Part shown: positions 1-64,000 of the stretch, piece after piece | How positions within the stretch are numbered: the stretch's first letter is position 1 | Layout: each line of letters starts with the position of its first letter | Assembly: GCA_028285205.1 (NCBI GenBank) | Contig: JANQQA010000122.1 | Coordinates: 62,001-126,000 of the forward strand | Length of the DNA: 64,000 nucleotides | Source of the DNA: Bythopirellula sp. | GTDB taxonomy: Bacteria > Planctomycetota > Planctomycetia > Pirellulales > Lacipirellulaceae | Direction: 5' to 3' | Program-made: the position numbers and the translations under genes | The notes under the pieces: model-generated | The model's database searches: none | Seen by the model: only the letters and a program-made list of their open reading frames with translations | Told to the model about the DNA's origin: nothing

Positions 1-1
1 G

Positions 2-2212
2 CGATGGGCGAAGCGAAAGCCGTTCGCCGCGGCACTGATGGTGCTGCTTGCCGTACTTGCGATCGTAGGGCCACTGATCGCCGCGCACGAGGCGTCCCAG
101 TCAAGGGAACTTGCCTTAGCGCTGGAAGATGCCGAAAGCCAACGGAATCGCGCCACGCGTCGAGAGGCAGAGGCAATAGACGCAGCCGAGCGCGCGGAGC
201 GAGCACAGAAAGTTGCCGAAGAAAACGCACACTTGGCGAAACAAGGTGCTTACAACGCGACGATAGGGTCAACGAATTACGCGTGGGGTCCCCAACAAAC
301 CAGAACCCTAATCGACGATCCGCAGCGTTGCCCACCCGAGTCGCGTGAGTTCGCTTGGCGGCACTTCATGTACGCGACCGATCGTATCTACGATCGCCAA
401 CTCCGTTGGCATACGGCCCCCATTACGGATATCGCTTTCTCACCGGATCAAGATCTGTTAGCAAGCTGCGGCAACGATGGCCGCATCGTGCTCTGGGATA
501 CAAATACCTGGCAGCCAAGAGAACTTTATAAGTCGAACTGGCCGCTGGACCTGAAACACGTCACGGGGCTAGCGTTTTTTCCCGATGGCAACAGACTGCT
601 TTCGGCTCACCACTCAGGACTTGTTCAACAGTGGAATTGCGAAACGGGCCAACATGTGCGTAAGGTTCTGCAAGCATCGGGCGAAATCGGCGGAATGGTG
701 ATTTCGCCGGACGGCAAGAGAATCGCCTATCACACAAACGGCTTACTCGGGTTCGGGGCGGGATTCTTGTCCCAACTCTGCCTTGCTGACCTAGCCACTT
801 CAGAGGTCCGAGTTCTACAGAGCGGACAATGGGTGCATCAAGGGGAGTTGTCATTTTCACCGGACAATCAGTGGCTTGCTTCCGGCGGTAACGCCGGCGA
901 CCCGATCGTGAGAATCTGGAATGTCGCATCCGGAGAATGCTCGCATCGTATCGAAATCAAAGAGCCGACGCGGGCGTTGGAGTTTTCGCCAGACGGGAGG
1001 TACTTGTTCATCTCTGCGTTTGAAGAAGTCTGCAGATACTTCACCCAGAGCTGGACTCGCGACGTCAATTTCCTGTGTCCGCTTACTTGGGTCCCAGACG
1101 CAACGTATATCTCCGACAGTTCCAAGATACTGATCACCACCAGCGGACCTCGTCTGACGGTGTTGAATGCCGACAGTGGAGCGGTCATGTGGCATACCGA
1201 GTTGGGGGAAGCTGGCTTGAAGAAAGTGGTTGTCTCCGCCGACGGACGAATGGTGGCAGCTTCCGCCGAAGACAATAGTATTCGCATTGGCTCCTTCATA
1301 ACCCACAGCAACATGGAGATCTGTTACGGCCACTCCAGCGAGCCAATCAATGCTATCCAATATTCACCCGACAGCAATCAATTGTTCACATGCGGAAACG
1401 ACTCGTCGGTCGTGAAGTGGAATTCCCTCACGCGCTGGCCTCAGTGGCGTACACAAACGCAAAGCGAACCGCGTGCAATGTCGGTATCCCCCGATGGAGC
1501 TCAGCTGGCGGTTGTGCTTGCCGACGGAACGGTAATGGTGTTGGATACCCACGATGGCTCGGTCATCAAGCAGTGGTCAGCACACTCTGGCGGACGAACT
1601 CACGTGGCCTACTCTGCCGATGGCAGGCGGTTGATTACTTCTGGGCAGGATCGACGCGTCGCGGTCTGGGACACCCGCGATTACCGTTTGCTGACAGAGA
1701 TCCAGACCAAACAGCCGCCCCGCTGGTTCGAGATCAGCGGACAACAGACGGCAATCGCAACTGCGGAAGATCGGTACGTGCGAATCTACGATTGGACTTC
1801 AGGGAATATACAGCGTGAGCTTGGTCCGCACGAAGGCATCGTCGAGTGCGTGGCCTTCCAGCATGATACCGACTATGTCGCGGCGACATCTGCCGGACAT
1901 TGGTGCTTCTGGGACATTCATCACGGTGACAGAATACAGCAGCGATCAAATTTCGAATACGCTGGCATGAAATCGCTCTGTTTCAGCCCCGACTTCAAAA
2001 ACTTTGCCACCGGCGAAAATAACGTGACTCTGTGGGACTCGCTGACGCGTTCGAAGCTTCACTCCTTTACTGATCCCGGGGGCCAAATTCGGTCGATCGC
2101 ATTCGCCCCCGCCGGCACATCAATTGCCTATGGCAAAGATACCGGCGAACTCATCATTCGCCGCGCGATCGCGCCGGGTTCGCCCCAACCCAATGCCGTA
2201 CAGACCGACTAG
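2..2212 (+). CDS. Membrane-anchored WD40 repeat protein, 5' end outside the window (probable C-terminal part of a Ser/Thr kinase)
   Basis: The frame is open from the first bases, so the gene begins upstream; 736 residues are visible. It opens with basic residues (RWAKRKP) followed by one hydrophobic segment at about visible residues 9-29, then a charged, Ala/Glu/Arg-rich stretch to about 80 that could be coiled coil. The rest is a series of WD40 repeats with blades ending in WD or WN, for example GRIVLWD, SVVKWN, RRVAVWD and NVTLWD; at least nine can be counted, enough for one or two beta-propellers. In planctomycetes this order is typical of Hanks-type kinases whose kinase domain precedes the membrane segment. 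That kinase domain is an inference here because the upstream DNA is not visible. An internal ATG at 38 is unlikely to be the real start. Confidence 0.85.
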   Translation, partial: RWAKRKPFAAALMVLLAVLAIVGPLIAAHEASQSRELALALEDAESQRNRATRREAEAIDAAERAERAQKVAEENAHLAKQGAYNATIGSTNYAWGPQQTRTLIDDPQRCPPESREFAWRHFMYATDRIYDRQLRWHTAPITDIAFSPDQDLLASCGNDGRIVLWDTNTWQPRELYKSNWPLDLKHVTGLAFFPDGNRLLSAHHSGLVQQWNCETGQHVRKVLQASGEIGGMVISPDGKRIAYHTNGLLGFGAGFLSQLCLADLATSEVRVLQSGQWVHQGELSFSPDNQWLASGGNAGDPIVRIWNVASGECSHRIEIKEPTRALEFSPDGRYLFISAFEEVCRYFTQSWTRDVNFLCPLTWVPDATYISDSSKILITTSGPRLTVLNADSGAVMWHTELGEAGLKKVVVSADGRMVAASAEDNSIRIGSFITHSNMEICYGHSSEPINAIQYSPDSNQLFTCGNDSSVVKWNSLTRWPQWRTQTQSEPRAMSVSPDGAQLAVVLADGTVMVLDTHDGSVIKQWSAHSGGRTHVAYSADGRRLITSGQDRRVAVWDTRDYRLLTEIQTKQPPRWFEISGQQTAIATAEDRYVRIYDWTSGNIQRELGPHEGIVECVAFQHDTDYVAATSAGHWCFWDIHHGDRIQQRSNFEYAGMKSLCFSPDFKNFATGENNVTLWDSLTRSKLHSFTDPGGQIRSIAFAPAGTSIAYGKDTGELIIRRAIAPGSPQPNAVQTD

Positions 2213-2460
2213 CGCCAAACAGATGTTCGTCGCATCGCCGCGTCGAGCAGTTCGCGCCACGAGGGAATCTAATCCCCTGCCACTCGCCATGCGACACTCC
2301 GCCCATCGGGACGCCCGCAGCTAGCCGCAATCAGTCGTCGTATTCGACGCGGGTCCGGCGATACCAATCCGTCACAATCACGACTACAATAGCGTGAGCG
2401 ACTATCTCGGAATTGATCGTCGCGGCAACGCTGCCTTCCGATCCGCCTGCGGAGTATTCC

Positions 2461-3474
2461 ATGAAGCGAAACGCGTCTCGCCAATCTGGTTTCACGTTGG
2501 TCGAGCTGTTGGTGGTGATCGCGATTATTGGCGTGCTGGTCGCCCTGCTCTTGCCTGCCGTGCAGGCAGCGCGCGAAGCGGCCCGCCGGTCTGATTGCAT
2601 CAATCGCATGCGACAGCTGGGCATTGCGTTGCAGAATCATCACGATGCGATCGGCCGCTTTCCGATTGGCTCACAGGGGCGGAATAGCGAATCCAGAACT
2701 CTGGCATACTTTGGCAGCCGCGACTCGCCGGAGAAACGACGCGTTGCGTTTTCCATTTGGCTCTTCCCCTACATTGAGCAAGGCAACTTGTTCGCGAGTT
2801 ACGACTTCAGCGCCGATATCTACTTCAACATGGTGCATTCCCCGGATAGCCCCTTCGTCAATTCGCAACCCGCGCTCACTTGTCCCAGCGACGAACCGCA
2901 GCAGACCAGCAATTGTGACGCCGGGCGAACCACGGAATTCAAGGGCAACTACGGCGTCAACTGGGGACCGAACACCTTTGGCAAACAATATCTCGACGAC
3001 GATCCGATCGCCGCCGAGTGCCGCACGGCGCCTGCGTCGTCCGGTTGCCGAAGAGCGCCCTTTCACGTGGCGTTTGGCGCCAACATGCGTCAGATTACCG
3101 ATGGCACTAGCAATACGATGGCGATGATCGAGATGCTGCAAGTCCCAGAACTGTCCGATTGCGATCGGCGCGGACGGATCTGGAACGACGACTTCAGTTG
3201 CTATCAAATCACCTGTCACGCGACGCCCAACAGCGGCGACAGCGACTCGGGACGCTGCTCCACGGAATACCGTCGCGACGCCACACCGCCGTGTGCGATC
3301 AACCCCGACCCACTGCGCGGCCGCTTGCTCGCCCGCAGCCGCCACCCCGGTGGCGTGAACGTGACCATGTGCGACGCGTCGGTGCACTTCGTCTCCGACG
3401 ACATCGACCTCCTCGCCTGGCAAGCCGCCAGCACCATGAATGGCGAAGAGGTCGTCGGCATCCATACGCCGTGA
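2461..3474 (+). CDS. DUF1559 domain protein with type IV prepilin-like N-terminus
   Basis: A 337-residue protein beginning [17 protein letters not shown]. The Gly10-Phe11 junction with Glu at +5 is a class III prepilin cleavage and methylation site, followed by a hydrophobic helix (about 16-36) ending in the family signature [11 protein letters not shown]. The C-terminal part has [13 protein letters not shown], the H-x9-DG element of DUF1559 proteins with Asp-Ala instead of Asp-Gly. DUF1559 proteins are a large planctomycete expansion of surface or secreted pseudopilins whose cargo is unknown. The upstream ATG at 2413 would place 16 extra residues before the prepilin leader, so 2461 is preferred. 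It stands alone between the WD40 gene and a small unknown gene, with no pilus assembly genes nearby. Confidence 0.93.
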
Positions 3475-3654
3475 ACGCCTTCCAGATCGAACTCTTGAAT
3501 TCGGTAAGGAGACGCAATTCGATCACAGCTTATCGTTAAGATTGCAGTCGCGGTGCATCGCCTTGAGCGTGGAGGCGGAGTTTCGAGAGCACTGGTTCGG
3601 AAGATGAAGCTGAGCCAGGTTTGCTCAGGCAGCAATTAACGTACAATCGATGGA

Positions 3655-3999
3655 ATGGACGACAAACGGAGCGAAAAATCGCCGCTCAATGGCAATCCGC
3701 TCATTGGGAAATGGTTCAATGGTGATGAAGACGCCTCATCGGTAGTGCTGACCGTTAGAGTCGAAGGGGATTCGTTCGCGGTAGAGGCTGTCGACGGCTA
3801 CGATGAAGAGGTGGGTGAAGTGTACGACGTTCAATGGGATGGTGAATCCTTGTCTTTTGCAGTTCACTGGAAATCAACCGGTAGGTTCGGAAAGTACCGC
3901 TTACTAGCGCTGTCGGAAAACCGGGTCGATTTGACTTACACCTATACCCACCAAGAAACCTGGCTTCGGCTGGATGCTAATGGGCAAACGGTCCACTGA
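3655..3999 (+). CDS. Small acidic hypothetical protein
   Basis: A 114-residue protein without signal peptide or membrane segment. The sequence alternates hydrophobic and charged residues (SVVLTVRVEGDSF, VYDVQWDGESLSFAVHW, YRLLALSENRVDLTYTY), which suggests a small all-beta fold, perhaps lipocalin- or META-like, in the cytoplasm. The N-terminal LIGKWFNGDED and the later ETWLRLD resemble proteins that compare a measured value within a beta-barrel, but I do not recognise the family. The codon pattern looks coding and the ORF is bounded by plausible intergenic DNA. It is the last plus-strand gene before a REPIN-like repeat. Function unknown. Confidence 0.6.
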   Translation: MDDKRSEKSPLNGNPLIGKWFNGDEDASSVVLTVRVEGDSFAVEAVDGYDEEVGEVYDVQWDGESLSFAVHWKSTGRFGKYRLLALSENRVDLTYTYTHQETWLRLDANGQTVH

Positions 4000-4038
4000 C
4001 TCCACCCGCCCTGAATCCACACCGTCAGCACAACAACT

Positions 4039-4182
4039 GAGCCGCGACCGTCAGGGAGTCGGCCATGACACTTCAAGTTAGGTGACAAATCCATCCAGCT
4101 GAGTGGGCTGACGACGCCCATTAAATCGCGAAGTCCTAACGTGAACAATGCCGCGTGGTCGACTCCCTGACGGTCGCGGCTC
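4039..4182. repeat. REPIN-like pair of inverted GC-rich palindromic repeats
   Basis: Two arms, 4039-4061 and 4160-4182, are perfect 23-base reverse complements. The core reads GCCGCGACCGTCAGGGAGTC on the plus strand in the left arm. Pairing extends about six bases further inward with two G-T pairs, leaving roughly 85 bases between. Each arm is strongly GC-rich against a mixed background and the pair sits alone in the intergenic space between a plus-strand and a minus-strand gene. Paired inverted REP sequences of this kind are called REPINs and are moved by RAYT transposases in other bacteria; no RAYT gene is in the window. A long-stem terminator between the converging genes is an alternative role. 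Confidence 0.7.
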
Positions 4183-4285
4183 GTTTTCTTGTTAATCAAG
4201 CGCCTCACTTCGCTGCCCGACGTGTGAAGCATGTATTGCATCAAACACCGGCCGGTCCACGGTCGGCGCGACGCGAATTCGGAAG

Positions 4286-4744
4286 TTACTTCTTGAACTG
4301 CTGCTGCACGGCTGTTCGATCAGCGAGTTCCTGTTTTGCTAGCAGTGCTTTGGCGCTCGGCGATCTAGAAAGAGCAACAACGTAGGTTTTCGTATCAATG
4401 TACTGAGGCGTCTGCGTCAGGGATTCCAATTCGAGCGGCCCCTCGTACTCAAGGTAACCGCCGATATCTCCATTCAGTTTCGCCCGGTTCGATCCGAATG
4501 CAGAAGCGTCGATCCTTCCGGAAATGCTCTGCCCGCGAGGGAGCTCAACTTGGAAGTCCCGATTGAGAATGACCGGCACCGACAAAACAATTTCGGGAGG
4601 TATAAGCCGGTTGCCATTCATCCTTCCCGCGCGTATCAAGTGCAGATAGTGAGCGTTCCCGTGCTGCCGCCAATCGGTCCACCAGCCGATAGCCATGGCA
4701 ATCATCGCCATCGTCAACAACATCGTGCTGATTCGAAACCGCAT
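4286..4744 (-). CDS. Hypothetical protein with N-terminal membrane anchor
   Basis: A 152-residue protein starting MRFRISTMLLTMAMIAMAIGW, a single hydrophobic segment (about 5-21) with a basic residue before it, followed by WWTDW. This lead-in is common in short planctomycete membrane proteins. The rest (about 30-152) is soluble, with PPEIVLSVPVILNRDFQVELP and a run that ends in a charged helix with ELADRTAVQQQFKK. The start at 4744 has GGAG eight bases upstream, whereas the more distal ATG at 4789 has none. It stands alone, convergent with the small gene at 3655-3999 across the inverted repeat. No function can be assigned. Confidence 0.6.
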   Translation of the reverse strand: MRFRISTMLLTMAMIAMAIGWWTDWRQHGNAHYLHLIRAGRMNGNRLIPPEIVLSVPVILNRDFQVELPRGQSISGRIDASAFGSNRAKLNGDIGGYLEYEGPLELESLTQTPQYIDTKTYVVALSRSPSAKALLAKQELADRTAVQQQFKK

Positions 4745-5633
4745 CACTTTTACTCCGATCTGGCTCGGGCGCACCACGTCAAAGTCCACCCTTCGTCGCT
4801 GTCCGAAAAAAGAACCTGAACTGAAGTCGGGCGTCGAGTCGGCCTGTGCCCCTCAGTCGACAGGATCAGTTGCCATCGGAGCGCATCGTATCACGCTCGT
4901 CTCGTGACGACTACGGAAGTTCGACGACGACATCGGAGGGCCGCCGTGCCTTACCAGCATTGGCGCGCAGAATTGCCACGCCAGCAACCTGCACGGCAGC
5001 TCATCGACCACCATGCTAACGCATTCTCACCCGCCGCACTGACGCAAACCGGTAACGACCGTCAGCCGATTTCACCCCGTGCTCTAAGTGACTCCGTGGT
5101 TTCCTACAGACCTCTTTTTTTGTTGAATTTGGGCCACGACATCCTGTAGACTCAACTTGGCGTTTTCACCTCAAATAGCAAGATCGCGAACCTAAGCGGC
5201 AGTGTGGTGACACTGGACCGTTTGGTTACGCATGCGCAGATAAGGAATTAGCCTGCTGACGGCGAGGACTTTTGCGGCGTGTTGGGAGGCGCAATTCAGA
5301 ATGTAACACTAGGACAGAAAACGACTTAGCACTATCAGTCCGAAGATTTTTGCAACATCGACAGACCCGAATCTTTCAAAACCTCAGGGCACTTCCAAAC
5401 AGGAGAGTTTCTAAATCACTACCAGTAAACAACTCGCAACTTCAACACAGCAGAAACGAGGGGAGGTTTTGTAAATCGAAACGTAACTGATTGCAAATCG
5501 ACAACTCCAGACGGGGGGTAACTGTTCAAACGCATGTGCGGTCGGCGGACGCACAACCGCGAAGCGGCTATCTTTCGATCACGAAGACGTCCAGCCTGCC
5601 AGCCACTCAGGTGTGTGTGCGCCGCCCGTTAAG
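4745..5633. other. Gene-poor intergenic region
   Basis: About 890 bases with no credible gene. Short ORFs at 4904-5149 and 5272-5490 have no recognisable motif, no good ribosome binding site and basic, Arg-rich composition typical of non-coding frames. From about 5100 to 5480 the DNA is visibly more A/T-rich than its surroundings. A small hairpin is possible near 5535 (TGTGCG..CGCACA). No tRNA or rRNA signature was seen. Confidence 0.5.
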
Positions 5634-5733
5634 CTAAGGGTTCGCCATAGTTCCGATCACAGGCGCGCGACATGCCTCTGCTAAACCAACAATCCCAGTG
5701 CCGACGATCACGACACTTGGCTTGGCTCGCTTT
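5634..5733 (-). pseudogene. Remnant of an FAD-dependent oxidoreductase N-terminus
   Basis: Directly behind the phnZ-like gene, on the same strand, a reading frame gives PSVVIVGTGIVGLAEA before running into unrelated sequence and a stop. The VVIVGTGIVGLA core is the beta-strand plus GxGxxG loop that begins FAD-dependent oxidoreductases of the DadA/GlpO type. A phosphonate-associated FAD oxidoreductase (TIGR03364-type) often lies near phosphonate catabolic genes, which makes this position meaningful. Only about 20 residues match; the remaining roughly 350 of a normal enzyme are missing. I read it as the surviving 5' end of a deleted gene. Chance similarity of a short Gly/Val/Ile-rich stretch is the alternative. 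Confidence 0.4.
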
Positions 5734-5775
5734 GTTGATGCTGTGAAGCGTTTGAATTTGGCTTCCGAATCATCC

Positions 5776-6351
5776 CTAGCCTTCAGCTCGTTCAGCGCAA
5801 CTGACGCACTCGGCCACATGCTGGAGGAAGTGTTCGAGATCAGGGGTCGCTAAATCAACAATTTTCGCCTCATCGTCGTAGCGACGTACCTGCACGATTT
5901 GCTCAAACAAGTCGTGTTGCTCGAATTCCTTGACTTCCTCGTCGGCAAGGGCTCCGCCTTGTAACTTAAAGCTCACCTGCGAGGGTTCGCTAAGCTGATC
6001 GTAGTATTCAGATTCGACAGTACACAAATAGCGCTTTGCCGCTACGTGGAGCCGGACCGGCTCCGTGACTTCGCGAGGGAAGTACTTGATCAGCCATTCG
6101 TTCGCCAGCACCTCGTGCACGTCATCCACACCTTTGTCGGGGGCATCGTCGTCCAAGTCATGCAATAGATGACCGATGTCATGCAACAGAGCAGCTGATA
6201 TCGTCGCGGAGCTGGCCGCTGCATTTTCGGCCAAACTAGCGGCTTGCAGGGCGTGCTCCAGTTGCGTGACCGATTCACCTCCGTACATGGAACCACCGCG
6301 CTGGTCGAAGAGGCGGCGAATTTCTCCTACAACATCTTGACTGGGATTCAT
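5776..6351 (-). CDS. phnZ: PhnZ-type HD-domain phosphonate oxygenase
   Basis: A 191-residue HD-domain protein. The family, phosphonate-degradation HD oxygenases, uses a mixed-valence di-iron centre to oxidise a 1-hydroxy-phosphonate, releasing phosphate; in characterised PhnZ the substrate is (R)-1-hydroxy-2-aminoethylphosphonate and the product glycine. Visible signatures are MYGGESVTQLEHALQAA near the N-terminus (substrate Tyr and Glu plus the first metal His), the ALLHDIGHLLHD metal motif about residues 55-65, HVAAKRYLC about 102-110 and FKLQGGALADEEV. The ATG at 6351 gives the usual family length; the more distal TTG at 6375 adds eight residues. Its normal partner PhnY, the dioxygenase that makes the hydroxylated substrate, is not in the window. 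A likely oxidoreductase remnant follows it. Confidence 0.85.
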   Translation of the reverse strand: MNPSQDVVGEIRRLFDQRGGSMYGGESVTQLEHALQAASLAENAAASSATISAALLHDIGHLLHDLDDDAPDKGVDDVHEVLANEWLIKYFPREVTEPVRLHVAAKRYLCTVESEYYDQLSEPSQVSFKLQGGALADEEVKEFEQHDLFEQIVQVRRYDDEAKIVDLATPDLEHFLQHVAECVSCAERAEG

Positions 6352-6570
6352 ATTTGGCTTCACCAGGGGGTTCAACGCAGTAAAACGTGACTCAACAGCT
6401 TAGCACTATCCAAGACTCAAAGCTAACGACTAACCGATCGGGCGGGCTAAACGCGCTAATGCGACGACTTTTTGCGCAGCTGATTGATCGCCTTGGCAAG
6501 CCCACCCGTGTGGATTCCAGACTACCAGACATGCGCGCGTAGCCCACTAATTTGTCGTATCCTACCACCC

Positions 6571-8457
6571 CTAACGCTGGGATTTCTTTTCCAGCCGAAA
6601 CGTATCAAACAATCGATCATCAACCGTATACGCGCGGAACTCCAGGGTACGGCCATTCACGTGCACCATTACATAGTGATGGTCGCGCCGCACATGGTTC
6701 TGAAAGAAGGATCGCACGGGGCCAGGCGTCTCGAGTCCGCCACCACCCCCGCCGGCAATGATATAGATTGGCGCGCCGTCCTCTTGAGCTTTCCCGTCTC
6801 GCACTGGCCAAGTTCGTTCGTAGGAGTGGATGTGGCCGTTCCAGACCAGATCGACGTTATGCTTTTCGTACAGGGAGGCCAGTGGTCGGACGCGCAGATC
6901 ACCGCGTGAACTCTGATTGGTCTGCCACAGATCGCCGAAGTCGTTCTCGTCAGAAGAATATAGCGGATGATGGTGGCAAACAAACTTCCAAATGCTGTCG
7001 GAAGTCGCCAACTGCTCGTCAAGCCAGCGATATTGTTCCGATTCGGGACCTACGTTCCGGTTCGTATCAATCATGAAGAAATGAGCGTTGCCGTACTTAA
7101 ACTGATAGTAGTACTCTGGATCCGGTAACGACATGTAGTCGAAATAGTTCTTCGCGTTCTGCTCGTGGTTGCCCAACACCGGATAGAACGGCACCCGACA
7201 GATCAGTTCCTCCATTCCCGGAAAGAAATGCTGCGTCCAGTGGCTATCGACCGTACCGGTGTCGACCAGGTCGCCAGCGTGCAGGGCGAAGCTTGGTCGC
7301 TGCGCCCAGGCTAGCTTGCTAATTTGCCCACTCACCTTCGGATTGCCCTGAGTATCGGAGATCACCGCGAAGGCGAATGGGGTCTCTTCAAGCACAGCAG
7401 TGCAGAAGGTGTAGCCGTCACTATAGATCCCGCTACCGTCTGGGCCGAGCGTTTCCACTCGGTAGAAGTACTGTGTCTCTGGCTTGAGCCCGGTGAGCTT
7501 GACGGTGTGAATTGACTTGGCCTCGTCGATTTCGATCATTTGGGAGCACTCAGCTGTTTCGCCGTAGTGCAAAACCGAACTGCCAGGCTGACTCGTTTGC
7601 CACATGAAGGTCATGCTCGTTCGCGTACCGAATTGCAGGTAAGGCTTTACGACGAACTGCTGTTGCGATGTTTCTTGTATGGCGATTACAGACGTCAGCT
7701 TTTGGTGATGCTCGAATTGCTGACGCACCCAGGCTTCCTTTGCAGCCAGGTCGTAAATGCTGACCTCGCGAATGCGGCCTTGATGCAGGATATTCTCGTT
7801 GTCGTCGCGGTATGCACCGATCATAAAGGGAGCAGATTCGGGATAGAGAATACCACCCGACTGCCGGTCGGACTCACCGTCGAGCTTGCCGTTGACGAAA
7901 AGACATAGCTTCGCCCCATCATAGACCGCCACAACGTGATACCATCTGCCGAGTTCATAAGCGGTCTCGCCTTGCAGGTAGGTCATCATCCCATCGCCAT
8001 CATCGGCCCCTTCGCTGGCAAGTCCGACGTAGAAGTTCTCGTTGCTATAGCCGAGCACCCAACCTGTTTCGGCATTGCCGTTATCTTGAAATGTGCCGAT
8101 GATACCGCCCCAAGCTTGACGCTTCTCGATCGTCACCCAAGCGGATAGCGTGATCGCTTGGTCCGGGAGCACTTCCCCCACTTCGTTCAAGTCCTCAGCA
8201 ATGAGGCACGCGGACTTCCAACCCGAAAAGTGCAACGACTCTCCCAGCTCGTCGGTGACGACTCGCGTACGTCCACTCAACTTCGCATCGGGACCAATCC
8301 GCGCGGCAACCTTGCCATCGCCTACGGCGCGGCTTGTGAAGCTCCAATGAGCGACCGGATCAGGACCTTCGTGCGCATATAAAGCTCGGGTTGTCGCGAC
8401 CAATACGACTACCAATACGATATGAACAAATTCTTGATGCGAGAGATACCGCGGCAT
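6571..8457 (-). CDS. Exported LamG domain plus purple acid phosphatase-like metallophosphoesterase
   Basis: A 628-residue protein with a signal peptide or anchor at about 10-28. A LamG/concanavalin-like domain (about 35-235) contains ITLSAWVTI and GRWYHVVAVYDGAKLCLFVNG. A fibronectin-like purple acid phosphatase N-domain follows (about 270-365; LKPETQYFYRVETLG). The C-terminal metallophosphoesterase (about 370-600) shows ISDTQGN, HAGDLVD, VLGNHEQ, CHHHPLY and GHIHSYER, the five dimetal-binding blocks in order. The first block has Gln where many relatives have His. Such enzymes hydrolyse phosphate esters outside the cytoplasm, and the LamG domain would bind glycans. It lies between phnZ and the transporter gene, fitting a role in phosphorus supply, although no shared operon is obvious. 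Confidence 0.88.
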   Translation of the reverse strand: MPRYLSHQEFVHIVLVVVLVATTRALYAHEGPDPVAHWSFTSRAVGDGKVAARIGPDAKLSGRTRVVTDELGESLHFSGWKSACLIAEDLNEVGEVLPDQAITLSAWVTIEKRQAWGGIIGTFQDNGNAETGWVLGYSNENFYVGLASEGADDGDGMMTYLQGETAYELGRWYHVVAVYDGAKLCLFVNGKLDGESDRQSGGILYPESAPFMIGAYRDDNENILHQGRIREVSIYDLAAKEAWVRQQFEHHQKLTSVIAIQETSQQQFVVKPYLQFGTRTSMTFMWQTSQPGSSVLHYGETAECSQMIEIDEAKSIHTVKLTGLKPETQYFYRVETLGPDGSGIYSDGYTFCTAVLEETPFAFAVISDTQGNPKVSGQISKLAWAQRPSFALHAGDLVDTGTVDSHWTQHFFPGMEELICRVPFYPVLGNHEQNAKNYFDYMSLPDPEYYYQFKYGNAHFFMIDTNRNVGPESEQYRWLDEQLATSDSIWKFVCHHHPLYSSDENDFGDLWQTNQSSRGDLRVRPLASLYEKHNVDLVWNGHIHSYERTWPVRDGKAQEDGAPIYIIAGGGGGGLETPGPVRSFFQNHVRRDHHYVMVHVNGRTLEFRAYTVDDRLFDTFRLEKKSQR

Positions 8458-8596
8458 GCGTCGCTCAGTTGGCTAAGGGGACGGGTGTGAATGAGAGCTA
8501 ACACCAAACTACCGAAACATCGCAAGCTGTCTACAGGATTACCCAAATTGCGGTATGCTTTACGTACCCCGTGCGGATAACCACGCCGCCGCGGAC

Positions 8597-10195
8597 TCAG
8601 AGAGCACTGCCCAGCAAGGGCGCGAGCAATGTGATCGCCAGCAGCGCAACTGGATAAACGGCCACGTAAGCCGTGGAAGGAGTCGAGGAATCGGCAACGC
8701 GCGTAACGGCCCCCAGCCCGGGTGTACTCGTCATCGCCCCGCAGACGGCGCCGAGGCAATTGAGCGCGTCCCAGTGGAACACAAATCGCGCCAACCCGAA
8801 GGCGGCGGCCAGCGGCACGATGGTTACGATTGTCGACACGAGTAACAGACTCGCCCCCTGACTCTGCAGCACGCTCCAAAAACTAGCGCCCGCCTCGCAG
8901 CCGGCTCCGCCCAGAAACAGAATCAGGCCCAATTCGTTGACGAATCGCCGCGCGGCGACAGGCATGCGGAAATTCATTGTCGAGATCCGACCGAAATGTC
9001 CGGCAATCAAACCGGCCGCCAACGGCCCTCCCGCCATACCAAGCTGAAACGAAGTCGTCGACGTCAAGCGAATAGGGAAGTTGCCAAGCACAACACCGGC
9101 AAGCAAGCCGATCGCAAACGGCAGGAATTGTGTTTCGTTCAATCGCTGCGCCTGATGCCCGCCGATTGATTCGATCCGTGCCAGGTCTTCGACGTCGCCG
9201 ACAAGCCGCACTTCGTCCCCAAACTCGAGGGTCGTATGAGCTTGCGGTACAAACTCAAAATCGTCACGCCAGATCCGCGAAATTGTCAGTCCGTATCGCT
9301 CGCGAAAATGCAGTCGCTCGAGGCTTTTTCCGCACAGCTTTTCCTCCGTGACGATCAGCGTCGTCGAAGAAATCGCCGACCGCGGTTCCTTGAAATCCGC
9401 TTGCCGCGGCCCTAGCAGCAGTTCCAGCTTGTTGATCTCCTCCTTCGTCCCGACCACATGCACATGTTGATCACGGTACAGATGCGTCGTCGACTGCGGC
9501 GGTACGACCACGTACTGATCGATGACCCGCGAGATCACCGCTTCGGACATCGAGGTGGCCTCTACTTCACCGATGGTCTTGCCCTCAACCTGGGGGTTCG
9601 TGATCCGCAGCCAGGCCCGCTCGATGTCGGGCTGACCGTTGCCGGTGATTGAGCGTTGGATCTCTGCTTGCCAATCGATCTTCAATAGGCGCGGCACCAC
9701 CTGGACGAACAACACCACGCCGATTACCCCTAGCGGATAGGCCACACCATAACCGACCGAGATCGTGGGATCCTCAAACGTCTGCAGCGCCGCCGCCAAC
9801 CCGGGAGTCGAGGTCAACGCACCGGAGTAAATGCCCGTCGCTAGCGACGACTCAATGCCCAACAGCTTGGCGGAGCCGAACGCGGCCAGCCAAGCGACCC
9901 CTAAGGTAAACAGCGCCAGCAGAAAGTAAGGCACGCCATGCCGCCGCACGCTACGCAAGAAATGCGGACCGGCCTGCAAACCAACCGTATAGGTGAATAG
10001 CACCACACCCAAGTCCGTGAATACGGCGGGCAACTTCACGCCCCAGTGCCCCATGGCCATGGCGGCAAAGAGCATCCCCGAGGCTCCCAACGACACGCCC
10101 CAACAGCGGCAGCGCCCCAGCAGCATGCCAGCAGCGATCAACGCCGCCAGCGCAAGGATTGGCTGCTCATTCAGCTCAGAAACCAGGTAGTCCAA
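8597..10195 (-). CDS. YidE/YbjL/AspT-family putative transporter with two RCK_C domains
   Basis: A 532-residue membrane protein built as two repeated membrane halves around a cytoplasmic centre. The first half has about six hydrophobic segments with VVLFTYTVGLQAGPHFL; the second repeats the pattern with ILFLGGAGCEAGASFW. Two TrkA-C/RCK_C domains occupy about 195-350 (NPQVEGKTIGEV; ELLLG; GDEVRLVGDVEDLARIE). This arrangement is the aspartate:alanine exchanger (AspT) family, which includes E. coli YidE and YbjL. Substrates of most members are unknown, so transport of an anion or amino acid is only a family inference. The start is a TTG at 10195, chosen because it aligns with the short N-terminus of relatives. 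Transcribed toward the phosphatase gene. Confidence 0.88.
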   Translation of the reverse strand: MDYLVSELNEQPILALAALIAAGMLLGRCRCWGVSLGASGMLFAAMAMGHWGVKLPAVFTDLGVVLFTYTVGLQAGPHFLRSVRRHGVPYFLLALFTLGVAWLAAFGSAKLLGIESSLATGIYSGALTSTPGLAAALQTFEDPTISVGYGVAYPLGVIGVVLFVQVVPRLLKIDWQAEIQRSITGNGQPDIERAWLRITNPQVEGKTIGEVEATSMSEAVISRVIDQYVVVPPQSTTHLYRDQHVHVVGTKEEINKLELLLGPRQADFKEPRSAISSTTLIVTEEKLCGKSLERLHFRERYGLTISRIWRDDFEFVPQAHTTLEFGDEVRLVGDVEDLARIESIGGHQAQRLNETQFLPFAIGLLAGVVLGNFPIRLTSTTSFQLGMAGGPLAAGLIAGHFGRISTMNFRMPVAARRFVNELGLILFLGGAGCEAGASFWSVLQSQGASLLLVSTIVTIVPLAAAFGLARFVFHWDALNCLGAVCGAMTSTPGLGAVTRVADSSTPSTAYVAVYPVALLAITLLAPLLGSAL

Positions 10196-10483
10196 AACGG
10201 GGGGCCGCGGAGGGAGGGCGTAGCGGGAGAGAACTGCTCGGCAGTGAATACGGCAATATACCCGCCCGCTTGGCTCTTATCCAGCTACGAGACTACTGGC
10301 CCTTTTGAGCGGCTAAGCGGCACGACAAAATCGCTCAGCCGCTCCATAGGCAACTTCGCCACCGCTAAGCTAACTATGGACTGCACAGTTGCAAAGGAAA
10401 AGCAGCAACGTTTCATCAATCGCTCTCTGGCGATTCTGCATCCTAATCGCCACAGTGTTCGGGCATTACGTCGCGTGGCTCCT

Positions 10484-11356
10484 CTACCGCCCTGGCAACG
10501 CGCCCGCATGCGAACAGGTCGCCGCTGCAACTTCGCAAGCGGAGTGCAGCACCTCGTGATGAGTTTCGGCTCGCGACACGCCCAGCAGAAATGCCGCTGC
10601 GAAGGCATCTCCCGCTCCGACCGTATCTTTCACTTTGACCGGCATCCCTGGTTGGCTGACGATATCATCGGCAGTAACCAACACCGCGCCGTCTGCGCCA
10701 CGAGTCATCACCAGCAGGTCAAGATCGCCCGATTTGAATAGCTCGCGAAGTTGCGTTTCAACGGGCACGGCGGAATCGATGCCGCACGCGGACACGACTT
10801 CTGGCAACTCGTCGTCGCTGAGCTTGAGAATGCTGGCCAGTTCGATCGAGTCGCGAATAAGTTGGCCGTCGAAGTACGGCGAACGAAGGTTAATGTCGAC
10901 GAGACTCGTAGCGCCGATTTTCTCTCGTGCCGTTCGAATACCGCGTCGAATGGTATTGCGAGCCAACTTTGCACGTTGGCCCAGCGTACCGAAATAGACG
11001 GCGTCTGCGTCTCTTAAGTGCGATTCTATCTGGTCGGTCCAGCGTAGGTGGTCCCACGCCGAGTTCTCGTGGATCGTGAAGGACGGCTTACCTGCCGCGT
11101 CCACTGCGACGCTGACCGTGCCCGTGGGAACGTCCGCTTCGGTCTGAATCAAGCTCACGTCGATTCCAAAGCCCCGCAGAATCTCAATTGCCTCCCGTCC
11201 ATGGCGATCTACACCAACCGCGCTGACCATTGAGACGTTCGCTCCTAGTCTTGCCGCATGGCTGGCAAAATTTGCCGGGGCACCACCGAACTGCTCCCCA
11301 GCGGGGAAGATGTCCCACAACACTTCGCCAAAAGATACAATTTTGGGACTCTTCAT
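10484..11356 (-). CDS. PfkB-family carbohydrate kinase, fructokinase-like
   Basis: A 290-residue ribokinase-fold kinase. It starts KIVSFGEVLWDIFPAGEQFG, and the next residues GGAPANFASHAARLG match the substrate-binding N-terminal PfkB signature. DTVGAGDAFAAAFLLG near residue 244 is the anion-hole and catalytic-base motif, with Asp250 as the general base. GDLDLLVMTRGADGA is the nucleotide-side strand. The pattern is closest to bacterial fructokinases that phosphorylate fructose or a related sugar with ATP in the cytoplasm, but the substrate cannot be fixed by eye. The length is normal. It stands alone on the minus strand, just upstream of and divergent from the sulfatase run, so it may serve sugars released there. 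Confidence 0.88.
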   Translation of the reverse strand: MKSPKIVSFGEVLWDIFPAGEQFGGAPANFASHAARLGANVSMVSAVGVDRHGREAIEILRGFGIDVSLIQTEADVPTGTVSVAVDAAGKPSFTIHENSAWDHLRWTDQIESHLRDADAVYFGTLGQRAKLARNTIRRGIRTAREKIGATSLVDINLRSPYFDGQLIRDSIELASILKLSDDELPEVVSACGIDSAVPVETQLRELFKSGDLDLLVMTRGADGAVLVTADDIVSQPGMPVKVKDTVGAGDAFAAAFLLGVSRAETHHEVLHSACEVAAATCSHAGALPGR

Positions 11357-11780
11357 GCTTACTTCTCGTCCATTATGCCAAGCTGGGACTACATCTCATT
11401 TGGTCGAATCGTTTTGGTTTCTAAAACGAGCGTTCTTACACGATGCAGTTCTGTTCCCACAAAAAAAGCTTGGGATTGAAGTGCTGTTCAGGTTCAGAAT
11501 ACGCCATATCGAAATGCAATAGCAAGTCGAGACTTAAGCAACTCAATTTCAACAGCCCATTTCGCTCGCAACCGATCGAACAGCGAGTTGCTTGCTACGG
11601 AATCGCACATGATAGCCACGGACGGCTCGACTACCGCAGTGGGCTCTGGAAGGGTGTTGATTCCCAATGAGTGCAAGTGCCTTAAGTTCCACTCAATGGA
11701 CTGGTGTAAGTTGTGTATTTGGCGGCTAAAATTGAGGAACGAAGAATAGCGAGAAATCAACATACGGCGAAGGCGGGTTC
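11357..11780. other. Intergenic region between divergent kinase and sulfatase genes
   Basis: About 420 bases between divergent genes, so it should hold promoters for both the kinase and the sulfatase operon. It is A/T-richer than the flanks. Short overlapping ORFs here lack motifs and are judged non-coding. No operator or promoter could be assigned with confidence. Confidence 0.5.
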
Positions 11781-13241
11781 GTGAACTCAATAGACCTGAT
11801 CGAAATTCGAAAAGCTCTGATATGTTTGCTCAGCATCGTGGTTGTTTGCCTGCCTCTTAGCGCTGCAACCGCGGATGACACGGGCGCGCCGGACGTGCTC
11901 TTCATCGTCGTCGACGACATGAATGACTGGATCTCGCTTCTTGATCCCAAGGCTCCGATCAATACGCCAAATCTTGAGCGGCTGGCGAAGCGCGGCATGC
12001 TCTTTTCGCGGGCTTACTGCGCTTCACCCGCGTGCAATCCTTCGCGAGTTGCCGCGCTGACGGGGCTGCGGCCAACAACTACCGGTGTGTATGGCAACAA
12101 GACCGATTGGCGTGGCGCGGTTCCCTACCGCAAAACGATCATGCAGAACTTCATCGCCGCAGGATATGATGTGCGGGGAGCCGGAAAGATCTTTCATCAT
12201 CATTTGGACGGAGCGTTTCACGATGACGACTCGTTCCAAGATTTCCAGCACCTGCATCCGCAGCAGTATCCGCCACAGAAACTAAACGGCGCTCCTGAGT
12301 ACGGTTCTCGTAACACCGATTGGGGGCATTGGCCGAATCGGGTTGAGGACTCCATTGATTATCATACGGCAAGCTACTGCGTCAGAGCGCTGAGCGGCCC
12401 ACCCGGCGAGAGACCGATGTTTCTCGCGTGCGGAATCTACAAACCTCATTCACCGTTTTTTGCTCCGGCCGAGTATCACAGGGCCTACGACGAGATTGGG
12501 CTACCCGCTAGAAAACCAGACGACTGGCATGACCTGCCGCTCGGCGCGGCTTCACTGATGCGCAAGACGAAGTGGTTTTGGCAGGGCATGATTAATGTCG
12601 AGAAGAACCGTGAAGGCTCCTATCAGGACTTCGTTCGAGCATACGCAGCTTGTACCTCGTTCGCCGATGTCCAGATTGGTCGCGTACTCGATGCGCTGGA
12701 TAATAGCCCACGACGCGATAACACGATCGTCATCTTGTGGTCAGACCACGGATTCCATCTGGGAGAGAAAGACCACATCGAGAAATTCGCGTTGTGGGAA
12801 AAGAGCAATCACATTCCATTCATTGTGGTTGCTCCGGGTGTGACGAAACCAGGCAGCCGCTGCGATCGACCGGTCGATATGACCGCCCTTTATCCGACCT
12901 TGCTGGCACTGTGCGGCCTGCCCACTGACGCGAAATGCGACGGACACAACCTCATGCCGCTGCTACGTGATCCGAACGCGAAGTGGGATCGGCCCGCGCT
13001 GATGACCTACAGGCGATGCAATCACGCCGTGCGGAGTGCGCGCTGGCGCTACATTCGGTACGAGGACGGTAGCGAGGAACTCTACGACCACGATGCGGAT
13101 CCAAACGAATGGTATAACCTTGCCGATGATGAACGATACTCGGGAGTCATTGCCTCCCATAAAAAGTGGCTGCCGACAACGGAGGCGAAACAATCGCCGG
13201 ACCTGAAGAGACGTAGACCCAAGACTGAGGCCGGGCGATGA
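11781..13241 (+). CDS. Exported sulfatase, iduronate-2-sulfatase-like
   Basis: A 486-residue type I sulfatase with a signal peptide (about 11-32, ending SAATADD). The metal-binding start is VLFIVVDDMNDW (Asp45, Asp46). The formylglycine site is C-N-P-S-R at Cys85, followed by VAALTGLRPTT. Downstream are ILWSDHGFHLGEK, the second metal-binding block, and C-terminal ELYDHDADPNEWYNL. The spacing and the GAGKIFHH stretch resemble the iduronate-2-sulfatase-like S1_7 subfamily. It would remove sulfate esters from polysaccharide in the periplasm or at the surface after a separate formylglycine-generating enzyme activates the cysteine. The start is GTG. It is the first gene of a six-gene plus-strand cluster. 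Confidence 0.93.
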   Translation: MNSIDLIEIRKALICLLSIVVVCLPLSAATADDTGAPDVLFIVVDDMNDWISLLDPKAPINTPNLERLAKRGMLFSRAYCASPACNPSRVAALTGLRPTTTGVYGNKTDWRGAVPYRKTIMQNFIAAGYDVRGAGKIFHHHLDGAFHDDDSFQDFQHLHPQQYPPQKLNGAPEYGSRNTDWGHWPNRVEDSIDYHTASYCVRALSGPPGERPMFLACGIYKPHSPFFAPAEYHRAYDEIGLPARKPDDWHDLPLGAASLMRKTKWFWQGMINVEKNREGSYQDFVRAYAACTSFADVQIGRVLDALDNSPRRDNTIVILWSDHGFHLGEKDHIEKFALWEKSNHIPFIVVAPGVTKPGSRCDRPVDMTALYPTLLALCGLPTDAKCDGHNLMPLLRDPNAKWDRPALMTYRRCNHAVRSARWRYIRYEDGSEELYDHDADPNEWYNLADDERYSGVIASHKKWLPTTEAKQSPDLKRRRPKTEAGR

Positions 13242-13431
13242 ATCCAAACGAAGAATTGATCCCTGTCTTTTTTACGATCGCTGGCAAAGTGTTGTTAACT
13301 AGCGTCGTGACGCGAGAGGCAGCGATCCTACGCCACATGTTGCCTGTCGCTATCGAGCCGATATGGGAACTAACGGAGATACGCAACACCGGTTGGCACT
13401 CAGTTTCACCGACCAATTCGGAGCACAATCG

Positions 13432-14199
13432 ATGATCGGATCGACATCGAACGCCGAGCTGTTGAGAGCCTTCCACACGGATGGATTCGTGGCGTTGCCA
13501 CAGTTTGTCCGCGGTGAAGAATTAGCCGAACTGCATGCAAAGGTTGATCGCTTCATTCAAGACACCGTTCCCCAAATGCCACGGGAGAAACTTTTCTACG
13601 AAGACAAGGACGACGCCGCGACGCTGAAGCAGATTCAGCAGATGGGCGAACACGATCCTTGGTTTCATCAACTATTCACGAGTAGCCGGTTCAGGGAGGT
13701 TGCCGAGCTCCTGCTTAACGGGTCAGTCGTCCCCAAAAACATGCAGTACTTTAACAAACCGCCAGGCGTCGGCCAGCCAACCCCGCCGCATCAGGACGGT
13801 TACTACTTCATGCTCCAGCCATGTGAGGCCGTCACAATGTGGTTCGCGCTGGACGATGTCGATGAGGAGAACGGGTGCGTGCGCTACGTGCGTGGGTCAC
13901 ATCGGCACGGCATGCGCGACCATGCGCGCACTCAGACGCTCGGGTTTAGTCAGGGCATCGTTGATTTCCCGACCGATCAGGACCTCGCAGGTGAAATGGC
14001 GATTCCGGCACAGCCCGGCGACCTGCTGGTGCATCACGCAATGACCATCCACCGCGCCGACGGAAACCGATCGACAGCGCGATCGCGTCGAGCGTTGGGA
14101 TTCATCTACTACAGCGATCGAGCCCAGGAAGATACCGAAGCTCACGCCGCGTATCAACGGCGACTCGCCGAGGAAATGAAGTCGCAGGGAAAGATCTAG
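13432..14199 (+). CDS. Phytanoyl-CoA dioxygenase (PhyH) family Fe(II)/2-oxoglutarate oxygenase
   Basis: A 255-residue cupin-fold oxygenase. The Fe-binding H-x-D is PPHQDGYY (His120, Asp122); the distal His lies in MTIHRADGNRS (about 207), followed by Arg residues for 2-oxoglutarate binding. ENGCVRYVRGSH is the conserved PhyH strand after the first motif. Members hydroxylate diverse small substrates; none can be named here. The ATG at 13432 has GGAG eight bases upstream; the ATG at 13363 lacks a clear site, so the shorter form is chosen. It sits between a sulfatase and a sialidase-like gene with short spacing, which suggests co-transcription and a role in modifying a released sugar or glycan-derived acid. 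Confidence 0.85.
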   Translation: MIGSTSNAELLRAFHTDGFVALPQFVRGEELAELHAKVDRFIQDTVPQMPREKLFYEDKDDAATLKQIQQMGEHDPWFHQLFTSSRFREVAELLLNGSVVPKNMQYFNKPPGVGQPTPPHQDGYYFMLQPCEAVTMWFALDDVDEENGCVRYVRGSHRHGMRDHARTQTLGFSQGIVDFPTDQDLAGEMAIPAQPGDLLVHHAMTIHRADGNRSTARSRRALGFIYYSDRAQEDTEAHAAYQRRLAEEMKSQGKI

Positions 14200-14226
14200 C
14201 TTCCAATCGTTTTCGAAAGAGAAAAT

Positions 14227-15384
14227 ATGATGACAATACGCTCGCGACTTTCCATACTCTTGCTCTTGTACCTTTCGACAGCAACGTCGTTGACCGCTGC
14301 TAACTTACCGGTCGAAGGTACATTGGATTCATTTCTCGGTCAGTCGGAATTGACTGTCCAGCCGCTATTTCAAGGCGGCCGGTTTCCCAACATCGTCGTG
14401 ACGCTCGACGGGACGGTTCTGGCAACGTGGGGAAACCCTCACGTACGCGCGAAGAGAAGCGAAGACGGCGGCCAGACTTGGAGTGATGATATTACGATCG
14501 CCAACTCGGGCATACATGGCGGCGGCACGACGGTCGATGAAACGACAGGCGACATCCTGGCCTTCGTCGAAGAGAAGCATCCGCCTGCACCGCTGACCGT
14601 TTACCGCAGCAAGGACGATGGAAAGACGTGGCAGGCGGAACCGGTAACGATTCATCCCGATAGCAAAGGAAAAACACCGTCCATGCACATGAACGAGCAT
14701 GGCATCACGCTTCGGCATGGCAAACACAAAGCGCGGTTGCTGAGAGCATCGCGCCAGTACGGACAGGGCAATCGACCTGAGAGCTTGTTTCCGACGCATT
14801 ACACTAACGCGATCTATAGTGATGACGGTGGCCAGACGTGGCGCACCAGCGATCCGTTTCCCGAAAACGGAACTGGCGAAGCCACCCTCGCTGAATTGTC
14901 CGATGGCCGGATCTATTACAACTCGCGGCGCCATTGGGCGCCCGAGGGCAAGAGCCCGTTACGGCGTTGGACGGCGTGGAGTGATGATGGCGGGGCAACA
15001 TGGAAGGACGTTAAGTTTTGCGAAACGCTTCCGGACGGCCCGCAAGACACGAGCTACGGCTGCATGGGTGGGTTAGTTCGGCTGTCGATCAACGGCAAGG
15101 ACATCCTGATCTACAGCAATTGCGACAGCCCCAAAGGCAGGAATCGTGGAACGGTCTGGGCAAGCTTTGACGGAGGAATAACGTGGCCCCTGAAACGACT
15201 GGTTTACGAAGGAAGCTTCGCCTACTCATCGCTCACAGCGGGCCGGCCCGGCACCCCCAGCGAAGGCTGGATCTATCTGCACTTTGAGAGCGGCGGTTCG
15301 AAAGTTGCGCGTTTCGATCTCAGCTGGGTGCTCGAGGGGACGACAACCGGCAATGGGGTTGTTCCCGAGGAACTGAATCGGTGA
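14227..15384 (+). CDS. Exported sialidase-like BNR/Asp-box protein
   Basis: A 385-residue protein with a signal peptide (about 1-25). It carries at least four Asp-box repeats of the S-x-D-x-G-x-T-W type: SEDGGQTW, SKDDGKTW, SDDGGQTW and SDDGGATW, plus a divergent FDGGITW. GRFPNIVVTLDGTVLATWG near residue 58 resembles the sialidase RIP region that carries an Arg of the catalytic triad. SFAYSSLTAG and GWIYLHFE near the C-terminus match the nucleophile-Tyr and final-strand region of exo-alpha-sialidases. It probably hydrolyses a terminal sugar (GH33-like), but assignment as a true sialidase needs the full arginine triad checked. It overlaps the next sulfatase by four bases, so the two are translationally coupled. 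Confidence 0.85.
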   Translation: MMTIRSRLSILLLLYLSTATSLTAANLPVEGTLDSFLGQSELTVQPLFQGGRFPNIVVTLDGTVLATWGNPHVRAKRSEDGGQTWSDDITIANSGIHGGGTTVDETTGDILAFVEEKHPPAPLTVYRSKDDGKTWQAEPVTIHPDSKGKTPSMHMNEHGITLRHGKHKARLLRASRQYGQGNRPESLFPTHYTNAIYSDDGGQTWRTSDPFPENGTGEATLAELSDGRIYYNSRRHWAPEGKSPLRRWTAWSDDGGATWKDVKFCETLPDGPQDTSYGCMGGLVRLSINGKDILIYSNCDSPKGRNRGTVWASFDGGITWPLKRLVYEGSFAYSSLTAGRPGTPSEGWIYLHFESGGSKVARFDLSWVLEGTTTGNGVVPEELNR

Positions 15385-16910
15385 ACAGATCAGTCTTCTT
15401 TGTCGGCACATTGCTGTTTGTGGTTGGCTCATGTCGCGCCGAGCAAGAGCAGCCGAAGCCCAACGTGTTGTTCCTCTGCGTTGACGACATGAAGGACTGG
15501 GTCAACTGCCTGGGCGGATATGAGGGCACAGTTCTTACTCCGAACATTGACAGGTTGGCGAAACGTGGCGTACTGTTTACCAACGCACACTGCGCATCGC
15601 CCAAGTGCGCTCCGTCGCGAGCCGCGATCATGACGGGGCTGAGGCCATCCACCTCCGGTCTTTACGACAATGGGCATTGGTGGCTGCCGAATCTGCCGGA
15701 TGCGGTCACGATTCCAATGCAGTTTCGCCGCCACGGCTATCGCGTGATGGGGGCCGGCAAGGTGTTTCATCACACGGCAGGCAACCATCCGCCGAATCAG
15801 TGGGATGAATTTCAACGTTTGACGTTTCGTGAAGACCCCTGGTTTCGGAGCGTCAAGCTGAACTACCCATGGTCGGAATACGAGCCGCCACCGAGGGAAT
15901 TTCCGTTCAGCGGCGTCCATGGCCTTGGTCACGAAAATGACTGGGGGGCGCTTCCCATTCCTGACGAAGCATTCGACGACGCGCAGACGACCAATTACGC
16001 TGTGCAGATTCTTGAGCGGAAGCTATCTGGCAGCCGGGCGTCCGAATCGGAGCCCTTTTTTCTCGCCTGCGGCTTGTTTCGTCCGCACCTGCCCTGGTAT
16101 GTGCCGCAGCGGTATTTCGACATGTACTCCCTCGACGAAATTGTCTTGCCAACGACGCTGGAGAACGACCTTGATGATCTGCCCTCTGGCGGGCATGAGT
16201 TTGCCAAAGCACGACGGCGTGATTTCGAGAAAATCCAGAAGGCTGGAAAATGGAAACATGCTGTCCGCGGTTATCTAGCCAGCATTAGCTGCGTCGATGC
16301 GCGCCTCGGGCAGATTCTCGCCGCACTGGAAAACAGCACTCACACAAAGGACACAATCATCGTCCTCTGGTCGGATCACGGATGGCATCTCGGCGAAAAA
16401 CACCACTGGCACAAGTCCACGCTGTGGGAAGAGGCGACCCGAGTCCCACTCATCATTGTCGCGCCAGGCTTAAAGCCAGGTGTGTGTGATCGGCCGGTGA
16501 GTTTGCTGGATATCTACCCGACACTGATGGAACTGACAGGCTTCGACGTCGACATGTCATTTGATGGCGTCTCGATCGTACCGTTGTTGCGGAATCCACG
16601 TGCCGAATGGGATCGTCCCGCCGTCATCGAATTCAGACGCGGCAATGCAGCAGTAAGGTCTGACAGATACCGCTATATACGCTACCGCAATGGAGGCGAA
16701 GAACTGTATGACCATCTGACCGACCCGCACGAATGGTACAACCTTGCGGCCAGCGCCGAGTACGCGTCGATCAAGAAACAACACGCGGACTGGATTGCGA
16801 AGGAATGGGCCGAATCGGCTCAGACAAAAGACGCGTTTCACTTCGACCCCAACGCTTTCACTTGGACGGATAAGAGTACCGGCAAAGTAACGCATGGAAG
16901 GGACCAATGA
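15381..16910 (+). CDS. Exported sulfatase, iduronate-2-sulfatase-like
   Basis: A 509-residue sulfatase. The GTG start overlaps the TGA of the sialidase-like gene (GTGA). A short signal peptide ends near GSCRA (about 20). Metal residues are in VLFLCVDDMKDW; the formylglycine motif is C-A-P-S-R at Cys76; later blocks are IIVLWSDHGWHLGEK and ELYDHLTDPHEWYNL. It is similar in layout to the sulfatase at 11781-13241, so the two are probably paralogues of the S1_7 type. The GSC junction could instead be a lipobox-like site, which would make it a lipoprotein. The stop overlaps the next start by four bases. Confidence 0.93.
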   Translation: MNRSVFFVGTLLFVVGSCRAEQEQPKPNVLFLCVDDMKDWVNCLGGYEGTVLTPNIDRLAKRGVLFTNAHCASPKCAPSRAAIMTGLRPSTSGLYDNGHWWLPNLPDAVTIPMQFRRHGYRVMGAGKVFHHTAGNHPPNQWDEFQRLTFREDPWFRSVKLNYPWSEYEPPPREFPFSGVHGLGHENDWGALPIPDEAFDDAQTTNYAVQILERKLSGSRASESEPFFLACGLFRPHLPWYVPQRYFDMYSLDEIVLPTTLENDLDDLPSGGHEFAKARRRDFEKIQKAGKWKHAVRGYLASISCVDARLGQILAALENSTHTKDTIIVLWSDHGWHLGEKHHWHKSTLWEEATRVPLIIVAPGLKPGVCDRPVSLLDIYPTLMELTGFDVDMSFDGVSIVPLLRNPRAEWDRPAVIEFRRGNAAVRSDRYRYIRYRNGGEELYDHLTDPHEWYNLAASAEYASIKKQHADWIAKEWAESAQTKDAFHFDPNAFTWTDKSTGKVTHGRDQ

Positions 16911-18331
16911 AACACACCATTATTCGCGCGATTGCGATCTTCATGCTGAGTTGGTTTGCAGCCACCATCGACGTGGCAATAGCCAATACATCACAGACCA
17001 ATGTACTGCTGATACTGATTGATGATCTCGGTTGGAGAGATCTCGGCTGCTACGGCAGCGAATACTACCAGACTCCCAACATTGATCGGCTGGCTGCCGA
17101 AGGCATGCGGTTCACCAACGGCTACGCAGCCTGCAATGTCTGCTCCCCTACGAGAGCCGCCATCCTGACGGGCAAGTATCCAGCTCGCTTGCTACTTACC
17201 CAGTGGCTGCCTTCCGGACGCTGGAACCGCACGAAGCACAGACTCCGAGAAGGACGGTACGTCTCGAATTTGCCCTTGGAAGAGGTCACCATTGCCGAGT
17301 CGATGCGCGAAGCGGGCTATCGAACCGCCTTTATCGGTAAATGGCATCTTGGTACCGAAACGTACTACTACCCGCAGCACCAGGGGTTCGACGTCAACGT
17401 CGCGGGACGCGACTACGGTGCGCCCGGCAGCTACTTCTATCCCTTCCAAGGAAGCTGGCGAATTCCCACGACAGGCAAGACACTTCACAAGGAAACTCCG
17501 CTTTCAGGAAAGGAGGGCGACTATCTCGTTGATCGACTGGCGGAAGAAGCGGACACGTTCATCCGTAAGACTGCTGACAGACCATTCTTCTTGATGCTGT
17601 CGCATTACGCTGTTCACACACCTCTGCAAGGTAAGCCAAACAAGATTACCCGCTACGACCGAGTGTCGAAGCACAAGCGGCAGGGGAAGCCGGCATACGC
17701 GGCAATGGTCGAAAGCGTTGATGATAGTGTCGGCCGAGTGATGAAAACGCTGCGTGAGTTGGCAATCGATGAGCGGACACTCGTCATATTTACCAGCGAT
17801 AACGGCGGATTTGCCGGAGCGACGGATAATGCCCCGCTACGTGCGAACAAGGGCTCTAACTACGAAGGCGGCATTCGAGTGCCTTTTATCGTCAAGTGGC
17901 CCAACCACACCAAGCCGGGCGCTGTATCCCAAGAACCAGTGATCAGTACGGACATCTACCCGACAATTCTCGCGGCAACCGGCCAGAGTCTGCGACCTCA
18001 TCAACACATCGATGGCGAGAACCTCGTACCTCTCCTCGCTGAGACAGGCCCGATCAGTCGTGACGCCGTTTACTGGCACTACCCGCACTACAATCAGCAC
18101 CCACAGAGCTTTCCGTCTAGCGTAGTTCGAGCCGGCAACTGGAAACTGATCGAAGCCTTCGAGACCGGCGAATTATCGCTCTATAACCTTGCCGACGATA
18201 TCGGCGAAACAAACGATCTGTCGGCGAAGGAGCCGGCCAAAGTCGCCGAACTAAGCGAAAAGCTCGAAGCTTGGCGGAAACGCGTCGGCGCCGATCCGAT
18301 GCGACCTAACCCCGAATCTATCGAAAAGTAG
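16907..18331 (+). CDS. Exported arylsulfatase-like sulfatase
   Basis: A 474-residue sulfatase with a signal peptide (about 1-27, ending VAIANT). The N-terminal metal block is VLLILIDDLGWRDLGCYG. The formylglycine motif is C-S-P-T-R at Cys79, with AAILTGKYPARL after it. AFIGKWHLG supplies the conserved Lys and His, and VIFTSDNGGFAG the second metal pair. This is the arylsulfatase A/GALNS-like pattern, different from the iduronate-2-sulfatase-like pair upstream, so a different sulfate position is likely its target. The start ATGA overlaps the preceding stop and the next gene begins one base after its stop, indicating one polycistronic unit. Confidence 0.94.
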   Translation: MKHTIIRAIAIFMLSWFAATIDVAIANTSQTNVLLILIDDLGWRDLGCYGSEYYQTPNIDRLAAEGMRFTNGYAACNVCSPTRAAILTGKYPARLLLTQWLPSGRWNRTKHRLREGRYVSNLPLEEVTIAESMREAGYRTAFIGKWHLGTETYYYPQHQGFDVNVAGRDYGAPGSYFYPFQGSWRIPTTGKTLHKETPLSGKEGDYLVDRLAEEADTFIRKTADRPFFLMLSHYAVHTPLQGKPNKITRYDRVSKHKRQGKPAYAAMVESVDDSVGRVMKTLRELAIDERTLVIFTSDNGGFAGATDNAPLRANKGSNYEGGIRVPFIVKWPNHTKPGAVSQEPVISTDIYPTILAATGQSLRPHQHIDGENLVPLLAETGPISRDAVYWHYPHYNQHPQSFPSSVVRAGNWKLIEAFETGELSLYNLADDIGETNDLSAKEPAKVAELSEKLEAWRKRVGADPMRPNPESIEK

Positions 18332-18332
18332 T

Positions 18333-19805
18333 ATGGAACACCGAAGGATCGCAATCCTGCTTATCGCTATTCTGTGCGGCTCAGCCGTTTCCGCATCAGC
18401 TGCCAGACACCCCAACATTCTGTTGATCGTCTCCGAAGACAACGGCCCGGAGCTTGGCTGCTATGGCGATCCCTACGTCAAGACACCCGTGCTCGACAAA
18501 CTGGCAGAAGAGGGCGTGCGGTTTCAAAACGCCTATGTTCCACAGGCCGGTTGCAGTCAGTCGCGCGCTGCTTTGCTAACCGGACTCTATCCTCACCAGA
18601 ACGGACAAATCGGCTTGGCGACGTGGAACTTCCGGATGTACCGAGAGGACACACCCAACCTAGTCCGCAGCTTGCATCAGGCCGGCTATCGCACCGGCCT
18701 CATCGGTAAGCTGCACATCAACCCAGAGTCGGCGTTTCCGTTTGACTTCAAGAGGATTCCGTCATCGAATTTCAGCCGCAAGAACCTGGCCGACTACGCA
18801 AAGCACGCCGAAGCGTTCTTTGTTGCCGGCGACAAACCGTTCTTTCTGAGCGTCAACTATCCCGACGCCCACCGACCGTTTATTGATCAGGCTGGAGGAC
18901 TTCCTACCGAACTACTCTCCGGCAGCGACGTCAAACCATTGGATTACTTCGGCCTTGACACCCCAGAATTGCGAGCACAGACCGCGAACTACTACAACTG
19001 CATGAACCGCCTCGACTCGCTGATTGGCGAATTACTCGATTCACTGATTCGATCAGGCAAGGCCGACGACACGCTTGTCGTCTACATGGGGGATCATGGT
19101 GCGGACATGTTGCGAGGCAAACGGACCTCGTACGAAGGCGGAGTCCGAGTTCCACTGATTATCCGCTGGCCGGAACGCGCGAAGGCAAACCTAGTCTGCC
19201 ATGAACTTGTTTCGACGATAGACTTACTGCCGACCTTACTGGCCGCTGCAGACGAGAAACCAGCTGCTGACGTTCCGGGAAAGTCGCTGGTTCCCTTGCT
19301 GCAAGGCAAAAGAGCGCAATGGCGAGAGTACCTCTTTACTGAATTCCATCTGCATTCAGCACACAACTTCTACCCACAACGAACGATTCGAAATACTCGC
19401 TACAAGTTGATTCAGAATCTGATTCCCGGTCAAAGCAATCCTGGCTACAAATTTACGATTAACCGATTCTACGTTAATCTGCCCAAGACCATCGAGACCA
19501 GCGCCGCTCACATACGAGATTCCTACCACCGTATGGAGTTTCCACCCGCATTTGAACTCTACGACCTACAGACCGACCCGCACGAGTTTCATAATCTGGC
19601 TAGTGACGTGAAACACGCAGCAACGCTCGAGAAGTTGAAGGCGAGCCTAAACAGTTGGCGAAAACGGACAAGCGATCCTCTGCTGCACGCTGAAAACCTA
19701 AAGCAACTAAAGGCAGAAGTCGACCAGTGCCTTGTTGACGGCAACGCAGACAAATCCCGGCTCAAGCTGAAGTATCACGAGTATTTTTTCTTCAAAGGCA
19801 AATAG
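18333..19805 (+). CDS. Exported sulfatase, heparan N-sulfatase-like, with unusual C-S-Q-S-R site
   Basis: A 490-residue sulfatase with a signal peptide (about 1-24). ILLIVSEDNGPELGCYG gives the metal block with Glu-Asp in place of Asp-Asp, as in sulfamidase-like S1_8 members. The formylglycine position is C-S-Q-S-R at Cys74: the usual Pro or Ala at the third position is Gln. YRTGLIGKLHI and TLVVYMGDHGADMLRGKRT complete the active site. The C-terminus has FELYDLQTDPHEFHNLA. It starts one base after the previous stop and is the last gene of the run. It may act on N- or O-sulfated glucosamine-type sugars; that is a subfamily inference. Confidence 0.92.
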   Translation: MEHRRIAILLIAILCGSAVSASAARHPNILLIVSEDNGPELGCYGDPYVKTPVLDKLAEEGVRFQNAYVPQAGCSQSRAALLTGLYPHQNGQIGLATWNFRMYREDTPNLVRSLHQAGYRTGLIGKLHINPESAFPFDFKRIPSSNFSRKNLADYAKHAEAFFVAGDKPFFLSVNYPDAHRPFIDQAGGLPTELLSGSDVKPLDYFGLDTPELRAQTANYYNCMNRLDSLIGELLDSLIRSGKADDTLVVYMGDHGADMLRGKRTSYEGGVRVPLIIRWPERAKANLVCHELVSTIDLLPTLLAAADEKPAADVPGKSLVPLLQGKRAQWREYLFTEFHLHSAHNFYPQRTIRNTRYKLIQNLIPGQSNPGYKFTINRFYVNLPKTIETSAAHIRDSYHRMEFPPAFELYDLQTDPHEFHNLASDVKHAATLEKLKASLNSWRKRTSDPLLHAENLKQLKAEVDQCLVDGNADKSRLKLKYHEYFFFKGK

Positions 19806-20176
19806 AGCATCTTGCGGATGGGAACCTCGCTTGTGTCAACAGCTAGGCTGCCAGACGGAATCCTGTGGAGCCAGCCGAGCCATTGAAAACACCTCCGTGC
19901 TGGTTGAAAGAGGTCACATCCGGTTTAGAAGCGTTGGTCCTGAGCACCAGCGAGGCTATCAGTACCCAAATTGCGGCATCGGTTGTCTGCCATGCAGAGA
20001 TGGCAAACTCTAACAGATCGAGGTCCATGCCGTACGGGGATGGCGAGCGTTGTCCCGTGTGACGGAGGAGGACGTCGGCCGAATTGTGCTGCAACACTGT
20101 GCCGCAGGGGTAGTCCGAAAGTGATAATTCTGGCATGACCAACGTCGCGAAGGTATCATGAGGTCCGTCAGAATGT
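19806..20176. other. Intergenic region after the sulfatase operon
   Basis: About 370 bases with no supported gene. A minus-strand ORF at 19843-20142 (99 residues) has fairly normal composition but no recognisable motif and no clear ribosome binding site, so it is not called. No strong terminator hairpin was found directly after 19805. Confidence 0.4.
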
Positions 20177-22576
20177 ATGCTTTTCTACCGCAATAGCCAA
20201 TCTTTGAGCGCGTGTCTTATGTGGATCCAGCCTCGGTTGCTGATGCAATTCTGTCTGTGGTGCGCTACCTTCTGTTTCATGTTTTCGGCATCGTTAAACG
20301 TTAGCGCCGTCAACGTACAGTGGGATGGTGAGGACGACGATAATTGGAACTGGGGCGTCAACTGGGATCTCACAATCTGTAACGGAATCTTCTGCGCTTT
20401 TGTGCCGCCCGGCGAAAACGACATTGCCTTTCTCAGCGACACGACCAACGGCAACCGCGTGGAGCTGAGCGCCGACGTGTTGGTCGATGGCGTTAGAATC
20501 CGCAACGGATTCACGGTGGATACCAACGGTCATCAGCTTCAAACCACCCCAGATTCCGCGTCGTCTGCCTCGTATATTGAAATCAACGGAAGCGAATCAC
20601 GACTACTCGTCGAAGGCGACGGAGGTCCTGATCTCGATCTGATCACCAGCCGCTTTGAACTCTTTGCTGCCGGTGCCACGCTGCAACTGGACGACGCAAG
20701 CGCGATCGTCACTTCGGCTTCTGGCATGAGTAGTGCCGGGCCCGCCACTACCATACGCGGCAACGGAACCATCACATTTACCAACACGCCGGGAACCTCC
20801 CAGGTGGTGTTCGACCACGCGGGACTCATCGACGTCTGGCGCGGCGACTTGACGATCCGTGCCGAGAACGGCGGCATTCTCGATCTCGACGGATCGCTGG
20901 GCGACGATGGCATTCTGGAAGTCGACGACGGAGAGTTTTTCGGTATCAGCGGCTCGCGAACACTCCGCATCGAAGGCCCGCAACTGACGGCCTTCGACGG
21001 CGCCATTCGTATCGGGCGCGGGGATACCATCGATTTTGAGTTGCCCTGGCAACTAGGGCAGACCGACCAACCGGGAATTCCCGGCAGCGCCGCACTAAGA
21101 ATGCGTGGTCGTACGGGGACGGCAACGGTCGCGGGTGCTGCGGTCACGGTCAAAGGCGGCGACACGTTCATCGACGTCGAATCAGGTACCGCCCGCTTTG
21201 AAGCGCCGATGGATATTCAGCATGCGACGCTAACCATGGCCAACGAGACGGGCATTCAGTTCGTCGGCGATACCACCTTTACTGGCGGCAGTTGGGCGAT
21301 TGCCGACGATTCGACGATCGAAATCATCGGCGATGTCGAGTTGGGCGAGAATCTTGTCATCACGTCGGGCAACGACGTCGGCTACGATCTGATTGTGTCG
21401 GGCAGCCTCACCGTCCGCACCGATCCGTTCGACTGGGACGCGCGCCCGCAGGCTCACACGACCACCGTTCAGGGCGGAACGCTTCGCATTCTCTCTCCAC
21501 AAATCGACACACTGGGCGGCACTATCGACGAGATCCCCGACAGAAACGACTTCGGCGGCGTGCTCAACCTCAACAGCGAACCAGGCAGGCCGGTGGTGTT
21601 GGAAGTTGCCACCGACGAGCCTTGGATACTCAGCAGGGAAATGTTCATCGACGCCACGGCCGACGATGTGCTGGTGGAAGGTGCTCAGTTGCGTGTTGGT
21701 TATACGCCGGCGGAATATCCGTTGGGGACACCTGAAACGCATCTGGTCGTGACGGGGGCCAACGCGGAAATCGCTGCGGACCTCTTTCTCAGCACTCGTG
21801 CAATCCTCGAGACCGATCCATCGACAGTCCTCAACGTGACGGGTGAGCTGGTGGTCTTCTCCGCTGCAAAAATGACCGGAGGCGGAACGATTCGCAGCAA
21901 CCTGTTAGCCGACATCAACGCCAGCCTTCAGTTGTCGGACGTGCAGTTCGTCAACGCTGGTGAATTCTACCTGGACGGGAATTTTCCCGTGCCCGAGTCG
22001 GGAAGCCTCGACATTGACGGTTTCGAGCAGACCGCCGACGGGGTGTTCTACGTCGACCTGGGAGGCACCGCAATCCGCGATTTCGATCAGCTTGTGGTCA
22101 GCGGCTCCACCAACCTCGACGGGTTGTTGCAGGTATCTCTCGTTCGCGACTTCATGCCGGCGCTGGGCGATTCATTCGTGATCATTGACACCGCGGGATC
22201 GGCGTCGGGAACGTTTGTGGGCCTTGCCGAGGGAGCCCTGGTAGGCAACTTCGCGGGCGTGGACTTCTTTATTACCTACGTGGGCGGTGATGGAAACGAC
22301 GTGGTGTTATTTTCCAGCGCGCCCGGCGATTTCGACGATGACGGCGATGTCGATGGATTCGACTTTCTAATGTGGCAAAGGGGCGAATCGCCCAACCCGC
22401 TCAGCCCGTCCGATCTGCTTGCCTGGCAGACCAACTACGGTGCCGCATCGCCACTCTCCGCGAGTTCGACCATTGTGCCAGAGCCGAGTGGTCTAGTTTT
22501 GGCGGCGATTTGCTCGCCGATGATCTGTTGGCGAGCCAGACGGACGACGTCCAAGATAGTCATCGTCGCTCATTAG
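20177..22576 (+). CDS. Large exported beta-helix-like protein with dockerin-like module and PEP-CTERM signal
   Basis: A 799-residue protein. The N-terminus contains a hydrophobic leader about 22-45 (FCLWCATFCFMFSASLNVSA); ATGs at 20219 and 20243 are shorter start options. The long middle (about 50-690) is rich in Gly, Asp, Thr and Val with recurring beta-strand phrases such as RNGFTVDTNGHQL and ILEVDDGEFFGISG, typical of a right-handed beta-helix or autotransporter-like passenger. A calcium-binding dockerin-type loop DFDDDGDVDGFDFLMWQRG lies near 725. The end is VPEPSGLVLAAICSPM, then a basic stretch: a PEP-CTERM sorting signal read by an exosortase, with a tail slightly longer than usual. 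Probably a surface protein; target unknown. Confidence 0.85.
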   Translation: MLFYRNSQSLSACLMWIQPRLLMQFCLWCATFCFMFSASLNVSAVNVQWDGEDDDNWNWGVNWDLTICNGIFCAFVPPGENDIAFLSDTTNGNRVELSADVLVDGVRIRNGFTVDTNGHQLQTTPDSASSASYIEINGSESRLLVEGDGGPDLDLITSRFELFAAGATLQLDDASAIVTSASGMSSAGPATTIRGNGTITFTNTPGTSQVVFDHAGLIDVWRGDLTIRAENGGILDLDGSLGDDGILEVDDGEFFGISGSRTLRIEGPQLTAFDGAIRIGRGDTIDFELPWQLGQTDQPGIPGSAALRMRGRTGTATVAGAAVTVKGGDTFIDVESGTARFEAPMDIQHATLTMANETGIQFVGDTTFTGGSWAIADDSTIEIIGDVELGENLVITSGNDVGYDLIVSGSLTVRTDPFDWDARPQAHTTTVQGGTLRILSPQIDTLGGTIDEIPDRNDFGGVLNLNSEPGRPVVLEVATDEPWILSREMFIDATADDVLVEGAQLRVGYTPAEYPLGTPETHLVVTGANAEIAADLFLSTRAILETDPSTVLNVTGELVVFSAAKMTGGGTIRSNLLADINASLQLSDVQFVNAGEFYLDGNFPVPESGSLDIDGFEQTADGVFYVDLGGTAIRDFDQLVVSGSTNLDGLLQVSLVRDFMPALGDSFVIIDTAGSASGTFVGLAEGALVGNFAGVDFFITYVGGDGNDVVLFSSAPGDFDDDGDVDGFDFLMWQRGESPNPLSPSDLLAWQTNYGAASPLSASSTIVPEPSGLVLAAICSPMICWRARRTTSKIVIVAH

Positions 22577-23461
22577 GACGATTGCCTTGGAATTCGTTAG
22601 GCAAGATTCTCCTATTGCGTCGCGTCAACAGTTTCGGCAGCTACGTTGCACAAACAGGTTTTCTACCAGCGCCAATCTCCATGGACAAAGAAACCGACCC
22701 ACAACTCAGGTGGCGTACGATTGACTGGATGGTGCTATCTGAGTCAAGAAGGTCTCCATTGATTGGAGTTAATTGGAATGGCGACAGAAGAGTCGTGATG
22801 AAAATTCCTCTTCGATAACCCTAGAAAGTACAACCAGTTTCGGACAAACAGAAATTGTTGTTCAGGCAATAATCACGTCGCGGAAGAGTTTCTGCTTTTT
22901 CTGAAGAGAACAGGAATAGTCGCGAAACCTTTTGCTCGCAGCGCTGTTTATCTCATAGAAGTTGATTGTCCACTGTGTTCTGGGGGACCCTAGGTGCGCG
23001 TTTCACTGCTCTTCTCGTCTTGCTTGCACTTCTCTCACTTTCGCTTGGGTCGAATGATGAGGTCGCCCACTAAGGGCACGAAGACTCTGTTCCCATGGGC
23101 AATTGGCCTAAGCAAAATCGGAGGACACCGGGGTCGGGGTTGTCGCCACAGAAGAGTTGCAGGCACGTTCTTCAGGCGACACGACAGATATCCGCATCAG
23201 TTCTTGGAAACTGTTTGATGAAACGAGCGGCACAAGCCCCAAGTCAGCAATTGACAATGTTAGCAGTGTTTTAGCCGACGTGAACTCAATCGCCTACAAA
23301 TGTGTTGCTAAACAACACCAAAGATCACGACATGGCGTCAATCAACATAGATAGCATAGGTGTCTTTTCACGCAATGCTCTAGCTACATTCTACGAGACT
23401 CGTTTGTTGCGGGGTCTTGAACGTAGAGGATTTCGAAGCGTCTCAATGCTTGGAGAAAATT
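22577..23461. other. Long intergenic region before the PEP-CTERM sulfatase
   Basis: About 880 bases without a credible gene. ORFs of 60-75 codons at 22994-23484 overlap each other in different frames and show no motifs. The region is A/T-richer than its neighbours. No tRNA, repeat pair or strong hairpin was recognised. Confidence 0.45.
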
Positions 23462-25894
23462 GTGGTAGCTGTTACTCGGAGTAGTTCCCGTTTTGCTCTG
23501 ATCATAGGGATACTCGTCGTCAGCACAGTCCATTCTGCGTCTGGGCAGCCGAATATCATACACGTCATTGCCGACGACTTGGGCTGGACGGATTTGAGTA
23601 CCGATCTGACCAACATGGGTAACGGCTCGGATTTCTATCAAACGCCCAACCTAGATCAGCTGGCCAGTGAGGGTATGGTTTTCACCAGCGCTTATGCCAT
23701 GCCCACTTGCGTTCCAACTCGGATGGCTTTATTCACTGGTCAGTCGGGTGCTCGAACTCAGTCCTATTCTGTGGAGAGCATCGAGGGCAATGGAAACGAT
23801 CTGTTGTTGGGTGCCGTCAACGTAAATAAGTTGCAGACCGCTACAACGACAATGGCCGAAACGCTCCAATCTGCTGGCTACACGACGGCACACTTCGGCA
23901 AGTTCCACATCGCCCAATCGGCCGCCGATATTACCGACCAGCATGGATTCGACTTCGACTTCGGCGGTGGCACTTCCGGAGCGCCTGGCAGCTTTTTTCC
24001 CGATCAACAAGGACCAAATTGGACCTATCGTAATCCGGTCGGCCCAGGTCTGGATGCCTATGCTGACCCGTACACGCAGGCCTACGTTGACGACAACCTC
24101 AAGCCGTACGCCAACGGTGCCGACGTTGACTCGCTGGTCGGTACGCCCAAACACCTCACGGACGCGACCATGGATGCGGCAATCGACTTCATCGACGGGC
24201 AACTCGGAGCCGGCAGTCCCTTCTATATGAACCTTGCATTACATGCTGTTCACACACCCATCGAATCCAGGCCCGATCTGGAAGCCAAGTTCAATCAAAT
24301 CATTGCAAACAATGGTGGTACCTCGCCCGATCCACGACACAACAACGCGGGCTACGCCGGTTTACTGGAAGGCATAGACCAGTCCATCGGTAGATTAATG
24401 AATTATTTGCAAGACCCTGACGGTGACGGGAACTCCTCGGATAATATAGCGAATAACACACTGGTGATATTCTATGGCGACAACGGTGGTGCCGGCCAAG
24501 CGACAAGTAGCGCACCGTTGCGAAGCAACAAGGGCTCCAGCTATGAAGGTGGCACGCGTGTGCCCCTGATTGCCTGGATGCCGGGAACGGTGGCTGCGGG
24601 TTCATCTAGCGACGAGCCTGTGCAGCCGGTCGACTTCTATCCCACCTTCGCCGAGTTGGGTTCCGCCTCGTTGCCAGACCCAGTTGCGCAGCCACTTGAT
24701 GGCGAGTCTCTGGTGGGATTACTTTCGGGGGCTGAAGAGCAACTTTCCCGCGACGGAGTCTATTTTCACTATCCCGGCTATGCAAATGCCAATCCTGGGC
24801 CCCTATCAAGCGTAGTCCTCGATGCTGGTACAACTCGATACAAACTCTTCTACTTGTACGAGAATCGTTCCTTCGAGTTCTACAATCTGGAGACAGACAT
24901 CGGTGAGACAACTAACCTTGCTAATCGCGACATGACCGTATTTGAGTACAAAATGGCCGCGCGTGCAATTCGCTCACTTCGTAATTGGCTCGATGATAGT
25001 GGATCGATATACCCAACAGTTCGTGCTGATGGCACTGCCGTGCCACCTCCCCAACACGTTCCAGCAATGACGTTCTCGATGGGGCCGGATTTGGACGGGC
25101 TTACAGCAGGACAGGTCGATAAGTTAGGCGTCACAATGTCGCTCGACGCAGTTGGCTCCAATGCGTTGTTCGACTACGATGCTGCTGGTCTCGGCATAGC
25201 GTCAGGTCTTGATACGGGCGGAGCAGCTCAACGACAGCGTGTGAACGGATCACTTGCTATTACTGAGGCCATCGAGTTTTCCTTTGATAAGGATGTCATG
25301 CTCAAGTCTCTTGCGCTGGGTGGCTTGAGTATTGGGGGATCTGAATCCGTTGTGCTTCGCTTCGTCTCGGGCGACAATCCCTTCAGCGGGTTGTTTGGAT
25401 ACGATACTGGCGGTTTCACGTTGGGTGCCGACTCACTCACTTTTGGTGCCAGTAGTGCTTCCAGCAGCGAGTTTCTCCTGGAGTTCGGCACACTTAGCCA
25501 GGACGAGATTTTTCTCACTGCCGGGACGGTACTCTCACTCACTGCCGATCCTGCAGTTGGTGGCGGGTTGGTGCTCGACTCCGTATCAGTCGCCAGGCCA
25601 TTGGCATCAATTGACGAGATCCTGTTAGACTATAATCTCGACGGCAGCATTGACGGTGGCGATCTCGCTGTTTGGGAGTCGACCTACGCATCGACGTCTG
25701 ACCTACGCGCCGATGGCGACGCGGATGGTGTTGTCACGGGCAGTGACTTCCTGCTTTGGCAACGCAATCAAGGAACTTCCAGTCCTGTCGTCTCGACGTT
25801 AGCAGCGACCGTCCCTGAGCCTGATAGCTTGATCCTAGTGATTACCATGACTCCGACCTTGATCAGAATTCGGATGGGTTCCAGGCTTCTCTAG
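23462..25894 (+). CDS. Exported sulfatase fused to dockerin-like module and PEP-CTERM signal
   Basis: An 810-residue protein. The GTG at 23462 is chosen because GGAG precedes it by six bases and gives a normal signal peptide (SSSRFALIIGILVVSTVHSA); a TTG at 23417 would add 15 residues. The sulfatase part (about 28-500) has IADDLGWTDL, the formylglycine motif C-V-P-T-R (Cys83), HFGKFHI and VIFYGDNGGAG, with NLETDIGETTNLA near its end. About 540-690 is an unassigned beta-rich domain. Two EF-like loops follow (DYNLDGSIDGGDL and DGDADGVVTGSDFLLWQ), then VPEPDSLILVI and a basic C-terminus. It is therefore a surface-sorted sulfatase, unlike the free exported ones at 11781-19805. Confidence 0.9.
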   Translation: MVAVTRSSSRFALIIGILVVSTVHSASGQPNIIHVIADDLGWTDLSTDLTNMGNGSDFYQTPNLDQLASEGMVFTSAYAMPTCVPTRMALFTGQSGARTQSYSVESIEGNGNDLLLGAVNVNKLQTATTTMAETLQSAGYTTAHFGKFHIAQSAADITDQHGFDFDFGGGTSGAPGSFFPDQQGPNWTYRNPVGPGLDAYADPYTQAYVDDNLKPYANGADVDSLVGTPKHLTDATMDAAIDFIDGQLGAGSPFYMNLALHAVHTPIESRPDLEAKFNQIIANNGGTSPDPRHNNAGYAGLLEGIDQSIGRLMNYLQDPDGDGNSSDNIANNTLVIFYGDNGGAGQATSSAPLRSNKGSSYEGGTRVPLIAWMPGTVAAGSSSDEPVQPVDFYPTFAELGSASLPDPVAQPLDGESLVGLLSGAEEQLSRDGVYFHYPGYANANPGPLSSVVLDAGTTRYKLFYLYENRSFEFYNLETDIGETTNLANRDMTVFEYKMAARAIRSLRNWLDDSGSIYPTVRADGTAVPPPQHVPAMTFSMGPDLDGLTAGQVDKLGVTMSLDAVGSNALFDYDAAGLGIASGLDTGGAAQRQRVNGSLAITEAIEFSFDKDVMLKSLALGGLSIGGSESVVLRFVSGDNPFSGLFGYDTGGFTLGADSLTFGASSASSSEFLLEFGTLSQDEIFLTAGTVLSLTADPAVGGGLVLDSVSVARPLASIDEILLDYNLDGSIDGGDLAVWESTYASTSDLRADGDADGVVTGSDFLLWQRNQGTSSPVVSTLAATVPEPDSLILVITMTPTLIRIRMGSRLL

Positions 25895-26059
25895 CTTAAG
25901 ACACGCTGACGAAGTCGCGATTTTGCTTAGGTCGGTTGGCCGGTTGCGCGCAGCAAGTCATCTTGAGTCATTCCGGCGGGAGTTCGGGCAAATTAGGCAA
26001 GTTCGCCCTGATCGCTCAAGAAACGTCGCAAGCCGTTACGGCAGAAGAGTTTAACGGAG

Positions 26060-26142
26060 CGGAGGACAGGGGACTCGAACCCCCAACCCCTTGCGGGGCA
26101 CCTGATTTCGAGTCAGGCTGCTAGCCAATTCGCGTATCCTCC
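26060..26142 (-). tRNA. tRNA-Ser(CGA)
   Basis: On the minus strand the 83-base sequence folds as a class II tRNA. Acceptor arms are GGAGGAT and GTCCTCC with discriminator G. The anticodon stem is CCTGA/TCAGG with loop CTCGAAA, giving anticodon CGA (reads UCG). A long variable arm has CCCC/GGGG around GCAA, and the T-arm is GGGGG-TTCGAGT-CCCCT. The long variable arm and anticodon both point to serine. CCA is not encoded. Confidence 0.95.
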
Positions 26143-26245
26143 GGGCTCCCTCAATTTAGTGTTCCTGGCACGGCTGGGCAAGACGGTGCTGGACCGCCTG
26201 GGACGGGCTTCCTGGAATGTAAGACACACATCGCCCGAGCTGGGC

Positions 26246-27688
26246 TCACGCCAGCAGCGACGACAGCACTTCGCCGTGGACGTCGGTCAGGCGGTAGTCG
26301 CGGCCTTGGTAGCGGTAGGTCAGCCGTTCGTGGTTGATGCCGACCAGATGCAGGATCGTCGCGTGCAGGTCGTGTACCGAAACAGGGTTGTCGACGATGT
26401 TGTACGAAAAGTCGTCGGTCGCCCCGTAGGTGACGCCGGGTTTGATCCCGCCGCCCGCCATCCAAATCGTGAAGCAGCGGGGATGATGGTCGCGACCGTA
26501 GGTCGTTGGCGTGAGCGCACCCTGAGAATACACCGTGCGGCCGAACTCGCCGCCCCACACGACGAGCGTGTCGTCGAGCATGCCGCGTTGCTCCAAATCG
26601 ATGAGCAGTGCGGCCGAGGCCTGGTCGGTGTCGTAGCACTGACCCGGGAGTTGCTGAGGCAAGGAACCATGTTGATCCCAACCCATGTGAAACAACTGAA
26701 TGAATCTGACGTCGCGCTCGGCAAGCCGCCGCGCAAGCAGCGCATTCGCGGCGTAAGTACCCGGTTTGCGGACCTCGGGGCCATACAAATCGAGAATATG
26801 TTCAGGTTCGTCGGAGATGTCGGTCAGCGTCGGCACACTCGTCTGCATACGATAGGCCATTTCGTACTGCGCGATACGACTTTGGATTTCGTGGTCGCCC
26901 TTCTGGTCAAAACTGTCTTGATTCAGTGCTGCCAGTTCATCCAGCATGCCCCGCCGCATCTCGCGCGGCAGTCCGGCTGGGTCGTTGAGATAGAGCACAG
27001 GATCCGCCGCCGAACGCAACTTCACGCCCGCATGCGTGGTGGGCATGAAACCCGAACCCCACAGGCGGTTGTATAGTGGCTGGCACGAAGGTCGCCCGGT
27101 GCCGCGCGAGGCCAGCGCGATGAAGGCGGGCAGGTCGCGGTTCTCGCTGCCCAGTCCGTAGCTCATCCAAGCTCCGATGCTGGGACGACCGGCAAGTTGG
27201 AAGCCAGTCTGAAAGAAGGTGATTGCTGGATCGTGATTGATCTGCTCGGTGTGCATCGATCGGACGATGCACAACTTGTCGGCCACTTTGCTCAGATGGG
27301 GGAATAACTCGCTGATCTCGGCCCCACTTTGGCCGTGTCGACGAAACTTGTAGATGGAGTTGGCAACCGGAAACGATTTCTGCCCGCTGGTCATGCCGGT
27401 CAGCCGTTGTCCCATGCGAATTGACTCGGGCAGGTCGACGCCGCGCATCTTGTCCATCGCGGGTTTGAAATCGAACAGGTCCAGCTGCGAGGGTCCGCCC
27501 GACTGGAACATGTAAATCACACGTTTCGCGCGTGGCGCGAAGTGCGGCGTCGGCAGGCTGGCAGCCGAAGCACTCGTCGTCGAAGCACCAATCAACGATC
27601 CCAGTGCCGCCGCACCAATGCCTCGTGCGGAGCGAGAGAAGAAGTGGCGACGGTTTTCGATCAGCAAATGTTCAAACTGTGGGTCCAT
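26246..27688 (-). CDS. DUF1501 domain protein (alkaline-phosphatase-fold, exported)
   Basis: A 480-residue protein beginning with a twin-arginine-like leader ([20 protein letters not shown]). DUF1501 hallmarks are [77 protein letters not shown] and [13 protein letters not shown]. The family has an alkaline phosphatase/sulfatase-like fold without the formylglycine cysteine, and its activity is not established. It starts four bases after the stop of the PSCyt1 protein, the fixed pairing seen across planctomycetes, so both come from one transcript and probably work together outside the cytoplasm. Confidence 0.93.
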
Positions 27689-27692
27689 GCGG

Positions 27693-30600
27693 CTACTCGC
27701 GATTTACGGTTTCGTCGAGATTCAGAATGTTCATGACGCACGTGGAGAGCGCCGCTAACCGAGGTCGGTCAAGTGTCTCGTCGACTGCGGACGCGCCCTG
27801 CTGCAGCAGCTCTTCAGCAGACTCGGGCTCGGCGCGGTAGTAATCAAGCCGCTTCTGATAACCGGTCAGTAGCGTCGACCGCTCAAAATCATTGGGCTCA
27901 CGGGCCAACAGAGTTCGAAACGCAAATTCAATCTGTTGTGCGGGCCCATCGCTAGCGAGCATGGCGCGTTCAGCAAGCTTGCGACTTGCTTCGACGTAGG
28001 TCACATCGTTCATTAGCGCGAGCGCCTGGAGGGGTGTGTTGGTTCGCGAACGGCTCAATACGCACGCTTCGCGGCTGGGCGCGTCGAACGTCTCCATCGT
28101 CGGAGGCGGCACGCTACGCTTCCAAAATGTGTACAGGCTACGACGGTAGAGATCTTCGCCGGAACCTTGGACGTAGAAGTCGGTCGTACGTTCCTTGCTC
28201 TGAAACGAGATCTCTTTCCAGAGTCCTGCGGGTTGATACGGTTTCACCGAACGGCCGCCAATTTGTTCGACCAGCAACCCCGAGACAGCCAACGCCTGAT
28301 CGCGAATCGCCTCGGCGGGCAATCGCAGCCGTGACATGCGGGCGAGCAGGACGTTGTCTGGATCTACCGCGTAGTGATGTGGATTGACTATCGACGCCTG
28401 CCGATAGGTGTTGCTAGTGACTAGCAGGCGCAGCAGCGCCTTGGTGTCCCAACCGTTGCGGGCATACTCAGTTGCCAACCAATCGAGCAACTCTGGATGA
28501 CTGGGGTAGCTGCCCTGCATACCGAAGTCCTCGACCGTGGAAACCAGGCCGCGACCAAACAGCATATTCCAGTAGCGATTCACCATCACGCGAGCGGTGA
28601 GCGGATGTTTGCCGCTGACCAGCCATTGGGCGAACCCCAAGCGGTTTGACGGCGCAGCGGGTGGCAAATCGCCGAGGATGGCGCTCGGTACGGTAGGCTC
28701 GACGCGGTCGCCGGGTGCATTGTAGACGCCGCGTTTCAGGATATGTGTCGGTCGTGGCTCGGGCATCTCGCGCATGACCATGACATAGGTTGTGAACTGT
28801 TTCTCGAATTGTGAAAGTGCCTTGCGCGCGACGGTGACGGCACGTCGCTGATCGGCAGTCGACGGGGCGACGGTAGCGAAGTATTCGGCGAGTCGTTCGT
28901 GTGCTTTGTGTTCGCGCTGTTCGCGTGGCTCCTTGAGAATCTGTCGGATCTCCGTGGGCATCGCCGCAGCCGAAAGGACCGCTGGCTCAGCGTTCGACGA
29001 GGATATTCGAAACCGACCGATGCCGTGCTTCGGGAACTGCGACTTGTAAGCCATGCGAACTCGCAGCTTGTCGCCCGCTTGCAGTGTGGCAGCTTTCGCA
29101 AGTGAGAAAACAGCCGTGCGATTCTGACGTCGATTGTTCCCATCAACGGCCCAGCCGGTCTTTGGTTTGTCGTCGATCGCCTGTGCAATCCCGTAGTTCG
29201 GTTGCTCATAGTCGGCCGACGCTGAGGCAATCTCGACGGACTCAGGCTGTTTGTTGCCGGCACGCAGTAACTCCACCACGAAATCAGTGAGCACGATGTT
29301 GCCGCCACCCGACGAGAGTTTACCACCAGACAGCGTCTCGTGCGTCAGTGCTTCAAGTCGCACGGCTGTCAGTTGCGTGATATCGCTTGACTCGACTTCA
29401 AATTCATACGTGGGCCGTGCGTCGCCGGCTCCGCTTACCAAGTACGAATGGTCGTCAAGTCGGTCGAAACGAAGATCCGAGTCGGCTGCCACTCTATCTG
29501 CCGTCGCGACCTGCCACGACGATTCGGCCCGAGCGATTTGCTCCATCGCCTGCTGCTCCCACTCGAGCTGCTCGTCATCAAGCTCGCTACTCGCGGCAGT
29601 CAGTTCCGCTTCGGCATCGGTCACTGCTTGCTGATGGGCGAAGAACTCTTGCTCCTTGCCACGCACCGCTACGCGCATGTAGGGTTCGGCAAAGCCTTTG
29701 CGTCCCTCCTTGCCCTTCTCAGGCACACCGTTGAAGAACGCAAACATGCTATAGAAGTCTCGTTGAGAGAACGGATCGTACTTGTGATCGTGACATCGCG
29801 CGCAGCCCATGGTGAGACCCATCCAAGTGGCCGAAGTGGTTTCGACACGATCGACGATGTACTCGACAAGATACTCTTGCGGGATGATTCCTGCCTCATC
29901 GTTGATCCGGTGATTTCGGTTGAAACCGGTTGCGATTAGTTGCTCGGTCGACGGATTCGGCAACAGGTCGCCAGCGAGCTGCTCAATAGTGAACTGATCG
30001 AAAGGCATGTTTTGGTTGTAGGCATCGATGACCCAGCTGCGCCAACGCCACTGGTAGCGTTCCCAGTCGGCCTGGTAGCCCATCGTGTCGGCGTAGCGTG
30101 CCGCATCGAGCCATTCCTGTGCCATCCGTTCGCCGTATCGAGGCGAGGCAAGCAGCCGATCCACGACTTTCTCGTAGGCATCTGACGAGACATCCTCGAC
30201 GAACGCATCAACCTCCGCCGGAGTCGGCGGTAGCCCAGTCAGATCGAGTGTCACGCGGCGAATCCACGTCGTTCGCTCGGCGGGCAACGAGGGCTGCAGA
30301 CCTTCACGCTGGAGACGGGCCGCTACGAATGCATCGACGGGATTACGAATCCAATGCATCAGCTGACCCGCAACCTGCGGAGGACCAATCCGCTGGGGTG
30401 TTTGAAACGACCAGTGTTGCTCGTACTTGGCTCCTTGTTGAATCCACTGCTTCAGCAGCTTGACCTCCGCACCACTGAGCGTCTTGCCCGAGTCGGTAGG
30501 CGGCATGCGCAGATCTGGATCGTCACTGGTGATGCGGGCGACAAGTTCGCTTGCCTCAGGCTGCCCCGGCGTGACGGCCGTTTGGTACGCTGCCGAAGCG

Positions 30601-30785
30601 TCATCGAGTCGCAGATTGGCTTGCCGATGCTCTGGGTCTGGACCGTGGCAATGGTAACATCGATCGGAAAGCAACGGGCGAATATCGCGATTGAAGTTAA
30701 TCGGTTCGCTCCCGATCGCCCGTTGAGGCGCGGAGCACGCCAGGCATAGGCTCAGGCTGACGAGACGAACGGCGATCGATTGCAT
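27693..30785 (-). CDS. PSCyt1/DUF1549/DUF1553 planctomycete cytochrome-like protein
   Basis: A 1030-residue exported protein with an N-terminal signal (about 1-25). A single haem-binding motif C-Y-H-C-H at 43-47 is in the PSCyt1 domain, followed by [18 protein letters not shown]1549 (about 150-360) includes [17 protein letters not shown] and [13 protein letters not shown], and [12 protein letters not shown] supplies a second CxxCH. About 430-600 is a predicted beta-rich insert. DUF1553 (about 690-960) has [20 protein letters not shown] and [15 protein letters not shown]. It is probably a periplasmic c-type cytochrome. The DUF1501 gene follows it directly. The pair has been proposed to take part in breakdown of complex organic matter, but biochemical proof is lacking. 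Confidence 0.94.
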
Positions 30786-31256
30786 GGCGGTCGAGGAAGT
30801 CGTTGGCGAACCAACGCAAATAATCGGTAGAAACTCACAGGCTAGTAGGCTTACATTTTAACAGGTGCGGTTAACGTTGAAAAACTGCCCCAATTGCGGT
30901 GATTTCCGGTGTTGCTGCGTCCCTGTCGAACCGAGCGGCCGGTAGTTGATTGTTATGACTTGGCAAGGAGAACGACCGCGCTTGACAAGCTTTGACATGT
31001 GGCAGTTCCCAGTAGTGGTCCCTTAGAATCGTTACCGTTTACCTCGCATGCCTCAGCGGAGCGCCAACCGTACTACTTGCCTCAAGCTGTCGCACAATGT
31101 GCCGAAGTGCACAGCGGAAACAGATTTAGCGGTTCCGCACGCTGTTCCATGTTTGTCAGGGACCAACATTTTCTTCTTCGCGTGCTAGCAGCGGGGCCGA
31201 TATCTAGGTTTATCCTGCAGTATCTCCCCCTCCCCCGTTCCGCAGCGAGGCATCGC
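30786..31256. other. Divergent intergenic region
   Basis: About 470 bases between the divergently transcribed PSCyt1 gene and a small plus-strand gene. Two TTGACA hexamers occur at 30982 and 30992 but neither has a convincing -10 partner at 16-18 bases. An upstream extension of the small ORF to 30999 lacks a start with a ribosome binding site and is not used. Confidence 0.4.
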
Positions 31257-31550
31257 ATGGCAAGCCCCAAGACAATCCGTATCGTGACGCGAGGCAAGAA
31301 TGGTGAGCTTCGCACTCACGACTACAAACACGAAGAGACAGTAATGAAGATGCACACACAGATTGGCATCGACGATTGCAGCACGGATCTGAGTCTTCGT
31401 GGCATGCCGGTGTTTCGGGGTTTGATTGGCCCCATGCCCGAAGCGAAAGGAATCGTCAGATATGAGGCACCTGAAGTCTTCGAGAGTCTCACGAAAGAGT
31501 GGGGCGCAACCCCCACCCGAAAGTCACGACGTCGAACGAGCAAGACTTAG
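31257..31550 (+). CDS. Small hypothetical protein, basic C-terminus
   Basis: A 97-residue cytoplasmic protein. The ATG at 31257 has GAGG six bases upstream and is preferred to any start further out. The N-terminal IRIVTRGKNGELRTHDYKHE looks like a short beta-hairpin unit; the centre has GMPVFRGLIGPM, and the end (PTRKSRRRTSKT) is strongly basic, suggesting nucleic acid binding. No family is recognised. The reading frame is followed 36 bases later by a very strong terminator, which supports it being a real transcribed gene. Confidence 0.55.
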   Translation: MASPKTIRIVTRGKNGELRTHDYKHEETVMKMHTQIGIDDCSTDLSLRGMPVFRGLIGPMPEAKGIVRYEAPEVFESLTKEWGATPTRKSRRRTSKT

Positions 31551-31586
31551 ACCGCGAGAATGTGCCAAACCTGCAAACTCCAACAC

Positions 31587-31628
31587 AAAAGGGCCGGGAA
31601 CAGATTTGTTCCCGGCCCTTTTTTCTTT
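31587..31628. terminator. Intrinsic terminator, bidirectional
   Basis: A perfect 16-base-pair stem, arms 31587-31602 and 31607-31622, with loop GATT. The core is GGGCCGGGAACA. The right arm runs into a T-rich tract on the plus strand and the left arm starts with AAAA, so it can stop the plus gene ending at 31550 and the minus gene ending at 31652. Confidence 0.93.
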
Positions 31629-31651
31629 TCAGCTTGATAAGTCGTCAGAGC

Positions 31652-32284
31652 TTATCGGTAACCCGCTGGTGTTTGCCAGCCACCCGAACCTTGGCGCGGC
31701 GGATCGTTCTCCAAGGCTCGACCGCCAAGGGCGGCGCCCGGCCGTGCGGCAATCGTAGCCGAAGGGCTACTCAGCGGCTGGGCGCTTGCCAAAGTCGTCG
31801 ATCCAGCGGAGGGATTCATCGCGACGCGCGTCGTCGTTTCCACTTCCGCGGTCTGATACGAAGTCACCGGCACCTGTACGGTTCGCGTCTGCGGTACCCA
31901 AGCAACCTGGTTGACCGGAATCTGCACGTTCGCGACCTGCGTACTCCAGGTCGTCACAGGACGCAGGTTATACGTCCAATACGGGGTGGAAAACGGATTC
32001 CAACGACCTCGAAGTTGCGAGTCCCACTGATAGGTCGTCGTCGGCACGCAGTAGAGTTGTTGGTGGTTGAGTGTGTTCGTCGTGAGCTGCTGCGTGTACA
32101 CGGTCTGTTGCCGATCCTGCATGATCGTAACGGGGACCTGCCGCTGTGTCACTTGTTTGGTTTCTTGGTACCGCACGCCGTTCTGTACGACTTCGCGTAC
32201 TTGCTGGCCGAAAGATGTTCCTTCACACATTCCACAGACCAACGCCAACATAGCGGCGGTCACTCGTCGAGTTTGATTCATCAT
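31652..32284 (-). CDS. Exported Gln/Thr/Val-rich hypothetical protein
   Basis: A 210-residue protein with a signal peptide (about 5-27, ending GTSFGQQ). The mature part is unusually rich in Gln, Thr and Val with alternating patterns (RQVPVTIMQDRQQTVYTQQL, TWSTQVANVQIPVNQVAWVP), suggesting a beta-strand repeat structure on the outside of the cell. The last 50 residues are low-complexity, Ala/Pro/Ser/Gly-rich. Similar VPVT/TRT repeats are common in small planctomycete exported proteins of unknown role. GAGG lies seven bases before the ATG at 32284; a second ATG follows directly. It shares the terminator at 31587-31628 with the converging gene. Confidence 0.7.
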   Translation of the reverse strand: MMNQTRRVTAAMLALVCGMCEGTSFGQQVREVVQNGVRYQETKQVTQRQVPVTIMQDRQQTVYTQQLTTNTLNHQQLYCVPTTTYQWDSQLRGRWNPFSTPYWTYNLRPVTTWSTQVANVQIPVNQVAWVPQTRTVQVPVTSYQTAEVETTTRVAMNPSAGSTTLASAQPLSSPSATIAARPGAALGGRALENDPPRQGSGGWQTPAGYR

Positions 32285-32577
32285 GAGATTACCTCGGCGA
32301 CATTTCTTTTCTTTGTTCCTAAGAAAAGACCGCCAGCGCGATGCGAAAAGCTTGAGCGCGCTTCCATGCGGCCAACATACGACATCATCCTATTTCATCG
32401 GCAACGCTTCGGCCGACGCATCAGCCGCACCAGCAACTACGTTCAGCTATCACAGCACAAGTTGGGCATTCTGTGAGTTTTGCTGACGTCCTGTTGGGGG
32501 GCTGCTAGCAGGGAATTCCGCATCAGCGTAGAATAAGTGGTCCCATTTATGTCGAACCACAAGCTGCGAGCGATCCA

Positions 32578-32835
32578 TTGATCAAAGACCAACTCTTGGA
32601 GATTCTGCGCTGTCCTCATGACCAGTCCTCACTCACGCGGGCGGAACCAGAATTGGTCGAGCAAGCGAATCGCGCGATCGCCGCCGGGCAGCTTTGCAAC
32701 TTGGCGGGGCAGAAACTCAAACGGCAAGTCGACGGCGGACTCGTTCGCGCGGCCGGTGATCTGATGTATCCGGTGGTCGATGCAATCCCGGTCATGCTTC
32801 CTGACGAAGCGATTGATCTTTCACAGCTGGACTGA
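32578..32835 (+). CDS. Trm112-family protein
   Basis: An 85-residue protein matching the short Trm112/YcaR-type pattern: [14 protein letters not shown] at the start and [18 protein letters not shown] at the end, with a longer middle insertion (about 25-60). In other organisms Trm112 proteins activate methyltransferases acting on tRNA, rRNA or release factors; the role of bacterial members is less clear. The second Cys of the usual C-P-x-C zinc-binding pair is replaced here (C-P-H-D). The start is a TTG at 32578, selected because it gives the normal family N-terminus; no in-frame ATG precedes it. It is followed 13 bases later by the HIT-family gene, suggesting an operon. Confidence 0.8.
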
Positions 32836-32848
32836 TTGCGAGGACCCT

Positions 32849-33190
32849 ATGGCAGATACCATTTTCCAGAAGATCATCGATCGAGAAATCCCAGCCGACA
32901 TCGTATTCGAGGACGATCATTGCTTGGCGTTCCGAGACGTCTCGCCACAGGCACCTACGCATGTGTTGGTGATCCCCAAGAAGCCTGTCGAATCGATCGA
33001 CCAACTGGCCAACGAAGACGCTGAGTTGCTAGGTCATCTGTGGATTGTGATTCGCAATTTGGCCCAGGAGCTCAAGCTGGCCGACGGTTATCGAGTTGTT
33101 GTCAATTGCGGCGCCGACGGCGGTCAGACGGTCGATCACCTGCACTTCCATCTGCTTGGCGGCAGAGCACTCAGTTGGCCGCCCGGTTAA
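32849..33190 (+). CDS. HIT-family nucleotide-binding hydrolase (HINT-like)
   Basis: A 113-residue histidine triad protein. The signature [11 protein letters not shown] has the three histidines at 97, 99 and 101, and [20 protein letters not shown] plus [17 protein letters not shown] are the conserved N-terminal strands. HINT proteins hydrolyse nucleoside phosphoramidates such as AMP-lysine; the physiological substrate in most bacteria is unsettled. The ATG at 32849 has GAGG five bases upstream and gives exactly the family length. Cytoplasmic. Located directly after the Trm112-like gene. Confidence 0.95.
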
Positions 33191-33233
33191 TCAAGTCGGT
33201 GTGCGCCGAGTCGATGCAAGTTGGTTGTTTTTT

Positions 33234-34049
33234 CTAACCCAAGCTGCGACTCTGCCGGCGGTATTCAGCAGCGAGTAGATCTTCCAAGTATTGCTGATGA
33301 TCAGGCAGCGCTGGGACTTCGGTCTGTAACCGCTGCGCAAGAACGGGCACGATTTTCTCCGTCAGTGCGGCTTGTTCACCGATCGAGAGTTGAGCCCAGC
33401 GATCCAGGATCGATTCGATGGTGGCGAAGTCGCTAGGCTGCGCGCGTTTGAGCATCGCCCCCGTGATTCTGAACTTGCTCTCGCTTGCCTGACGACTGCT
33501 TAGAATCTGGCGTACCGAGCTAATCTCAGGCGGCTCGTCCGACACAACGACCGTACCGGCGACCATGTCTCCGAATCGCTGCGATGATTTCGAGAGCACC
33601 GGTACCACCCACAACGGTGGCAGCTGATCGACAACTCGAAACAATGTGCGAATCAAGATGCTAACCGGGTCGAGCGAGAAACCGTCTGCCTTGACGACAC
33701 GTATTTTTGACATCCGCTTGCCAATGGTTTGACCATGCAGAACGAGTTCGCTGAGGCCAAAGTAAAAAAAGCTGCCTAACGACCAGATCATCAGCCAGAT
33801 TCCCATGAAGACCATTGAAAACTGCGATCCGTCCACGAAGCCGCCATTCCCACCGGCCTGTTCAAACATGTCTTCGAAAACTTCACCTGTTGATACACCG
33901 ACAGCGATGAAAGCCACCAACAAGATGATACAGAAGATTGTCAAGAAGATATTGTCAGCGAACCAAGCCAAGAACCGAGTCCCTGGACCCGCGACCTGGT
34001 AGGATATCTTCACGTTTTCGGGGGTTTCAAACTTAACGCGTTGGTCCAT
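33234..34049 (-). CDS. RDD-family membrane protein
   Basis: A 271-residue membrane protein. The RDD-domain opening is present as GPGTRFLAWFADNIFLTIFC (about 21-40), giving the Arg and Asp of the family name; further hydrophobic segments lie at about 32-52 and 80-105, then SKIRVVKADGFSLDPVSILIR and DMVAGTVVV. The last 100 residues are soluble, with a possible small helical domain. RDD proteins are poorly characterised; some are linked to ion homeostasis. It is divergent from the SpoIIM-family gene and close to the MoxR operon, a grouping that recurs in other bacteria, so it is likely part of the same envelope-associated module. Confidence 0.88.
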   Translation of the reverse strand: MDQRVKFETPENVKISYQVAGPGTRFLAWFADNIFLTIFCIILLVAFIAVGVSTGEVFEDMFEQAGGNGGFVDGSQFSMVFMGIWLMIWSLGSFFYFGLSELVLHGQTIGKRMSKIRVVKADGFSLDPVSILIRTLFRVVDQLPPLWVVPVLSKSSQRFGDMVAGTVVVSDEPPEISSVRQILSSRQASESKFRITGAMLKRAQPSDFATIESILDRWAQLSIGEQAALTEKIVPVLAQRLQTEVPALPDHQQYLEDLLAAEYRRQSRSLG

Positions 34050-34149
34050 CGTCTTCGATCTCGAAGGGCTCTATTGCCTGGTGGTGACGGTAACCGGACT
34101 ATGCGATAATTACGCCGGTACTTTCAGCGATCTTGGAGAAACAACCAGT

Positions 34150-35184
34150 ATGAGTGGTTTCGTATCTCGCAACAAGCCAGTGTGGGACCAGTTGGAACAC
34201 CTTATCCAGCGCTATCGCAAATCGAGCCGCGGTTTGTCGCCCGAAGAACTGCGGCAGCTGGACGTTCTCTATCGGCAAACGACCATCCACCTCTCACAAG
34301 TTTCGACACGCAGCTCCGATAAACAGCTCGAAGACTACCTCAACAGCCTCGTTTCGGCCGCGCACGGGCTCATTTATTTGCCACCGCGTCGCTCGATGTG
34401 GTTGGGCTTGGTCACTTTCTTGCGCGAAGGCTTCGCCCGCTCGATCGCTCGCAATTGGAAATTCCATTGCATCTCCGCCGCGCTGATGACGTTTGGCGCA
34501 CTGCTCGCCTATATCACCTCAGTCCAAGACCCGGAAGCCGCTTACGCATTGATGCCGCAGGGTGATGTGCGGCAGCCAGGAGCAAGCAAAGAACAACTGT
34601 TGCAGGTGCTGCGGTCGGGCCGCAACCAGGGTGGCGGTGAAAAGTTTATCTTCGCGTCTTTCTTGTTCAGTCATAACCTCAAAGTCGGGATCTTGGCCCT
34701 AGGCTTGGGTGTGCTCGCGGCGATTCCCACTGTTTTGCTGATGGTGTTTAACGGCATGATCCTGGGCTCGTTTGCGGCTATTCATCATCAGGCCGGCATC
34801 ACGACCGAGTTTTGGGCCTGGATTCTCCCACACGGCGTAACCGAACTTGGTGCAATTGTCCTGTGCGGTGGGTGCGGACTGATGCTTGGCAAAGCGGTCG
34901 TCAGTCCTGGAATCATCTCGCGGACCGAATCCCTCCGACGTGCAGGCATTGAGGCAGGCATTATCTGCCTTGGCGTCGCGCTGATGCTGATCGCCGCTGC
35001 GATCATCGAAAGCTATCTGCGACAAAGCCACCTTTCGACATCCGCGAGAATGATGTTTGCCGCTGCGACCGCACTGTTTTGGGGCATTTACGTGTATGGC
35101 GGTTTTGCACGTGAAAAGGTCGATCAACAGCGCAAGGCTGAACTCGCTGCCGAACTCGATCAAGCCGCAGGTTCTCTAGAGTAA
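34150..35184 (+). CDS. SpoIIM/DUF95-family integral membrane protein
   Basis: A 344-residue protein. The N-terminal 90 residues form a charged helical domain (ELRQLDVLYRQTTIHLSQVS), followed by five or six membrane segments starting at about 105. SHNLKVGILALGLGVLAAIP and GSFAAIHHQAGI, with the later WAWILPHGVTELGAIVLCGG, are typical of stage II sporulation protein M relatives in non-sporulating bacteria. There the family accompanies MoxR/DUF58 clusters and its role is unknown. The ATG at 34150 is chosen over an upstream GTG because the family N-terminus begins here; GGAG lies 11 bases upstream. Its stop overlaps the DUF58 stop by nine bases in convergent orientation. Confidence 0.9.
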   Translation: MSGFVSRNKPVWDQLEHLIQRYRKSSRGLSPEELRQLDVLYRQTTIHLSQVSTRSSDKQLEDYLNSLVSAAHGLIYLPPRRSMWLGLVTFLREGFARSIARNWKFHCISAALMTFGALLAYITSVQDPEAAYALMPQGDVRQPGASKEQLLQVLRSGRNQGGGEKFIFASFLFSHNLKVGILALGLGVLAAIPTVLLMVFNGMILGSFAAIHHQAGITTEFWAWILPHGVTELGAIVLCGGCGLMLGKAVVSPGIISRTESLRRAGIEAGIICLGVALMLIAAAIIESYLRQSHLSTSARMMFAAATALFWGIYVYGGFAREKVDQQRKAELAAELDQAAGSLE

Positions 35185-36498
35185 GTTCTGGGAGCGGAGG
35201 TCGATGAACTCGTTGATCAGCGGGACCGTCAGTTCACTTGGTTCGACATCCAGAATGTGCACCCCACTGTGCCGTAGCGTGTGCAACGCTTTCTGCCGCT
35301 GTTGGAGGAGCTGGAAAGCCACCGACTTGCGCGACCCGTCCAGGAGCGATGACATCGGGGCGTGCACGATCTTCTCCAGCAGTGGTGTTCGCAGCGCCGC
35401 GAACAACAATACATGACTCTTTGCCAAGCGAGCAAGCGACGTGCGAAAACGCGATGTCGTCTCTACATCGACAATATCGGAAATCACCACGATCAGCGAT
35501 CGTCGCGGCTGACGAATCTGCAGCTCGGCGAACATGGCACCGAAGTCCGATTCGCGCCACTCGGACTGTAGGTTGTAGATGCTCTCCGCGATGATGTGCA
35601 CGGAATTGATCCCCGACACGGGTGTGCGAAACCCACGGACGCGGTCATCGAAGAAGCCTACCCCGCAGCGATCACCGTGCTTCAGCGCCACTTCAGCGAG
35701 CAGCAGCGTCGAATCAACCGCACAGTCGAGCTTCGAGCCCGCGTCGGTTTCGGCACCCATCAGCCGGCCGCAGTCGACGATAATCATCACGTCACGATGT
35801 CGTTCGACCTGGTAGCGGCGCACGATCGGATGCCCTAACCGCGCCGTCGTTCGCCAATCAATGCGTCTGGGATCGTCACCCTGTCGAAACTCCGACAGCG
35901 ATTCGAACTCAGTGCCGGCACCGCTCTGACGAGCCTTGGTCAGTTTATCGAGCATCAGCAGTTGGGCACGTTGATCCTCGCTCAACCCCTCTTGCGAGAC
36001 GAACGTTTCGGGGAGCACTTTTAGCATCGCACGGCAATCATACGATTTCTGTGCCTCGAGTAGTTGCCACGGACCCCGCAATCGCAACCAAACCGGGCCG
36101 AGTTCGTATTGTCCGCGTTCAGGAATTCGCAACTCCGTCGTGGTGACGATGTTGCTCTCTGCCGGCACCCTGACCGGATGCGGTCGATGATCGGGGATTG
36201 CTTCGACCGGCAAGATATCACGCACGGTACCAACAACGGCCTCGGAGCCTTCGTTGGCAATCCCGACTTCACACGAGAACGAAAGGTCGCGACCAACGAC
36301 CTGCGGCTGTGTTCGTGTAATCTTGATTTTCGCGTGCATCTCGCGTAGCGCGCGATACTCGCGGCGCGATGCAAGGGACAACGGAACCAGGGCCAGTAAC
36401 AAGATCCAGCCTACCTGGGTAGCGGCAAAGGTAAGCGGCGAGCAGGCGGCGAGCACGACGATCGCGCGAATCAGATTCCGACCTGGGCGAATTTTCAC
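35176..36498 (-). CDS. DUF58 domain protein
   Basis: A 440-residue protein with two N-terminal hydrophobic segments (about 8-45). A beta-sandwich-like region follows (about 55-165). The DUF58 signature is GTEFESLSEFRQGDDPRRID continuing into WRTTARLG. A von Willebrand A-like fold follows, with MIIVDCGRLM as a modified metal-ion-dependent adhesion motif (D-x-G rather than D-x-S-x-S). In characterised systems DUF58 proteins act with MoxR AAA+ ATPases as chaperone pairs maturing another protein. The start overlaps the MoxR stop by four bases (ATGA), so they are translated as a pair. Confidence 0.93.
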   Translation of the reverse strand: MKIRPGRNLIRAIVVLAACSPLTFAATQVGWILLLALVPLSLASRREYRALREMHAKIKITRTQPQVVGRDLSFSCEVGIANEGSEAVVGTVRDILPVEAIPDHRPHPVRVPAESNIVTTTELRIPERGQYELGPVWLRLRGPWQLLEAQKSYDCRAMLKVLPETFVSQEGLSEDQRAQLLMLDKLTKARQSGAGTEFESLSEFRQGDDPRRIDWRTTARLGHPIVRRYQVERHRDVMIIVDCGRLMGAETDAGSKLDCAVDSTLLLAEVALKHGDRCGVGFFDDRVRGFRTPVSGINSVHIIAESIYNLQSEWRESDFGAMFAELQIRQPRRSLIVVISDIVDVETTSRFRTSLARLAKSHVLLFAALRTPLLEKIVHAPMSSLLDGSRKSVAFQLLQQRQKALHTLRHSGVHILDVEPSELTVPLINEFIDLRSQNLL

Positions 36499-37442
36499 CG
36501 CGGAACCTCGACCACTTCCAGCATGTTTGCCAGGACATCGTCGGTAGAGATCCCTTCCAACTCGGCCGACGGGCTCAGTACGACCCGGTGCCGCATCACC
36601 GGCGGCAGCGCCCGCTGAACGTCGTCGGGAGTCACGTAATCGCGACCTTCAAAACAAGCTAGGCTCTTGGCCGCCATCAGCAACATCAACCCCGAACGGG
36701 GACTGGCACCCACCGACAGCAGGTCATCCTCCCGCGTCGCCTGCAGCAGCTCGCATACGTAGCCTACGACCTCTTCGCGAATCTGCGTTTCTCGAATAGC
36801 CGTACGCGCTCCCAGAATGTCTTCCGGCTTTAAGATCCGTTGCACATTCATTTTCGCCGGATCCGATTGGCCACCGGTCGCGTGGTGTTCGGTCAAGACA
36901 CGTTTTTCTTCTTCCGTCTCGGGATACGTAACGAGCACCTTGAACATAAAGCGATCCAGCTGAGCCAGCGGCAGTGGATAGGTGCCCTCCTGCTCGACCG
37001 GGTTCTGCGTGGCGAAGGTCATAAACGGCTCGGGCAGACTGTGTGAAACGCCGTCGTAGGTGACGTGCAGTTCCTGCATCGCCTCCAACAGTGCCGATTG
37101 GGTCCTTGCCGAGGCACGATTGATTTCGTCCGCCAGCAGGAAGTTCGTGAACACCGGCCCATGACGAAACTCGAATTGCCCCGTATCTTCGCGATAGATC
37201 GACGAACCGGTCACGTCGTTGGGCAAGAGATCAGGTGTCATCTGAATGCGGCGAAACTCCAAATCGAGCGTCGCGGCGATTGTGCGGACGAGCAATGTCT
37301 TTGCCGTTCCAGGAGGACCTTCCAGCAGGACGTGCCCGCTGCTGAACAGTGCAGCCAGTGCGAACTCGATCACTTCGTCCTGACCGTAGATGACTTTGCC
37401 AATCTCATCGCGAATCTGCTGGTAAATCAAGTTGAGAGACAA
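36495..37442 (-). CDS. MoxR-family AAA+ ATPase
   Basis: A 315-residue AAA+ ATPase. Walker A is GPPGTAKT (42-49), Walker B FLLADE (101-106), sensor 1 lies in FMTFATQNPVEQEGTYPLP, and the lid has ASPRSGLMLL with the sensor 2 Arg. MoxR proteins assemble as hexamers and act as chaperones for metal or cofactor insertion and complex assembly, commonly with a DUF58 partner. Its target is not known here. It overlaps both the upstream DUF4350 gene (16 bases) and the downstream DUF58 gene (4 bases), consistent with tight stoichiometric expression. Confidence 0.96.
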   Translation of the reverse strand: MSLNLIYQQIRDEIGKVIYGQDEVIEFALAALFSSGHVLLEGPPGTAKTLLVRTIAATLDLEFRRIQMTPDLLPNDVTGSSIYREDTGQFEFRHGPVFTNFLLADEINRASARTQSALLEAMQELHVTYDGVSHSLPEPFMTFATQNPVEQEGTYPLPLAQLDRFMFKVLVTYPETEEEKRVLTEHHATGGQSDPAKMNVQRILKPEDILGARTAIRETQIREEVVGYVCELLQATREDDLLSVGASPRSGLMLLMAAKSLACFEGRDYVTPDDVQRALPPVMRHRVVLSPSAELEGISTDDVLANMLEVVEVPR

Positions 37443-38788
37443 TCGCTTACCTTTCGTGTTGCTTGGAGAATATCTTCGTGACGCGCACGCGGATCGCTGA
37501 GCACGCCGTCAGCAAACTTCAGAGCCGCTTCAAGTTGAGTCGCCTTCTGCGGCTGCCGACGCGCAAGGAGACCCAATATGATCTCGGTGTTTTGTTGTTG
37601 CGGCGGCAACCCTAGAATCTTGCTTAACTGCCACAGCACACCTTCACGCACCTGACGCAACATGAAATGGGCGCTGCCCCGGCCATTGAGCATGAACCGC
37701 GACATCGCCTCGACGTACTCGCCGATCGAGCGGCGCGAACTCGGCATGTCTACGCGGCTGGGCCCCAAGAAAATGGCTTGTCGCCAAATCCATAGGCCGA
37801 CCACTGTGAGCATGCACACCGTAATCACCGCGTACGGTGGCTTCGACAGGAGCCAAAGCGCGTTGCCGCGCACCGTGAGGCCGTGATAGAACTCATCGAA
37901 GACCACCTCCGAACGGCCTCCAGAAATCAGGTGCACCAGCAGCACGCTATTGTCAGCAGCCCCTAGGTTCGCATTTGCTGCCAAATACGGATTGCTCACC
38001 ACGACGACCTCGCCTTTTCCAAGCGGGAACTTCGCCGCCAAGACGTGAGGATCTTCATTCGCTGATGAGGTGACGGAGATTTGGGCCGTCGGTTGCAACT
38101 CGTCCGTGCTCACGGACCAGAATCGATCACTGGGAAGTTGAACTTGGGACGCGAAGGCCTCCATGGAATCCCACTCGCCGACGCCCTCAATCGCATAGCG
38201 GTCGGTGGGCCTTTCCTTGAGTTCGAAGACTTCGCGAAGCGCGTCACCAAAGTCTTCAGGTCCGTTGTTCTGGTTCTGCGTTCTGCTGCCAGCTCGGCCC
38301 TTGTTCGCATTGACCCCGCCATGCGAAACTTCCGCGATCGTAACCTCGTCCAATCCTAGTTCCCGCAGCAGGACGACCGGGACGCAATCGCAGTTTCGTT
38401 GCGAACACTGATAACAGAAACCCTCTTCTGAAAAACGGCCGGTCACATTCGGCGCTACCACCAGTCGGCCCCCTTCCCGGACCCACTGTGCGAGCGAGGT
38501 GAAATACGCTGGTTCGGTTTGCACGAGACGTGCTTTCGGATTCCACAGTACGTAGCTGATAGAATTTGGATCACCGTTGACGTTAGGAATCAGACTGCGA
38601 TCAGTCTGATAATCCAACTCATCCAACAGCTCGTAGACTGCTCGATAGCCGTTGGTGCGTACGCCGTAAGTGTTGCCACCGATGATATCCCTTTCGTCAT
38701 CGCCCCAAAACAGCGAGATGAGCGCACTCACCACTGAAAGCAGAGCGACGGCGATAATTGCAAAGATAACGCTACGCGCCGTTAGCAT
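37427..38788 (-). CDS. DUF4350 domain membrane protein
   Basis: A 453-residue protein. An N-terminal membrane segment (about 8-28) is followed by GNTYGVRTNGYRAVYELLDE, the start of the DUF4350 domain, and WVREGGRLVVAPNVTGRF, a GATase-like alpha/beta pattern. A Cys cluster (CYQCSQRNCDC, about 124-134) inside this domain might bind metal. A second membrane segment lies near 315-335 (YAVITVCMLTVVGLWIW), after which the C-terminal 110 residues are cytoplasmic. Members consistently accompany MoxR and DUF58 genes and their role is unknown. It overlaps the DUF4129 gene by 17 bases upstream and MoxR by 16 downstream. Confidence 0.88.
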   Translation of the reverse strand: MLTARSVIFAIIAVALLSVVSALISLFWGDDERDIIGGNTYGVRTNGYRAVYELLDELDYQTDRSLIPNVNGDPNSISYVLWNPKARLVQTEPAYFTSLAQWVREGGRLVVAPNVTGRFSEEGFCYQCSQRNCDCVPVVLLRELGLDEVTIAEVSHGGVNANKGRAGSRTQNQNNGPEDFGDALREVFELKERPTDRYAIEGVGEWDSMEAFASQVQLPSDRFWSVSTDELQPTAQISVTSSANEDPHVLAAKFPLGKGEVVVVSNPYLAANANLGAADNSVLLVHLISGGRSEVVFDEFYHGLTVRGNALWLLSKPPYAVITVCMLTVVGLWIWRQAIFLGPSRVDMPSSRRSIGEYVEAMSRFMLNGRGSAHFMLRQVREGVLWQLSKILGLPPQQQNTEIILGLLARRQPQKATQLEAALKFADGVLSDPRARHEDILQATRKVSDCLST

Positions 38789-39437
38789 GGAACCCTGCTT
38801 TCGTCTGACGACGGATCTCCGCGTACGCTTCGCGACAACGGTAAAACTCCTCTTCCCGGCAGATGCCGTTGCCGTACCAGCCCTGGTCGATCACCTCGAC
38901 AAACGACTGCAACGCCCCCACAAACGGTGATTTGCGATACCGACGCACATACTGCCGATTGGTTAGGCCCGGACTGAAGGGTCGCCCTTCCAACACCTGC
39001 AGATGCACCAGACTGGCCCGAAACAAGAACCTCACCGCGACAATATAGTCTTGCTGCGCAAACGCCTGCTGCGCCAGGTCCTCATATTCCTTTGCGCTGA
39101 GCTTGCGCTTCGAATCCATTGCGGAAGAGAATTGTACTGTCCGCGCGACCGGGCGGAGGACCGTCACGAGAGTATACAAGAGGTGCCCCACCAAGACGAT
39201 CAGTAGCAGCACTAGACCGATCACCACGACCCAACGAAACCCCTCTGGCAAGCCATCCATCGCGTTGAACAGCCATCTGAACGGGTAGATCAACCACTCG
39301 AATAGCCAGACAAAGATATCGACGATCGTGTCGCCCATCCTTGTGTCGCGGTCGAGCTGGTATTCTCGCCGCTGCAGAATCTCCGCCGCCGTCCGGCGAA
39401 TCGTCTCAGTATCAGGAGGAGGTTGAAGGTTCGCCAT
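38772..39437 (-). CDS. DUF4129 domain membrane protein
   Basis: A 221-residue protein. The N-terminal segment has a hydrophobic stretch at about 40-60 and a stronger membrane helix at about 70-90 (WVVVIGLVLLLIVLVGHLLY). The C-terminal cytoplasmic domain is typical of DUF4129: LAQQAFAQQDYIVAVRFLFR and the closing CREEEFYRCREAYAEI. In other bacteria this domain also forms the C-terminus of transglutaminase-like membrane proteins in MoxR operons. No enzymatic residues are present. Its product probably anchors the MoxR machinery at the membrane. It starts 30 bases after the stop of the polytopic membrane gene upstream. Confidence 0.88.
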   Translation of the reverse strand: MANLQPPPDTETIRRTAAEILQRREYQLDRDTRMGDTIVDIFVWLFEWLIYPFRWLFNAMDGLPEGFRWVVVIGLVLLLIVLVGHLLYTLVTVLRPVARTVQFSSAMDSKRKLSAKEYEDLAQQAFAQQDYIVAVRFLFRASLVHLQVLEGRPFSPGLTNRQYVRRYRKSPFVGALQSFVEVIDQGWYGNGICREEEFYRCREAYAEIRRQTKAGFHANGA

Positions 39438-39467
39438 TGCAAGTAACCTGCCAGAACAGCGGTTTGG

Positions 39468-40271
39468 CTACATCGCGGGCTCTGATTCAGTAGGCTCCTG
39501 CGTTCCAATGTTCTCAGCAAGCAGGGTCAGGTCGAAGTTCTCGTTCTTGCAACGACAAGAAAAGTAGAATACGACAATTGCCACTGCCGAAAAGACGAAC
39601 GCAACCGAACCCAGAACGGCTTGGACGGTTATTGCCACCTGGGGCTGCGGGATTACGGCCCCACCGATTCCTATGCCCCACTGAATGACGCCGACAACAA
39701 GGCTCAGCGCAAAGAACGTGCCGATATTGCCTTTCATCAACTTCTTACTCCGCGATAGAGCTGCTCTACCACTCTCTCCACCAATCACTACCGCGTGACT
39801 GGAAAGTGCAAACCAAAACGTGAAAATGATCCCAGGAACAATAAACAGAATGAATCCGCCAATAATTGCCAATGTTTGCAATATCCAGGTACCCAACAGA
39901 GGGAACAAGATACGTAGAGCATGCGAGTATGAGTTTCCAACGCTAGTTGATTTGCTCAAATAACATCGAGACACTGCATCAATTACCGCCGCATTGCAAA
40001 TGGGAACGACAATGAATGCAAAGATGAGAGTCAGCGGCAGGGTCATCATCGCAGCCTGGGCTGCGGCTTCCTGATAAGCCCGAAAGTCTTCCATGTCTTG
40101 GCCTGCCGGCGGCGCTGGCATCATCGCATCGGTCGCAAATCCCTGGATCAGCACAAAGGGCAAGTAGCCGACGGCTACGATTCCAAAGAACAAACCGAAG
40201 TGATTCTTGGTTAGCTGCACAGCATGGTCGAGAATCTCACCCAAACTCAGCTCTTTGATTTGGTACTGCAT
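39468..40271 (-). CDS. Polytopic membrane protein, first gene of the MoxR operon
   Basis: A 267-residue protein starting MQYQIKELSLGEILDHAVQL, then six hydrophobic segments (about 28-48, 72-98, 118-150, 165-180, 188-215 and 220-245). The phrases LSLGEILDHAVQLTKNHFGL and FIVPGIIFTFWFALSSHAVV resemble the membrane domain found in glycerophosphodiesterase-associated and YciC-like proteins; it lacks an enzymatic domain. The acidic C-terminal tail (NIGTQEPTESEPAM) is cytoplasmic. It is the promoter-proximal member of a five-gene minus-strand operon with DUF4129, DUF4350, MoxR and DUF58. Confidence 0.8.
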   Translation of the reverse strand: MQYQIKELSLGEILDHAVQLTKNHFGLFFGIVAVGYLPFVLIQGFATDAMMPAPPAGQDMEDFRAYQEAAAQAAMMTLPLTLIFAFIVVPICNAAVIDAVSRCYLSKSTSVGNSYSHALRILFPLLGTWILQTLAIIGGFILFIVPGIIFTFWFALSSHAVVIGGESGRAALSRSKKLMKGNIGTFFALSLVVGVIQWGIGIGGAVIPQPQVAITVQAVLGSVAFVFSAVAIVVFYFSCRCKNENFDLTLLAENIGTQEPTESEPAM

Positions 40272-40494
40272 TCGATTCCCCTACGAACATTGAAAGCTAA
40301 TGGATCGTCGTCGCGAATGCTACTGTCGAGCCAGCAGACATCGAGCTACAGTCTAACCGATTGGCTACAACGTGACATAGTCATTTCGTCCCCAATTCGA
40401 GGGGATGCGAAAGAACAGGCCAATGACAGATTGGCACCTCACGCCCGTGCGAAGAGAACTCGGGCAGCCGGGTGGCATCGAGAGGAAAAGCGAG

Positions 40495-40568
40495 CGCATC
40501 CGGTAGGACTCGAACCTACAACCCTCGGTTTCGAAGACCGATATTCTATCCAATTGAACTACGGATGC
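40495..40568 (-). tRNA. tRNA-Arg(TCG)
   Basis: The minus strand gives a 74-base cloverleaf. Acceptor arms are GCATCCG and CGGATGC with discriminator G. The anticodon stem is TCGGT/ACCGA around loop CTTCGAA, giving anticodon TCG. The T-arm has GTAGG-TTCGAGT-CCTAC. It reads CGA and related arginine codons. CCA is not encoded. It lies between the MoxR operon and the sulfatase/oxidoreductase operon. Confidence 0.95.
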
Positions 40569-40652
40569 GGGCCGGCCCGCACGGGGCGGGTAAGCATAGA
40601 AAATATTGTGGCTTTTTGCCCAACGAAGTAAAGGGCTAAACTCGCCTGTGGC

Positions 40653-42152
40653 TTAGGGTCGCCACGGCGTTCGCCCGTCTTTCTCACGCAGAAACTTGGC
40701 ATCGACCTTCTGGTACCAATCGTGCAGTTGACGCCGCATCCGATTGACGCGCTGGGGCTGCTCGCTGGCCAGATCGTTGGCCTCGCCGACATCGTCTGCC
40801 AAGTTGTACAGATGGACGCGCCCATCTTCGTAGCGCTCAATCAGCTTATAATCACCAACGCGAATCGCGCCGCCGGGGATTCCCCCCTGATTGCTGTAGT
40901 GCGGATAATGCCAATAGAGAGCGTCTCGACCAAGTTGCTCACCGCGGAGCGCCGGCATCAAATCAACCCCATCGATCTTGTGCTGCAGCTCTATCTTCGC
41001 CGCAGCGGCGACCGTCGCGTAAAGATCAATGGAAGAGATCGGCTCGCTGCTAACCGATCCTGGTCGCGTGGCGCCGGGGTAACGGACTAGCCACGGCTCA
41101 CGAATACCTCCCTCGTACACCCATCCTTTGCCGCCACGGAGCGGAAGATTGCTAGTCGGCGAACCTTCTGACGTCGACAACCCACCGTTATCGGATGTGA
41201 AAAATACGACCGTGTTGTCCGCGACACCCGAGTCTTCAAGTTGGTTTAGCACCTTGCCCACCGCCTGGTCCATCGCTTCGACCATCGCCGCGTAGACGGC
41301 GTGCTTCTGCAGTATACGCACCCGTCGCGGCTTGTCGCCGTAGACTTGTTCCTCGTCGGCGAACTCCTCGCCATCGATCGCCTCGGCTCTCGTCTTGTAC
41401 TTTTCGACGAGATCTGGTCGACCCATCAGTGGCGTATGCACCGAGTAAAATGACAAGTAAGCGAGGAACGGCCGATCTTTGTTTTCCTTGATGAAGTTTG
41501 CTGTCTCGCGAGCCAGTCGGTCAGGCAAATGATCGCCAGGCGGACTGTCGACTTTCATTTGTGGATTTTTGAACGGCGAGAAGTACTTATTCCCGGTGTA
41601 AGGTCCACCTCGAAAAAAGCCGCCGATGTTGATGTCGAAGCCGCGGTTTTGTGGATAGAACTCTTCGCCCTTGCCCAAGTGCCACTTGCCGGCGAAAAAC
41701 GTCGCGTAGCCCTGCTCTTTCAGCATTTGCGCGAGCGTGATTTCCTCAAGTGGCATCTCATCTCTCAGCACCGCATTTCTGAAGTTGCCAATTCGCTTAC
41801 CCGAAAACCAATTGGTCGCGTCCACCCGTGACGGGTACTTGCCAGTCATGAGACTGTAACGGGTCGGCGAACAGACCGGATTGGCGGCATAACCATCGGT
41901 GAAGCGCATACCGGACGCTGCCAGACCGTCGATATTGGGCGTCTCGTAGAAGCAGTTAGGATTGTTCGCGCCAATATCCATATAGCCCAAATCGTCGACG
42001 AGAAAGACGACGAAATTCGGCGTGGTGGGCTTCGGGTCTTCGGCGCCACTGGCCCACTCAACCGGAGCTATCGCCAGAACGATGCAACACAACAAGTAGT
42101 AAAGTCGATCTCGCATTGGTTGCAGCTTCGTTTCGTATCGCGTGTGTCTCAT
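40653..42152 (-). CDS. Exported arylsulfatase-like sulfatase coupled to an oxidoreductase
   Basis: A 499-residue sulfatase. The signal peptide spans about 14-36 (RDRLYYLLCCIVLAIAPVEW). VVFLVDDLGYMDIGANN is the metal block; the formylglycine motif is C-S-P-T-R at Cys94; FFAGKWHLGKGE and VVFFTSDNGGLS complete the site. The C-terminus has RVHLYNLADDVGEANDLASE. It resembles the sulfatase at 16907-18331 in layout. The ATG at 42152 overlaps the oxidoreductase stop by four bases, favouring coupled translation; an ATG at 42116 would give a tighter signal peptide and cannot be ruled out. Neither start has a strong ribosome binding site. Confidence 0.93.
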   Translation of the reverse strand: MRHTRYETKLQPMRDRLYYLLCCIVLAIAPVEWASGAEDPKPTTPNFVVFLVDDLGYMDIGANNPNCFYETPNIDGLAASGMRFTDGYAANPVCSPTRYSLMTGKYPSRVDATNWFSGKRIGNFRNAVLRDEMPLEEITLAQMLKEQGYATFFAGKWHLGKGEEFYPQNRGFDINIGGFFRGGPYTGNKYFSPFKNPQMKVDSPPGDHLPDRLARETANFIKENKDRPFLAYLSFYSVHTPLMGRPDLVEKYKTRAEAIDGEEFADEEQVYGDKPRRVRILQKHAVYAAMVEAMDQAVGKVLNQLEDSGVADNTVVFFTSDNGGLSTSEGSPTSNLPLRGGKGWVYEGGIREPWLVRYPGATRPGSVSSEPISSIDLYATVAAAAKIELQHKIDGVDLMPALRGEQLGRDALYWHYPHYSNQGGIPGGAIRVGDYKLIERYEDGRVHLYNLADDVGEANDLASEQPQRVNRMRRQLHDWYQKVDAKFLREKDGRTPWRP

Positions 42153-43609
42153 CGCGCGCCGAGCTTGATGGATTCCGTGTAATCAGGCACGGCAAAACCC
42201 TCGCGATACTGACGGCGCAAGAATTGATTTGTCGCACTCGAATGCGTGCCAACAAACTGCTGTTGCTTCGCATCAAACTGCAAGCTCGCGCCCAAGTGCA
42301 ACGTCTGAGAACCGCCATTGGCTTCGATAATGCCGTTCATCTGCCTCAGAATCTGCTCCGCTGATGTCGTACCGAACTCGATCGCGATCTGCTCCGCTGC
42401 GTGATGTCCCTGCGAAGTTGGTACGCGCGAGGCAACGTTGATCAGGTTACACCAAGTCGTCGAGTCGTTCCCCACGCTAATCGGTGCCATCAGCATTTCC
42501 TGGCTGTCGGCGCGAATCGCGTCAACGAAATTCTGCTGATGGTCGACGTTTCCGTTGTTGCCTTTGAATTCCTTGATCTGCTTTCCATCGGCATCGAACG
42601 CAACTGCCTTACCACGTTGGCCTTCCAATCTCCCAGCCGAACAATAGGCGATATAGCCGCTACGGGGGCCGGGGACTTTAGCTGGGGTGTTCTTGAACGG
42701 CAGATTCGATAGCGTCACTACCACAGGGACTCCGCCAGCGTCCAACACAGCAATGTGAACGTTGGGAGTGTTACCAGCGTCACTCCAGACAGCGCGAACA
42801 CCGGCAGCTGTGATCGAGTTGGGGGCGGCAACCGAGTCAAGAAACACGTTGTTCCTCACGTCGTCCAGAATGTGGATGCCCCAGTTACCCATCTCACCAG
42901 AACCGGTATTCCAGTCCCAATGCCAATCATAATGCAATTTGTCGCGATACAGCGGCGTGTCTTGTGCCGGGCCCAGCCATAGGTTGTAGTCGACGCTCGC
43001 GGGTGGGATGAGCGGTTCCGATCTCTTGCCAATCGGCTCGCGCACACCGAATCGATTTACGCGGACGGACTCAACTTCGCCGAGCGTTTTATCCTCGTGC
43101 AGAAAGTTCTTAATTTCCGCCTGCATGGGATCACTGCGTTGTTGCGTACCGAGTTGGCAGATGCGTTGGGTTCGCTGTTGAGCGAGGACGACTTGCCGAC
43201 CTTCCCACTCGTTGTGACCCAGCGGCTTCTCGACATAGACGTGCTTGCCCGACTCCATTGCCCAAATCGCAGCCAGGCAGTGCCAGTGGTTGCAAGTGGC
43301 GATCGCCACCGCGTCGATGTCGAGCGAATCGAACATCTGACGTAAGTCCGTACACTTCTGCGCAGTTGGGTACTTCTTGCCAAGCTCATCGACTAATGCC
43401 CGATCGACATCGCACAGTCCGGCCACCTTCACTCCAGGCAAACCCTGAAAAAGCCCTGCCAATTGCCCGCCGCGCCATCCGCACCCGACTACGCCCACGT
43501 TGATCTGCTCATTGGCGTTGTTGGCTAACAAGGAACGCGTGGGAAGCGAAACTGCAGTGCCGACAGCCACCGCACTTTGCAAAAAATTGCGTCGATTCAC
43601 AGACTTCAT
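42149..43609 (-). CDS. Gfo/Idh/MocA-family NAD(P)-dependent oxidoreductase with Tat-like leader
   Basis: A 486-residue protein. The leader NRRNFLQSAVAVGTAVS matches a twin-arginine signal, so the enzyme is likely exported folded with its cofactor. The Rossmann motif is VGVVGCGWRGG (about 38-48), and the family Glu-Lys-Pro motif is VYVEKPLGHNEWEG. TGSGEMGNWGIHILDD contains the substrate-side His region. Members oxidise or reduce sugars, inositols and related polyols; planctomycetes encode many exported versions. The ATG at 43609 is chosen because it starts the Tat leader and has GGAGG about 11 bases upstream; a start at 43672 would put 21 residues before it. It forms an operon with the sulfatase, suggesting a sulfated-sugar pathway. 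Confidence 0.92.
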   Translation of the reverse strand: MKSVNRRNFLQSAVAVGTAVSLPTRSLLANNANEQINVGVVGCGWRGGQLAGLFQGLPGVKVAGLCDVDRALVDELGKKYPTAQKCTDLRQMFDSLDIDAVAIATCNHWHCLAAIWAMESGKHVYVEKPLGHNEWEGRQVVLAQQRTQRICQLGTQQRSDPMQAEIKNFLHEDKTLGEVESVRVNRFGVREPIGKRSEPLIPPASVDYNLWLGPAQDTPLYRDKLHYDWHWDWNTGSGEMGNWGIHILDDVRNNVFLDSVAAPNSITAAGVRAVWSDAGNTPNVHIAVLDAGGVPVVVTLSNLPFKNTPAKVPGPRSGYIAYCSAGRLEGQRGKAVAFDADGKQIKEFKGNNGNVDHQQNFVDAIRADSQEMLMAPISVGNDSTTWCNLINVASRVPTSQGHHAAEQIAIEFGTTSAEQILRQMNGIIEANGGSQTLHLGASLQFDAKQQQFVGTHSSATNQFLRRQYREGFAVPDYTESIKLGAR

Positions 43610-43870
43610 GGCAGTTTTTGCCTCCGACGGTATCGAAGAGATCGGGTCCACATCAGCAAAAAGTATAGTCAATCACCGAGTCAATGTCGATTCATAGCGC
43701 CGGTTGCAGGAAGGGCCTGTTCGCGACACAAACGCTGCGATGCAAGGGCTTTTGGCATCAAGGCATCAGCGTTTCATTAACCTACCAACGGCCGATGATA
43801 ATGGCCTGGGAGGAGCTAGATCAGATTTCACGTAGCCACAGTGCCGAATGAAGTCTTGCAGCAGAGCCCA

Positions 43871-46210
43871 CTACCGACTCTTAGTGGAACGTGACACGGA
43901 CAAGACGAAACCCAGCAACCCGCCCATTAACAGTAAGATCGAGTTTGGCTCCGGAACCGCTGCCAGTGACTGTTGTGTGGCGAGCGCGTTGCCAGCGTAC
44001 ATCGACTGCCAGATGGCCAAGTCTTCTGAGTCGACCTGCCCGTCGCGGTTAGCATCGCCTTCGGCGAGCGTCGTGCCGGTGCCCAGTCCGCGTTGCCAGG
44101 CGAGGAAGTCATCACCATCAACGTCACCATCCTGATCGAAGTCAGCGTCATCGCCAGCGACCAGGGTAACGCCCTCGATCACAATATCATCAAAGGCGAA
44201 AGCTTCGCTACCACCGTCTGTCGAGGCAACCAACTGGATCGTGAGCGTGTCGCCGATTTCATCGATTGAAGCACTAAGCGTCTGAAATAGATTCGATAGC
44301 TGCGTGGCATTGCCATCAATATCGTTCATCACCAGTGGATCGTTCAGCAGAAAACTATCACCATCAGCGAGCGTGTAGGTAGCCGATCCTGCCTCATCAA
44401 CAGAAGACGTGAACAGCGCCATCGCTGGACCTTCATCGACGGCATAAGTCCACTCGAACGAGTCGGAACTACCTTCGAAATCGCCCATCGCCGCCATGTC
44501 GATCGAGATTGACAAATTACTCGCTCCGGCGATGTCAAACTCCCAAGTGGCCGTTCCCATGCCGGAGGGATTGTCGCCATTGACGATGTCCGTAATCCCG
44601 AACCAACCATCCGTCTTGGAAGCTTCGTCGACGATTCCCTGATTGTCGATGGGACTGCCATTGCCAGAAGCGTCCACCAGCGACGCTGGTATCGAGGAAC
44701 TCACGCCTACTTCAAAACGCTCAAAGCCATCGCCACTACTGGAAAACGCACCTGGCAGTGGCGATTGAGTGAAACTATTCAGTCCGATCGGGTCGTCAAA
44801 ATCGTCTCGCGCCAAAAACGGCACTTGGTTCACATCGCCGACGGCATAGCTCACAGGAATGTTGATCGTCGAGTTCGCCGCTCCCTGGCTGGTTGTAGTG
44901 ACGGTGATCGTGCCGGTCCGAAGTCCTTCAACTGAGGTGTCGAACATAATCGAATGCGTCGTCGCACCGCTCAACGCGAGCTTTGTACCACTGCCGCTGC
45001 CGACCAGATCGCCGCTCACGCTGAAACTGTAATCCAATTCGTCGGCACCCGCAGCTAGAAGCGCGCTGGCCGCGTTTTCAATCATTAGATCAGCACTAAA
45101 ACTCGCGCCCACCGGAATACTCGGAGGAATCTCCGCCAGTTGTGCGCTGAGTATCGCAGGCACTTGATAGTCTGCCACTACCGGCAGGTGGTCGCTGGCG
45201 GTCGTGAGTGCAGCTAGTACGTTGGCGGCTGCGCCAGTGCCTGTCGTAATCGCCTGGTTGAAATTGCCGTGGGTACCGTTGTTTCCGAACGCGCGGTAGC
45301 TGCCCGGAATATAGCTGAGCCCTTCGTCGTCCAGGAACTCATCAGTAACCAGCTGAAAATCAAATCGATCGTCCACCCCGCCGGTTACTTGACCCGGAAA
45401 CTGCGACGAACTCGCCGGACTCTGCGTATGAGTACGCTTGATCGTAGGATTGCTGCTGTTGTTCCAAGAGCCGGGAGTGTCAATCGGGTCGAAGGCTTGT
45501 CCGTTGCCAGCAGACAAGAGCTCTGCATAGCTGCTTTCAAACGAGCTCCGCACATTGAAATCGCCAGCGTAGATGATATGCGTCCCCTCTCCCAACGCAT
45601 CGGCACTCGTCCGTACGCCTTGAGCCTCAATCAATCGGCGATCCCGATCACTCGAGGAAGTCCCGGCCTTATAATGATTGTTGAACACAAAAAAGTCAGC
45701 GGCAGAATCGTAGCCAGCGGGGCGCAGCTGATACCGCAGGGTCTGGCGCGCCTGATTGCTCCCGTTTGCCGTCCCAAACGCGACCTCATTGACTAATTCA
45801 ACCGTCTGCGTGTTGTACACTAGTCCTGGCCGACCTCCCGATCCTTCGAAGAAGAAATCTGCTGATGCGGCTCCGTTGATGTTTGACCGCGCGTACATCG
45901 TACGATTGATCGGGTCATAAATGTCGTTGAGCACATCGACAAACGATTGTGTCGAAGTCGCCATGAAGTGTTGCTCTTGCAGCAGCAAGACATCGATCGG
46001 CTTAGCAATCCCACCGACGTTTTCGTTGCCGATGGCCTCCAACACCGTGTCAGAGCCCGGGCGGGCGGTAAATGCGTCGAAGTCCGTGTTCGCCGTCGCG
46101 GTGTTGTACGTAACGATGCGCAGTTGTGCTCGCGCATTCGAGACTGCGCATGCCCACCACAGGCAAATCAGCAATCCCAAGAACCACAGATGTGGCGAAA
46201 AAAACTTCAT
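43871..46210 (-). CDS. Exported EEP-family nuclease/phosphodiesterase with dockerin-like module and PEP-CTERM signal
   Basis: A 779-residue protein with a signal peptide (about 8-28, ending NARAQ). The endonuclease/exonuclease/phosphatase domain (about 29-350) has LRIVTYNTATAN, DVLLLQEQHF with the metal-binding Glu, YAGDFNVRSS and the final TASDHLPVVADY. About 360-690 is beta-rich, perhaps an adhesive domain. Dockerin-like loops DFDQDGDVDGDDFLAWQRG and DANRDGQVDSEDLAIWQ follow, then AAVPEPNSILLLMGGLLGFV and a basic end: a textbook PEP-CTERM. GGAG lies eight bases before the ATG. It is the last of five consecutive minus-strand PEP-CTERM genes. EEP proteins cleave phosphodiester bonds; substrate not established. 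Confidence 0.9.
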   Translation of the reverse strand: MKFFSPHLWFLGLLICLWWACAVSNARAQLRIVTYNTATANTDFDAFTARPGSDTVLEAIGNENVGGIAKPIDVLLLQEQHFMATSTQSFVDVLNDIYDPINRTMYARSNINGAASADFFFEGSGGRPGLVYNTQTVELVNEVAFGTANGSNQARQTLRYQLRPAGYDSAADFFVFNNHYKAGTSSSDRDRRLIEAQGVRTSADALGEGTHIIYAGDFNVRSSFESSYAELLSAGNGQAFDPIDTPGSWNNSSNPTIKRTHTQSPASSSQFPGQVTGGVDDRFDFQLVTDEFLDDEGLSYIPGSYRAFGNNGTHGNFNQAITTGTGAAANVLAALTTASDHLPVVADYQVPAILSAQLAEIPPSIPVGASFSADLMIENAASALLAAGADELDYSFSVSGDLVGSGSGTKLALSGATTHSIMFDTSVEGLRTGTITVTTTSQGAANSTINIPVSYAVGDVNQVPFLARDDFDDPIGLNSFTQSPLPGAFSSSGDGFERFEVGVSSSIPASLVDASGNGSPIDNQGIVDEASKTDGWFGITDIVNGDNPSGMGTATWEFDIAGASNLSISIDMAAMGDFEGSSDSFEWTYAVDEGPAMALFTSSVDEAGSATYTLADGDSFLLNDPLVMNDIDGNATQLSNLFQTLSASIDEIGDTLTIQLVASTDGGSEAFAFDDIVIEGVTLVAGDDADFDQDGDVDGDDFLAWQRGLGTGTTLAEGDANRDGQVDSEDLAIWQSMYAGNALATQQSLAAVPEPNSILLLMGGLLGFVLSVSRSTKSR

Positions 46211-46329
46211 AGACTCTGCTCCGACAGGCGATAAACTCTTGCCCTAATCTTCCATTAGACTATGCCACAAAAAACGAGGCAACGATTTATACCGGTTGGA
46301 TCAGAGATATGTGCCAACTTAGCGCAACT

Positions 46330-48150
46330 TTATCGACATGATCGGATTCGCGACGTGCACGGCGACCAGAACACAAGTGATACAACTACCGACGTGATCG
46401 TCGTTGGCTCAGGCACAATCTCGGAGGTCAACAACGCGGACTGGGTGGCATACTGTTGCCGCCAAATCGTCAAATCGAGGTCGTCGACGATCATGTCCGC
46501 ATTGGCATCGCCCTGATCTTGCCCAGTTCCCTGCATGAAACCTTGCTGCCACGTCAAATAGTCGCCGCCGTCGATGTCCAAATCGGAATCAAAATCGGCC
46601 GCCTCGCCCGCGGGCTCCACACTGCCAACCAAAGTAAGCTGTAGCTGCTCCAAGTTCGCGGCACCCGGAAGATCTTCGTCGGAGAAGCTCAAAGTGAAGG
46701 TGGTTAGAAAATCACCTGCGACAGACGTATCTAGCATCGCCGTAAATTCACGATTGGCGTCAACTTCCAAGGCATCGTCACCCGCGAAAGCACTCAGGTC
46801 GGTCGTCAGTGTTGCGCTATCTCCGCTCGCGAAGATCTCATCGAGTTCCAATGCAGCAGTGAAATCCGTTGTTGCTTCTAAATTGAAGAGGTCGAATGTC
46901 CAGGTTGGGGCCACTTCACCGAGCGTAACGGTACCAAAGTCGTGCGTCAGCACGTCGAGATCGATATCACTGGCGAACGACGGATTCGCGTGATCAATCA
47001 CGTCGAGCGTGATGTCGATCACGTCGTCCGCGTCATTTGCGCCCCGCCCTGCCCCGCCGTCTGTGGTGATGTCCAGGTTGTCGATCGTCACGCTGCCAAC
47101 AAGTTGCCCGGCCGAAGACGTGTCGGTGTCGAGCCCGACGCTCAGCGAAGCAGTGTCGACTCCGCCAGTGCGGAACGCATTGTAGGAGTCTACCTTGTTG
47201 CTTGTCCCCAAACCGGAAGTCATCACACGGTAGTACGTGCCGTCGTTGCCCGTCTTGTCGAGCGTGATCGGCTGATTCGAGGGCGTCGGAGCCCCTACGA
47301 AGACCCGACCAAGATCCACATGCGCCGTCGAGCCGCCATTTCCCTGCGGCGTCGTACCAGCAATCGCGATCTGGCTGTCGTTCTGCTGATCGACAAACAC
47401 ACTCCAAACGAATTCGGGGCGATCGACGTACGGATTCCGATTCCGTTGATAGCTATCGTAGATCACATCGTTCCGCCGCAGTTCGAACTCGTCGGGAGGC
47501 GCGGCGAAGTGCCATTCGATGAGCCGATTCAGATCGCCCATCGTGGTGCCGTTGATGCCAGGATTTCCGGCCACCAGCTCGAGGTCGTCGGTTGCACTAT
47601 CAGAATTGTCGTAGCGCGTCGCCGTGTAAAACTGCTGCCGAGCAATCATTCCCGCATCGGCATCGCCGGGGTACCACTTGAGGCCGCCATCCGATACGGT
47701 GCCGTATCCTTGAGCTCCAAAAGCTCCCCCAAAGTTCAGGTGCCCACGGTCACTGTTCACGCTGATCGTCGAGGGCCGGAGCTGATGGAGGTCGCTGTTA
47801 TCCGGCCCGGAGGAATCAACGCCCCGCGAGCGCGGCCAAGTGTGCTCACGATTCCATGCGCTGTGATTCGAAGCCGTCTGCGAAACGCGGTCGTAGACGA
47901 GAAGAATCCGGCTAGGGTTCGAAGGATCACGGTCAGTGACCTTCAGAATATTTCTTGTCGCTGAGTACGAGAATACCGTGTGGGCGTCGATGATGTTGTG
48001 CAACTGGCTCTTTAGCGTGACGCCGCTGCCGGTTGCCGAACTATAATACGTCGGCGGAGGATCATACGGACCGGCGACGCAGGGTGCCACTCGCACAGCA
48101 ATGGCCGGCACCAATGCCACTTGCAGTACCGTAAGGATTAGCCGCATCAT
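46330..48150 (-). CDS. Exported endonuclease I-family nuclease with dockerin-like module and PEP-CTERM signal
   Basis: A 606-residue protein with a signal peptide (about 3-20). The endonuclease I (EndA/Bsn-type) domain spans about 25-260; ASNHSAWNREHTWPRSRGVD carries the catalytic His of the beta-beta-alpha-metal fold, followed by DNSDLHQLRPSTISVNSDRG. Such enzymes cut DNA nonspecifically. A beta-sandwich region (about 280-540) includes DFGTVTLGEVAPTWTFDLFN, an abnormal-spindle-like or choice-of-anchor domain. The dockerin-like part is DFDSDLDIDGGDYLTWQQG and DANADMIVDDLDLTIW, with several canonical Asp replaced. The end is VPEPTTITSVVVSLVFW plus basic residues. ATG codons at 48150 and 48147 are both possible; the TTG at 48171 is less likely. 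Confidence 0.9.
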   Translation of the reverse strand: MMRLILTVLQVALVPAIAVRVAPCVAGPYDPPPTYYSSATGSGVTLKSQLHNIIDAHTVFSYSATRNILKVTDRDPSNPSRILLVYDRVSQTASNHSAWNREHTWPRSRGVDSSGPDNSDLHQLRPSTISVNSDRGHLNFGGAFGAQGYGTVSDGGLKWYPGDADAGMIARQQFYTATRYDNSDSATDDLELVAGNPGINGTTMGDLNRLIEWHFAAPPDEFELRRNDVIYDSYQRNRNPYVDRPEFVWSVFVDQQNDSQIAIAGTTPQGNGGSTAHVDLGRVFVGAPTPSNQPITLDKTGNDGTYYRVMTSGLGTSNKVDSYNAFRTGGVDTASLSVGLDTDTSSAGQLVGSVTIDNLDITTDGGAGRGANDADDVIDITLDVIDHANPSFASDIDLDVLTHDFGTVTLGEVAPTWTFDLFNLEATTDFTAALELDEIFASGDSATLTTDLSAFAGDDALEVDANREFTAMLDTSVAGDFLTTFTLSFSDEDLPGAANLEQLQLTLVGSVEPAGEAADFDSDLDIDGGDYLTWQQGFMQGTGQDQGDANADMIVDDLDLTIWRQQYATQSALLTSEIVPEPTTITSVVVSLVFWSPCTSRIRSCR

Positions 48151-48207
48151 CCGCCAACCGTTCACCAACAATCAAGCACCTTCAGCTTCTGTTCCGATAA
48201 AGAAAAA

Positions 48208-48240
48208 ATTGGCCATGCTCCAAATTGGAGCACGGCCAAT
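48208..48240 (-). terminator. Intrinsic terminator of the lamin-tail-domain gene
   Basis: Arms ATTGGCC-x-TGCTCCAA and TTGGAGCA-x-GGCCAAT form a 15-bp stem interrupted by one A-C mismatch, with a single-base loop on paper (three or more in practice). On the minus strand it is followed by TTTTTTCTTTA, complement of 48199-48208. It lies 37 bases beyond the stop of the gene ending at 48277. Confidence 0.9.
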
Positions 48241-48276
48241 GTTCAGGACATACAAGCAGTCGAAGCAATCCGAAAA

Positions 48277-49887
48277 TTACTTTCGACGTGCGAACGGCAA
48301 ACATGCCAGAGCAACACCCATCAATGCGACCGACGTTGGCTCGGGGACCGCGGCCGCTGAGAGACCGCCGCTGGCTGGATACTGAGCCTGCCAATCTGGA
48401 ATGAGCGCAGGATTGGTCTGCTGAATCAGTAGGAAGTCGGCGCCGTCGACGTCACCATCGTTGTCGAGATCCACGTCGGCTAGAGTATCGACTGTGAAGG
48501 TGCCAGGCGTACCAACATCGCCTCCCGCATGGAAAACGACCATTCCCGTCCCGCCGGATACCTCGGCAGCATTGAACGAGCCGATCAAATCACCTTGAGC
48601 CGCATTGTCCCAGTTCACTCCGTCCGTTGTGTCCAGATCAAGGCCACCGAGCGTGATCGAAGGTCCTTGCGACAACGCTGGGAAGCCTGCGGCCTCGTCA
48701 TACGCCTGCGAGACGATCGTATTGCTGTGCACATTGTGGTCGTCACTGTAGCTGGCGAAGCTGTTCCACAGTCCAACGGTATCGCTACCGTTATTCAGTG
48801 CCATCGCACCCCAGTTCGTGACGGGGATCAAGTTCAGCGTATCGCCCCAGGCAGTCTCAAAGTCGTCCTGCAAAGTTTCGTCTGCATTGAACAAAACTGC
48901 CGTCTCACCGGCTGCAATCATCCCGGACGCAATGTTGGCACTCTCGTGTGCCGTGTTGTTGATATCGTCCACCACATAGCCAGCCAGATTGATCGTGGCA
49001 TCTGTCGTGTTGTAGATTTCGATCCATTCCCAAGGACGTTCGGGACTGGCTCCCGAATCGTAGAGAATTTCCGTGATCATCAGGTCAGGAGCATTAGCGG
49101 GTGCCGTGCCGGCAGGCGCGATACCTGGATTGCCAATGTCGCTGGTACTATTGATGATGCCGGGAACCTGAACCTCGACGCTCGTTACCGTGTTTGGACC
49201 GGCTTCGTTCAACGACCAATTGCTGCCCACCTGATTGCTACCGTTGCCGCTCCATTCAATCGATCCGGCGCCATCATCGGCGGGAAAGTCCGTCGAATAA
49301 TTGATGCTGAACGCCGCGTTGGCGAAGCTAGTCACGCGGTTGGTAAACACCCCAGGTTCGTTGATTGGATCGTCTTCGACCGGCGAGATGTCTGCGGCAT
49401 AGTCAGACGCATTTGCCCAGAACGCAATCGACTGGCCGTCGGACCCTGTCGAGTTACTTAAGCCCGGCCAGAAGCTGGCCGAAATCACCGGAACCGAGGG
49501 AGCTAGTCCCCAAGCGGCCCGAAAATTCTCATCAACGTAGTTCTGCGCATTGCCGGTTTGGATAAACCCGTCGTAGATGACGGCCACTTCGCCAGCACCG
49601 ATCACGGTGTTTGCGGCATTAACGCTGTCAATCGTTGGGTTAGGGCTTGCTACCTCTGCATCCATAAGGTTGAAGCCCAAGTACCCATCTAGGTCGACAG
49701 CCGATCCGCCGGTATTGCGAACTTCGATCCATTCCCAAACACCATCGTTGTTGGGATTGAACATGATTTCGGTGATCTCAAGTTGTGCGTGTGTCAGAGG
49801 TGTCATGGCCAGCATGCTCAACGCAGCTAGCGTCACGCCTATCCCTTTCGTCACGCCCAATGAGAATCTTCGCGGTCGTTTGCTCAT
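48277..49887 (-). CDS. Exported protein with two lamin tail domains and PEP-CTERM signal
   Basis: A 536-residue protein with a signal peptide (about 12-34). Two lamin tail domains (LTD) are visible: the first (about 35-150) has LEITEIMFNPNNDGVWEWIE and VRNTGGSAVDLDGYL; the second (about 265-390) has LMITEILYDSGASPERPWEW and IYNTTDATINLAGYVV. Between and after them are beta-rich stretches. A dockerin-like loop DVDLDNDGDVDGADFLLIQQ precedes VPEPTSVALMGVALACL and FARRK, a PEP-CTERM. Bacterial LTDs occur in secreted proteins and are often fused to nucleases; this one is separate but lies next to two nuclease genes. No catalytic domain is seen, so a binding role toward DNA or cell surface is inferred. 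Its own strong terminator follows. Confidence 0.9.
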   Translation of the reverse strand: MSKRPRRFSLGVTKGIGVTLAALSMLAMTPLTHAQLEITEIMFNPNNDGVWEWIEVRNTGGSAVDLDGYLGFNLMDAEVASPNPTIDSVNAANTVIGAGEVAVIYDGFIQTGNAQNYVDENFRAAWGLAPSVPVISASFWPGLSNSTGSDGQSIAFWANASDYAADISPVEDDPINEPGVFTNRVTSFANAAFSINYSTDFPADDGAGSIEWSGNGSNQVGSNWSLNEAGPNTVTSVEVQVPGIINSTSDIGNPGIAPAGTAPANAPDLMITEILYDSGASPERPWEWIEIYNTTDATINLAGYVVDDINNTAHESANIASGMIAAGETAVLFNADETLQDDFETAWGDTLNLIPVTNWGAMALNNGSDTVGLWNSFASYSDDHNVHSNTIVSQAYDEAAGFPALSQGPSITLGGLDLDTTDGVNWDNAAQGDLIGSFNAAEVSGGTGMVVFHAGGDVGTPGTFTVDTLADVDLDNDGDVDGADFLLIQQTNPALIPDWQAQYPASGGLSAAAVPEPTSVALMGVALACLPFARRK

Positions 49888-49915
49888 GATAATTCCTTAC
49901 AAGAAAAATATACTT

Positions 49916-51970
49916 CTAAGCCCTATTCCGTCTGCTAATGAAATACATCGTGCCCAGACCGCAGCACAGCAACAAAGTGCTCGGCTCTGGAACCGCCGCA
50001 TTGGCGGCCGCCAACGAGCCGACCCCTGTGCCATAGTTACTCTGCCAAGCCGTCAGGCCACCTGGGGTTCCATCATCGCGCTGCCATGCCAAGAAGTCAG
50101 CGCCGTCGACATCGCCGTCGCCGTCAAAATCACCAGGCGTGGTGCCGATGATGCTTTGCAACTCGACGATATCGTCGTTGTCGATCACGCCATCGCCGGT
50201 GAGGTCATACCACTCGTCCAACAACGCAGTCGGGGCAGCGACTGCATCACCAAGCGCCGTGAGGTCGCCGCTATCGACCATGCCGTCGTTATTGATATCG
50301 CCACGCGTAAAGACAAGCGATGTGCCTTCGTTAAAGATGCCGATATCAAAGGGATTCAACTCGTGGTAGACGATCGTGCCAGTAGCTGGGTCAAAGACGT
50401 AAATGTCTTCGGCGAATCCAGTGTCCTGATCAATGATGTAAAGGTAGCCTGTGCTCTTGTCATAGGTAACGCGCGTCGTGTTCGTGACGGCATCGTCATT
50501 GTCATTCCCTTCCTCAGCGGATATCGGGAGGAAAGCCGACACCGTGTACGGATCGGTGTCGTCAAAGCCTGTCCCCGCAGGACCAGCAGCCAACACCTCA
50601 TTCTCGCCACTGCTATCGGAATCAGGGCTGTCATAGCTTTCGATGCCCACGGTAATGACGCGAGCCTCTTGGGCCGTCTCGCCGCCGGCGCCCGTCGGAG
50701 GGACGGTACTGCCAATTGTTACGTCGAAGAAGCCATTCTCAACGATCACTAGATTGCCGTCTTTGTCCACGAACAACGCATCGACTTCGGCGTCGTTAGA
50801 CAATGGATCGACCGTCGGGTCTTCGGCTAATCCGAACTGTGTTGCCAGTGCGGGACCAGTTCCACCTTCCAGCGTATTGGCGAGTTCCCTCTTGGTCGCG
50901 GTCGGCCCTCCGACAGCGTTCAAATCGATTTCGTAGAACGCGATATCATCACCCCCGCCATCCGAGTCGGCCGCCCATACGCCCAAAACACCATCATGAT
51001 TGACGAGTGTAAAGCCCGCAGGATTGGTTTCTGTACCGGGATCCAGTTCCAATCGACCGGCAACAGTTGATTCCCAAGACTCAGTGTTGGATACACTGTT
51101 GTAGCCACCCTCTTGATTTGGAGGAGCTGGGAACGGTGGGGTCGGCGTCGTCGCATTCCCTTGTGTGTCGCTAACGCGACTAAGAATCTTGATTGCGAAG
51201 TCTTCATCGGCTGGAGTCGTCGTACCGATGTTGGCATCCATCAACACCAAGGTCTCAGGATTGACAAACTCTAGCTGGTAATCGAAAAACGATGCCGGTG
51301 ATTGGGCCCGCCCCGGCTCGCCAACCTTCTGAAAGGCTCCGTCGAGATGAATCGTTGTCACGCCCGACGGATGCGGAATGTTGTTCGCCAGGCCATCTGC
51401 CACACCATCGAACAGCGGACTGCCGATGTCCTGTAGAATCTGTTCAGTGATAACCTCGGTCGTAAGGGCAGTTGGTGCGTAGATCGTCCCCTTTTCTCGT
51501 TCATTGGTGACGAAATCCGCCAAGATCTCTTGGTAGTCGATGCGATACAAATCGAAATCGCCTTGTGAGTCGCCTACCGGATCGACAGCCGGTGGGGTGC
51601 CACTGTCGAATGCCGCCGCATAGATCGTTCCGTTGGCCGGGTTAACAGTGAGTGCTGAGAACTCCTCGCGGTTACCGAAAGGCAAACCCTCTGGCAAATT
51701 GTTCAGTTCCCCTTGAAAAATCTCGAACCCCATCCAGACCGCGAACAAGGGATCGTTATCAAAGACCCCTGACGTGGCTCCGTTGCCAATGTCGGTGACA
51801 TCGTAGAACAGGATCGAATCCGAAGGGGCACCGGCGATCTCGCCGACTCCGTTGGGTTGCACCTGAGAAATCGCCATGATTTTTTGCGGCATGGCGTGAA
51901 CGAAAGCCGGACTCAGTACCATGGAAAGTAGCGACGCGAACCAAATCGTGCTTGCGAGTCGCGTGGTCAT
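49916..51970 (-). CDS. Exported protein of unknown function with three calcium-loop motifs and PEP-CTERM signal
   Basis: A 684-residue protein. The ATG at 51970 has AGGAG eight bases upstream and gives a clean signal peptide (MTTRLASTIWFASLLSMVLS). The body (about 30-560) is Gly/Asp/Thr-rich with phrases such as FSALTVNPANGTIYAAAFDS and TTIHLDGAFQKVGEPG, suggesting a beta-propeller or esterase-like fold; no family is assigned. Near the C-terminus are three EF-like loops: DINNDGMVDSGDL, DLTGDGVIDNDDI and DFDGDGDVDGADFLAWQRD. The end is VPEPSTLLLCCGLGTMYF and SRRNRA, a PEP-CTERM. It begins 29 bases upstream of the LTD gene's start in the same direction, so the two are probably co-transcribed. 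Confidence 0.82.
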   Translation of the reverse strand: MTTRLASTIWFASLLSMVLSPAFVHAMPQKIMAISQVQPNGVGEIAGAPSDSILFYDVTDIGNGATSGVFDNDPLFAVWMGFEIFQGELNNLPEGLPFGNREEFSALTVNPANGTIYAAAFDSGTPPAVDPVGDSQGDFDLYRIDYQEILADFVTNEREKGTIYAPTALTTEVITEQILQDIGSPLFDGVADGLANNIPHPSGVTTIHLDGAFQKVGEPGRAQSPASFFDYQLEFVNPETLVLMDANIGTTTPADEDFAIKILSRVSDTQGNATTPTPPFPAPPNQEGGYNSVSNTESWESTVAGRLELDPGTETNPAGFTLVNHDGVLGVWAADSDGGGDDIAFYEIDLNAVGGPTATKRELANTLEGGTGPALATQFGLAEDPTVDPLSNDAEVDALFVDKDGNLVIVENGFFDVTIGSTVPPTGAGGETAQEARVITVGIESYDSPDSDSSGENEVLAAGPAGTGFDDTDPYTVSAFLPISAEEGNDNDDAVTNTTRVTYDKSTGYLYIIDQDTGFAEDIYVFDPATGTIVYHELNPFDIGIFNEGTSLVFTRGDINNDGMVDSGDLTALGDAVAAPTALLDEWYDLTGDGVIDNDDIVELQSIIGTTPGDFDGDGDVDGADFLAWQRDDGTPGGLTAWQSNYGTGVGSLAAANAAVPEPSTLLLCCGLGTMYFISRRNRA

Positions 51971-52108
51971 ATCAAATACTCCTAGCTGGGGCGGAATCTT
52001 CTCTGTGGCGAGCATTGCAGCTCGCGTGCCTCTCGATGCCCTGACAGCACATCTCGAAGTTCCGTCGATTTCCTTGTGGCGAGATGTGGGGATAAAACGA
52101 CAAAGCGA

Positions 52109-52135
52109 GCCGCCGCCTGAAAGACCGACGGCGGC
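52109..52135 (-). terminator. Possible terminator after the PEP-CTERM gene ending at 52198
   Basis: A GCCGCCG/CGGCGGC stem with a 13-base loop lies 63 bases after the stop of the minus-strand gene. On that strand it is followed by only a moderately T-rich stretch (TCGCTTTGTCGTTTT), so termination is plausible but weaker than at 48208. Confidence 0.5.
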
Positions 52136-52197
52136 CCGCAAAACTATTCAATCAATTGCCTGCAGAACGCATCACTGCGTGTCTCAGGCCAAGGCAA

Positions 52198-53073
52198 CTA
52201 AGCTACGCGACGTCGCGAAGCGGCAACCCCAGCCAACGCGAGCAGTGACATGGCTGCGGTGGTTGGCTCTGGAATTCGAATATTCGATCCGTTCATTGCA
52301 TTCCGTAGAACGCTATCGAAATCGTCACCGAAAGCCACCGAATCGACCAAGATTTCGTGATCGCCACCGCCGGAACTGAAATCCTGACGGAGCGCTAGAT
52401 TGTTGATCAATGTGAACGCGCCCGCGGAGTTTATGTCAGTGATCTTGGTACTATTGATGTCGGTCGGATTCACCCACAGATTCGATTCACCGGAGTCGAC
52501 TGCGTAGGAGACAACGATCTTGTATTGCTCGCCGAAGCTGAGATCAGAACCCCAAGCAACAGCCTGCCCGCCGGAAGTGGCCGACAAGCCAAACGTAAAC
52601 CCAGCTCCACCAACACCCGCGTTAGGATCATCGACATACGCTCTGCCACGGAAGCCGAAGCCATCGTCTTTGAAGTGCATGAAGTAATCATTGTTTAGGC
52701 CATCCACCTGTGGGTTGGCCCGCTCATCATTCACCGTTACCAACGCCGCGTAGTACCATGTCTCACCGAGGCCAATCTCAGGTCCAGTAACTGCCAGACT
52801 TGAATCCTCGTAAGCGGGATTGCCAGATTTGATGACTGCTTGCTCAGACTCGACGCCAATCGGAATCGGAAAGAAGTTCGGGGTATTGTGCGAACGCCAA
52901 AGTCCTCCCGACACGTTATCACCGGTACCGTCGGGGCCGTTGGTTGGATCGTAAGCTGTCAGATCACCATCCGCGTAGCTAAATGTGTCGCTAAAAAAAG
53001 TCGCTGCCTGAGCAGATGCAGCGGCGAACACCACCATCGCGATGGCAGCAGAAAACAAACTGGTACATCTCAT
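52198..53073 (-). CDS. Exported PEP-CTERM protein of unknown function
   Basis: A 291-residue protein. The ATG at 53073 has GGGAG upstream and opens a signal peptide (RCTSLFSAAIAMVVFAAASA). The mature part starts TFFSDTFSYADGDLTAYDPT and reads like a single beta-sandwich (LamG- or jelly-roll-like) domain, with ETWYYAALVTVNDER and FGEQYKIVVSYAVDSG. It ends RIPEPTTAAMSLLALAGVAA plus SRRRVA, a PEP-CTERM with Ile before the PEP. No dockerin loop is present, unlike its four downstream neighbours. It is the first gene of the minus-strand PEP-CTERM run and divergent from an EEP gene. Confidence 0.82.
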   Translation of the reverse strand: MRCTSLFSAAIAMVVFAAASAQAATFFSDTFSYADGDLTAYDPTNGPDGTGDNVSGGLWRSHNTPNFFPIPIGVESEQAVIKSGNPAYEDSSLAVTGPEIGLGETWYYAALVTVNDERANPQVDGLNNDYFMHFKDDGFGFRGRAYVDDPNAGVGGAGFTFGLSATSGGQAVAWGSDLSFGEQYKIVVSYAVDSGESNLWVNPTDINSTKITDINSAGAFTLINNLALRQDFSSGGGDHEILVDSVAFGDDFDSVLRNAMNGSNIRIPEPTTAAMSLLALAGVAASRRRVA

Positions 53074-53489
53074 TAGAACTTCTCCCAAAACAAAAAACCC
53101 ATGCGTGGACACAATCTCAGAGCGATTCGCGGTCAAGAGTCACCCGCCAAAAGCAACCTGAGCATGAAACTCGACGGAACTCGACAGACGGCCGGAATCT
53201 CCACCCTTCGGGCGTGATAGAACCATCCGCACTTCAACCTATGATATACAGCGATTGTGACGATTAGGCGAACAATGGGAAGAAGAAATAGAGATTTTCT
53301 GCCGATTTACGGCAACTACCCACATCGGAAGCGATTGGGCCTGGGCCAGCTATTCTGCCACATTGCGGCCTGACTTGTCCGGGGTGCTCAGAAGTTCTTA
53401 GCGTGACAGATCTTACGAGAAGTAGTTCAGCAGTTCACAATCGTTCACGTGTTGAAACAAATTTTCTTACCGACAGCCGGAGCTCCAAG
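53074..53489. other. Divergent promoter region between PEP-CTERM and EEP genes
   Basis: About 415 bases between divergent genes; it should contain promoters for both directions. No gene, hairpin or repeat was recognised, and a 29-residue upstream extension of the EEP ORF to 53403 does not look like a signal peptide. Confidence 0.45.
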
Positions 53490-54752
53490 ATGTGTCAACG
53501 GAATCCGTTATCCCACATTGGCATCTGCGTTGCTCAGATCACCCTCGTTTTGGCCAGCTTGGCCAGTGCGGAAACTGTGAGATTTGCCACATTCAACGTC
53601 TCGCTCTATGACAAGTCTCCTGGCAGACTCGCCCAGCGATTGGCAACTCGCGACGATGTACAGGCTCGTACCATCGCGGAAATCATCCAACGAGTCCGCC
53701 CCGATGTGCTGCTGCTCAACGAGTTCGACTACGAGCCACACGACTCGGCCATCCAGGATTTCCTCACCAACTATCTGGCTGTCGGCCAGCACGTCTCGCA
53801 ATCGCCCGACGGACCTGCCCAGCCGATCGAGTACGCCCATAGATTCAGAGCCGCTTCCAACACCGGCGTCTCGTCTGGCTTCGATCTCGATCGTGATGGC
53901 ACTGCGCAGCAAACGCCAGGCGATAGCCAATACGGTGGTGACTGTTGGGGCTATGGCGAGTATCCAGGCAAGTATGCAATGGTGCTGCTTTCTCAGTATC
54001 CCATTGATTCCAAGGCAGTTAGGACATTTCAGCGTTTCCGTTGGCGCGACATGCCCGCAGCGCGATTGCCAGACGACCTAGAAACAGCCGCACCGCGCGA
54101 TTGGTATTCTGGAAAGATCTTGGAACAATTCCCACTTTCCTCCAAATCGCACTGGGATGTACCGATTCGGATCACGGGGCAAACGCTGCACGTCCTCGCA
54201 TCGCACCCCACGCCACCGACCTATGATGGCCCAGAAGATCGCAACGGTCGCCGCAACCACGATGAGATCCGCTTCTGGGTCGACTACATCGATCCGGACT
54301 CATCAGGATACATTTATGACGACCAAGGCCAGCGAGGCGGCCTGCCCTTGGGAGAGAAGTTTGTCGTAATGGGCGACCTCAACGGCGACCCCGCTGACGG
54401 CGACGGTGCCGAAGGGATCCAACGCCTGCTCAATTCGCCGCATGTGAATCCTATCCCGATCCCGGAGAGTGCAGGTGGCGCAGAACAAGCCCGGCTGCAG
54501 GGCGGAGCCAACGCGACCCATGTCGGCAAACCGAAATACGACACGCTCGATGCGGCAGACGCTGACGGCCCCGGCAACTTGCGAGTTGACTATGTAATCC
54601 CCGCAACGTCGCTCACGACACTTGCATCAGGCGTGTTTTGGCCCGAAAATAAAAAACGGCTGTTTTCGCTGGTCGGCACCTACCCGTTCCCCAGTTCGGA
54701 TCACCGCCTCGTATGGATTGATATTGTGTTGCCAGTGGTTAGCGGTCAATAG
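53490..54752 (+). CDS. Exported endonuclease/exonuclease/phosphatase family protein
   Basis: A 420-residue protein. The ATG at 53490 has GGAG seven bases upstream and starts a signal peptide (LSHIGICVAQITLVLASLAS). The EEP domain fills the rest: VRFATFNVSLYD at the start, DVLLLNEFDYE with the metal Glu, VLASHPTPPTYDG, FVVMGDLNGDP and PSSDHRLVWIDI at the end. Large secreted EEP proteins of this kind are annotated as phosphodiesterases or nucleases, substrate unproven. Unlike the EEP at 43871 it has no dockerin and no PEP-CTERM, so it is probably periplasmic or released. It is followed by a DUF1559 gene 93 bases on. Confidence 0.9.
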   Translation: MCQRNPLSHIGICVAQITLVLASLASAETVRFATFNVSLYDKSPGRLAQRLATRDDVQARTIAEIIQRVRPDVLLLNEFDYEPHDSAIQDFLTNYLAVGQHVSQSPDGPAQPIEYAHRFRAASNTGVSSGFDLDRDGTAQQTPGDSQYGGDCWGYGEYPGKYAMVLLSQYPIDSKAVRTFQRFRWRDMPAARLPDDLETAAPRDWYSGKILEQFPLSSKSHWDVPIRITGQTLHVLASHPTPPTYDGPEDRNGRRNHDEIRFWVDYIDPDSSGYIYDDQGQRGGLPLGEKFVVMGDLNGDPADGDGAEGIQRLLNSPHVNPIPIPESAGGAEQARLQGGANATHVGKPKYDTLDAADADGPGNLRVDYVIPATSLTTLASGVFWPENKKRLFSLVGTYPFPSSDHRLVWIDIVLPVVSGQ

Positions 54753-54845
54753 TCAGCAGCCGGTAGATCGTGTGTGATCTACTGGCGAACCAAGCAGAGC
54801 GAGCTTGCTGATGGCTGCGCGCCAGAAAGAAAAAAGGGAAGAGCC

Positions 54846-56015
54846 ATGGCTCAAGAGCATTTTCGCATTCCGAAGCGGGTCCGCGCTTTCACGCTAGTCG
54901 AATTGTTGGTCGTGATCGCGATCATCGGCGTTCTCGTTGCGCTACTACTCCCGGCCGTCCAGGCTGCCCGTGAAGCGGCCCGTCGCACCCAATGCATCAA
55001 CAATCTCAAACAGATGGGGCTGGGCTCTGCGAACTACGAAAGTGCCCGTGGCGTTTTTCCTCCAGGTCGCCAGTTTCCGGACTTAGAAATTGGCGGCGAG
55101 ATCCAGAGAGGGTATACCACCTATCCATCATCACTTAGCCCGAACGACCGAGGCGGCTTCTATTCAGTGCACATCTGGTTGCTGCCGTTCATGGAAGCCA
55201 CCAATGTTTACAACCTAATTGATTTCAGCCTCCCGCAAGTCAAGCAAATGACCAGCGGCGGCACCCCCACCAACCCCCATTACCAGGCTTACGCCACAGC
55301 AAATCAGCTCTTCGTCTGCCCAAGCGATGGCAACACTGTCGAGACGATTACCGCAAACAACTACCGTTCGAACTTTGGCGGTAGCACACCAGGTGCCGGC
55401 GCACGCCAACGCGGTCAAGAGCACATACTCGAACCAACGTCACGCGACGCTTGGCATTGTGGCGGCAACGGCGCGTTCACTGCAGGCGTCAGAGGACTCA
55501 AGGCCGGTCAGTACGAGGATGGCCTGTCAAACACGGCGTTCTTCTCAGAACGAATTAAAGGTAGCGGGATTGTCTACCCCGAGTCGGCCATACCAACCAG
55601 GGGCGATATGATCACTTGCCAGCCGGAGGGAGGCCCAACGGCCGACTTCTCGGTAGTCTTCAATGGGATGTCCAACTACACGCCGACTGCGCAATCTCAC
55701 GTACTTGGGGCAGCAGGCAGGTGGCTTCCAGGGACCGACTTTTCGAATGGGTGGCCGTTTGCCGGGTATGATTCTACGCAGTACAACCACGTCGCCCCAC
55801 CAAACTGGAACAGTATCGACTGCGCTCTCTCGCGCGGCATCCCAGATACAATCGCTGAACATGCCATCGTCGCGGCACGTAGCGACCACCCAGGCACTGT
55901 GAACGTAGCCTTCGGCGATGGCCATACCGAGACGATCAGCGACTCGATCGATCTACTCGTCTGGCGTGCGATGGGCTCCCGCAACGGCGGCGAAACCGTC
56001 AATAACGAGCGATAG
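54846..56015 (+). CDS. DUF1559 domain protein with type IV prepilin-like N-terminus
   Basis: A 389-residue protein. [20 protein letters not shown] (about 15-34) is the prepilin helix; the residue before Phe is Ala (Ala14) rather than the usual Gly, with Glu at +5 retained. [11 protein letters not shown] and [13 protein letters not shown] follow, then PGRQFPD. The C-terminal motif [15 protein letters not shown] is the H-x9-DG element in its full form. The ATG at 54846 is preferred to 54774 because GGGAAG lies just upstream and it begins the prepilin leader. It sits between an EEP gene and a PhnD-like gene on the same strand, so it may belong to the nutrient-acquisition cluster. Cargo or binding function unknown. 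Confidence 0.93.
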
Positions 56016-56069
56016 CGGTCTACGCCGCCTCGCTTAGGAACTTGAAACGAATTGGGGAGAAATCGTTTG

Positions 56070-57161
56070 ATGAAATGCACGGTAAGCATGGGCTCGGGTG
56101 GCTTTATTCGTAAACGCGTCATTGCAGCACTCGTAGCTGTCGCGGCGATCGCGGCCTCTTGGACGTTCTACATCACTTCGTCTTGGGAAGCACAGGAGCA
56201 ACGCGCGCTCGAACAGCGGACCGCAAGCAATGTGTTTGCCAACATGGCTGTTGCTGCGTCGCTGGACGATGTTTACCAGGATACCGATGGCGACCTGGTC
56301 GCCGACGCACCTGAGCAAGAAGCGCTGTTGGCCAAGCCGACGACTCTGATTTTTTCCTTCATTGCTTCCGAGGGAGTCGAGAACAACGCCGACGTCTGGA
56401 AAGCGGCCACCGATGCGATCAGCGAAGGCACAGAGCTACCAGTCAGCTATCTGAGGCTCGACGACTCGCAGGCTCAGTTGGCCGCGCTTCGTAGTGGTCA
56501 GTTGCACGTCACAGCCTTCAGTTCTGGTACGGTACCGACCGCGGTGAACCGAGCTGGCTTCACTCCGATTTGCACGATCGGCATGCCCGCCGAAGGCGAG
56601 GAAGCTGCGAAGTTTGGCTACACCATGCAGTTCATCGTCAAAGCCGATAGCGCAATCCAAGACTTGAATGATGTGCGGAAAAAGAAGATCGCCATCGTAC
56701 GTCCCAGTTCCAACTCCGGATGCAAAGCGGCAATGGTCCTACTCAAGAACCAACACGCCCTGCTCCCTCAACGCGATTACGACTTCTACTACTCCTACAG
56801 TCATGACGCTTCGATCCAGGCGGTGCTCTCTGGCGAAGCCGACGCTGCGCCCACAGCGAGCGACATCCTCGACCGGTTGCTGGCCAAGGGGGAAATTGAT
56901 GCTGACAGCTACCGCACTATTTATGAATCTGAGCGATTCCCGCCGTTTGCGTTCGGCTGTGCTCACAATCTCCCGTCGGAAGTTCGAGACGCGATCAAGA
57001 CCGCCTTGCTGGAACTCGATTGGTCGGAAACCAAGCTGGCCGAAGAAATGGGTGGCGGCGAAACGAAGCAGTTCTTGCCCATCTCATACAAAGACGATTG
57101 GGCCAACATTCGCCGCGTCGATCAAGATGCCAGCAACATCAATAACTCGTTGCGGCTGTAA
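56070..57161 (+). CDS. Membrane-anchored PhnD-like phosphonate/phosphate-binding protein
   Basis: A 363-residue protein. The ATG at 56070 has GGGGAGA eight bases upstream; a TTG at 56052 would add six residues. One membrane helix or uncleaved signal lies at about 17-35. After a linker with DTDGDLVADAP comes a periplasmic binding domain (about 90-355): LDDSQAQLAALRSGQLHVTA, FSSGTVPTAVNRAGF, KKKIAIVRPSSNSGCKAAMV and HDASIQAVLSGEADAAPTAS match the PhnD/SsuA-like ligand-binding family. PhnD proteins bind phosphonates or phosphite for an ABC importer, but no ATPase or permease gene is adjacent. It may work with a distant transporter or as a sensor. Confidence 0.87.
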   Translation: MKCTVSMGSGGFIRKRVIAALVAVAAIAASWTFYITSSWEAQEQRALEQRTASNVFANMAVAASLDDVYQDTDGDLVADAPEQEALLAKPTTLIFSFIASEGVENNADVWKAATDAISEGTELPVSYLRLDDSQAQLAALRSGQLHVTAFSSGTVPTAVNRAGFTPICTIGMPAEGEEAAKFGYTMQFIVKADSAIQDLNDVRKKKIAIVRPSSNSGCKAAMVLLKNQHALLPQRDYDFYYSYSHDASIQAVLSGEADAAPTASDILDRLLAKGEIDADSYRTIYESERFPPFAFGCAHNLPSEVRDAIKTALLELDWSETKLAEEMGGGETKQFLPISYKDDWANIRRVDQDASNINNSLRL

Positions 57162-57178
57162 TCAGCTCTGCTGAACGA

Positions 57179-58423
57179 TCAATTTAGCTGAAACCAAGCT
57201 ACAACTGGGTTGTGATCGGAGCCCGACGTCTTCACGCCGCCAGGAATCGTGCGATAACTCCCCGGTACGAACTGCTTAGCCATGGCGGGCGAGCAGAGAA
57301 TGAAGTCGATCATCGATCGGTGGGGCTCCTCATTGTAGGTGATCAACGATTTGCTGGCCGCCTCTGATAGTGGCAGTGCGAGCGCGGACGGGCCGCTGCC
57401 CACAATGGTCTTGAGCGTTGGACTCTCCCAGGTGTCGTTAAAGTCGCCCATCAGCAAAATCTGGGCATCCGGATCGGCTGACAGCCGCTGGTCGAGTTGC
57501 TGACGCAGATACTGCGCCTCGGCCAGCCGGATCGGTTCGGCGAATTCACGTCCGCCCGAGTTGCTCTTGAGGTGCAAGGGCCACACTTCCAGTGGTGATT
57601 TCCCGGGGGGGTGTAGTGTAATGCTAAGCAAATCACGCTGCATCTTCCGCTCTCGCCCGTCCGGACCGGAGAACTCCACGTGGCGGTGCGACTGCACGGG
57701 ACCAACAGGAATGCGAGATAGCAGGCACACATCAATGCCGCGAAGATCGTTTCCCTCGTAATGCACGACATGCTCGTAGCCCATATCACGGAGAAAGACA
57801 TCTCGGAATCGCTTCAGATAGCCCCGAGACTCGACCTCTTGCAACGCTAGGATGTCGGCATTGAGCTCGCGAATTGTACGAGCGGCGTTCTCCATCTGAT
57901 CGCGTGGCTTAGCGGGCGTGGTCTCATCGGCAAAGTATGGGCTGTCGACTTCGTCGAACAGATTCAGCATATTGAACGTCGCGACCACCAATTGATCTTT
58001 GGAAGCCTGTCGCGTCATTTGCTTCGGTTTCGCTGTCTTGGGCAGCTCGTCGACGACCTCAATTTGTGCGGGATCGGTCACAATAATCTGCGGCCGATCG
58101 CGGTGCGTGGAGATCTGACCGCGTAGCTTCACCAGCTTGCCTTCATACATTTTCTTGATTTGATCGGGAAACTTACCGTAGTTGTCATCGAACACGACGC
58201 CTGCGAATCGAGCTGGTCGTTCCTCGTCGAAGTTGATGAATGTAATCGTCCCGATGTCACGGACATTGATCACTTTGCCGCAGACAAATGCGACATCGCC
58301 GATCGCGTCGACTGCGTCGCGCCAATGAATCGACATTATGCCTTCGTCCGCATCAATGATTTTCTGCCCGAAGGCGTTTGCGGATACAGCGAAACAGAAC
58401 AAGACAGCAACTAGGTGTCGCAT
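57179..58423 (-). CDS. Exported OB-fold plus endonuclease/exonuclease/phosphatase protein
   Basis: A 414-residue protein. The ATG at 58423 has GGAG just upstream; the ATG at 58435 would add four residues. A signal peptide spans about 3-19. An OB-fold-like nucleic-acid-binding domain (about 32-125) includes VAFVCGKVINVRDIGTITFI and KLVKLRGQISTHRDRPQIIV. The EEP domain (about 147-414) has VVATFNMLNLFDEVD, DILALQEVES, RGIDVCLLSR, LLMGDFNDTW and the closing SGSDHNPVVAWF. OB plus EEP is the core layout of secreted nucleases such as ExeM, without their LTD or membrane tail. It converges on the PhnD-like gene with 17 bases between stops. Confidence 0.92.
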   Translation of the reverse strand: MRHLVAVLFCFAVSANAFGQKIIDADEGIMSIHWRDAVDAIGDVAFVCGKVINVRDIGTITFINFDEERPARFAGVVFDDNYGKFPDQIKKMYEGKLVKLRGQISTHRDRPQIIVTDPAQIEVVDELPKTAKPKQMTRQASKDQLVVATFNMLNLFDEVDSPYFADETTPAKPRDQMENAARTIRELNADILALQEVESRGYLKRFRDVFLRDMGYEHVVHYEGNDLRGIDVCLLSRIPVGPVQSHRHVEFSGPDGRERKMQRDLLSITLHPPGKSPLEVWPLHLKSNSGGREFAEPIRLAEAQYLRQQLDQRLSADPDAQILLMGDFNDTWESPTLKTIVGSGPSALALPLSEAASKSLITYNEEPHRSMIDFILCSPAMAKQFVPGSYRTIPGGVKTSGSDHNPVVAWFQLN

Positions 58424-58540
58424 CGGGAACTCCATCGGAAATTGAACTTAGCTTGGACCACGTAATCTAACGCCAAGCGGACCACAAGAGCCATGTTCTC
58501 CGATGATCTGCCCGAATACAAGGATCAATTTCTCGGACAG

Positions 58541-58912
58541 CTACTTCAGAATAAAGATTGCTCCACACTCGTAGCAATTCGCGCGCAGTCGCCGACAGCG
58601 AATCACTTCCAGTGTGTAACTACGTTCTGTTTTGAGCCAGAGCTGAATGCGCTCGCGGGGAAACAACTGAACAGGTGATACAAGCCCCATCCCAGCGCGT
58701 GAGCAGTCCTTCATGTAGACACCGAATGTTTCCAACTCACGCCGCACGATTGCCTGACAGCGGAGGTAGTGCCTATCAAACTCTCGCTGCCCATGATCGG
58801 TCTTGGACCCGGACTTGTTGAAGAATTCTTCGTGCGAGCCTGGCAACACGGCCTTGAGTGAAAGCTCCTCCCACAACTCACTTATGTCTGACGCATGGCT
58901 GACGTCCAGCAT
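58541..58912 (-). CDS. PilZ-like domain protein overlapping the HD-GYP gene
   Basis: A 123-residue protein. The C-terminal 75 residues show a PilZ-like layout: AIVRRELETFGVYMKDCSRA followed by GMGLVSP, then FPRERIQLWLKT and CYECGAIF. The D-x-S-x-x-G motif (DCSRAG) that binds c-di-GMP is present, and RR lies a short distance before it. The N-terminal 45 residues are an unassigned helical region. AAGGAG eight bases before the ATG lies inside the upstream HD-GYP gene, whose end it overlaps by 31 bases. A receptor coupled to a c-di-GMP hydrolase is a sensible unit. The effector is not obvious. Confidence 0.75.
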   Translation of the reverse strand: MLDVSHASDISELWEELSLKAVLPGSHEEFFNKSGSKTDHGQREFDRHYLRCQAIVRRELETFGVYMKDCSRAGMGLVSPVQLFPRERIQLWLKTERSYTLEVIRCRRLRANCYECGAIFILK

Positions 58913-59859
58913 GCCACGATCTCCTTGTCGAACTGAGTCCCAGCCTTGCTGGCGAGAAACTCGAGCGCCTCGTCGCAGCTGAGCGGACTTCGGTAGGGTC
59001 GCTCACCGGTTAGCGCGTCGAAGACGTCAACGACCGCCAACATCTTCGACCAAGGGTGAATCTCCTCCGCAGTAATGCCAACCGGGTACCCATTTCCGTC
59101 AAGATGCTCATGATGCTGATAAACCATCATCAATTGTTCGTGCATCACGTTGTCCCGCATACACAGCTCTTCGTAGCCTGTCTGCGGATGCTGTCGAATG
59201 ATTTCCCATTCGCGAGGCGAAAGTGCGGCCGTCTTATTTAGAATTTCAGCAGCGATCTTGCGTTTGCCCAAGTCATGCAGCAAGCCACCGATTGCCAATT
59301 GTTCGAGTTCTCTGGAATCGCTGAAGCCAAGCGCTTTCGCGAGTAACGTCAGGTAACCGGCGACGTTCGTGACGTGAACAAAGGTATGGTGATCGTGCCG
59401 TACGATATCAAATAGGTCCGCAGGAAGCAGTTCGCTGTGGTTGATCAATCCAACAATCTGGCGACCGATAACCTTCGTCTGTGCGACATAGTTGTCGCTG
59501 TTGACCATTCGCAACGATTGTTCTACTTCCATCGACACAGCACATTGGAGCAACTCGAATCGCTCACCCGTGGGGACCATTTCCTCCTCGAGCATGTGCT
59601 CCAACGAATCGACGAGATCACTGCTAAAGTCGGCATAGTCGCGGGCACGCACGAACAGTGTGTCTCCACACTTTTCTACCAATCCCTTGGCTCGATCCTC
59701 CGACAACGGATACCCTGCGTCTCGATAGAGAACGGGCACCTCAACGTCGTCGTGCTGCAAGAACAGATCGACGGATGTTCTGTCCAACGTTCGCAAGATG
59801 CAGTTAGGAATGCGAACAAACTCACTGGCAGTAGCGCTAGTGGCGACCGATTGAGACAT
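58882..59859 (-). CDS. HD-GYP domain cyclic di-GMP phosphodiesterase
   Basis: A 325-residue cytoplasmic protein. The N-terminal 130 residues (NCILRTLDRTSVDLFLQHDD) resemble the DUF3391-like lead domain of some HD-GYP proteins. The HD-GYP domain (about 150-325) has the metal pair in LLHDLGKRKIAAEILNK (His195, Asp196) and the signature HHEHLDGNGYPVGIT (249-263), followed by MLAVVDVFDALTGERPYRSP. Such enzymes hydrolyse c-di-GMP to pGpG or GMP. The ATG at 59859 gives a natural N-terminus; a start at 59994 would add 45 basic residues that do not look like a domain. A clear ribosome binding site is lacking. A PilZ-like gene overlaps its end. Confidence 0.93.
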   Translation of the reverse strand: MSQSVATSATASEFVRIPNCILRTLDRTSVDLFLQHDDVEVPVLYRDAGYPLSEDRAKGLVEKCGDTLFVRARDYADFSSDLVDSLEHMLEEEMVPTGERFELLQCAVSMEVEQSLRMVNSDNYVAQTKVIGRQIVGLINHSELLPADLFDIVRHDHHTFVHVTNVAGYLTLLAKALGFSDSRELEQLAIGGLLHDLGKRKIAAEILNKTAALSPREWEIIRQHPQTGYEELCMRDNVMHEQLMMVYQHHEHLDGNGYPVGITAEEIHPWSKMLAVVDVFDALTGERPYRSPLSCDEALEFLASKAGTQFDKEIVACWTSAMRQT

Positions 59860-60039
59860 TGGTGCAAATCTGCCATAAAAGGAAAGCGATCCTGAGCGTA
59901 CAGACTTCGTCAATGAAGAGTAGCTCTGGGAACGGTTGCGAGCAGAATAACGTACCTCGGCGGAGGTGTTCTTACCGCGGACGATCGGCCGCAAACAGCG
60001 GTGATAACAGTTGTAGCGACACTAACTCACGAAGAACCG

Positions 60040-60741
60040 CTACAATTCAGCGCGGTGGCTAGAAACTTCGTTCAGCAGCGCAGGCGGCGTGCCTATCGAA
60101 ACGACATGCAGCTGCCCGAGGAATTCGCTGGCTGAGGGAGTTGCAAACCCGCGCTTCGCCGCCACAAAGGTGCAGGTGTGGTCAGCACGCACGGTTGACG
60201 CGGCGGGGGCGCCCGTGTCGCAATCCAGCCCGCTGGGTACGTCGACCGCTAGACGGCGACTTGGTTGTGAGTTCATCCACTGGATTGCTGCGGCGAACGG
60301 CTCGCGTGGCTCACCTTGAGCCCCAGTACCTAGCAGTGCGTCGATGATCCACGACTGCGTGCCCCCCGGAACGGCACGATCGAGGGAAGCGATGGTCTCC
60401 GCTTGTTCCAGAATGGGGACGTTCGTGTGCTGCAGAATCTCAAAGTTCGATCTCGCGTCGCCCTGGAGCTGCTCAGCTGCCGCCAGGAGAATGACCTGCG
60501 ACCGCACGTTCCGAATCTCAAGGTGGCGGGCTATTACAAACCCGTCGCCGGCGTTGTTGCCTTTGCCACAGAGAACCGTCACTACGCGATCGGCGTTGCC
60601 GACGAGAGTGGGATCGAGCGTGAGCAGAACCTCGACAACACCACGTCCGGCGTTTTCCATCAGCACCAGACCCGACAAGCCGTATCGCTCGACCGCGATG
60701 CGATCAACCTCACGAGATTGCTGGCGAGTAAGCGTGAGCAT
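60040..60741 (-). CDS. nnrE: NAD(P)H-hydrate epimerase (YjeF_N domain)
   Basis: A 233-residue single-domain protein. The YjeF_N fold is shown by REVDRIAVERYGLSGLVLME, VVTVLCGKGNNAGDGFVIAR (the phosphate-binding loop, about 54-73), IIDALLGTGAQGEPREPF and AVDVPSGLDCDTG. It interconverts the R and S epimers of damaged hydrated NADH and NADPH so that a dehydratase can repair them. In many bacteria the epimerase is fused to the ADP/ATP-dependent dehydratase; here it stands alone, and the partner is not in the window. The ATG at 60741 is preferred to a GTG at 60765. It lies between the acidic envelope gene and the HD-GYP gene, same strand. Confidence 0.93.
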   Translation of the reverse strand: MLTLTRQQSREVDRIAVERYGLSGLVLMENAGRGVVEVLLTLDPTLVGNADRVVTVLCGKGNNAGDGFVIARHLEIRNVRSQVILLAAAEQLQGDARSNFEILQHTNVPILEQAETIASLDRAVPGGTQSWIIDALLGTGAQGEPREPFAAAIQWMNSQPSRRLAVDVPSGLDCDTGAPAASTVRADHTCTFVAAKRGFATPSASEFLGQLHVVSIGTPPALLNEVSSHRAEL

Positions 60742-60799
60742 GCCCGACAGTATAGCGTGACTCACGAAACCTTGGAGAGCGTTCGCTGCGATCGAAGAT

Positions 60800-62113
60800 C
60801 TACGGAACCGCGAACGAAATCCCGGTCACAGCTCCGGTTTCAAACAGTGCGGCTCGCCATGTGAATGGGATCGGATCGATCATGTATGGTGCACAGCTGC
60901 CGGGACGATAGTAACCAAGCGTGTAAACGCATTCGGTCGGAGTTCGGATGCCCATTTTGTAGGGCAGGATCGGAAGCGTGCCGAAGAAGTGAGCACCAGA
61001 CATGACTGGCTGCACAAACGGTCCCCACGAATGTCCATAGCGCTCTAGCTGAACCTGTTCGAAGTAGAGTGGCTTGTGGCAAATCGCCGAGGCTTTCCAG
61101 TTGTAAGTGATTTGGGGCCACTGTCGAGGCTGATGGCTACCTTGGCTGACCGGGCACTCGTACGGAAAATCTTCACCGGCGTTGCCCTCGACACGAATGC
61201 TCAGATCAATCGTGCTGATCGTATCCGACGCGACTTGGCGAAGCTCCTCGCGGCAGTTCTCTTCGCTCTCCTCTCGCTCGCGCTGCAATTCCTCACTGCG
61301 CTGCTGAAGTTCCTCGGGAGTCAACTCCAATTCGTCGTTTTCGTCGAGATCGAAGTCCGGCGTCCGCCAATCTTCCTCATCATCTCGCGGTAATAGGTTT
61401 TCATCTTCGTCTACAGGATTGTCGCTGAGGGGACCTTCCTCCTCGTAGTCATCCTCATCCAGTGGTTCGATCTCGGGTAGTTCTGGCTCAAATGCCTCGT
61501 CCATGCCTTCCTCGAGCAGATCGCTCGCAGAACGACGTCGCTCGATCTCGCCCTCGACCGCTTCTTGAGCGTCTTCGAGATCATCGACCGGCATCTCGTC
61601 AGCGTCCGGCACTGGGATTGTCTCACCTTCGGGCTCATCGAACGGATCGTCACTCAGACTGTTGGGCAACTGAGCCAGGCGATCATCTTCGTCGAACGGA
61701 TCATAGGCGAGAGTATCGCTTGAGCCTCCACGACCACGCGGCGCGGTACGCTCGACGACAATACTCTGGTGCTGGCCGGCAGTCTGCTGAACGCCTGACG
61801 ATTCCTCTTGCTCCCACGCTGCCGAAACGATATGCGCATCTCGAACGTTCGTAGAACGCGACTGATTTGCACCCGCCCGGTCCCCGATCGCTGGCTTAGC
61901 GGATCGAGGGACGAACTTCGGACGGCCCCATTGAAGCGAGGATACGCTGGACTCCGCGTGTACATTCCCAGCCAAAGCAAGGCTGGCAACAGTAAGACAG
62001 AAGAACGCTCGACCACCGAGGCGTCGTCCACCCGCGCAGTTTCGATTACGACTTGTCGCCGATCGAGTACTCGGCGGTGTAGTTGGGCGCTTCTTGCGTA
62101 ATTGCGATGTCAT
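60800..62113 (-). CDS. Exported acidic low-complexity protein with conserved C-terminal domain, overlapping guaB
   Basis: A 437-residue protein. The ATG at 62113 has GGGAGAA eight bases upstream, and there is no other start before the hydrophobic leader (about 36-50, [13 protein letters not shown]). It therefore overlaps the end of guaB by 68 bases. From about 130 to 320 the sequence is very rich in Glu and Asp (for example [20 protein letters not shown]), with a charged helical stretch ([15 protein letters not shown]). The last 120 residues are ordered: [40 protein letters not shown] and [17 protein letters not shown] recognise no family. Acidic segments of this type could bind calcium or act as a spacer in the envelope. 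Confidence 0.75.
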
Positions 62114-63542
62114 GCGGATGATTCTCCCGCACACTAGCCGGCGATACTTGAATGAATCGCGCGTCCGTGCGCAGCTCCTCAATAGTTTTCGTGCCACAAT
62201 AACCCATACCGGCCCGCAGGCCACCGACAAGCTGATACAAGTACTCGTTCAGTTCGCCCTTGTAGGGCACTCGCCCTTCGACTCCTTCGGGGACGAGTTT
62301 GCCGTTTCTGACGCCATCGTCCTGGTCAGACTGGCGGTAACGTTCGCTCGACCCATGGACCATTGCTCCCAACGATCCCATTCCTCGATAAGCTTTGTAA
62401 GTTCTTCCTTGGTACAGCACTCGGTCACCGGGACTCTCGTCCAAGCCTGCCAACAAACCGCCAAGCATCACAACGTGAGCTCCGGCCGCGATGGCTTTGG
62501 TGATGTCTCCGGAATAGCGAATACCGCCGTCGGCGATAATTGTCGTGTTTGACCCTCTCGCTGCCTGGGCTGCTTCGTACACAGCCGTGATTTGTGGGAC
62601 TCCGATCCCGGAAATAATTCGCGTCGTGCAAATCGAACCGGGACCGATACCAACTTTCACCGCATCGGCACCTGCCTTGATCAGATCGCGGCACCCTTCG
62701 CTAGTGGCGACGTTACCCGCGACGACTTCGAGGTCCCATTGTTGCTTTATCTTCTTGACGGTTTCGATGACGTTGGATGAGTGCCCGTGGGCGCTGTCCA
62801 CGACAAGGAAATCAACGTCCTTCTCGATCAGACTCGCCGCTCGTTCGAGATCGAAGACCCCGCACGCAGCACCCACACGCAATCTCCCTTGGTCATCTTT
62901 GCAAGCCTGAGGGAATCGCCGCATCATGTCGATGTCTTTGATCGTAATCAGGCCCGTCAGTTGATAATCTTCGTCAACCAGCAGAAGTTTCTCGACCTTT
63001 TTTGCCATCAAAATCTTCTCAGCTTCCCCAAGCGTCACGGTCGACGACGCGGACACGGTTGCTGTCACCAGGCCCTCGCGCGTCATTACCTGAGCGATCG
63101 GCAGGCTGTTGTCTTCGAGAAAACGCAGATCGCGGCGTGTGAGGATGCCTACGAGCTTACGACCTTCGATGATCGGGATCCCCGACACCTTTGACTCGTC
63201 CATCGTTTTGCGTGCTGTGGCAACGCTAGCATCGGGAGGCAGCGTCACGGGATCGATGATGATGCCGTTCGCGCTGCGTTTGACCTTGTCGACCTCTTCA
63301 GTTTGCGCTTCGATCGACATGTTCTTGTGGATGACGCCGAGACCGCCCTGCTGAGCCAGCGCGATCGCCATGCGACTTTCCGTCACGGTGTCCATCGGCG
63401 AGCTGAGCACCGGCAGATTCAAATTGATCGACGCTGTCAATCGCGTCGTCACATCAACTTCGGCAGGGACGATCGTGCTGTAACGCGGCTGAATCAGCAC
63501 GTCGTCGAAGGTCAGCCCCGTGGTAGTCAGCTTGTCCTGCAT
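62046..63542 (-). CDS. guaB: Inosine-5'-monophosphate dehydrogenase
   Basis: A 498-residue IMP dehydrogenase of normal length. The N-terminus [15 protein letters not shown] begins the TIM barrel, two CBS domains are inserted at about 95-210 ([20 protein letters not shown]), and the catalytic loop is [20 protein letters not shown] with Cys305 as nucleophile. [13 protein letters not shown] is the IMP-binding flap and [13 protein letters not shown] the C-terminal element. It converts IMP to XMP with NAD, the committed step to GMP, in the cytoplasm. GGAG lies seven bases before the ATG. The downstream acidic protein gene starts inside its last 68 bases. Confidence 0.97.
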
Positions 63543-64000
63543 CGTAGGTCTCCGCTAGCGTGGGGTCGAGAATCCCGGATTATCTCGCGAAAGGAGGAAC
63601 CTGGCAAGCGCCTGAATTCGCGACCACTCATCAAGTTGGGCCCCAGCTTCGAACCGATCGCAGACGGTCGCTCGCAGCAACGAAGCAATTCTTCACAGAA
63701 TGTAAATCTTGAACCTTGGTTGTAAGACTTCTAACGAGATGGCAACAATCAACCCTGCGGATTGCAGGCTCAAGTCCTCGCGATGCGTTTGGCGCCGGCG
63801 GAAAAGTGGCCGAAGATTCGGTGAGACACGCGTCCGCATGAAACCGATCGCATGCGGCATAAGAATTGCACTGATTATTGTTTAACAGCGACAAAGCCAC
63901 GCACGCTGAAGGCCGTTGCCATGAAGGCGGCAGTCATGTGGCTCTCTGATTCGCCACCACGGCGGTCGCTTCTTCTGGATCGATTTTCACTCGTCCCATG
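63543..64000. other. Intergenic region at the right edge
   Basis: About 460 bases upstream of guaB, which should contain its promoter. Short ORFs at 63631-63900 have no motifs. At the very edge the minus strand has a short open frame ending at 63934 (GRVKIDPEEATAVVANQ) that could be the C-terminus of a gene lying beyond the window, but it is too short to call. Confidence 0.4.

Follow-up and report, generated by a model that had tools for sequence, protein, structure and literature searches.

Among the described systems closest to this locus, the cyanobacterial phoA-nucH operon sits behind Pho boxes under SphR (PMC1906773, partial text), and GpxB is reported, in the available part of the source, as a glycerol-phosphate binding protein (PMC12718374). 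In a window of 64,000 nucleotides from a Bythopirellula genome, nine genes (P1 to P9, Table 1) probably form, judging from sequence, a phosphate-linked exported nuclease/phosphodiesterase set. All nine open reading frames (ORFs), which the first-pass annotation had taken as one block, were found in place in the ORF listing of the window; several true starts probably lie downstream of the listed ones, and related genomes back the limits of the block. P1 to P5 are read leftward, P6 to P8 rightward and P9 leftward, so the block is not a single transcription unit; it comprises at least three such units rather than one operon. The hairpin that follows P3 has an unbroken stem of at least 12 pairs in five of seven genus genomes.

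Table 1. Positions of the genes and sequence elements of the locus in the window.
Feature	Coordinates	Strand	Annotation
P1	43871..46210	-	exported EEP-type + second part + dockerin (Pfam) + PEP-CTERM (TIGR02595)
P2	46330..48171	-	Endonuclease I domain; dockerin-like loops and PEP-like tail (both by eye)
Hairpin + T tract, directly 3' of LTD gene P3	48208..48240	-	
P3	48277..49887	-	two lamin tail domains (LTD), one dockerin-like loop (by eye), PEP-CTERM
P4	49916..52141	-	exported, tentatively a beta-propeller, with dockerin and PEP-CTERM; start probably near 51970
P5	52198..53136	-	exported, with PEP-CTERM; ATG probably near 53073
Pho-box-like site, score 11.0	53253..53276	-	coincides with footprint common to genus
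Pho-box-like site, score 12.8, pyrimidine-rich	53273..53296	-	
P6	53403..54752	+	EEP protein lacking a sorting tail; start probably at 53490
P7	54774..56015	+	DUF1559 / H-X9-DG pseudopilin
P8	56052..57161	+	PhnD-family binding protein; closest solved relative GpxB
P9	57179..58435	-	exported OB-like + EEP, ExeM/NucH-like; OB-like part inferred from weak matches

The Endonuclease_1 domain (PF04231) of P2, detected as a single copy in its own assembly, was matched at E 3.2e-30 and 106.1 bits against a gathering cut-off of 25 (Pfam). The NREH motif, which we take to be the catalytic motif of Endonuclease I, is present in P2 of the window and in 24 of the 25 aligned Endonuclease I rows; in the row without it (L048:7234) the P2 match spans the C-terminal half only. 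Pfam also identified LTD in two stretches of P3, EEP in P6 (84.1 bits) and EEP in P9, by two models above cut-off. P1 scored 21.8 bits, under the EEP cut-off of 24.5, yet carries the EEP motifs, whose residues are kept in all six rows of the alignment, including two that come from beyond the family. The catalytic motifs, the loss of which the first-pass annotation had named as refuting its reading, are intact by sequence.

Searches of P1, P6 and P9 against PDB sequences gave no useful EEP match. By fold, P6 matched SmcL, the Bacillus cereus and human neutral sphingomyelinases, INPP5B and TDP2; as sphingomyelinases and an inositol phosphatase are among these matches, DNA is not proven as the substrate. 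P9 came nearest to ExeM/NucH in the profile search, scoring 48.8 bits with NF033681, under the curated cut-off of 300. LTD, OB and EEP never occur together in one polypeptide here, with LTD only in P3 and EEP in P1, P6 and P9. The proposal that modules usually fused are spread over separate proteins holds only in part: an OB-like part and EEP still share one protein in P9, and P1 unites two parts found separately in two other family genomes.

PEP-CTERM proteins are abundant in genomes of this kind, and few have a known role. With TIGR02595 (cut-off 16), tails were called in P1 (18.8), P3 (16.4), P4 (17.3) and P5 (16.4); P2 gave no match, its VPEP tail being seen by eye, and no sorting tail was called in P9. 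Four of the five consecutive tails first described are thus supported by the model and that of P2 by eye only. Similarly, Pfam found Dockerin_1 in two of the four proteins described as dockerin-like (P1 and P4), while the two loops of P2 and the single loop of P3 rest on reading by eye. Exosortase genes are present at three loci of the same genome (best 180.8 bits). P4 may tentatively be modelled as a beta-propeller: its predicted model is poor (pLDDT 44.8) and the fold search with it returned mostly propellers, with no match at E <= 0.001, and by sequence essentially its EF-hand and dockerin parts were matched in the PDB.

The order P1-P2-P3-P4-P5 / P6-P7-P8 / P9 recurs in three other genomes of the genus, two of them with one extra gene, and is partly kept in three further ones; the flanks of the block change between genus genomes while the order is kept. 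Of 14 genus genomes, the same seven have the matches of Endonuclease I strength and those to P6 and P8. The linkage recurs in a second genus (L038, L043), and a core of EEP P6 / LTD - pilin - P4 - EEP P1 in one genome of another class (L159), with no Endonuclease I domain found beside it. P1 and P4 also adjoin in a Phycisphaerae MAG (L149). The gene-order comparison proposed in the first-pass annotation thus found the block conserved within the genus, linked in a second genus and, as a core, in another class.

P8 was matched by Phosphonate-bd at 165.9 bits (Pfam), above the cut-off of the broad TIGR01098 (143.2 vs 112.05) and under that of the PhnD equivalog TIGR03431 (106.5 vs 261.1). In the alignment it is 35% identical to GpxB (PDB 9LF9), the other rows being 33-41% identical. 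The residues that hold the phosphate head in GpxB (Thr/Ser111, Gly112, Tyr138, Ser168, Asn169, Ser170 and His199) are kept in the 30 rows, where covered. At the tail, Arg223 is Arg in 25 of the 30 rows, P8 of the window included; Thr247 is Thr in none, and P8 has Phe. No LSGG-type ABC signature was found in the ORFs up to three positions from P8 across the 30 rows (157 in all); three of these ORFs had at least four hydrophobic stretches, and none was read by eye as an ABC permease. PhnE was above cut-off in none of the seven genus genomes (three weak matches were of choline/betaine type by eye), and no PhnE- or Gpx-type permease came above cut-off. The suggested capture of released phosphorus compounds is a weaker part of the proposal, resting on P8, for which no ABC permease was recognised.

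Pho-box-like sites had also been proposed as a check. Before pstS, the family consensus is CTTMAYA-N4-CTTMAYA; our literature search on the planctomycete Pho regulon and Pho box returned no paper on it. Scanning of 31 loci gave a GSST-type pstS start in 21, of which 14 beat mononucleotide shuffles at 0.05. A matrix was trained on 18 family pstS promoters; L196 was left out for having just 37 bases of upstream sequence, and L217 and L218 because their best site was at background level. The boxes of the clusters score 6-14 and those of pstS 25-35, the latter partly by construction, since the training site of each pstS promoter was its best match. The promoter facing the PEP-CTERM genes was topped by at most one of 183 intergenic stretches in eight of nine clusters and by four in the ninth, and none of 300 permuted pstS matrices did as well; the seven genus clusters share ancestry, so these p-values are not independent. 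The initial background still held the cluster regions, those of the second genus included, and they ranked among its top hits; the second-genus regions were added to the test after this ranking was seen. Scoring of windows placed on the P6/P7 side missed the sites of L042 and L043 and gave weak values for both, and the PEP-CTERM-side windows were chosen after that result. With dinucleotide shuffles, p was 0.15 for G004 and 0.058 for G005, where the opposite strand scores above the gene-direction strand. Before the PEP-CTERM genes, the Pho-box-like element is statistically enriched yet weak, with scores far under those of pstS.

Clusters outside the family have no Pho box in gene direction (L159 scores 10.1 on the other strand). 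The E. coli-type CTGTCAT-N4-CTGTCAT was rejected for the gap between P5 and P6, its best fit being 8/14 in the window and 10/14 in three relatives. A genome-wide regulon defined by the footprint pattern was likewise rejected, as its counts were not above control. The strict family pattern gave four sites in three genomes against three control sites: two before pstS, one elsewhere in G006 and, in the genome of the window, one 3' of a histidine kinase gene (by eye) at a contig end. PhoX, with 13 of its 14 loci scored, served as a further positive control; its upstream regions mostly have no box in gene direction, where one of 13 reaches 9. L240 (9.2), L239 (4.8) and L248 (3.0) had shuffle p <= 0.02, the other ten were not above shuffles at 0.05, and four loci have sites of at least 8 on the opposite strand.

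We lean, a little beyond even odds, towards phosphorus scavenging as the function of the locus. Under phosphate shortage, a PhoB-type regulator would bind the candidate element between P5 and P6 and activate the PEP-CTERM unit, first P5, P4 and P3 and then, by transcription continuing beyond the hairpin, P2 and P1. The PEP-CTERM proteins would be exported, their tails cut by exosortase, and retained at the surface. There, Endonuclease I P2 and the EEP proteins P1, P6 and P9 may cleave nucleic acid outside the cell, or phosphodiesters like it, while P3 and the probable propeller P4 would help bind or hold the substrate. P8 would bind a released small phosphorus ester or phosphonate. Of this scheme, the genes themselves, their conservation and motifs, the exosortase loci and a box-like element are shown; binding by PhoB, induction, location at the surface, the substrate, the P8 ligand and the roles of P3, P4, P5 and P7 are inferred. 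A bolder version, which we regard as doubtful, is a phosphate-controlled, exosortase-anchored surface digester of phosphodiester polymers, built of single-module proteins joined via dockerin-like and LTD parts; in it P4 would be a new propeller-type subunit, P8 a receptor reporting rather than importing phosphorus esters, and the core would predate, or have moved between, two planctomycete classes.

Degradation of phospholipids or glycerophosphodiesters is an unlikely alternative, with EEPs acting like sphingomyelinase C or glycerophosphodiesterase, P8 binding glycerol phosphates and Endonuclease I as an accessory. The kinship of P8 with GpxB (PMC12718374, partial text), the sphingomyelinases and INPP5B found beside TDP2 in the fold search, and the other-class core without Endonuclease I would all fit, but neither the missing Thr247 and variable Arg223 nor the closeness of P9 to ExeM/NucH does. 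LTD is typical of DNA-degrading loci (PMC8289736), as is Endonuclease I (PMC6085458).

Exosortase/PEP-CTERM systems are tied to exopolysaccharide, and the set could instead remodel extracellular DNA of the matrix (biofilm or holdfast turnover), phosphate being merely an incidental cue. The strong effect of ExeM on biofilm formation in Shewanella (PMC6085458, available text) agrees with this, but the element that precedes the PEP-CTERM genes resembles the family pstS boxes and a binding protein of phosphorus-ester type adjoins it, which makes this reading improbable. Least probable is that unrelated exported-protein genes merely adjoin. Dockerin/PEP-CTERM tails are common in this genome (22 were scored out of 178 first-look candidates), and the other parts were not found next to Endonuclease I in 12 of the 21 family genomes that have it, but the synteny largely refutes chance, the genus order being kept amid changing flanks and the linkage extending to the second genus and the other-class core. 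The locus provides a conserved set of genes whose candidate cue, phosphate, and predicted activities can both be tested, and its genus includes Bythopirellula polymerisocia, with a named deposited genome (Pla144).

Compared with known systems, P8 shares the phosphate-head residues of GpxB but lacks Thr247, and no gpxA-, gpxC- or gpxD-like partners were recognised beside it (PMC12718374, partial text). The DNA-degradation loci of Ca. Izemoplasmatales likewise place phosphate-transport genes next to an LTD nuclease and other nucleases, but include ABC transporters, none of which was recognised beside P8, and the available text does not mention PEP-CTERM (PMC8289736). Shewanella ExeM/NucH, as far as the source text extends, has the same LTD, OB and EEP modules and a C-terminal sorting signal, of rhombosortase type rather than PEP-CTERM, in one protein, whereas here LTD (P3), Endonuclease I (P2), EEP (P1, P6) and OB-like + EEP (P9) are separate (PMC6085458). 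The cyanobacterial phoA-nucH operon differs in having one NucH protein in place of separate LTD, Endonuclease I, EEP and PEP-CTERM proteins, and the boxes here are weaker; it is alike in placing an extracellular nuclease behind tandem Pho boxes, and the box CTTAACCT resembles the family pstS box (PMC1906773, in the part available).

The nine open reading frames of the block, P1 to P9 in window order, are listed in the table with their domains, and their orientations imply at least three transcription units. The first-pass annotation had described a nine-gene exported block here; this observation was confirmed by the reading frames and their domains and strengthened by a gene order shared in the genus. 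The P2 tail and the dockerin loops of P2 and P3 were judged by eye only. Although VPEP and a hydrophobic run are still present, the P2 tail matches no PEP-CTERM model; most of the P2 relatives listed in a simple tail test passed it.

Features of the block and a Pho-box-like site elsewhere in the window
Feature	Coordinates	Strand	Content
Block	43871-58435		nine ORFs
P1		minus	EEP, dockerin, PEP-CTERM
P2		minus	Endonuclease I (EndoI)
P2 tail	46330-46420		VPEP, hydrophobic run
P3		minus	two LTD, PEP-CTERM
Hairpin 3' of P3	48240-48208		15 pairs, T tract
P4		minus	dockerin, PEP-CTERM; remainder without assigned domain
P5		minus	PEP-CTERM; remainder without assigned domain
P6		plus	EEP
P7		plus	DUF1559 pseudopilin
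P8		plus	PhnD family
P9		minus	OB-like, EEP
Pho-box-like site	11348-11371	plus	score 13.5

Among the matches listed, those reaching the EndoI domain occur in at least 21 of 36 family genomes, the source genome included (matches in the others were weaker), and in 7 of the 14 genomes of the genus. The same seven carry P6 (E <= 1e-40) and P8 (E <= 1e-15), and the remaining seven carry neither at these thresholds, several of the compared genomes being only 76-87% complete. Family-wide, P6 and P8 were each present in 29/43 genomes.

Synteny was sampled over about 20 kb, or as far as the contig reached, around EndoI and around P8. The order P1-P2-P3-P4-P5 / P6-P7-P8 / P9 was found in the genus genomes G012, G006 and G004; in G012 and G004, P2 and P3 are separated by an additional P5-like gene. 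In G010, P3-P4-P5 / P6-P7-P8 is retained, an EEP segment resembling P1 lies past P3, and EndoI is on the same contig as P8 at a distance of about 35 kb; P9 was not found at this locus. G002 has P2-P3-X / P6-P7-P8 / P9, with the contig edge at P2, and G005 has P2-P3 / P6-P7, with P8 and P9 on a separate contig. The limits proposed in the first-pass annotation are good, because the flanking genes are mostly absent beside the relatives' blocks: in the fetched stretches gene B was not found, gene A had distant relatives only, genes C and D occurred in G012 only, and G002 and G012 shared the gene at 62046. A small gene absent from this position in the window lies between P7 and P8 in two genus genomes (L054, 6884-7324; L116, 8680-9159); the L116 copy has a TPR match below the cut-off.

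Outside the genus, a second genus (G015, G028) has EndoI, a frame like the first part of P1 and a gene like its second part, divergent to P7-P8. The first-part match is an EEP-like frame, open for about 420 codons, that in L043 scores only 15 bits against Pfam EEP, below the cut-off. P1 resembles a fusion of an EEP gene with a second gene (cluster 19), the two being apart in G015 and G028; cluster 19 is also found in G002 (loci compared: L038, L043, L054). For the other 12 EndoI-bearing family genomes, the remaining block parts were not found in the fetched stretch, the exceptions being matches to the tail alone and, in L048, a DUF1559 relative (29%). Their P8 relatives adjoin other genes instead, recurrently, as read by eye, nitrite/sulfite reductase, pgpA, folD and an rRNA methylase.

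P4 is rare, with four matches extending past the tail among 392 genomes sampled from the phylum, the source genome included. L159, from a different class of the phylum, has the order P6 / LTD - pilin - P4 - P1; Pfam supports P6, LTD and the pilin start, and P1 was assigned from motifs and 43% identity over 591 residues, Pfam EEP not being among the evidence. A P1-like EEP gene immediately precedes P4 in a Phycisphaerae MAG (L149), P4 follows a pilin near a contig end in L158, and its neighbours in L160 are other PEP-CTERM genes, P1 being absent. L160 (G305:C7:2800-22700) holds a row of eleven consecutive called genes whose products have VPEP-type C-terminal tails, preceded in several by the same LDGVLLNWG-like stretch.

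The P5-P6 gap holds a footprint common to the genus. The family pstS promoters carry direct repeats, CTTMAYA-N4-CTTMAYA, matching the 11-base period given for the Pho box in PMC4415409. With a matrix built on 18 pstS promoters, cluster sequences excluded, and run over upstream regions, the PEP-CTERM-facing promoters of all nine clusters ranked in the top 2.7% relative to 566 other genes; none of 300 column-permuted matrices equalled the real one. Of 183 gene-oriented intergenic stretches, no more than one outscored the promoter in eight clusters, and four did so in the ninth (G005); against shuffles of their own sequence, 7/9 clusters reached p < 0.05. The strand toward the PEP-CTERM unit outscored the opposite strand in eight clusters, G005 being reversed. 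Both second-genus clusters had the highest scores, and the cluster sites are weak relative to pstS (25-35). Seven window sites score at least 9.5: two in the P5-P6 promoter, one within P8 and four elsewhere. Judged from promoter sequence, putative PhoB control of the PEP-CTERM unit is probable. The window's top-scoring site falls where a pfkB-type kinase gene begins and is directed away from that gene; about 410 bases further in this direction is a sulfatase gene, at 11781. Upstream of PhoX genes (L248, L241, L249, L242), sites scoring 20.9, 12.8, 10.7 and 8.0 lie on the opposite strand and perhaps serve a divergent neighbour.

A simple terminator scan gave no overall excess (13 sites versus 13.2 in shuffles); the P3 hairpin is distinguished from the other sites by its length and conservation. 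An unbroken stem of at least 12 pairs, G-T allowed, follows P3 in 5/7 genus genomes (the window, G006, G012, G002, G005), with 7 pairs in G010 and an interrupted stem in G004. Because this hairpin may terminate or trim the transcript ahead of P2-P1, binding proteins and nucleases might be made in differing amounts.

The EEP motif residues (N, E, H, D-N, D and S-D-H) are kept in all aligned rows (P1, 6; P6, 8; P9, 6), and the EndoI NREH in 24 of 25. The P6 structure model is of low confidence (48.8), yet matches EEP folds, with TDP2 nearest and sphingomyelinases and INPP5B lower in the list. Catalysis by the block enzymes is thus likely from motifs and modelled fold, which leave several substrates possible.

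The best solved relative of P8 is GpxB (9LF9, E 1.6e-56), for which PMC12718374 gives glycerol-1-phosphate and glycerol-3-phosphate as ligands. The phosphate-head residues are kept in every covering row of the 30 aligned (L042 and L140 being overlapping pieces of one gene); Arg223 is kept in 25/30, whereas Thr247 is kept in none. No ABC signature was found in 157 neighbouring ORFs, and PhnE exceeded the cut-off in none of the seven genus genomes, three of the weak matches being of choline/betaine type by eye. Given the likeness to GpxB, the absence of Thr247 and the lack of a recognised ABC partner, 'PhnD-like' P8 would be better called a putative GpxB-like phosphorus-ester or phosphonate binding protein.

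The proposed role in nucleic-acid and phosphorus scavenging is thus upheld in part: conservation, the kept motifs and the Pho-box-like element favour it, while the weak box scores and P8 without a recognised ABC partner count against it. In the literature searched by title or start of abstract, partly among the first 20 papers listed, there was no planctomycete locus of this kind. Parallels elsewhere are cyanobacterial nuclease genes behind Pho boxes (PMC1906773), Izemoplasmatales loci that pair an LTD nuclease with phosphate transporters (PMC8289736), and ExeM, which combines LTD-OB-EEP with a sorting signal (PMC6085458).
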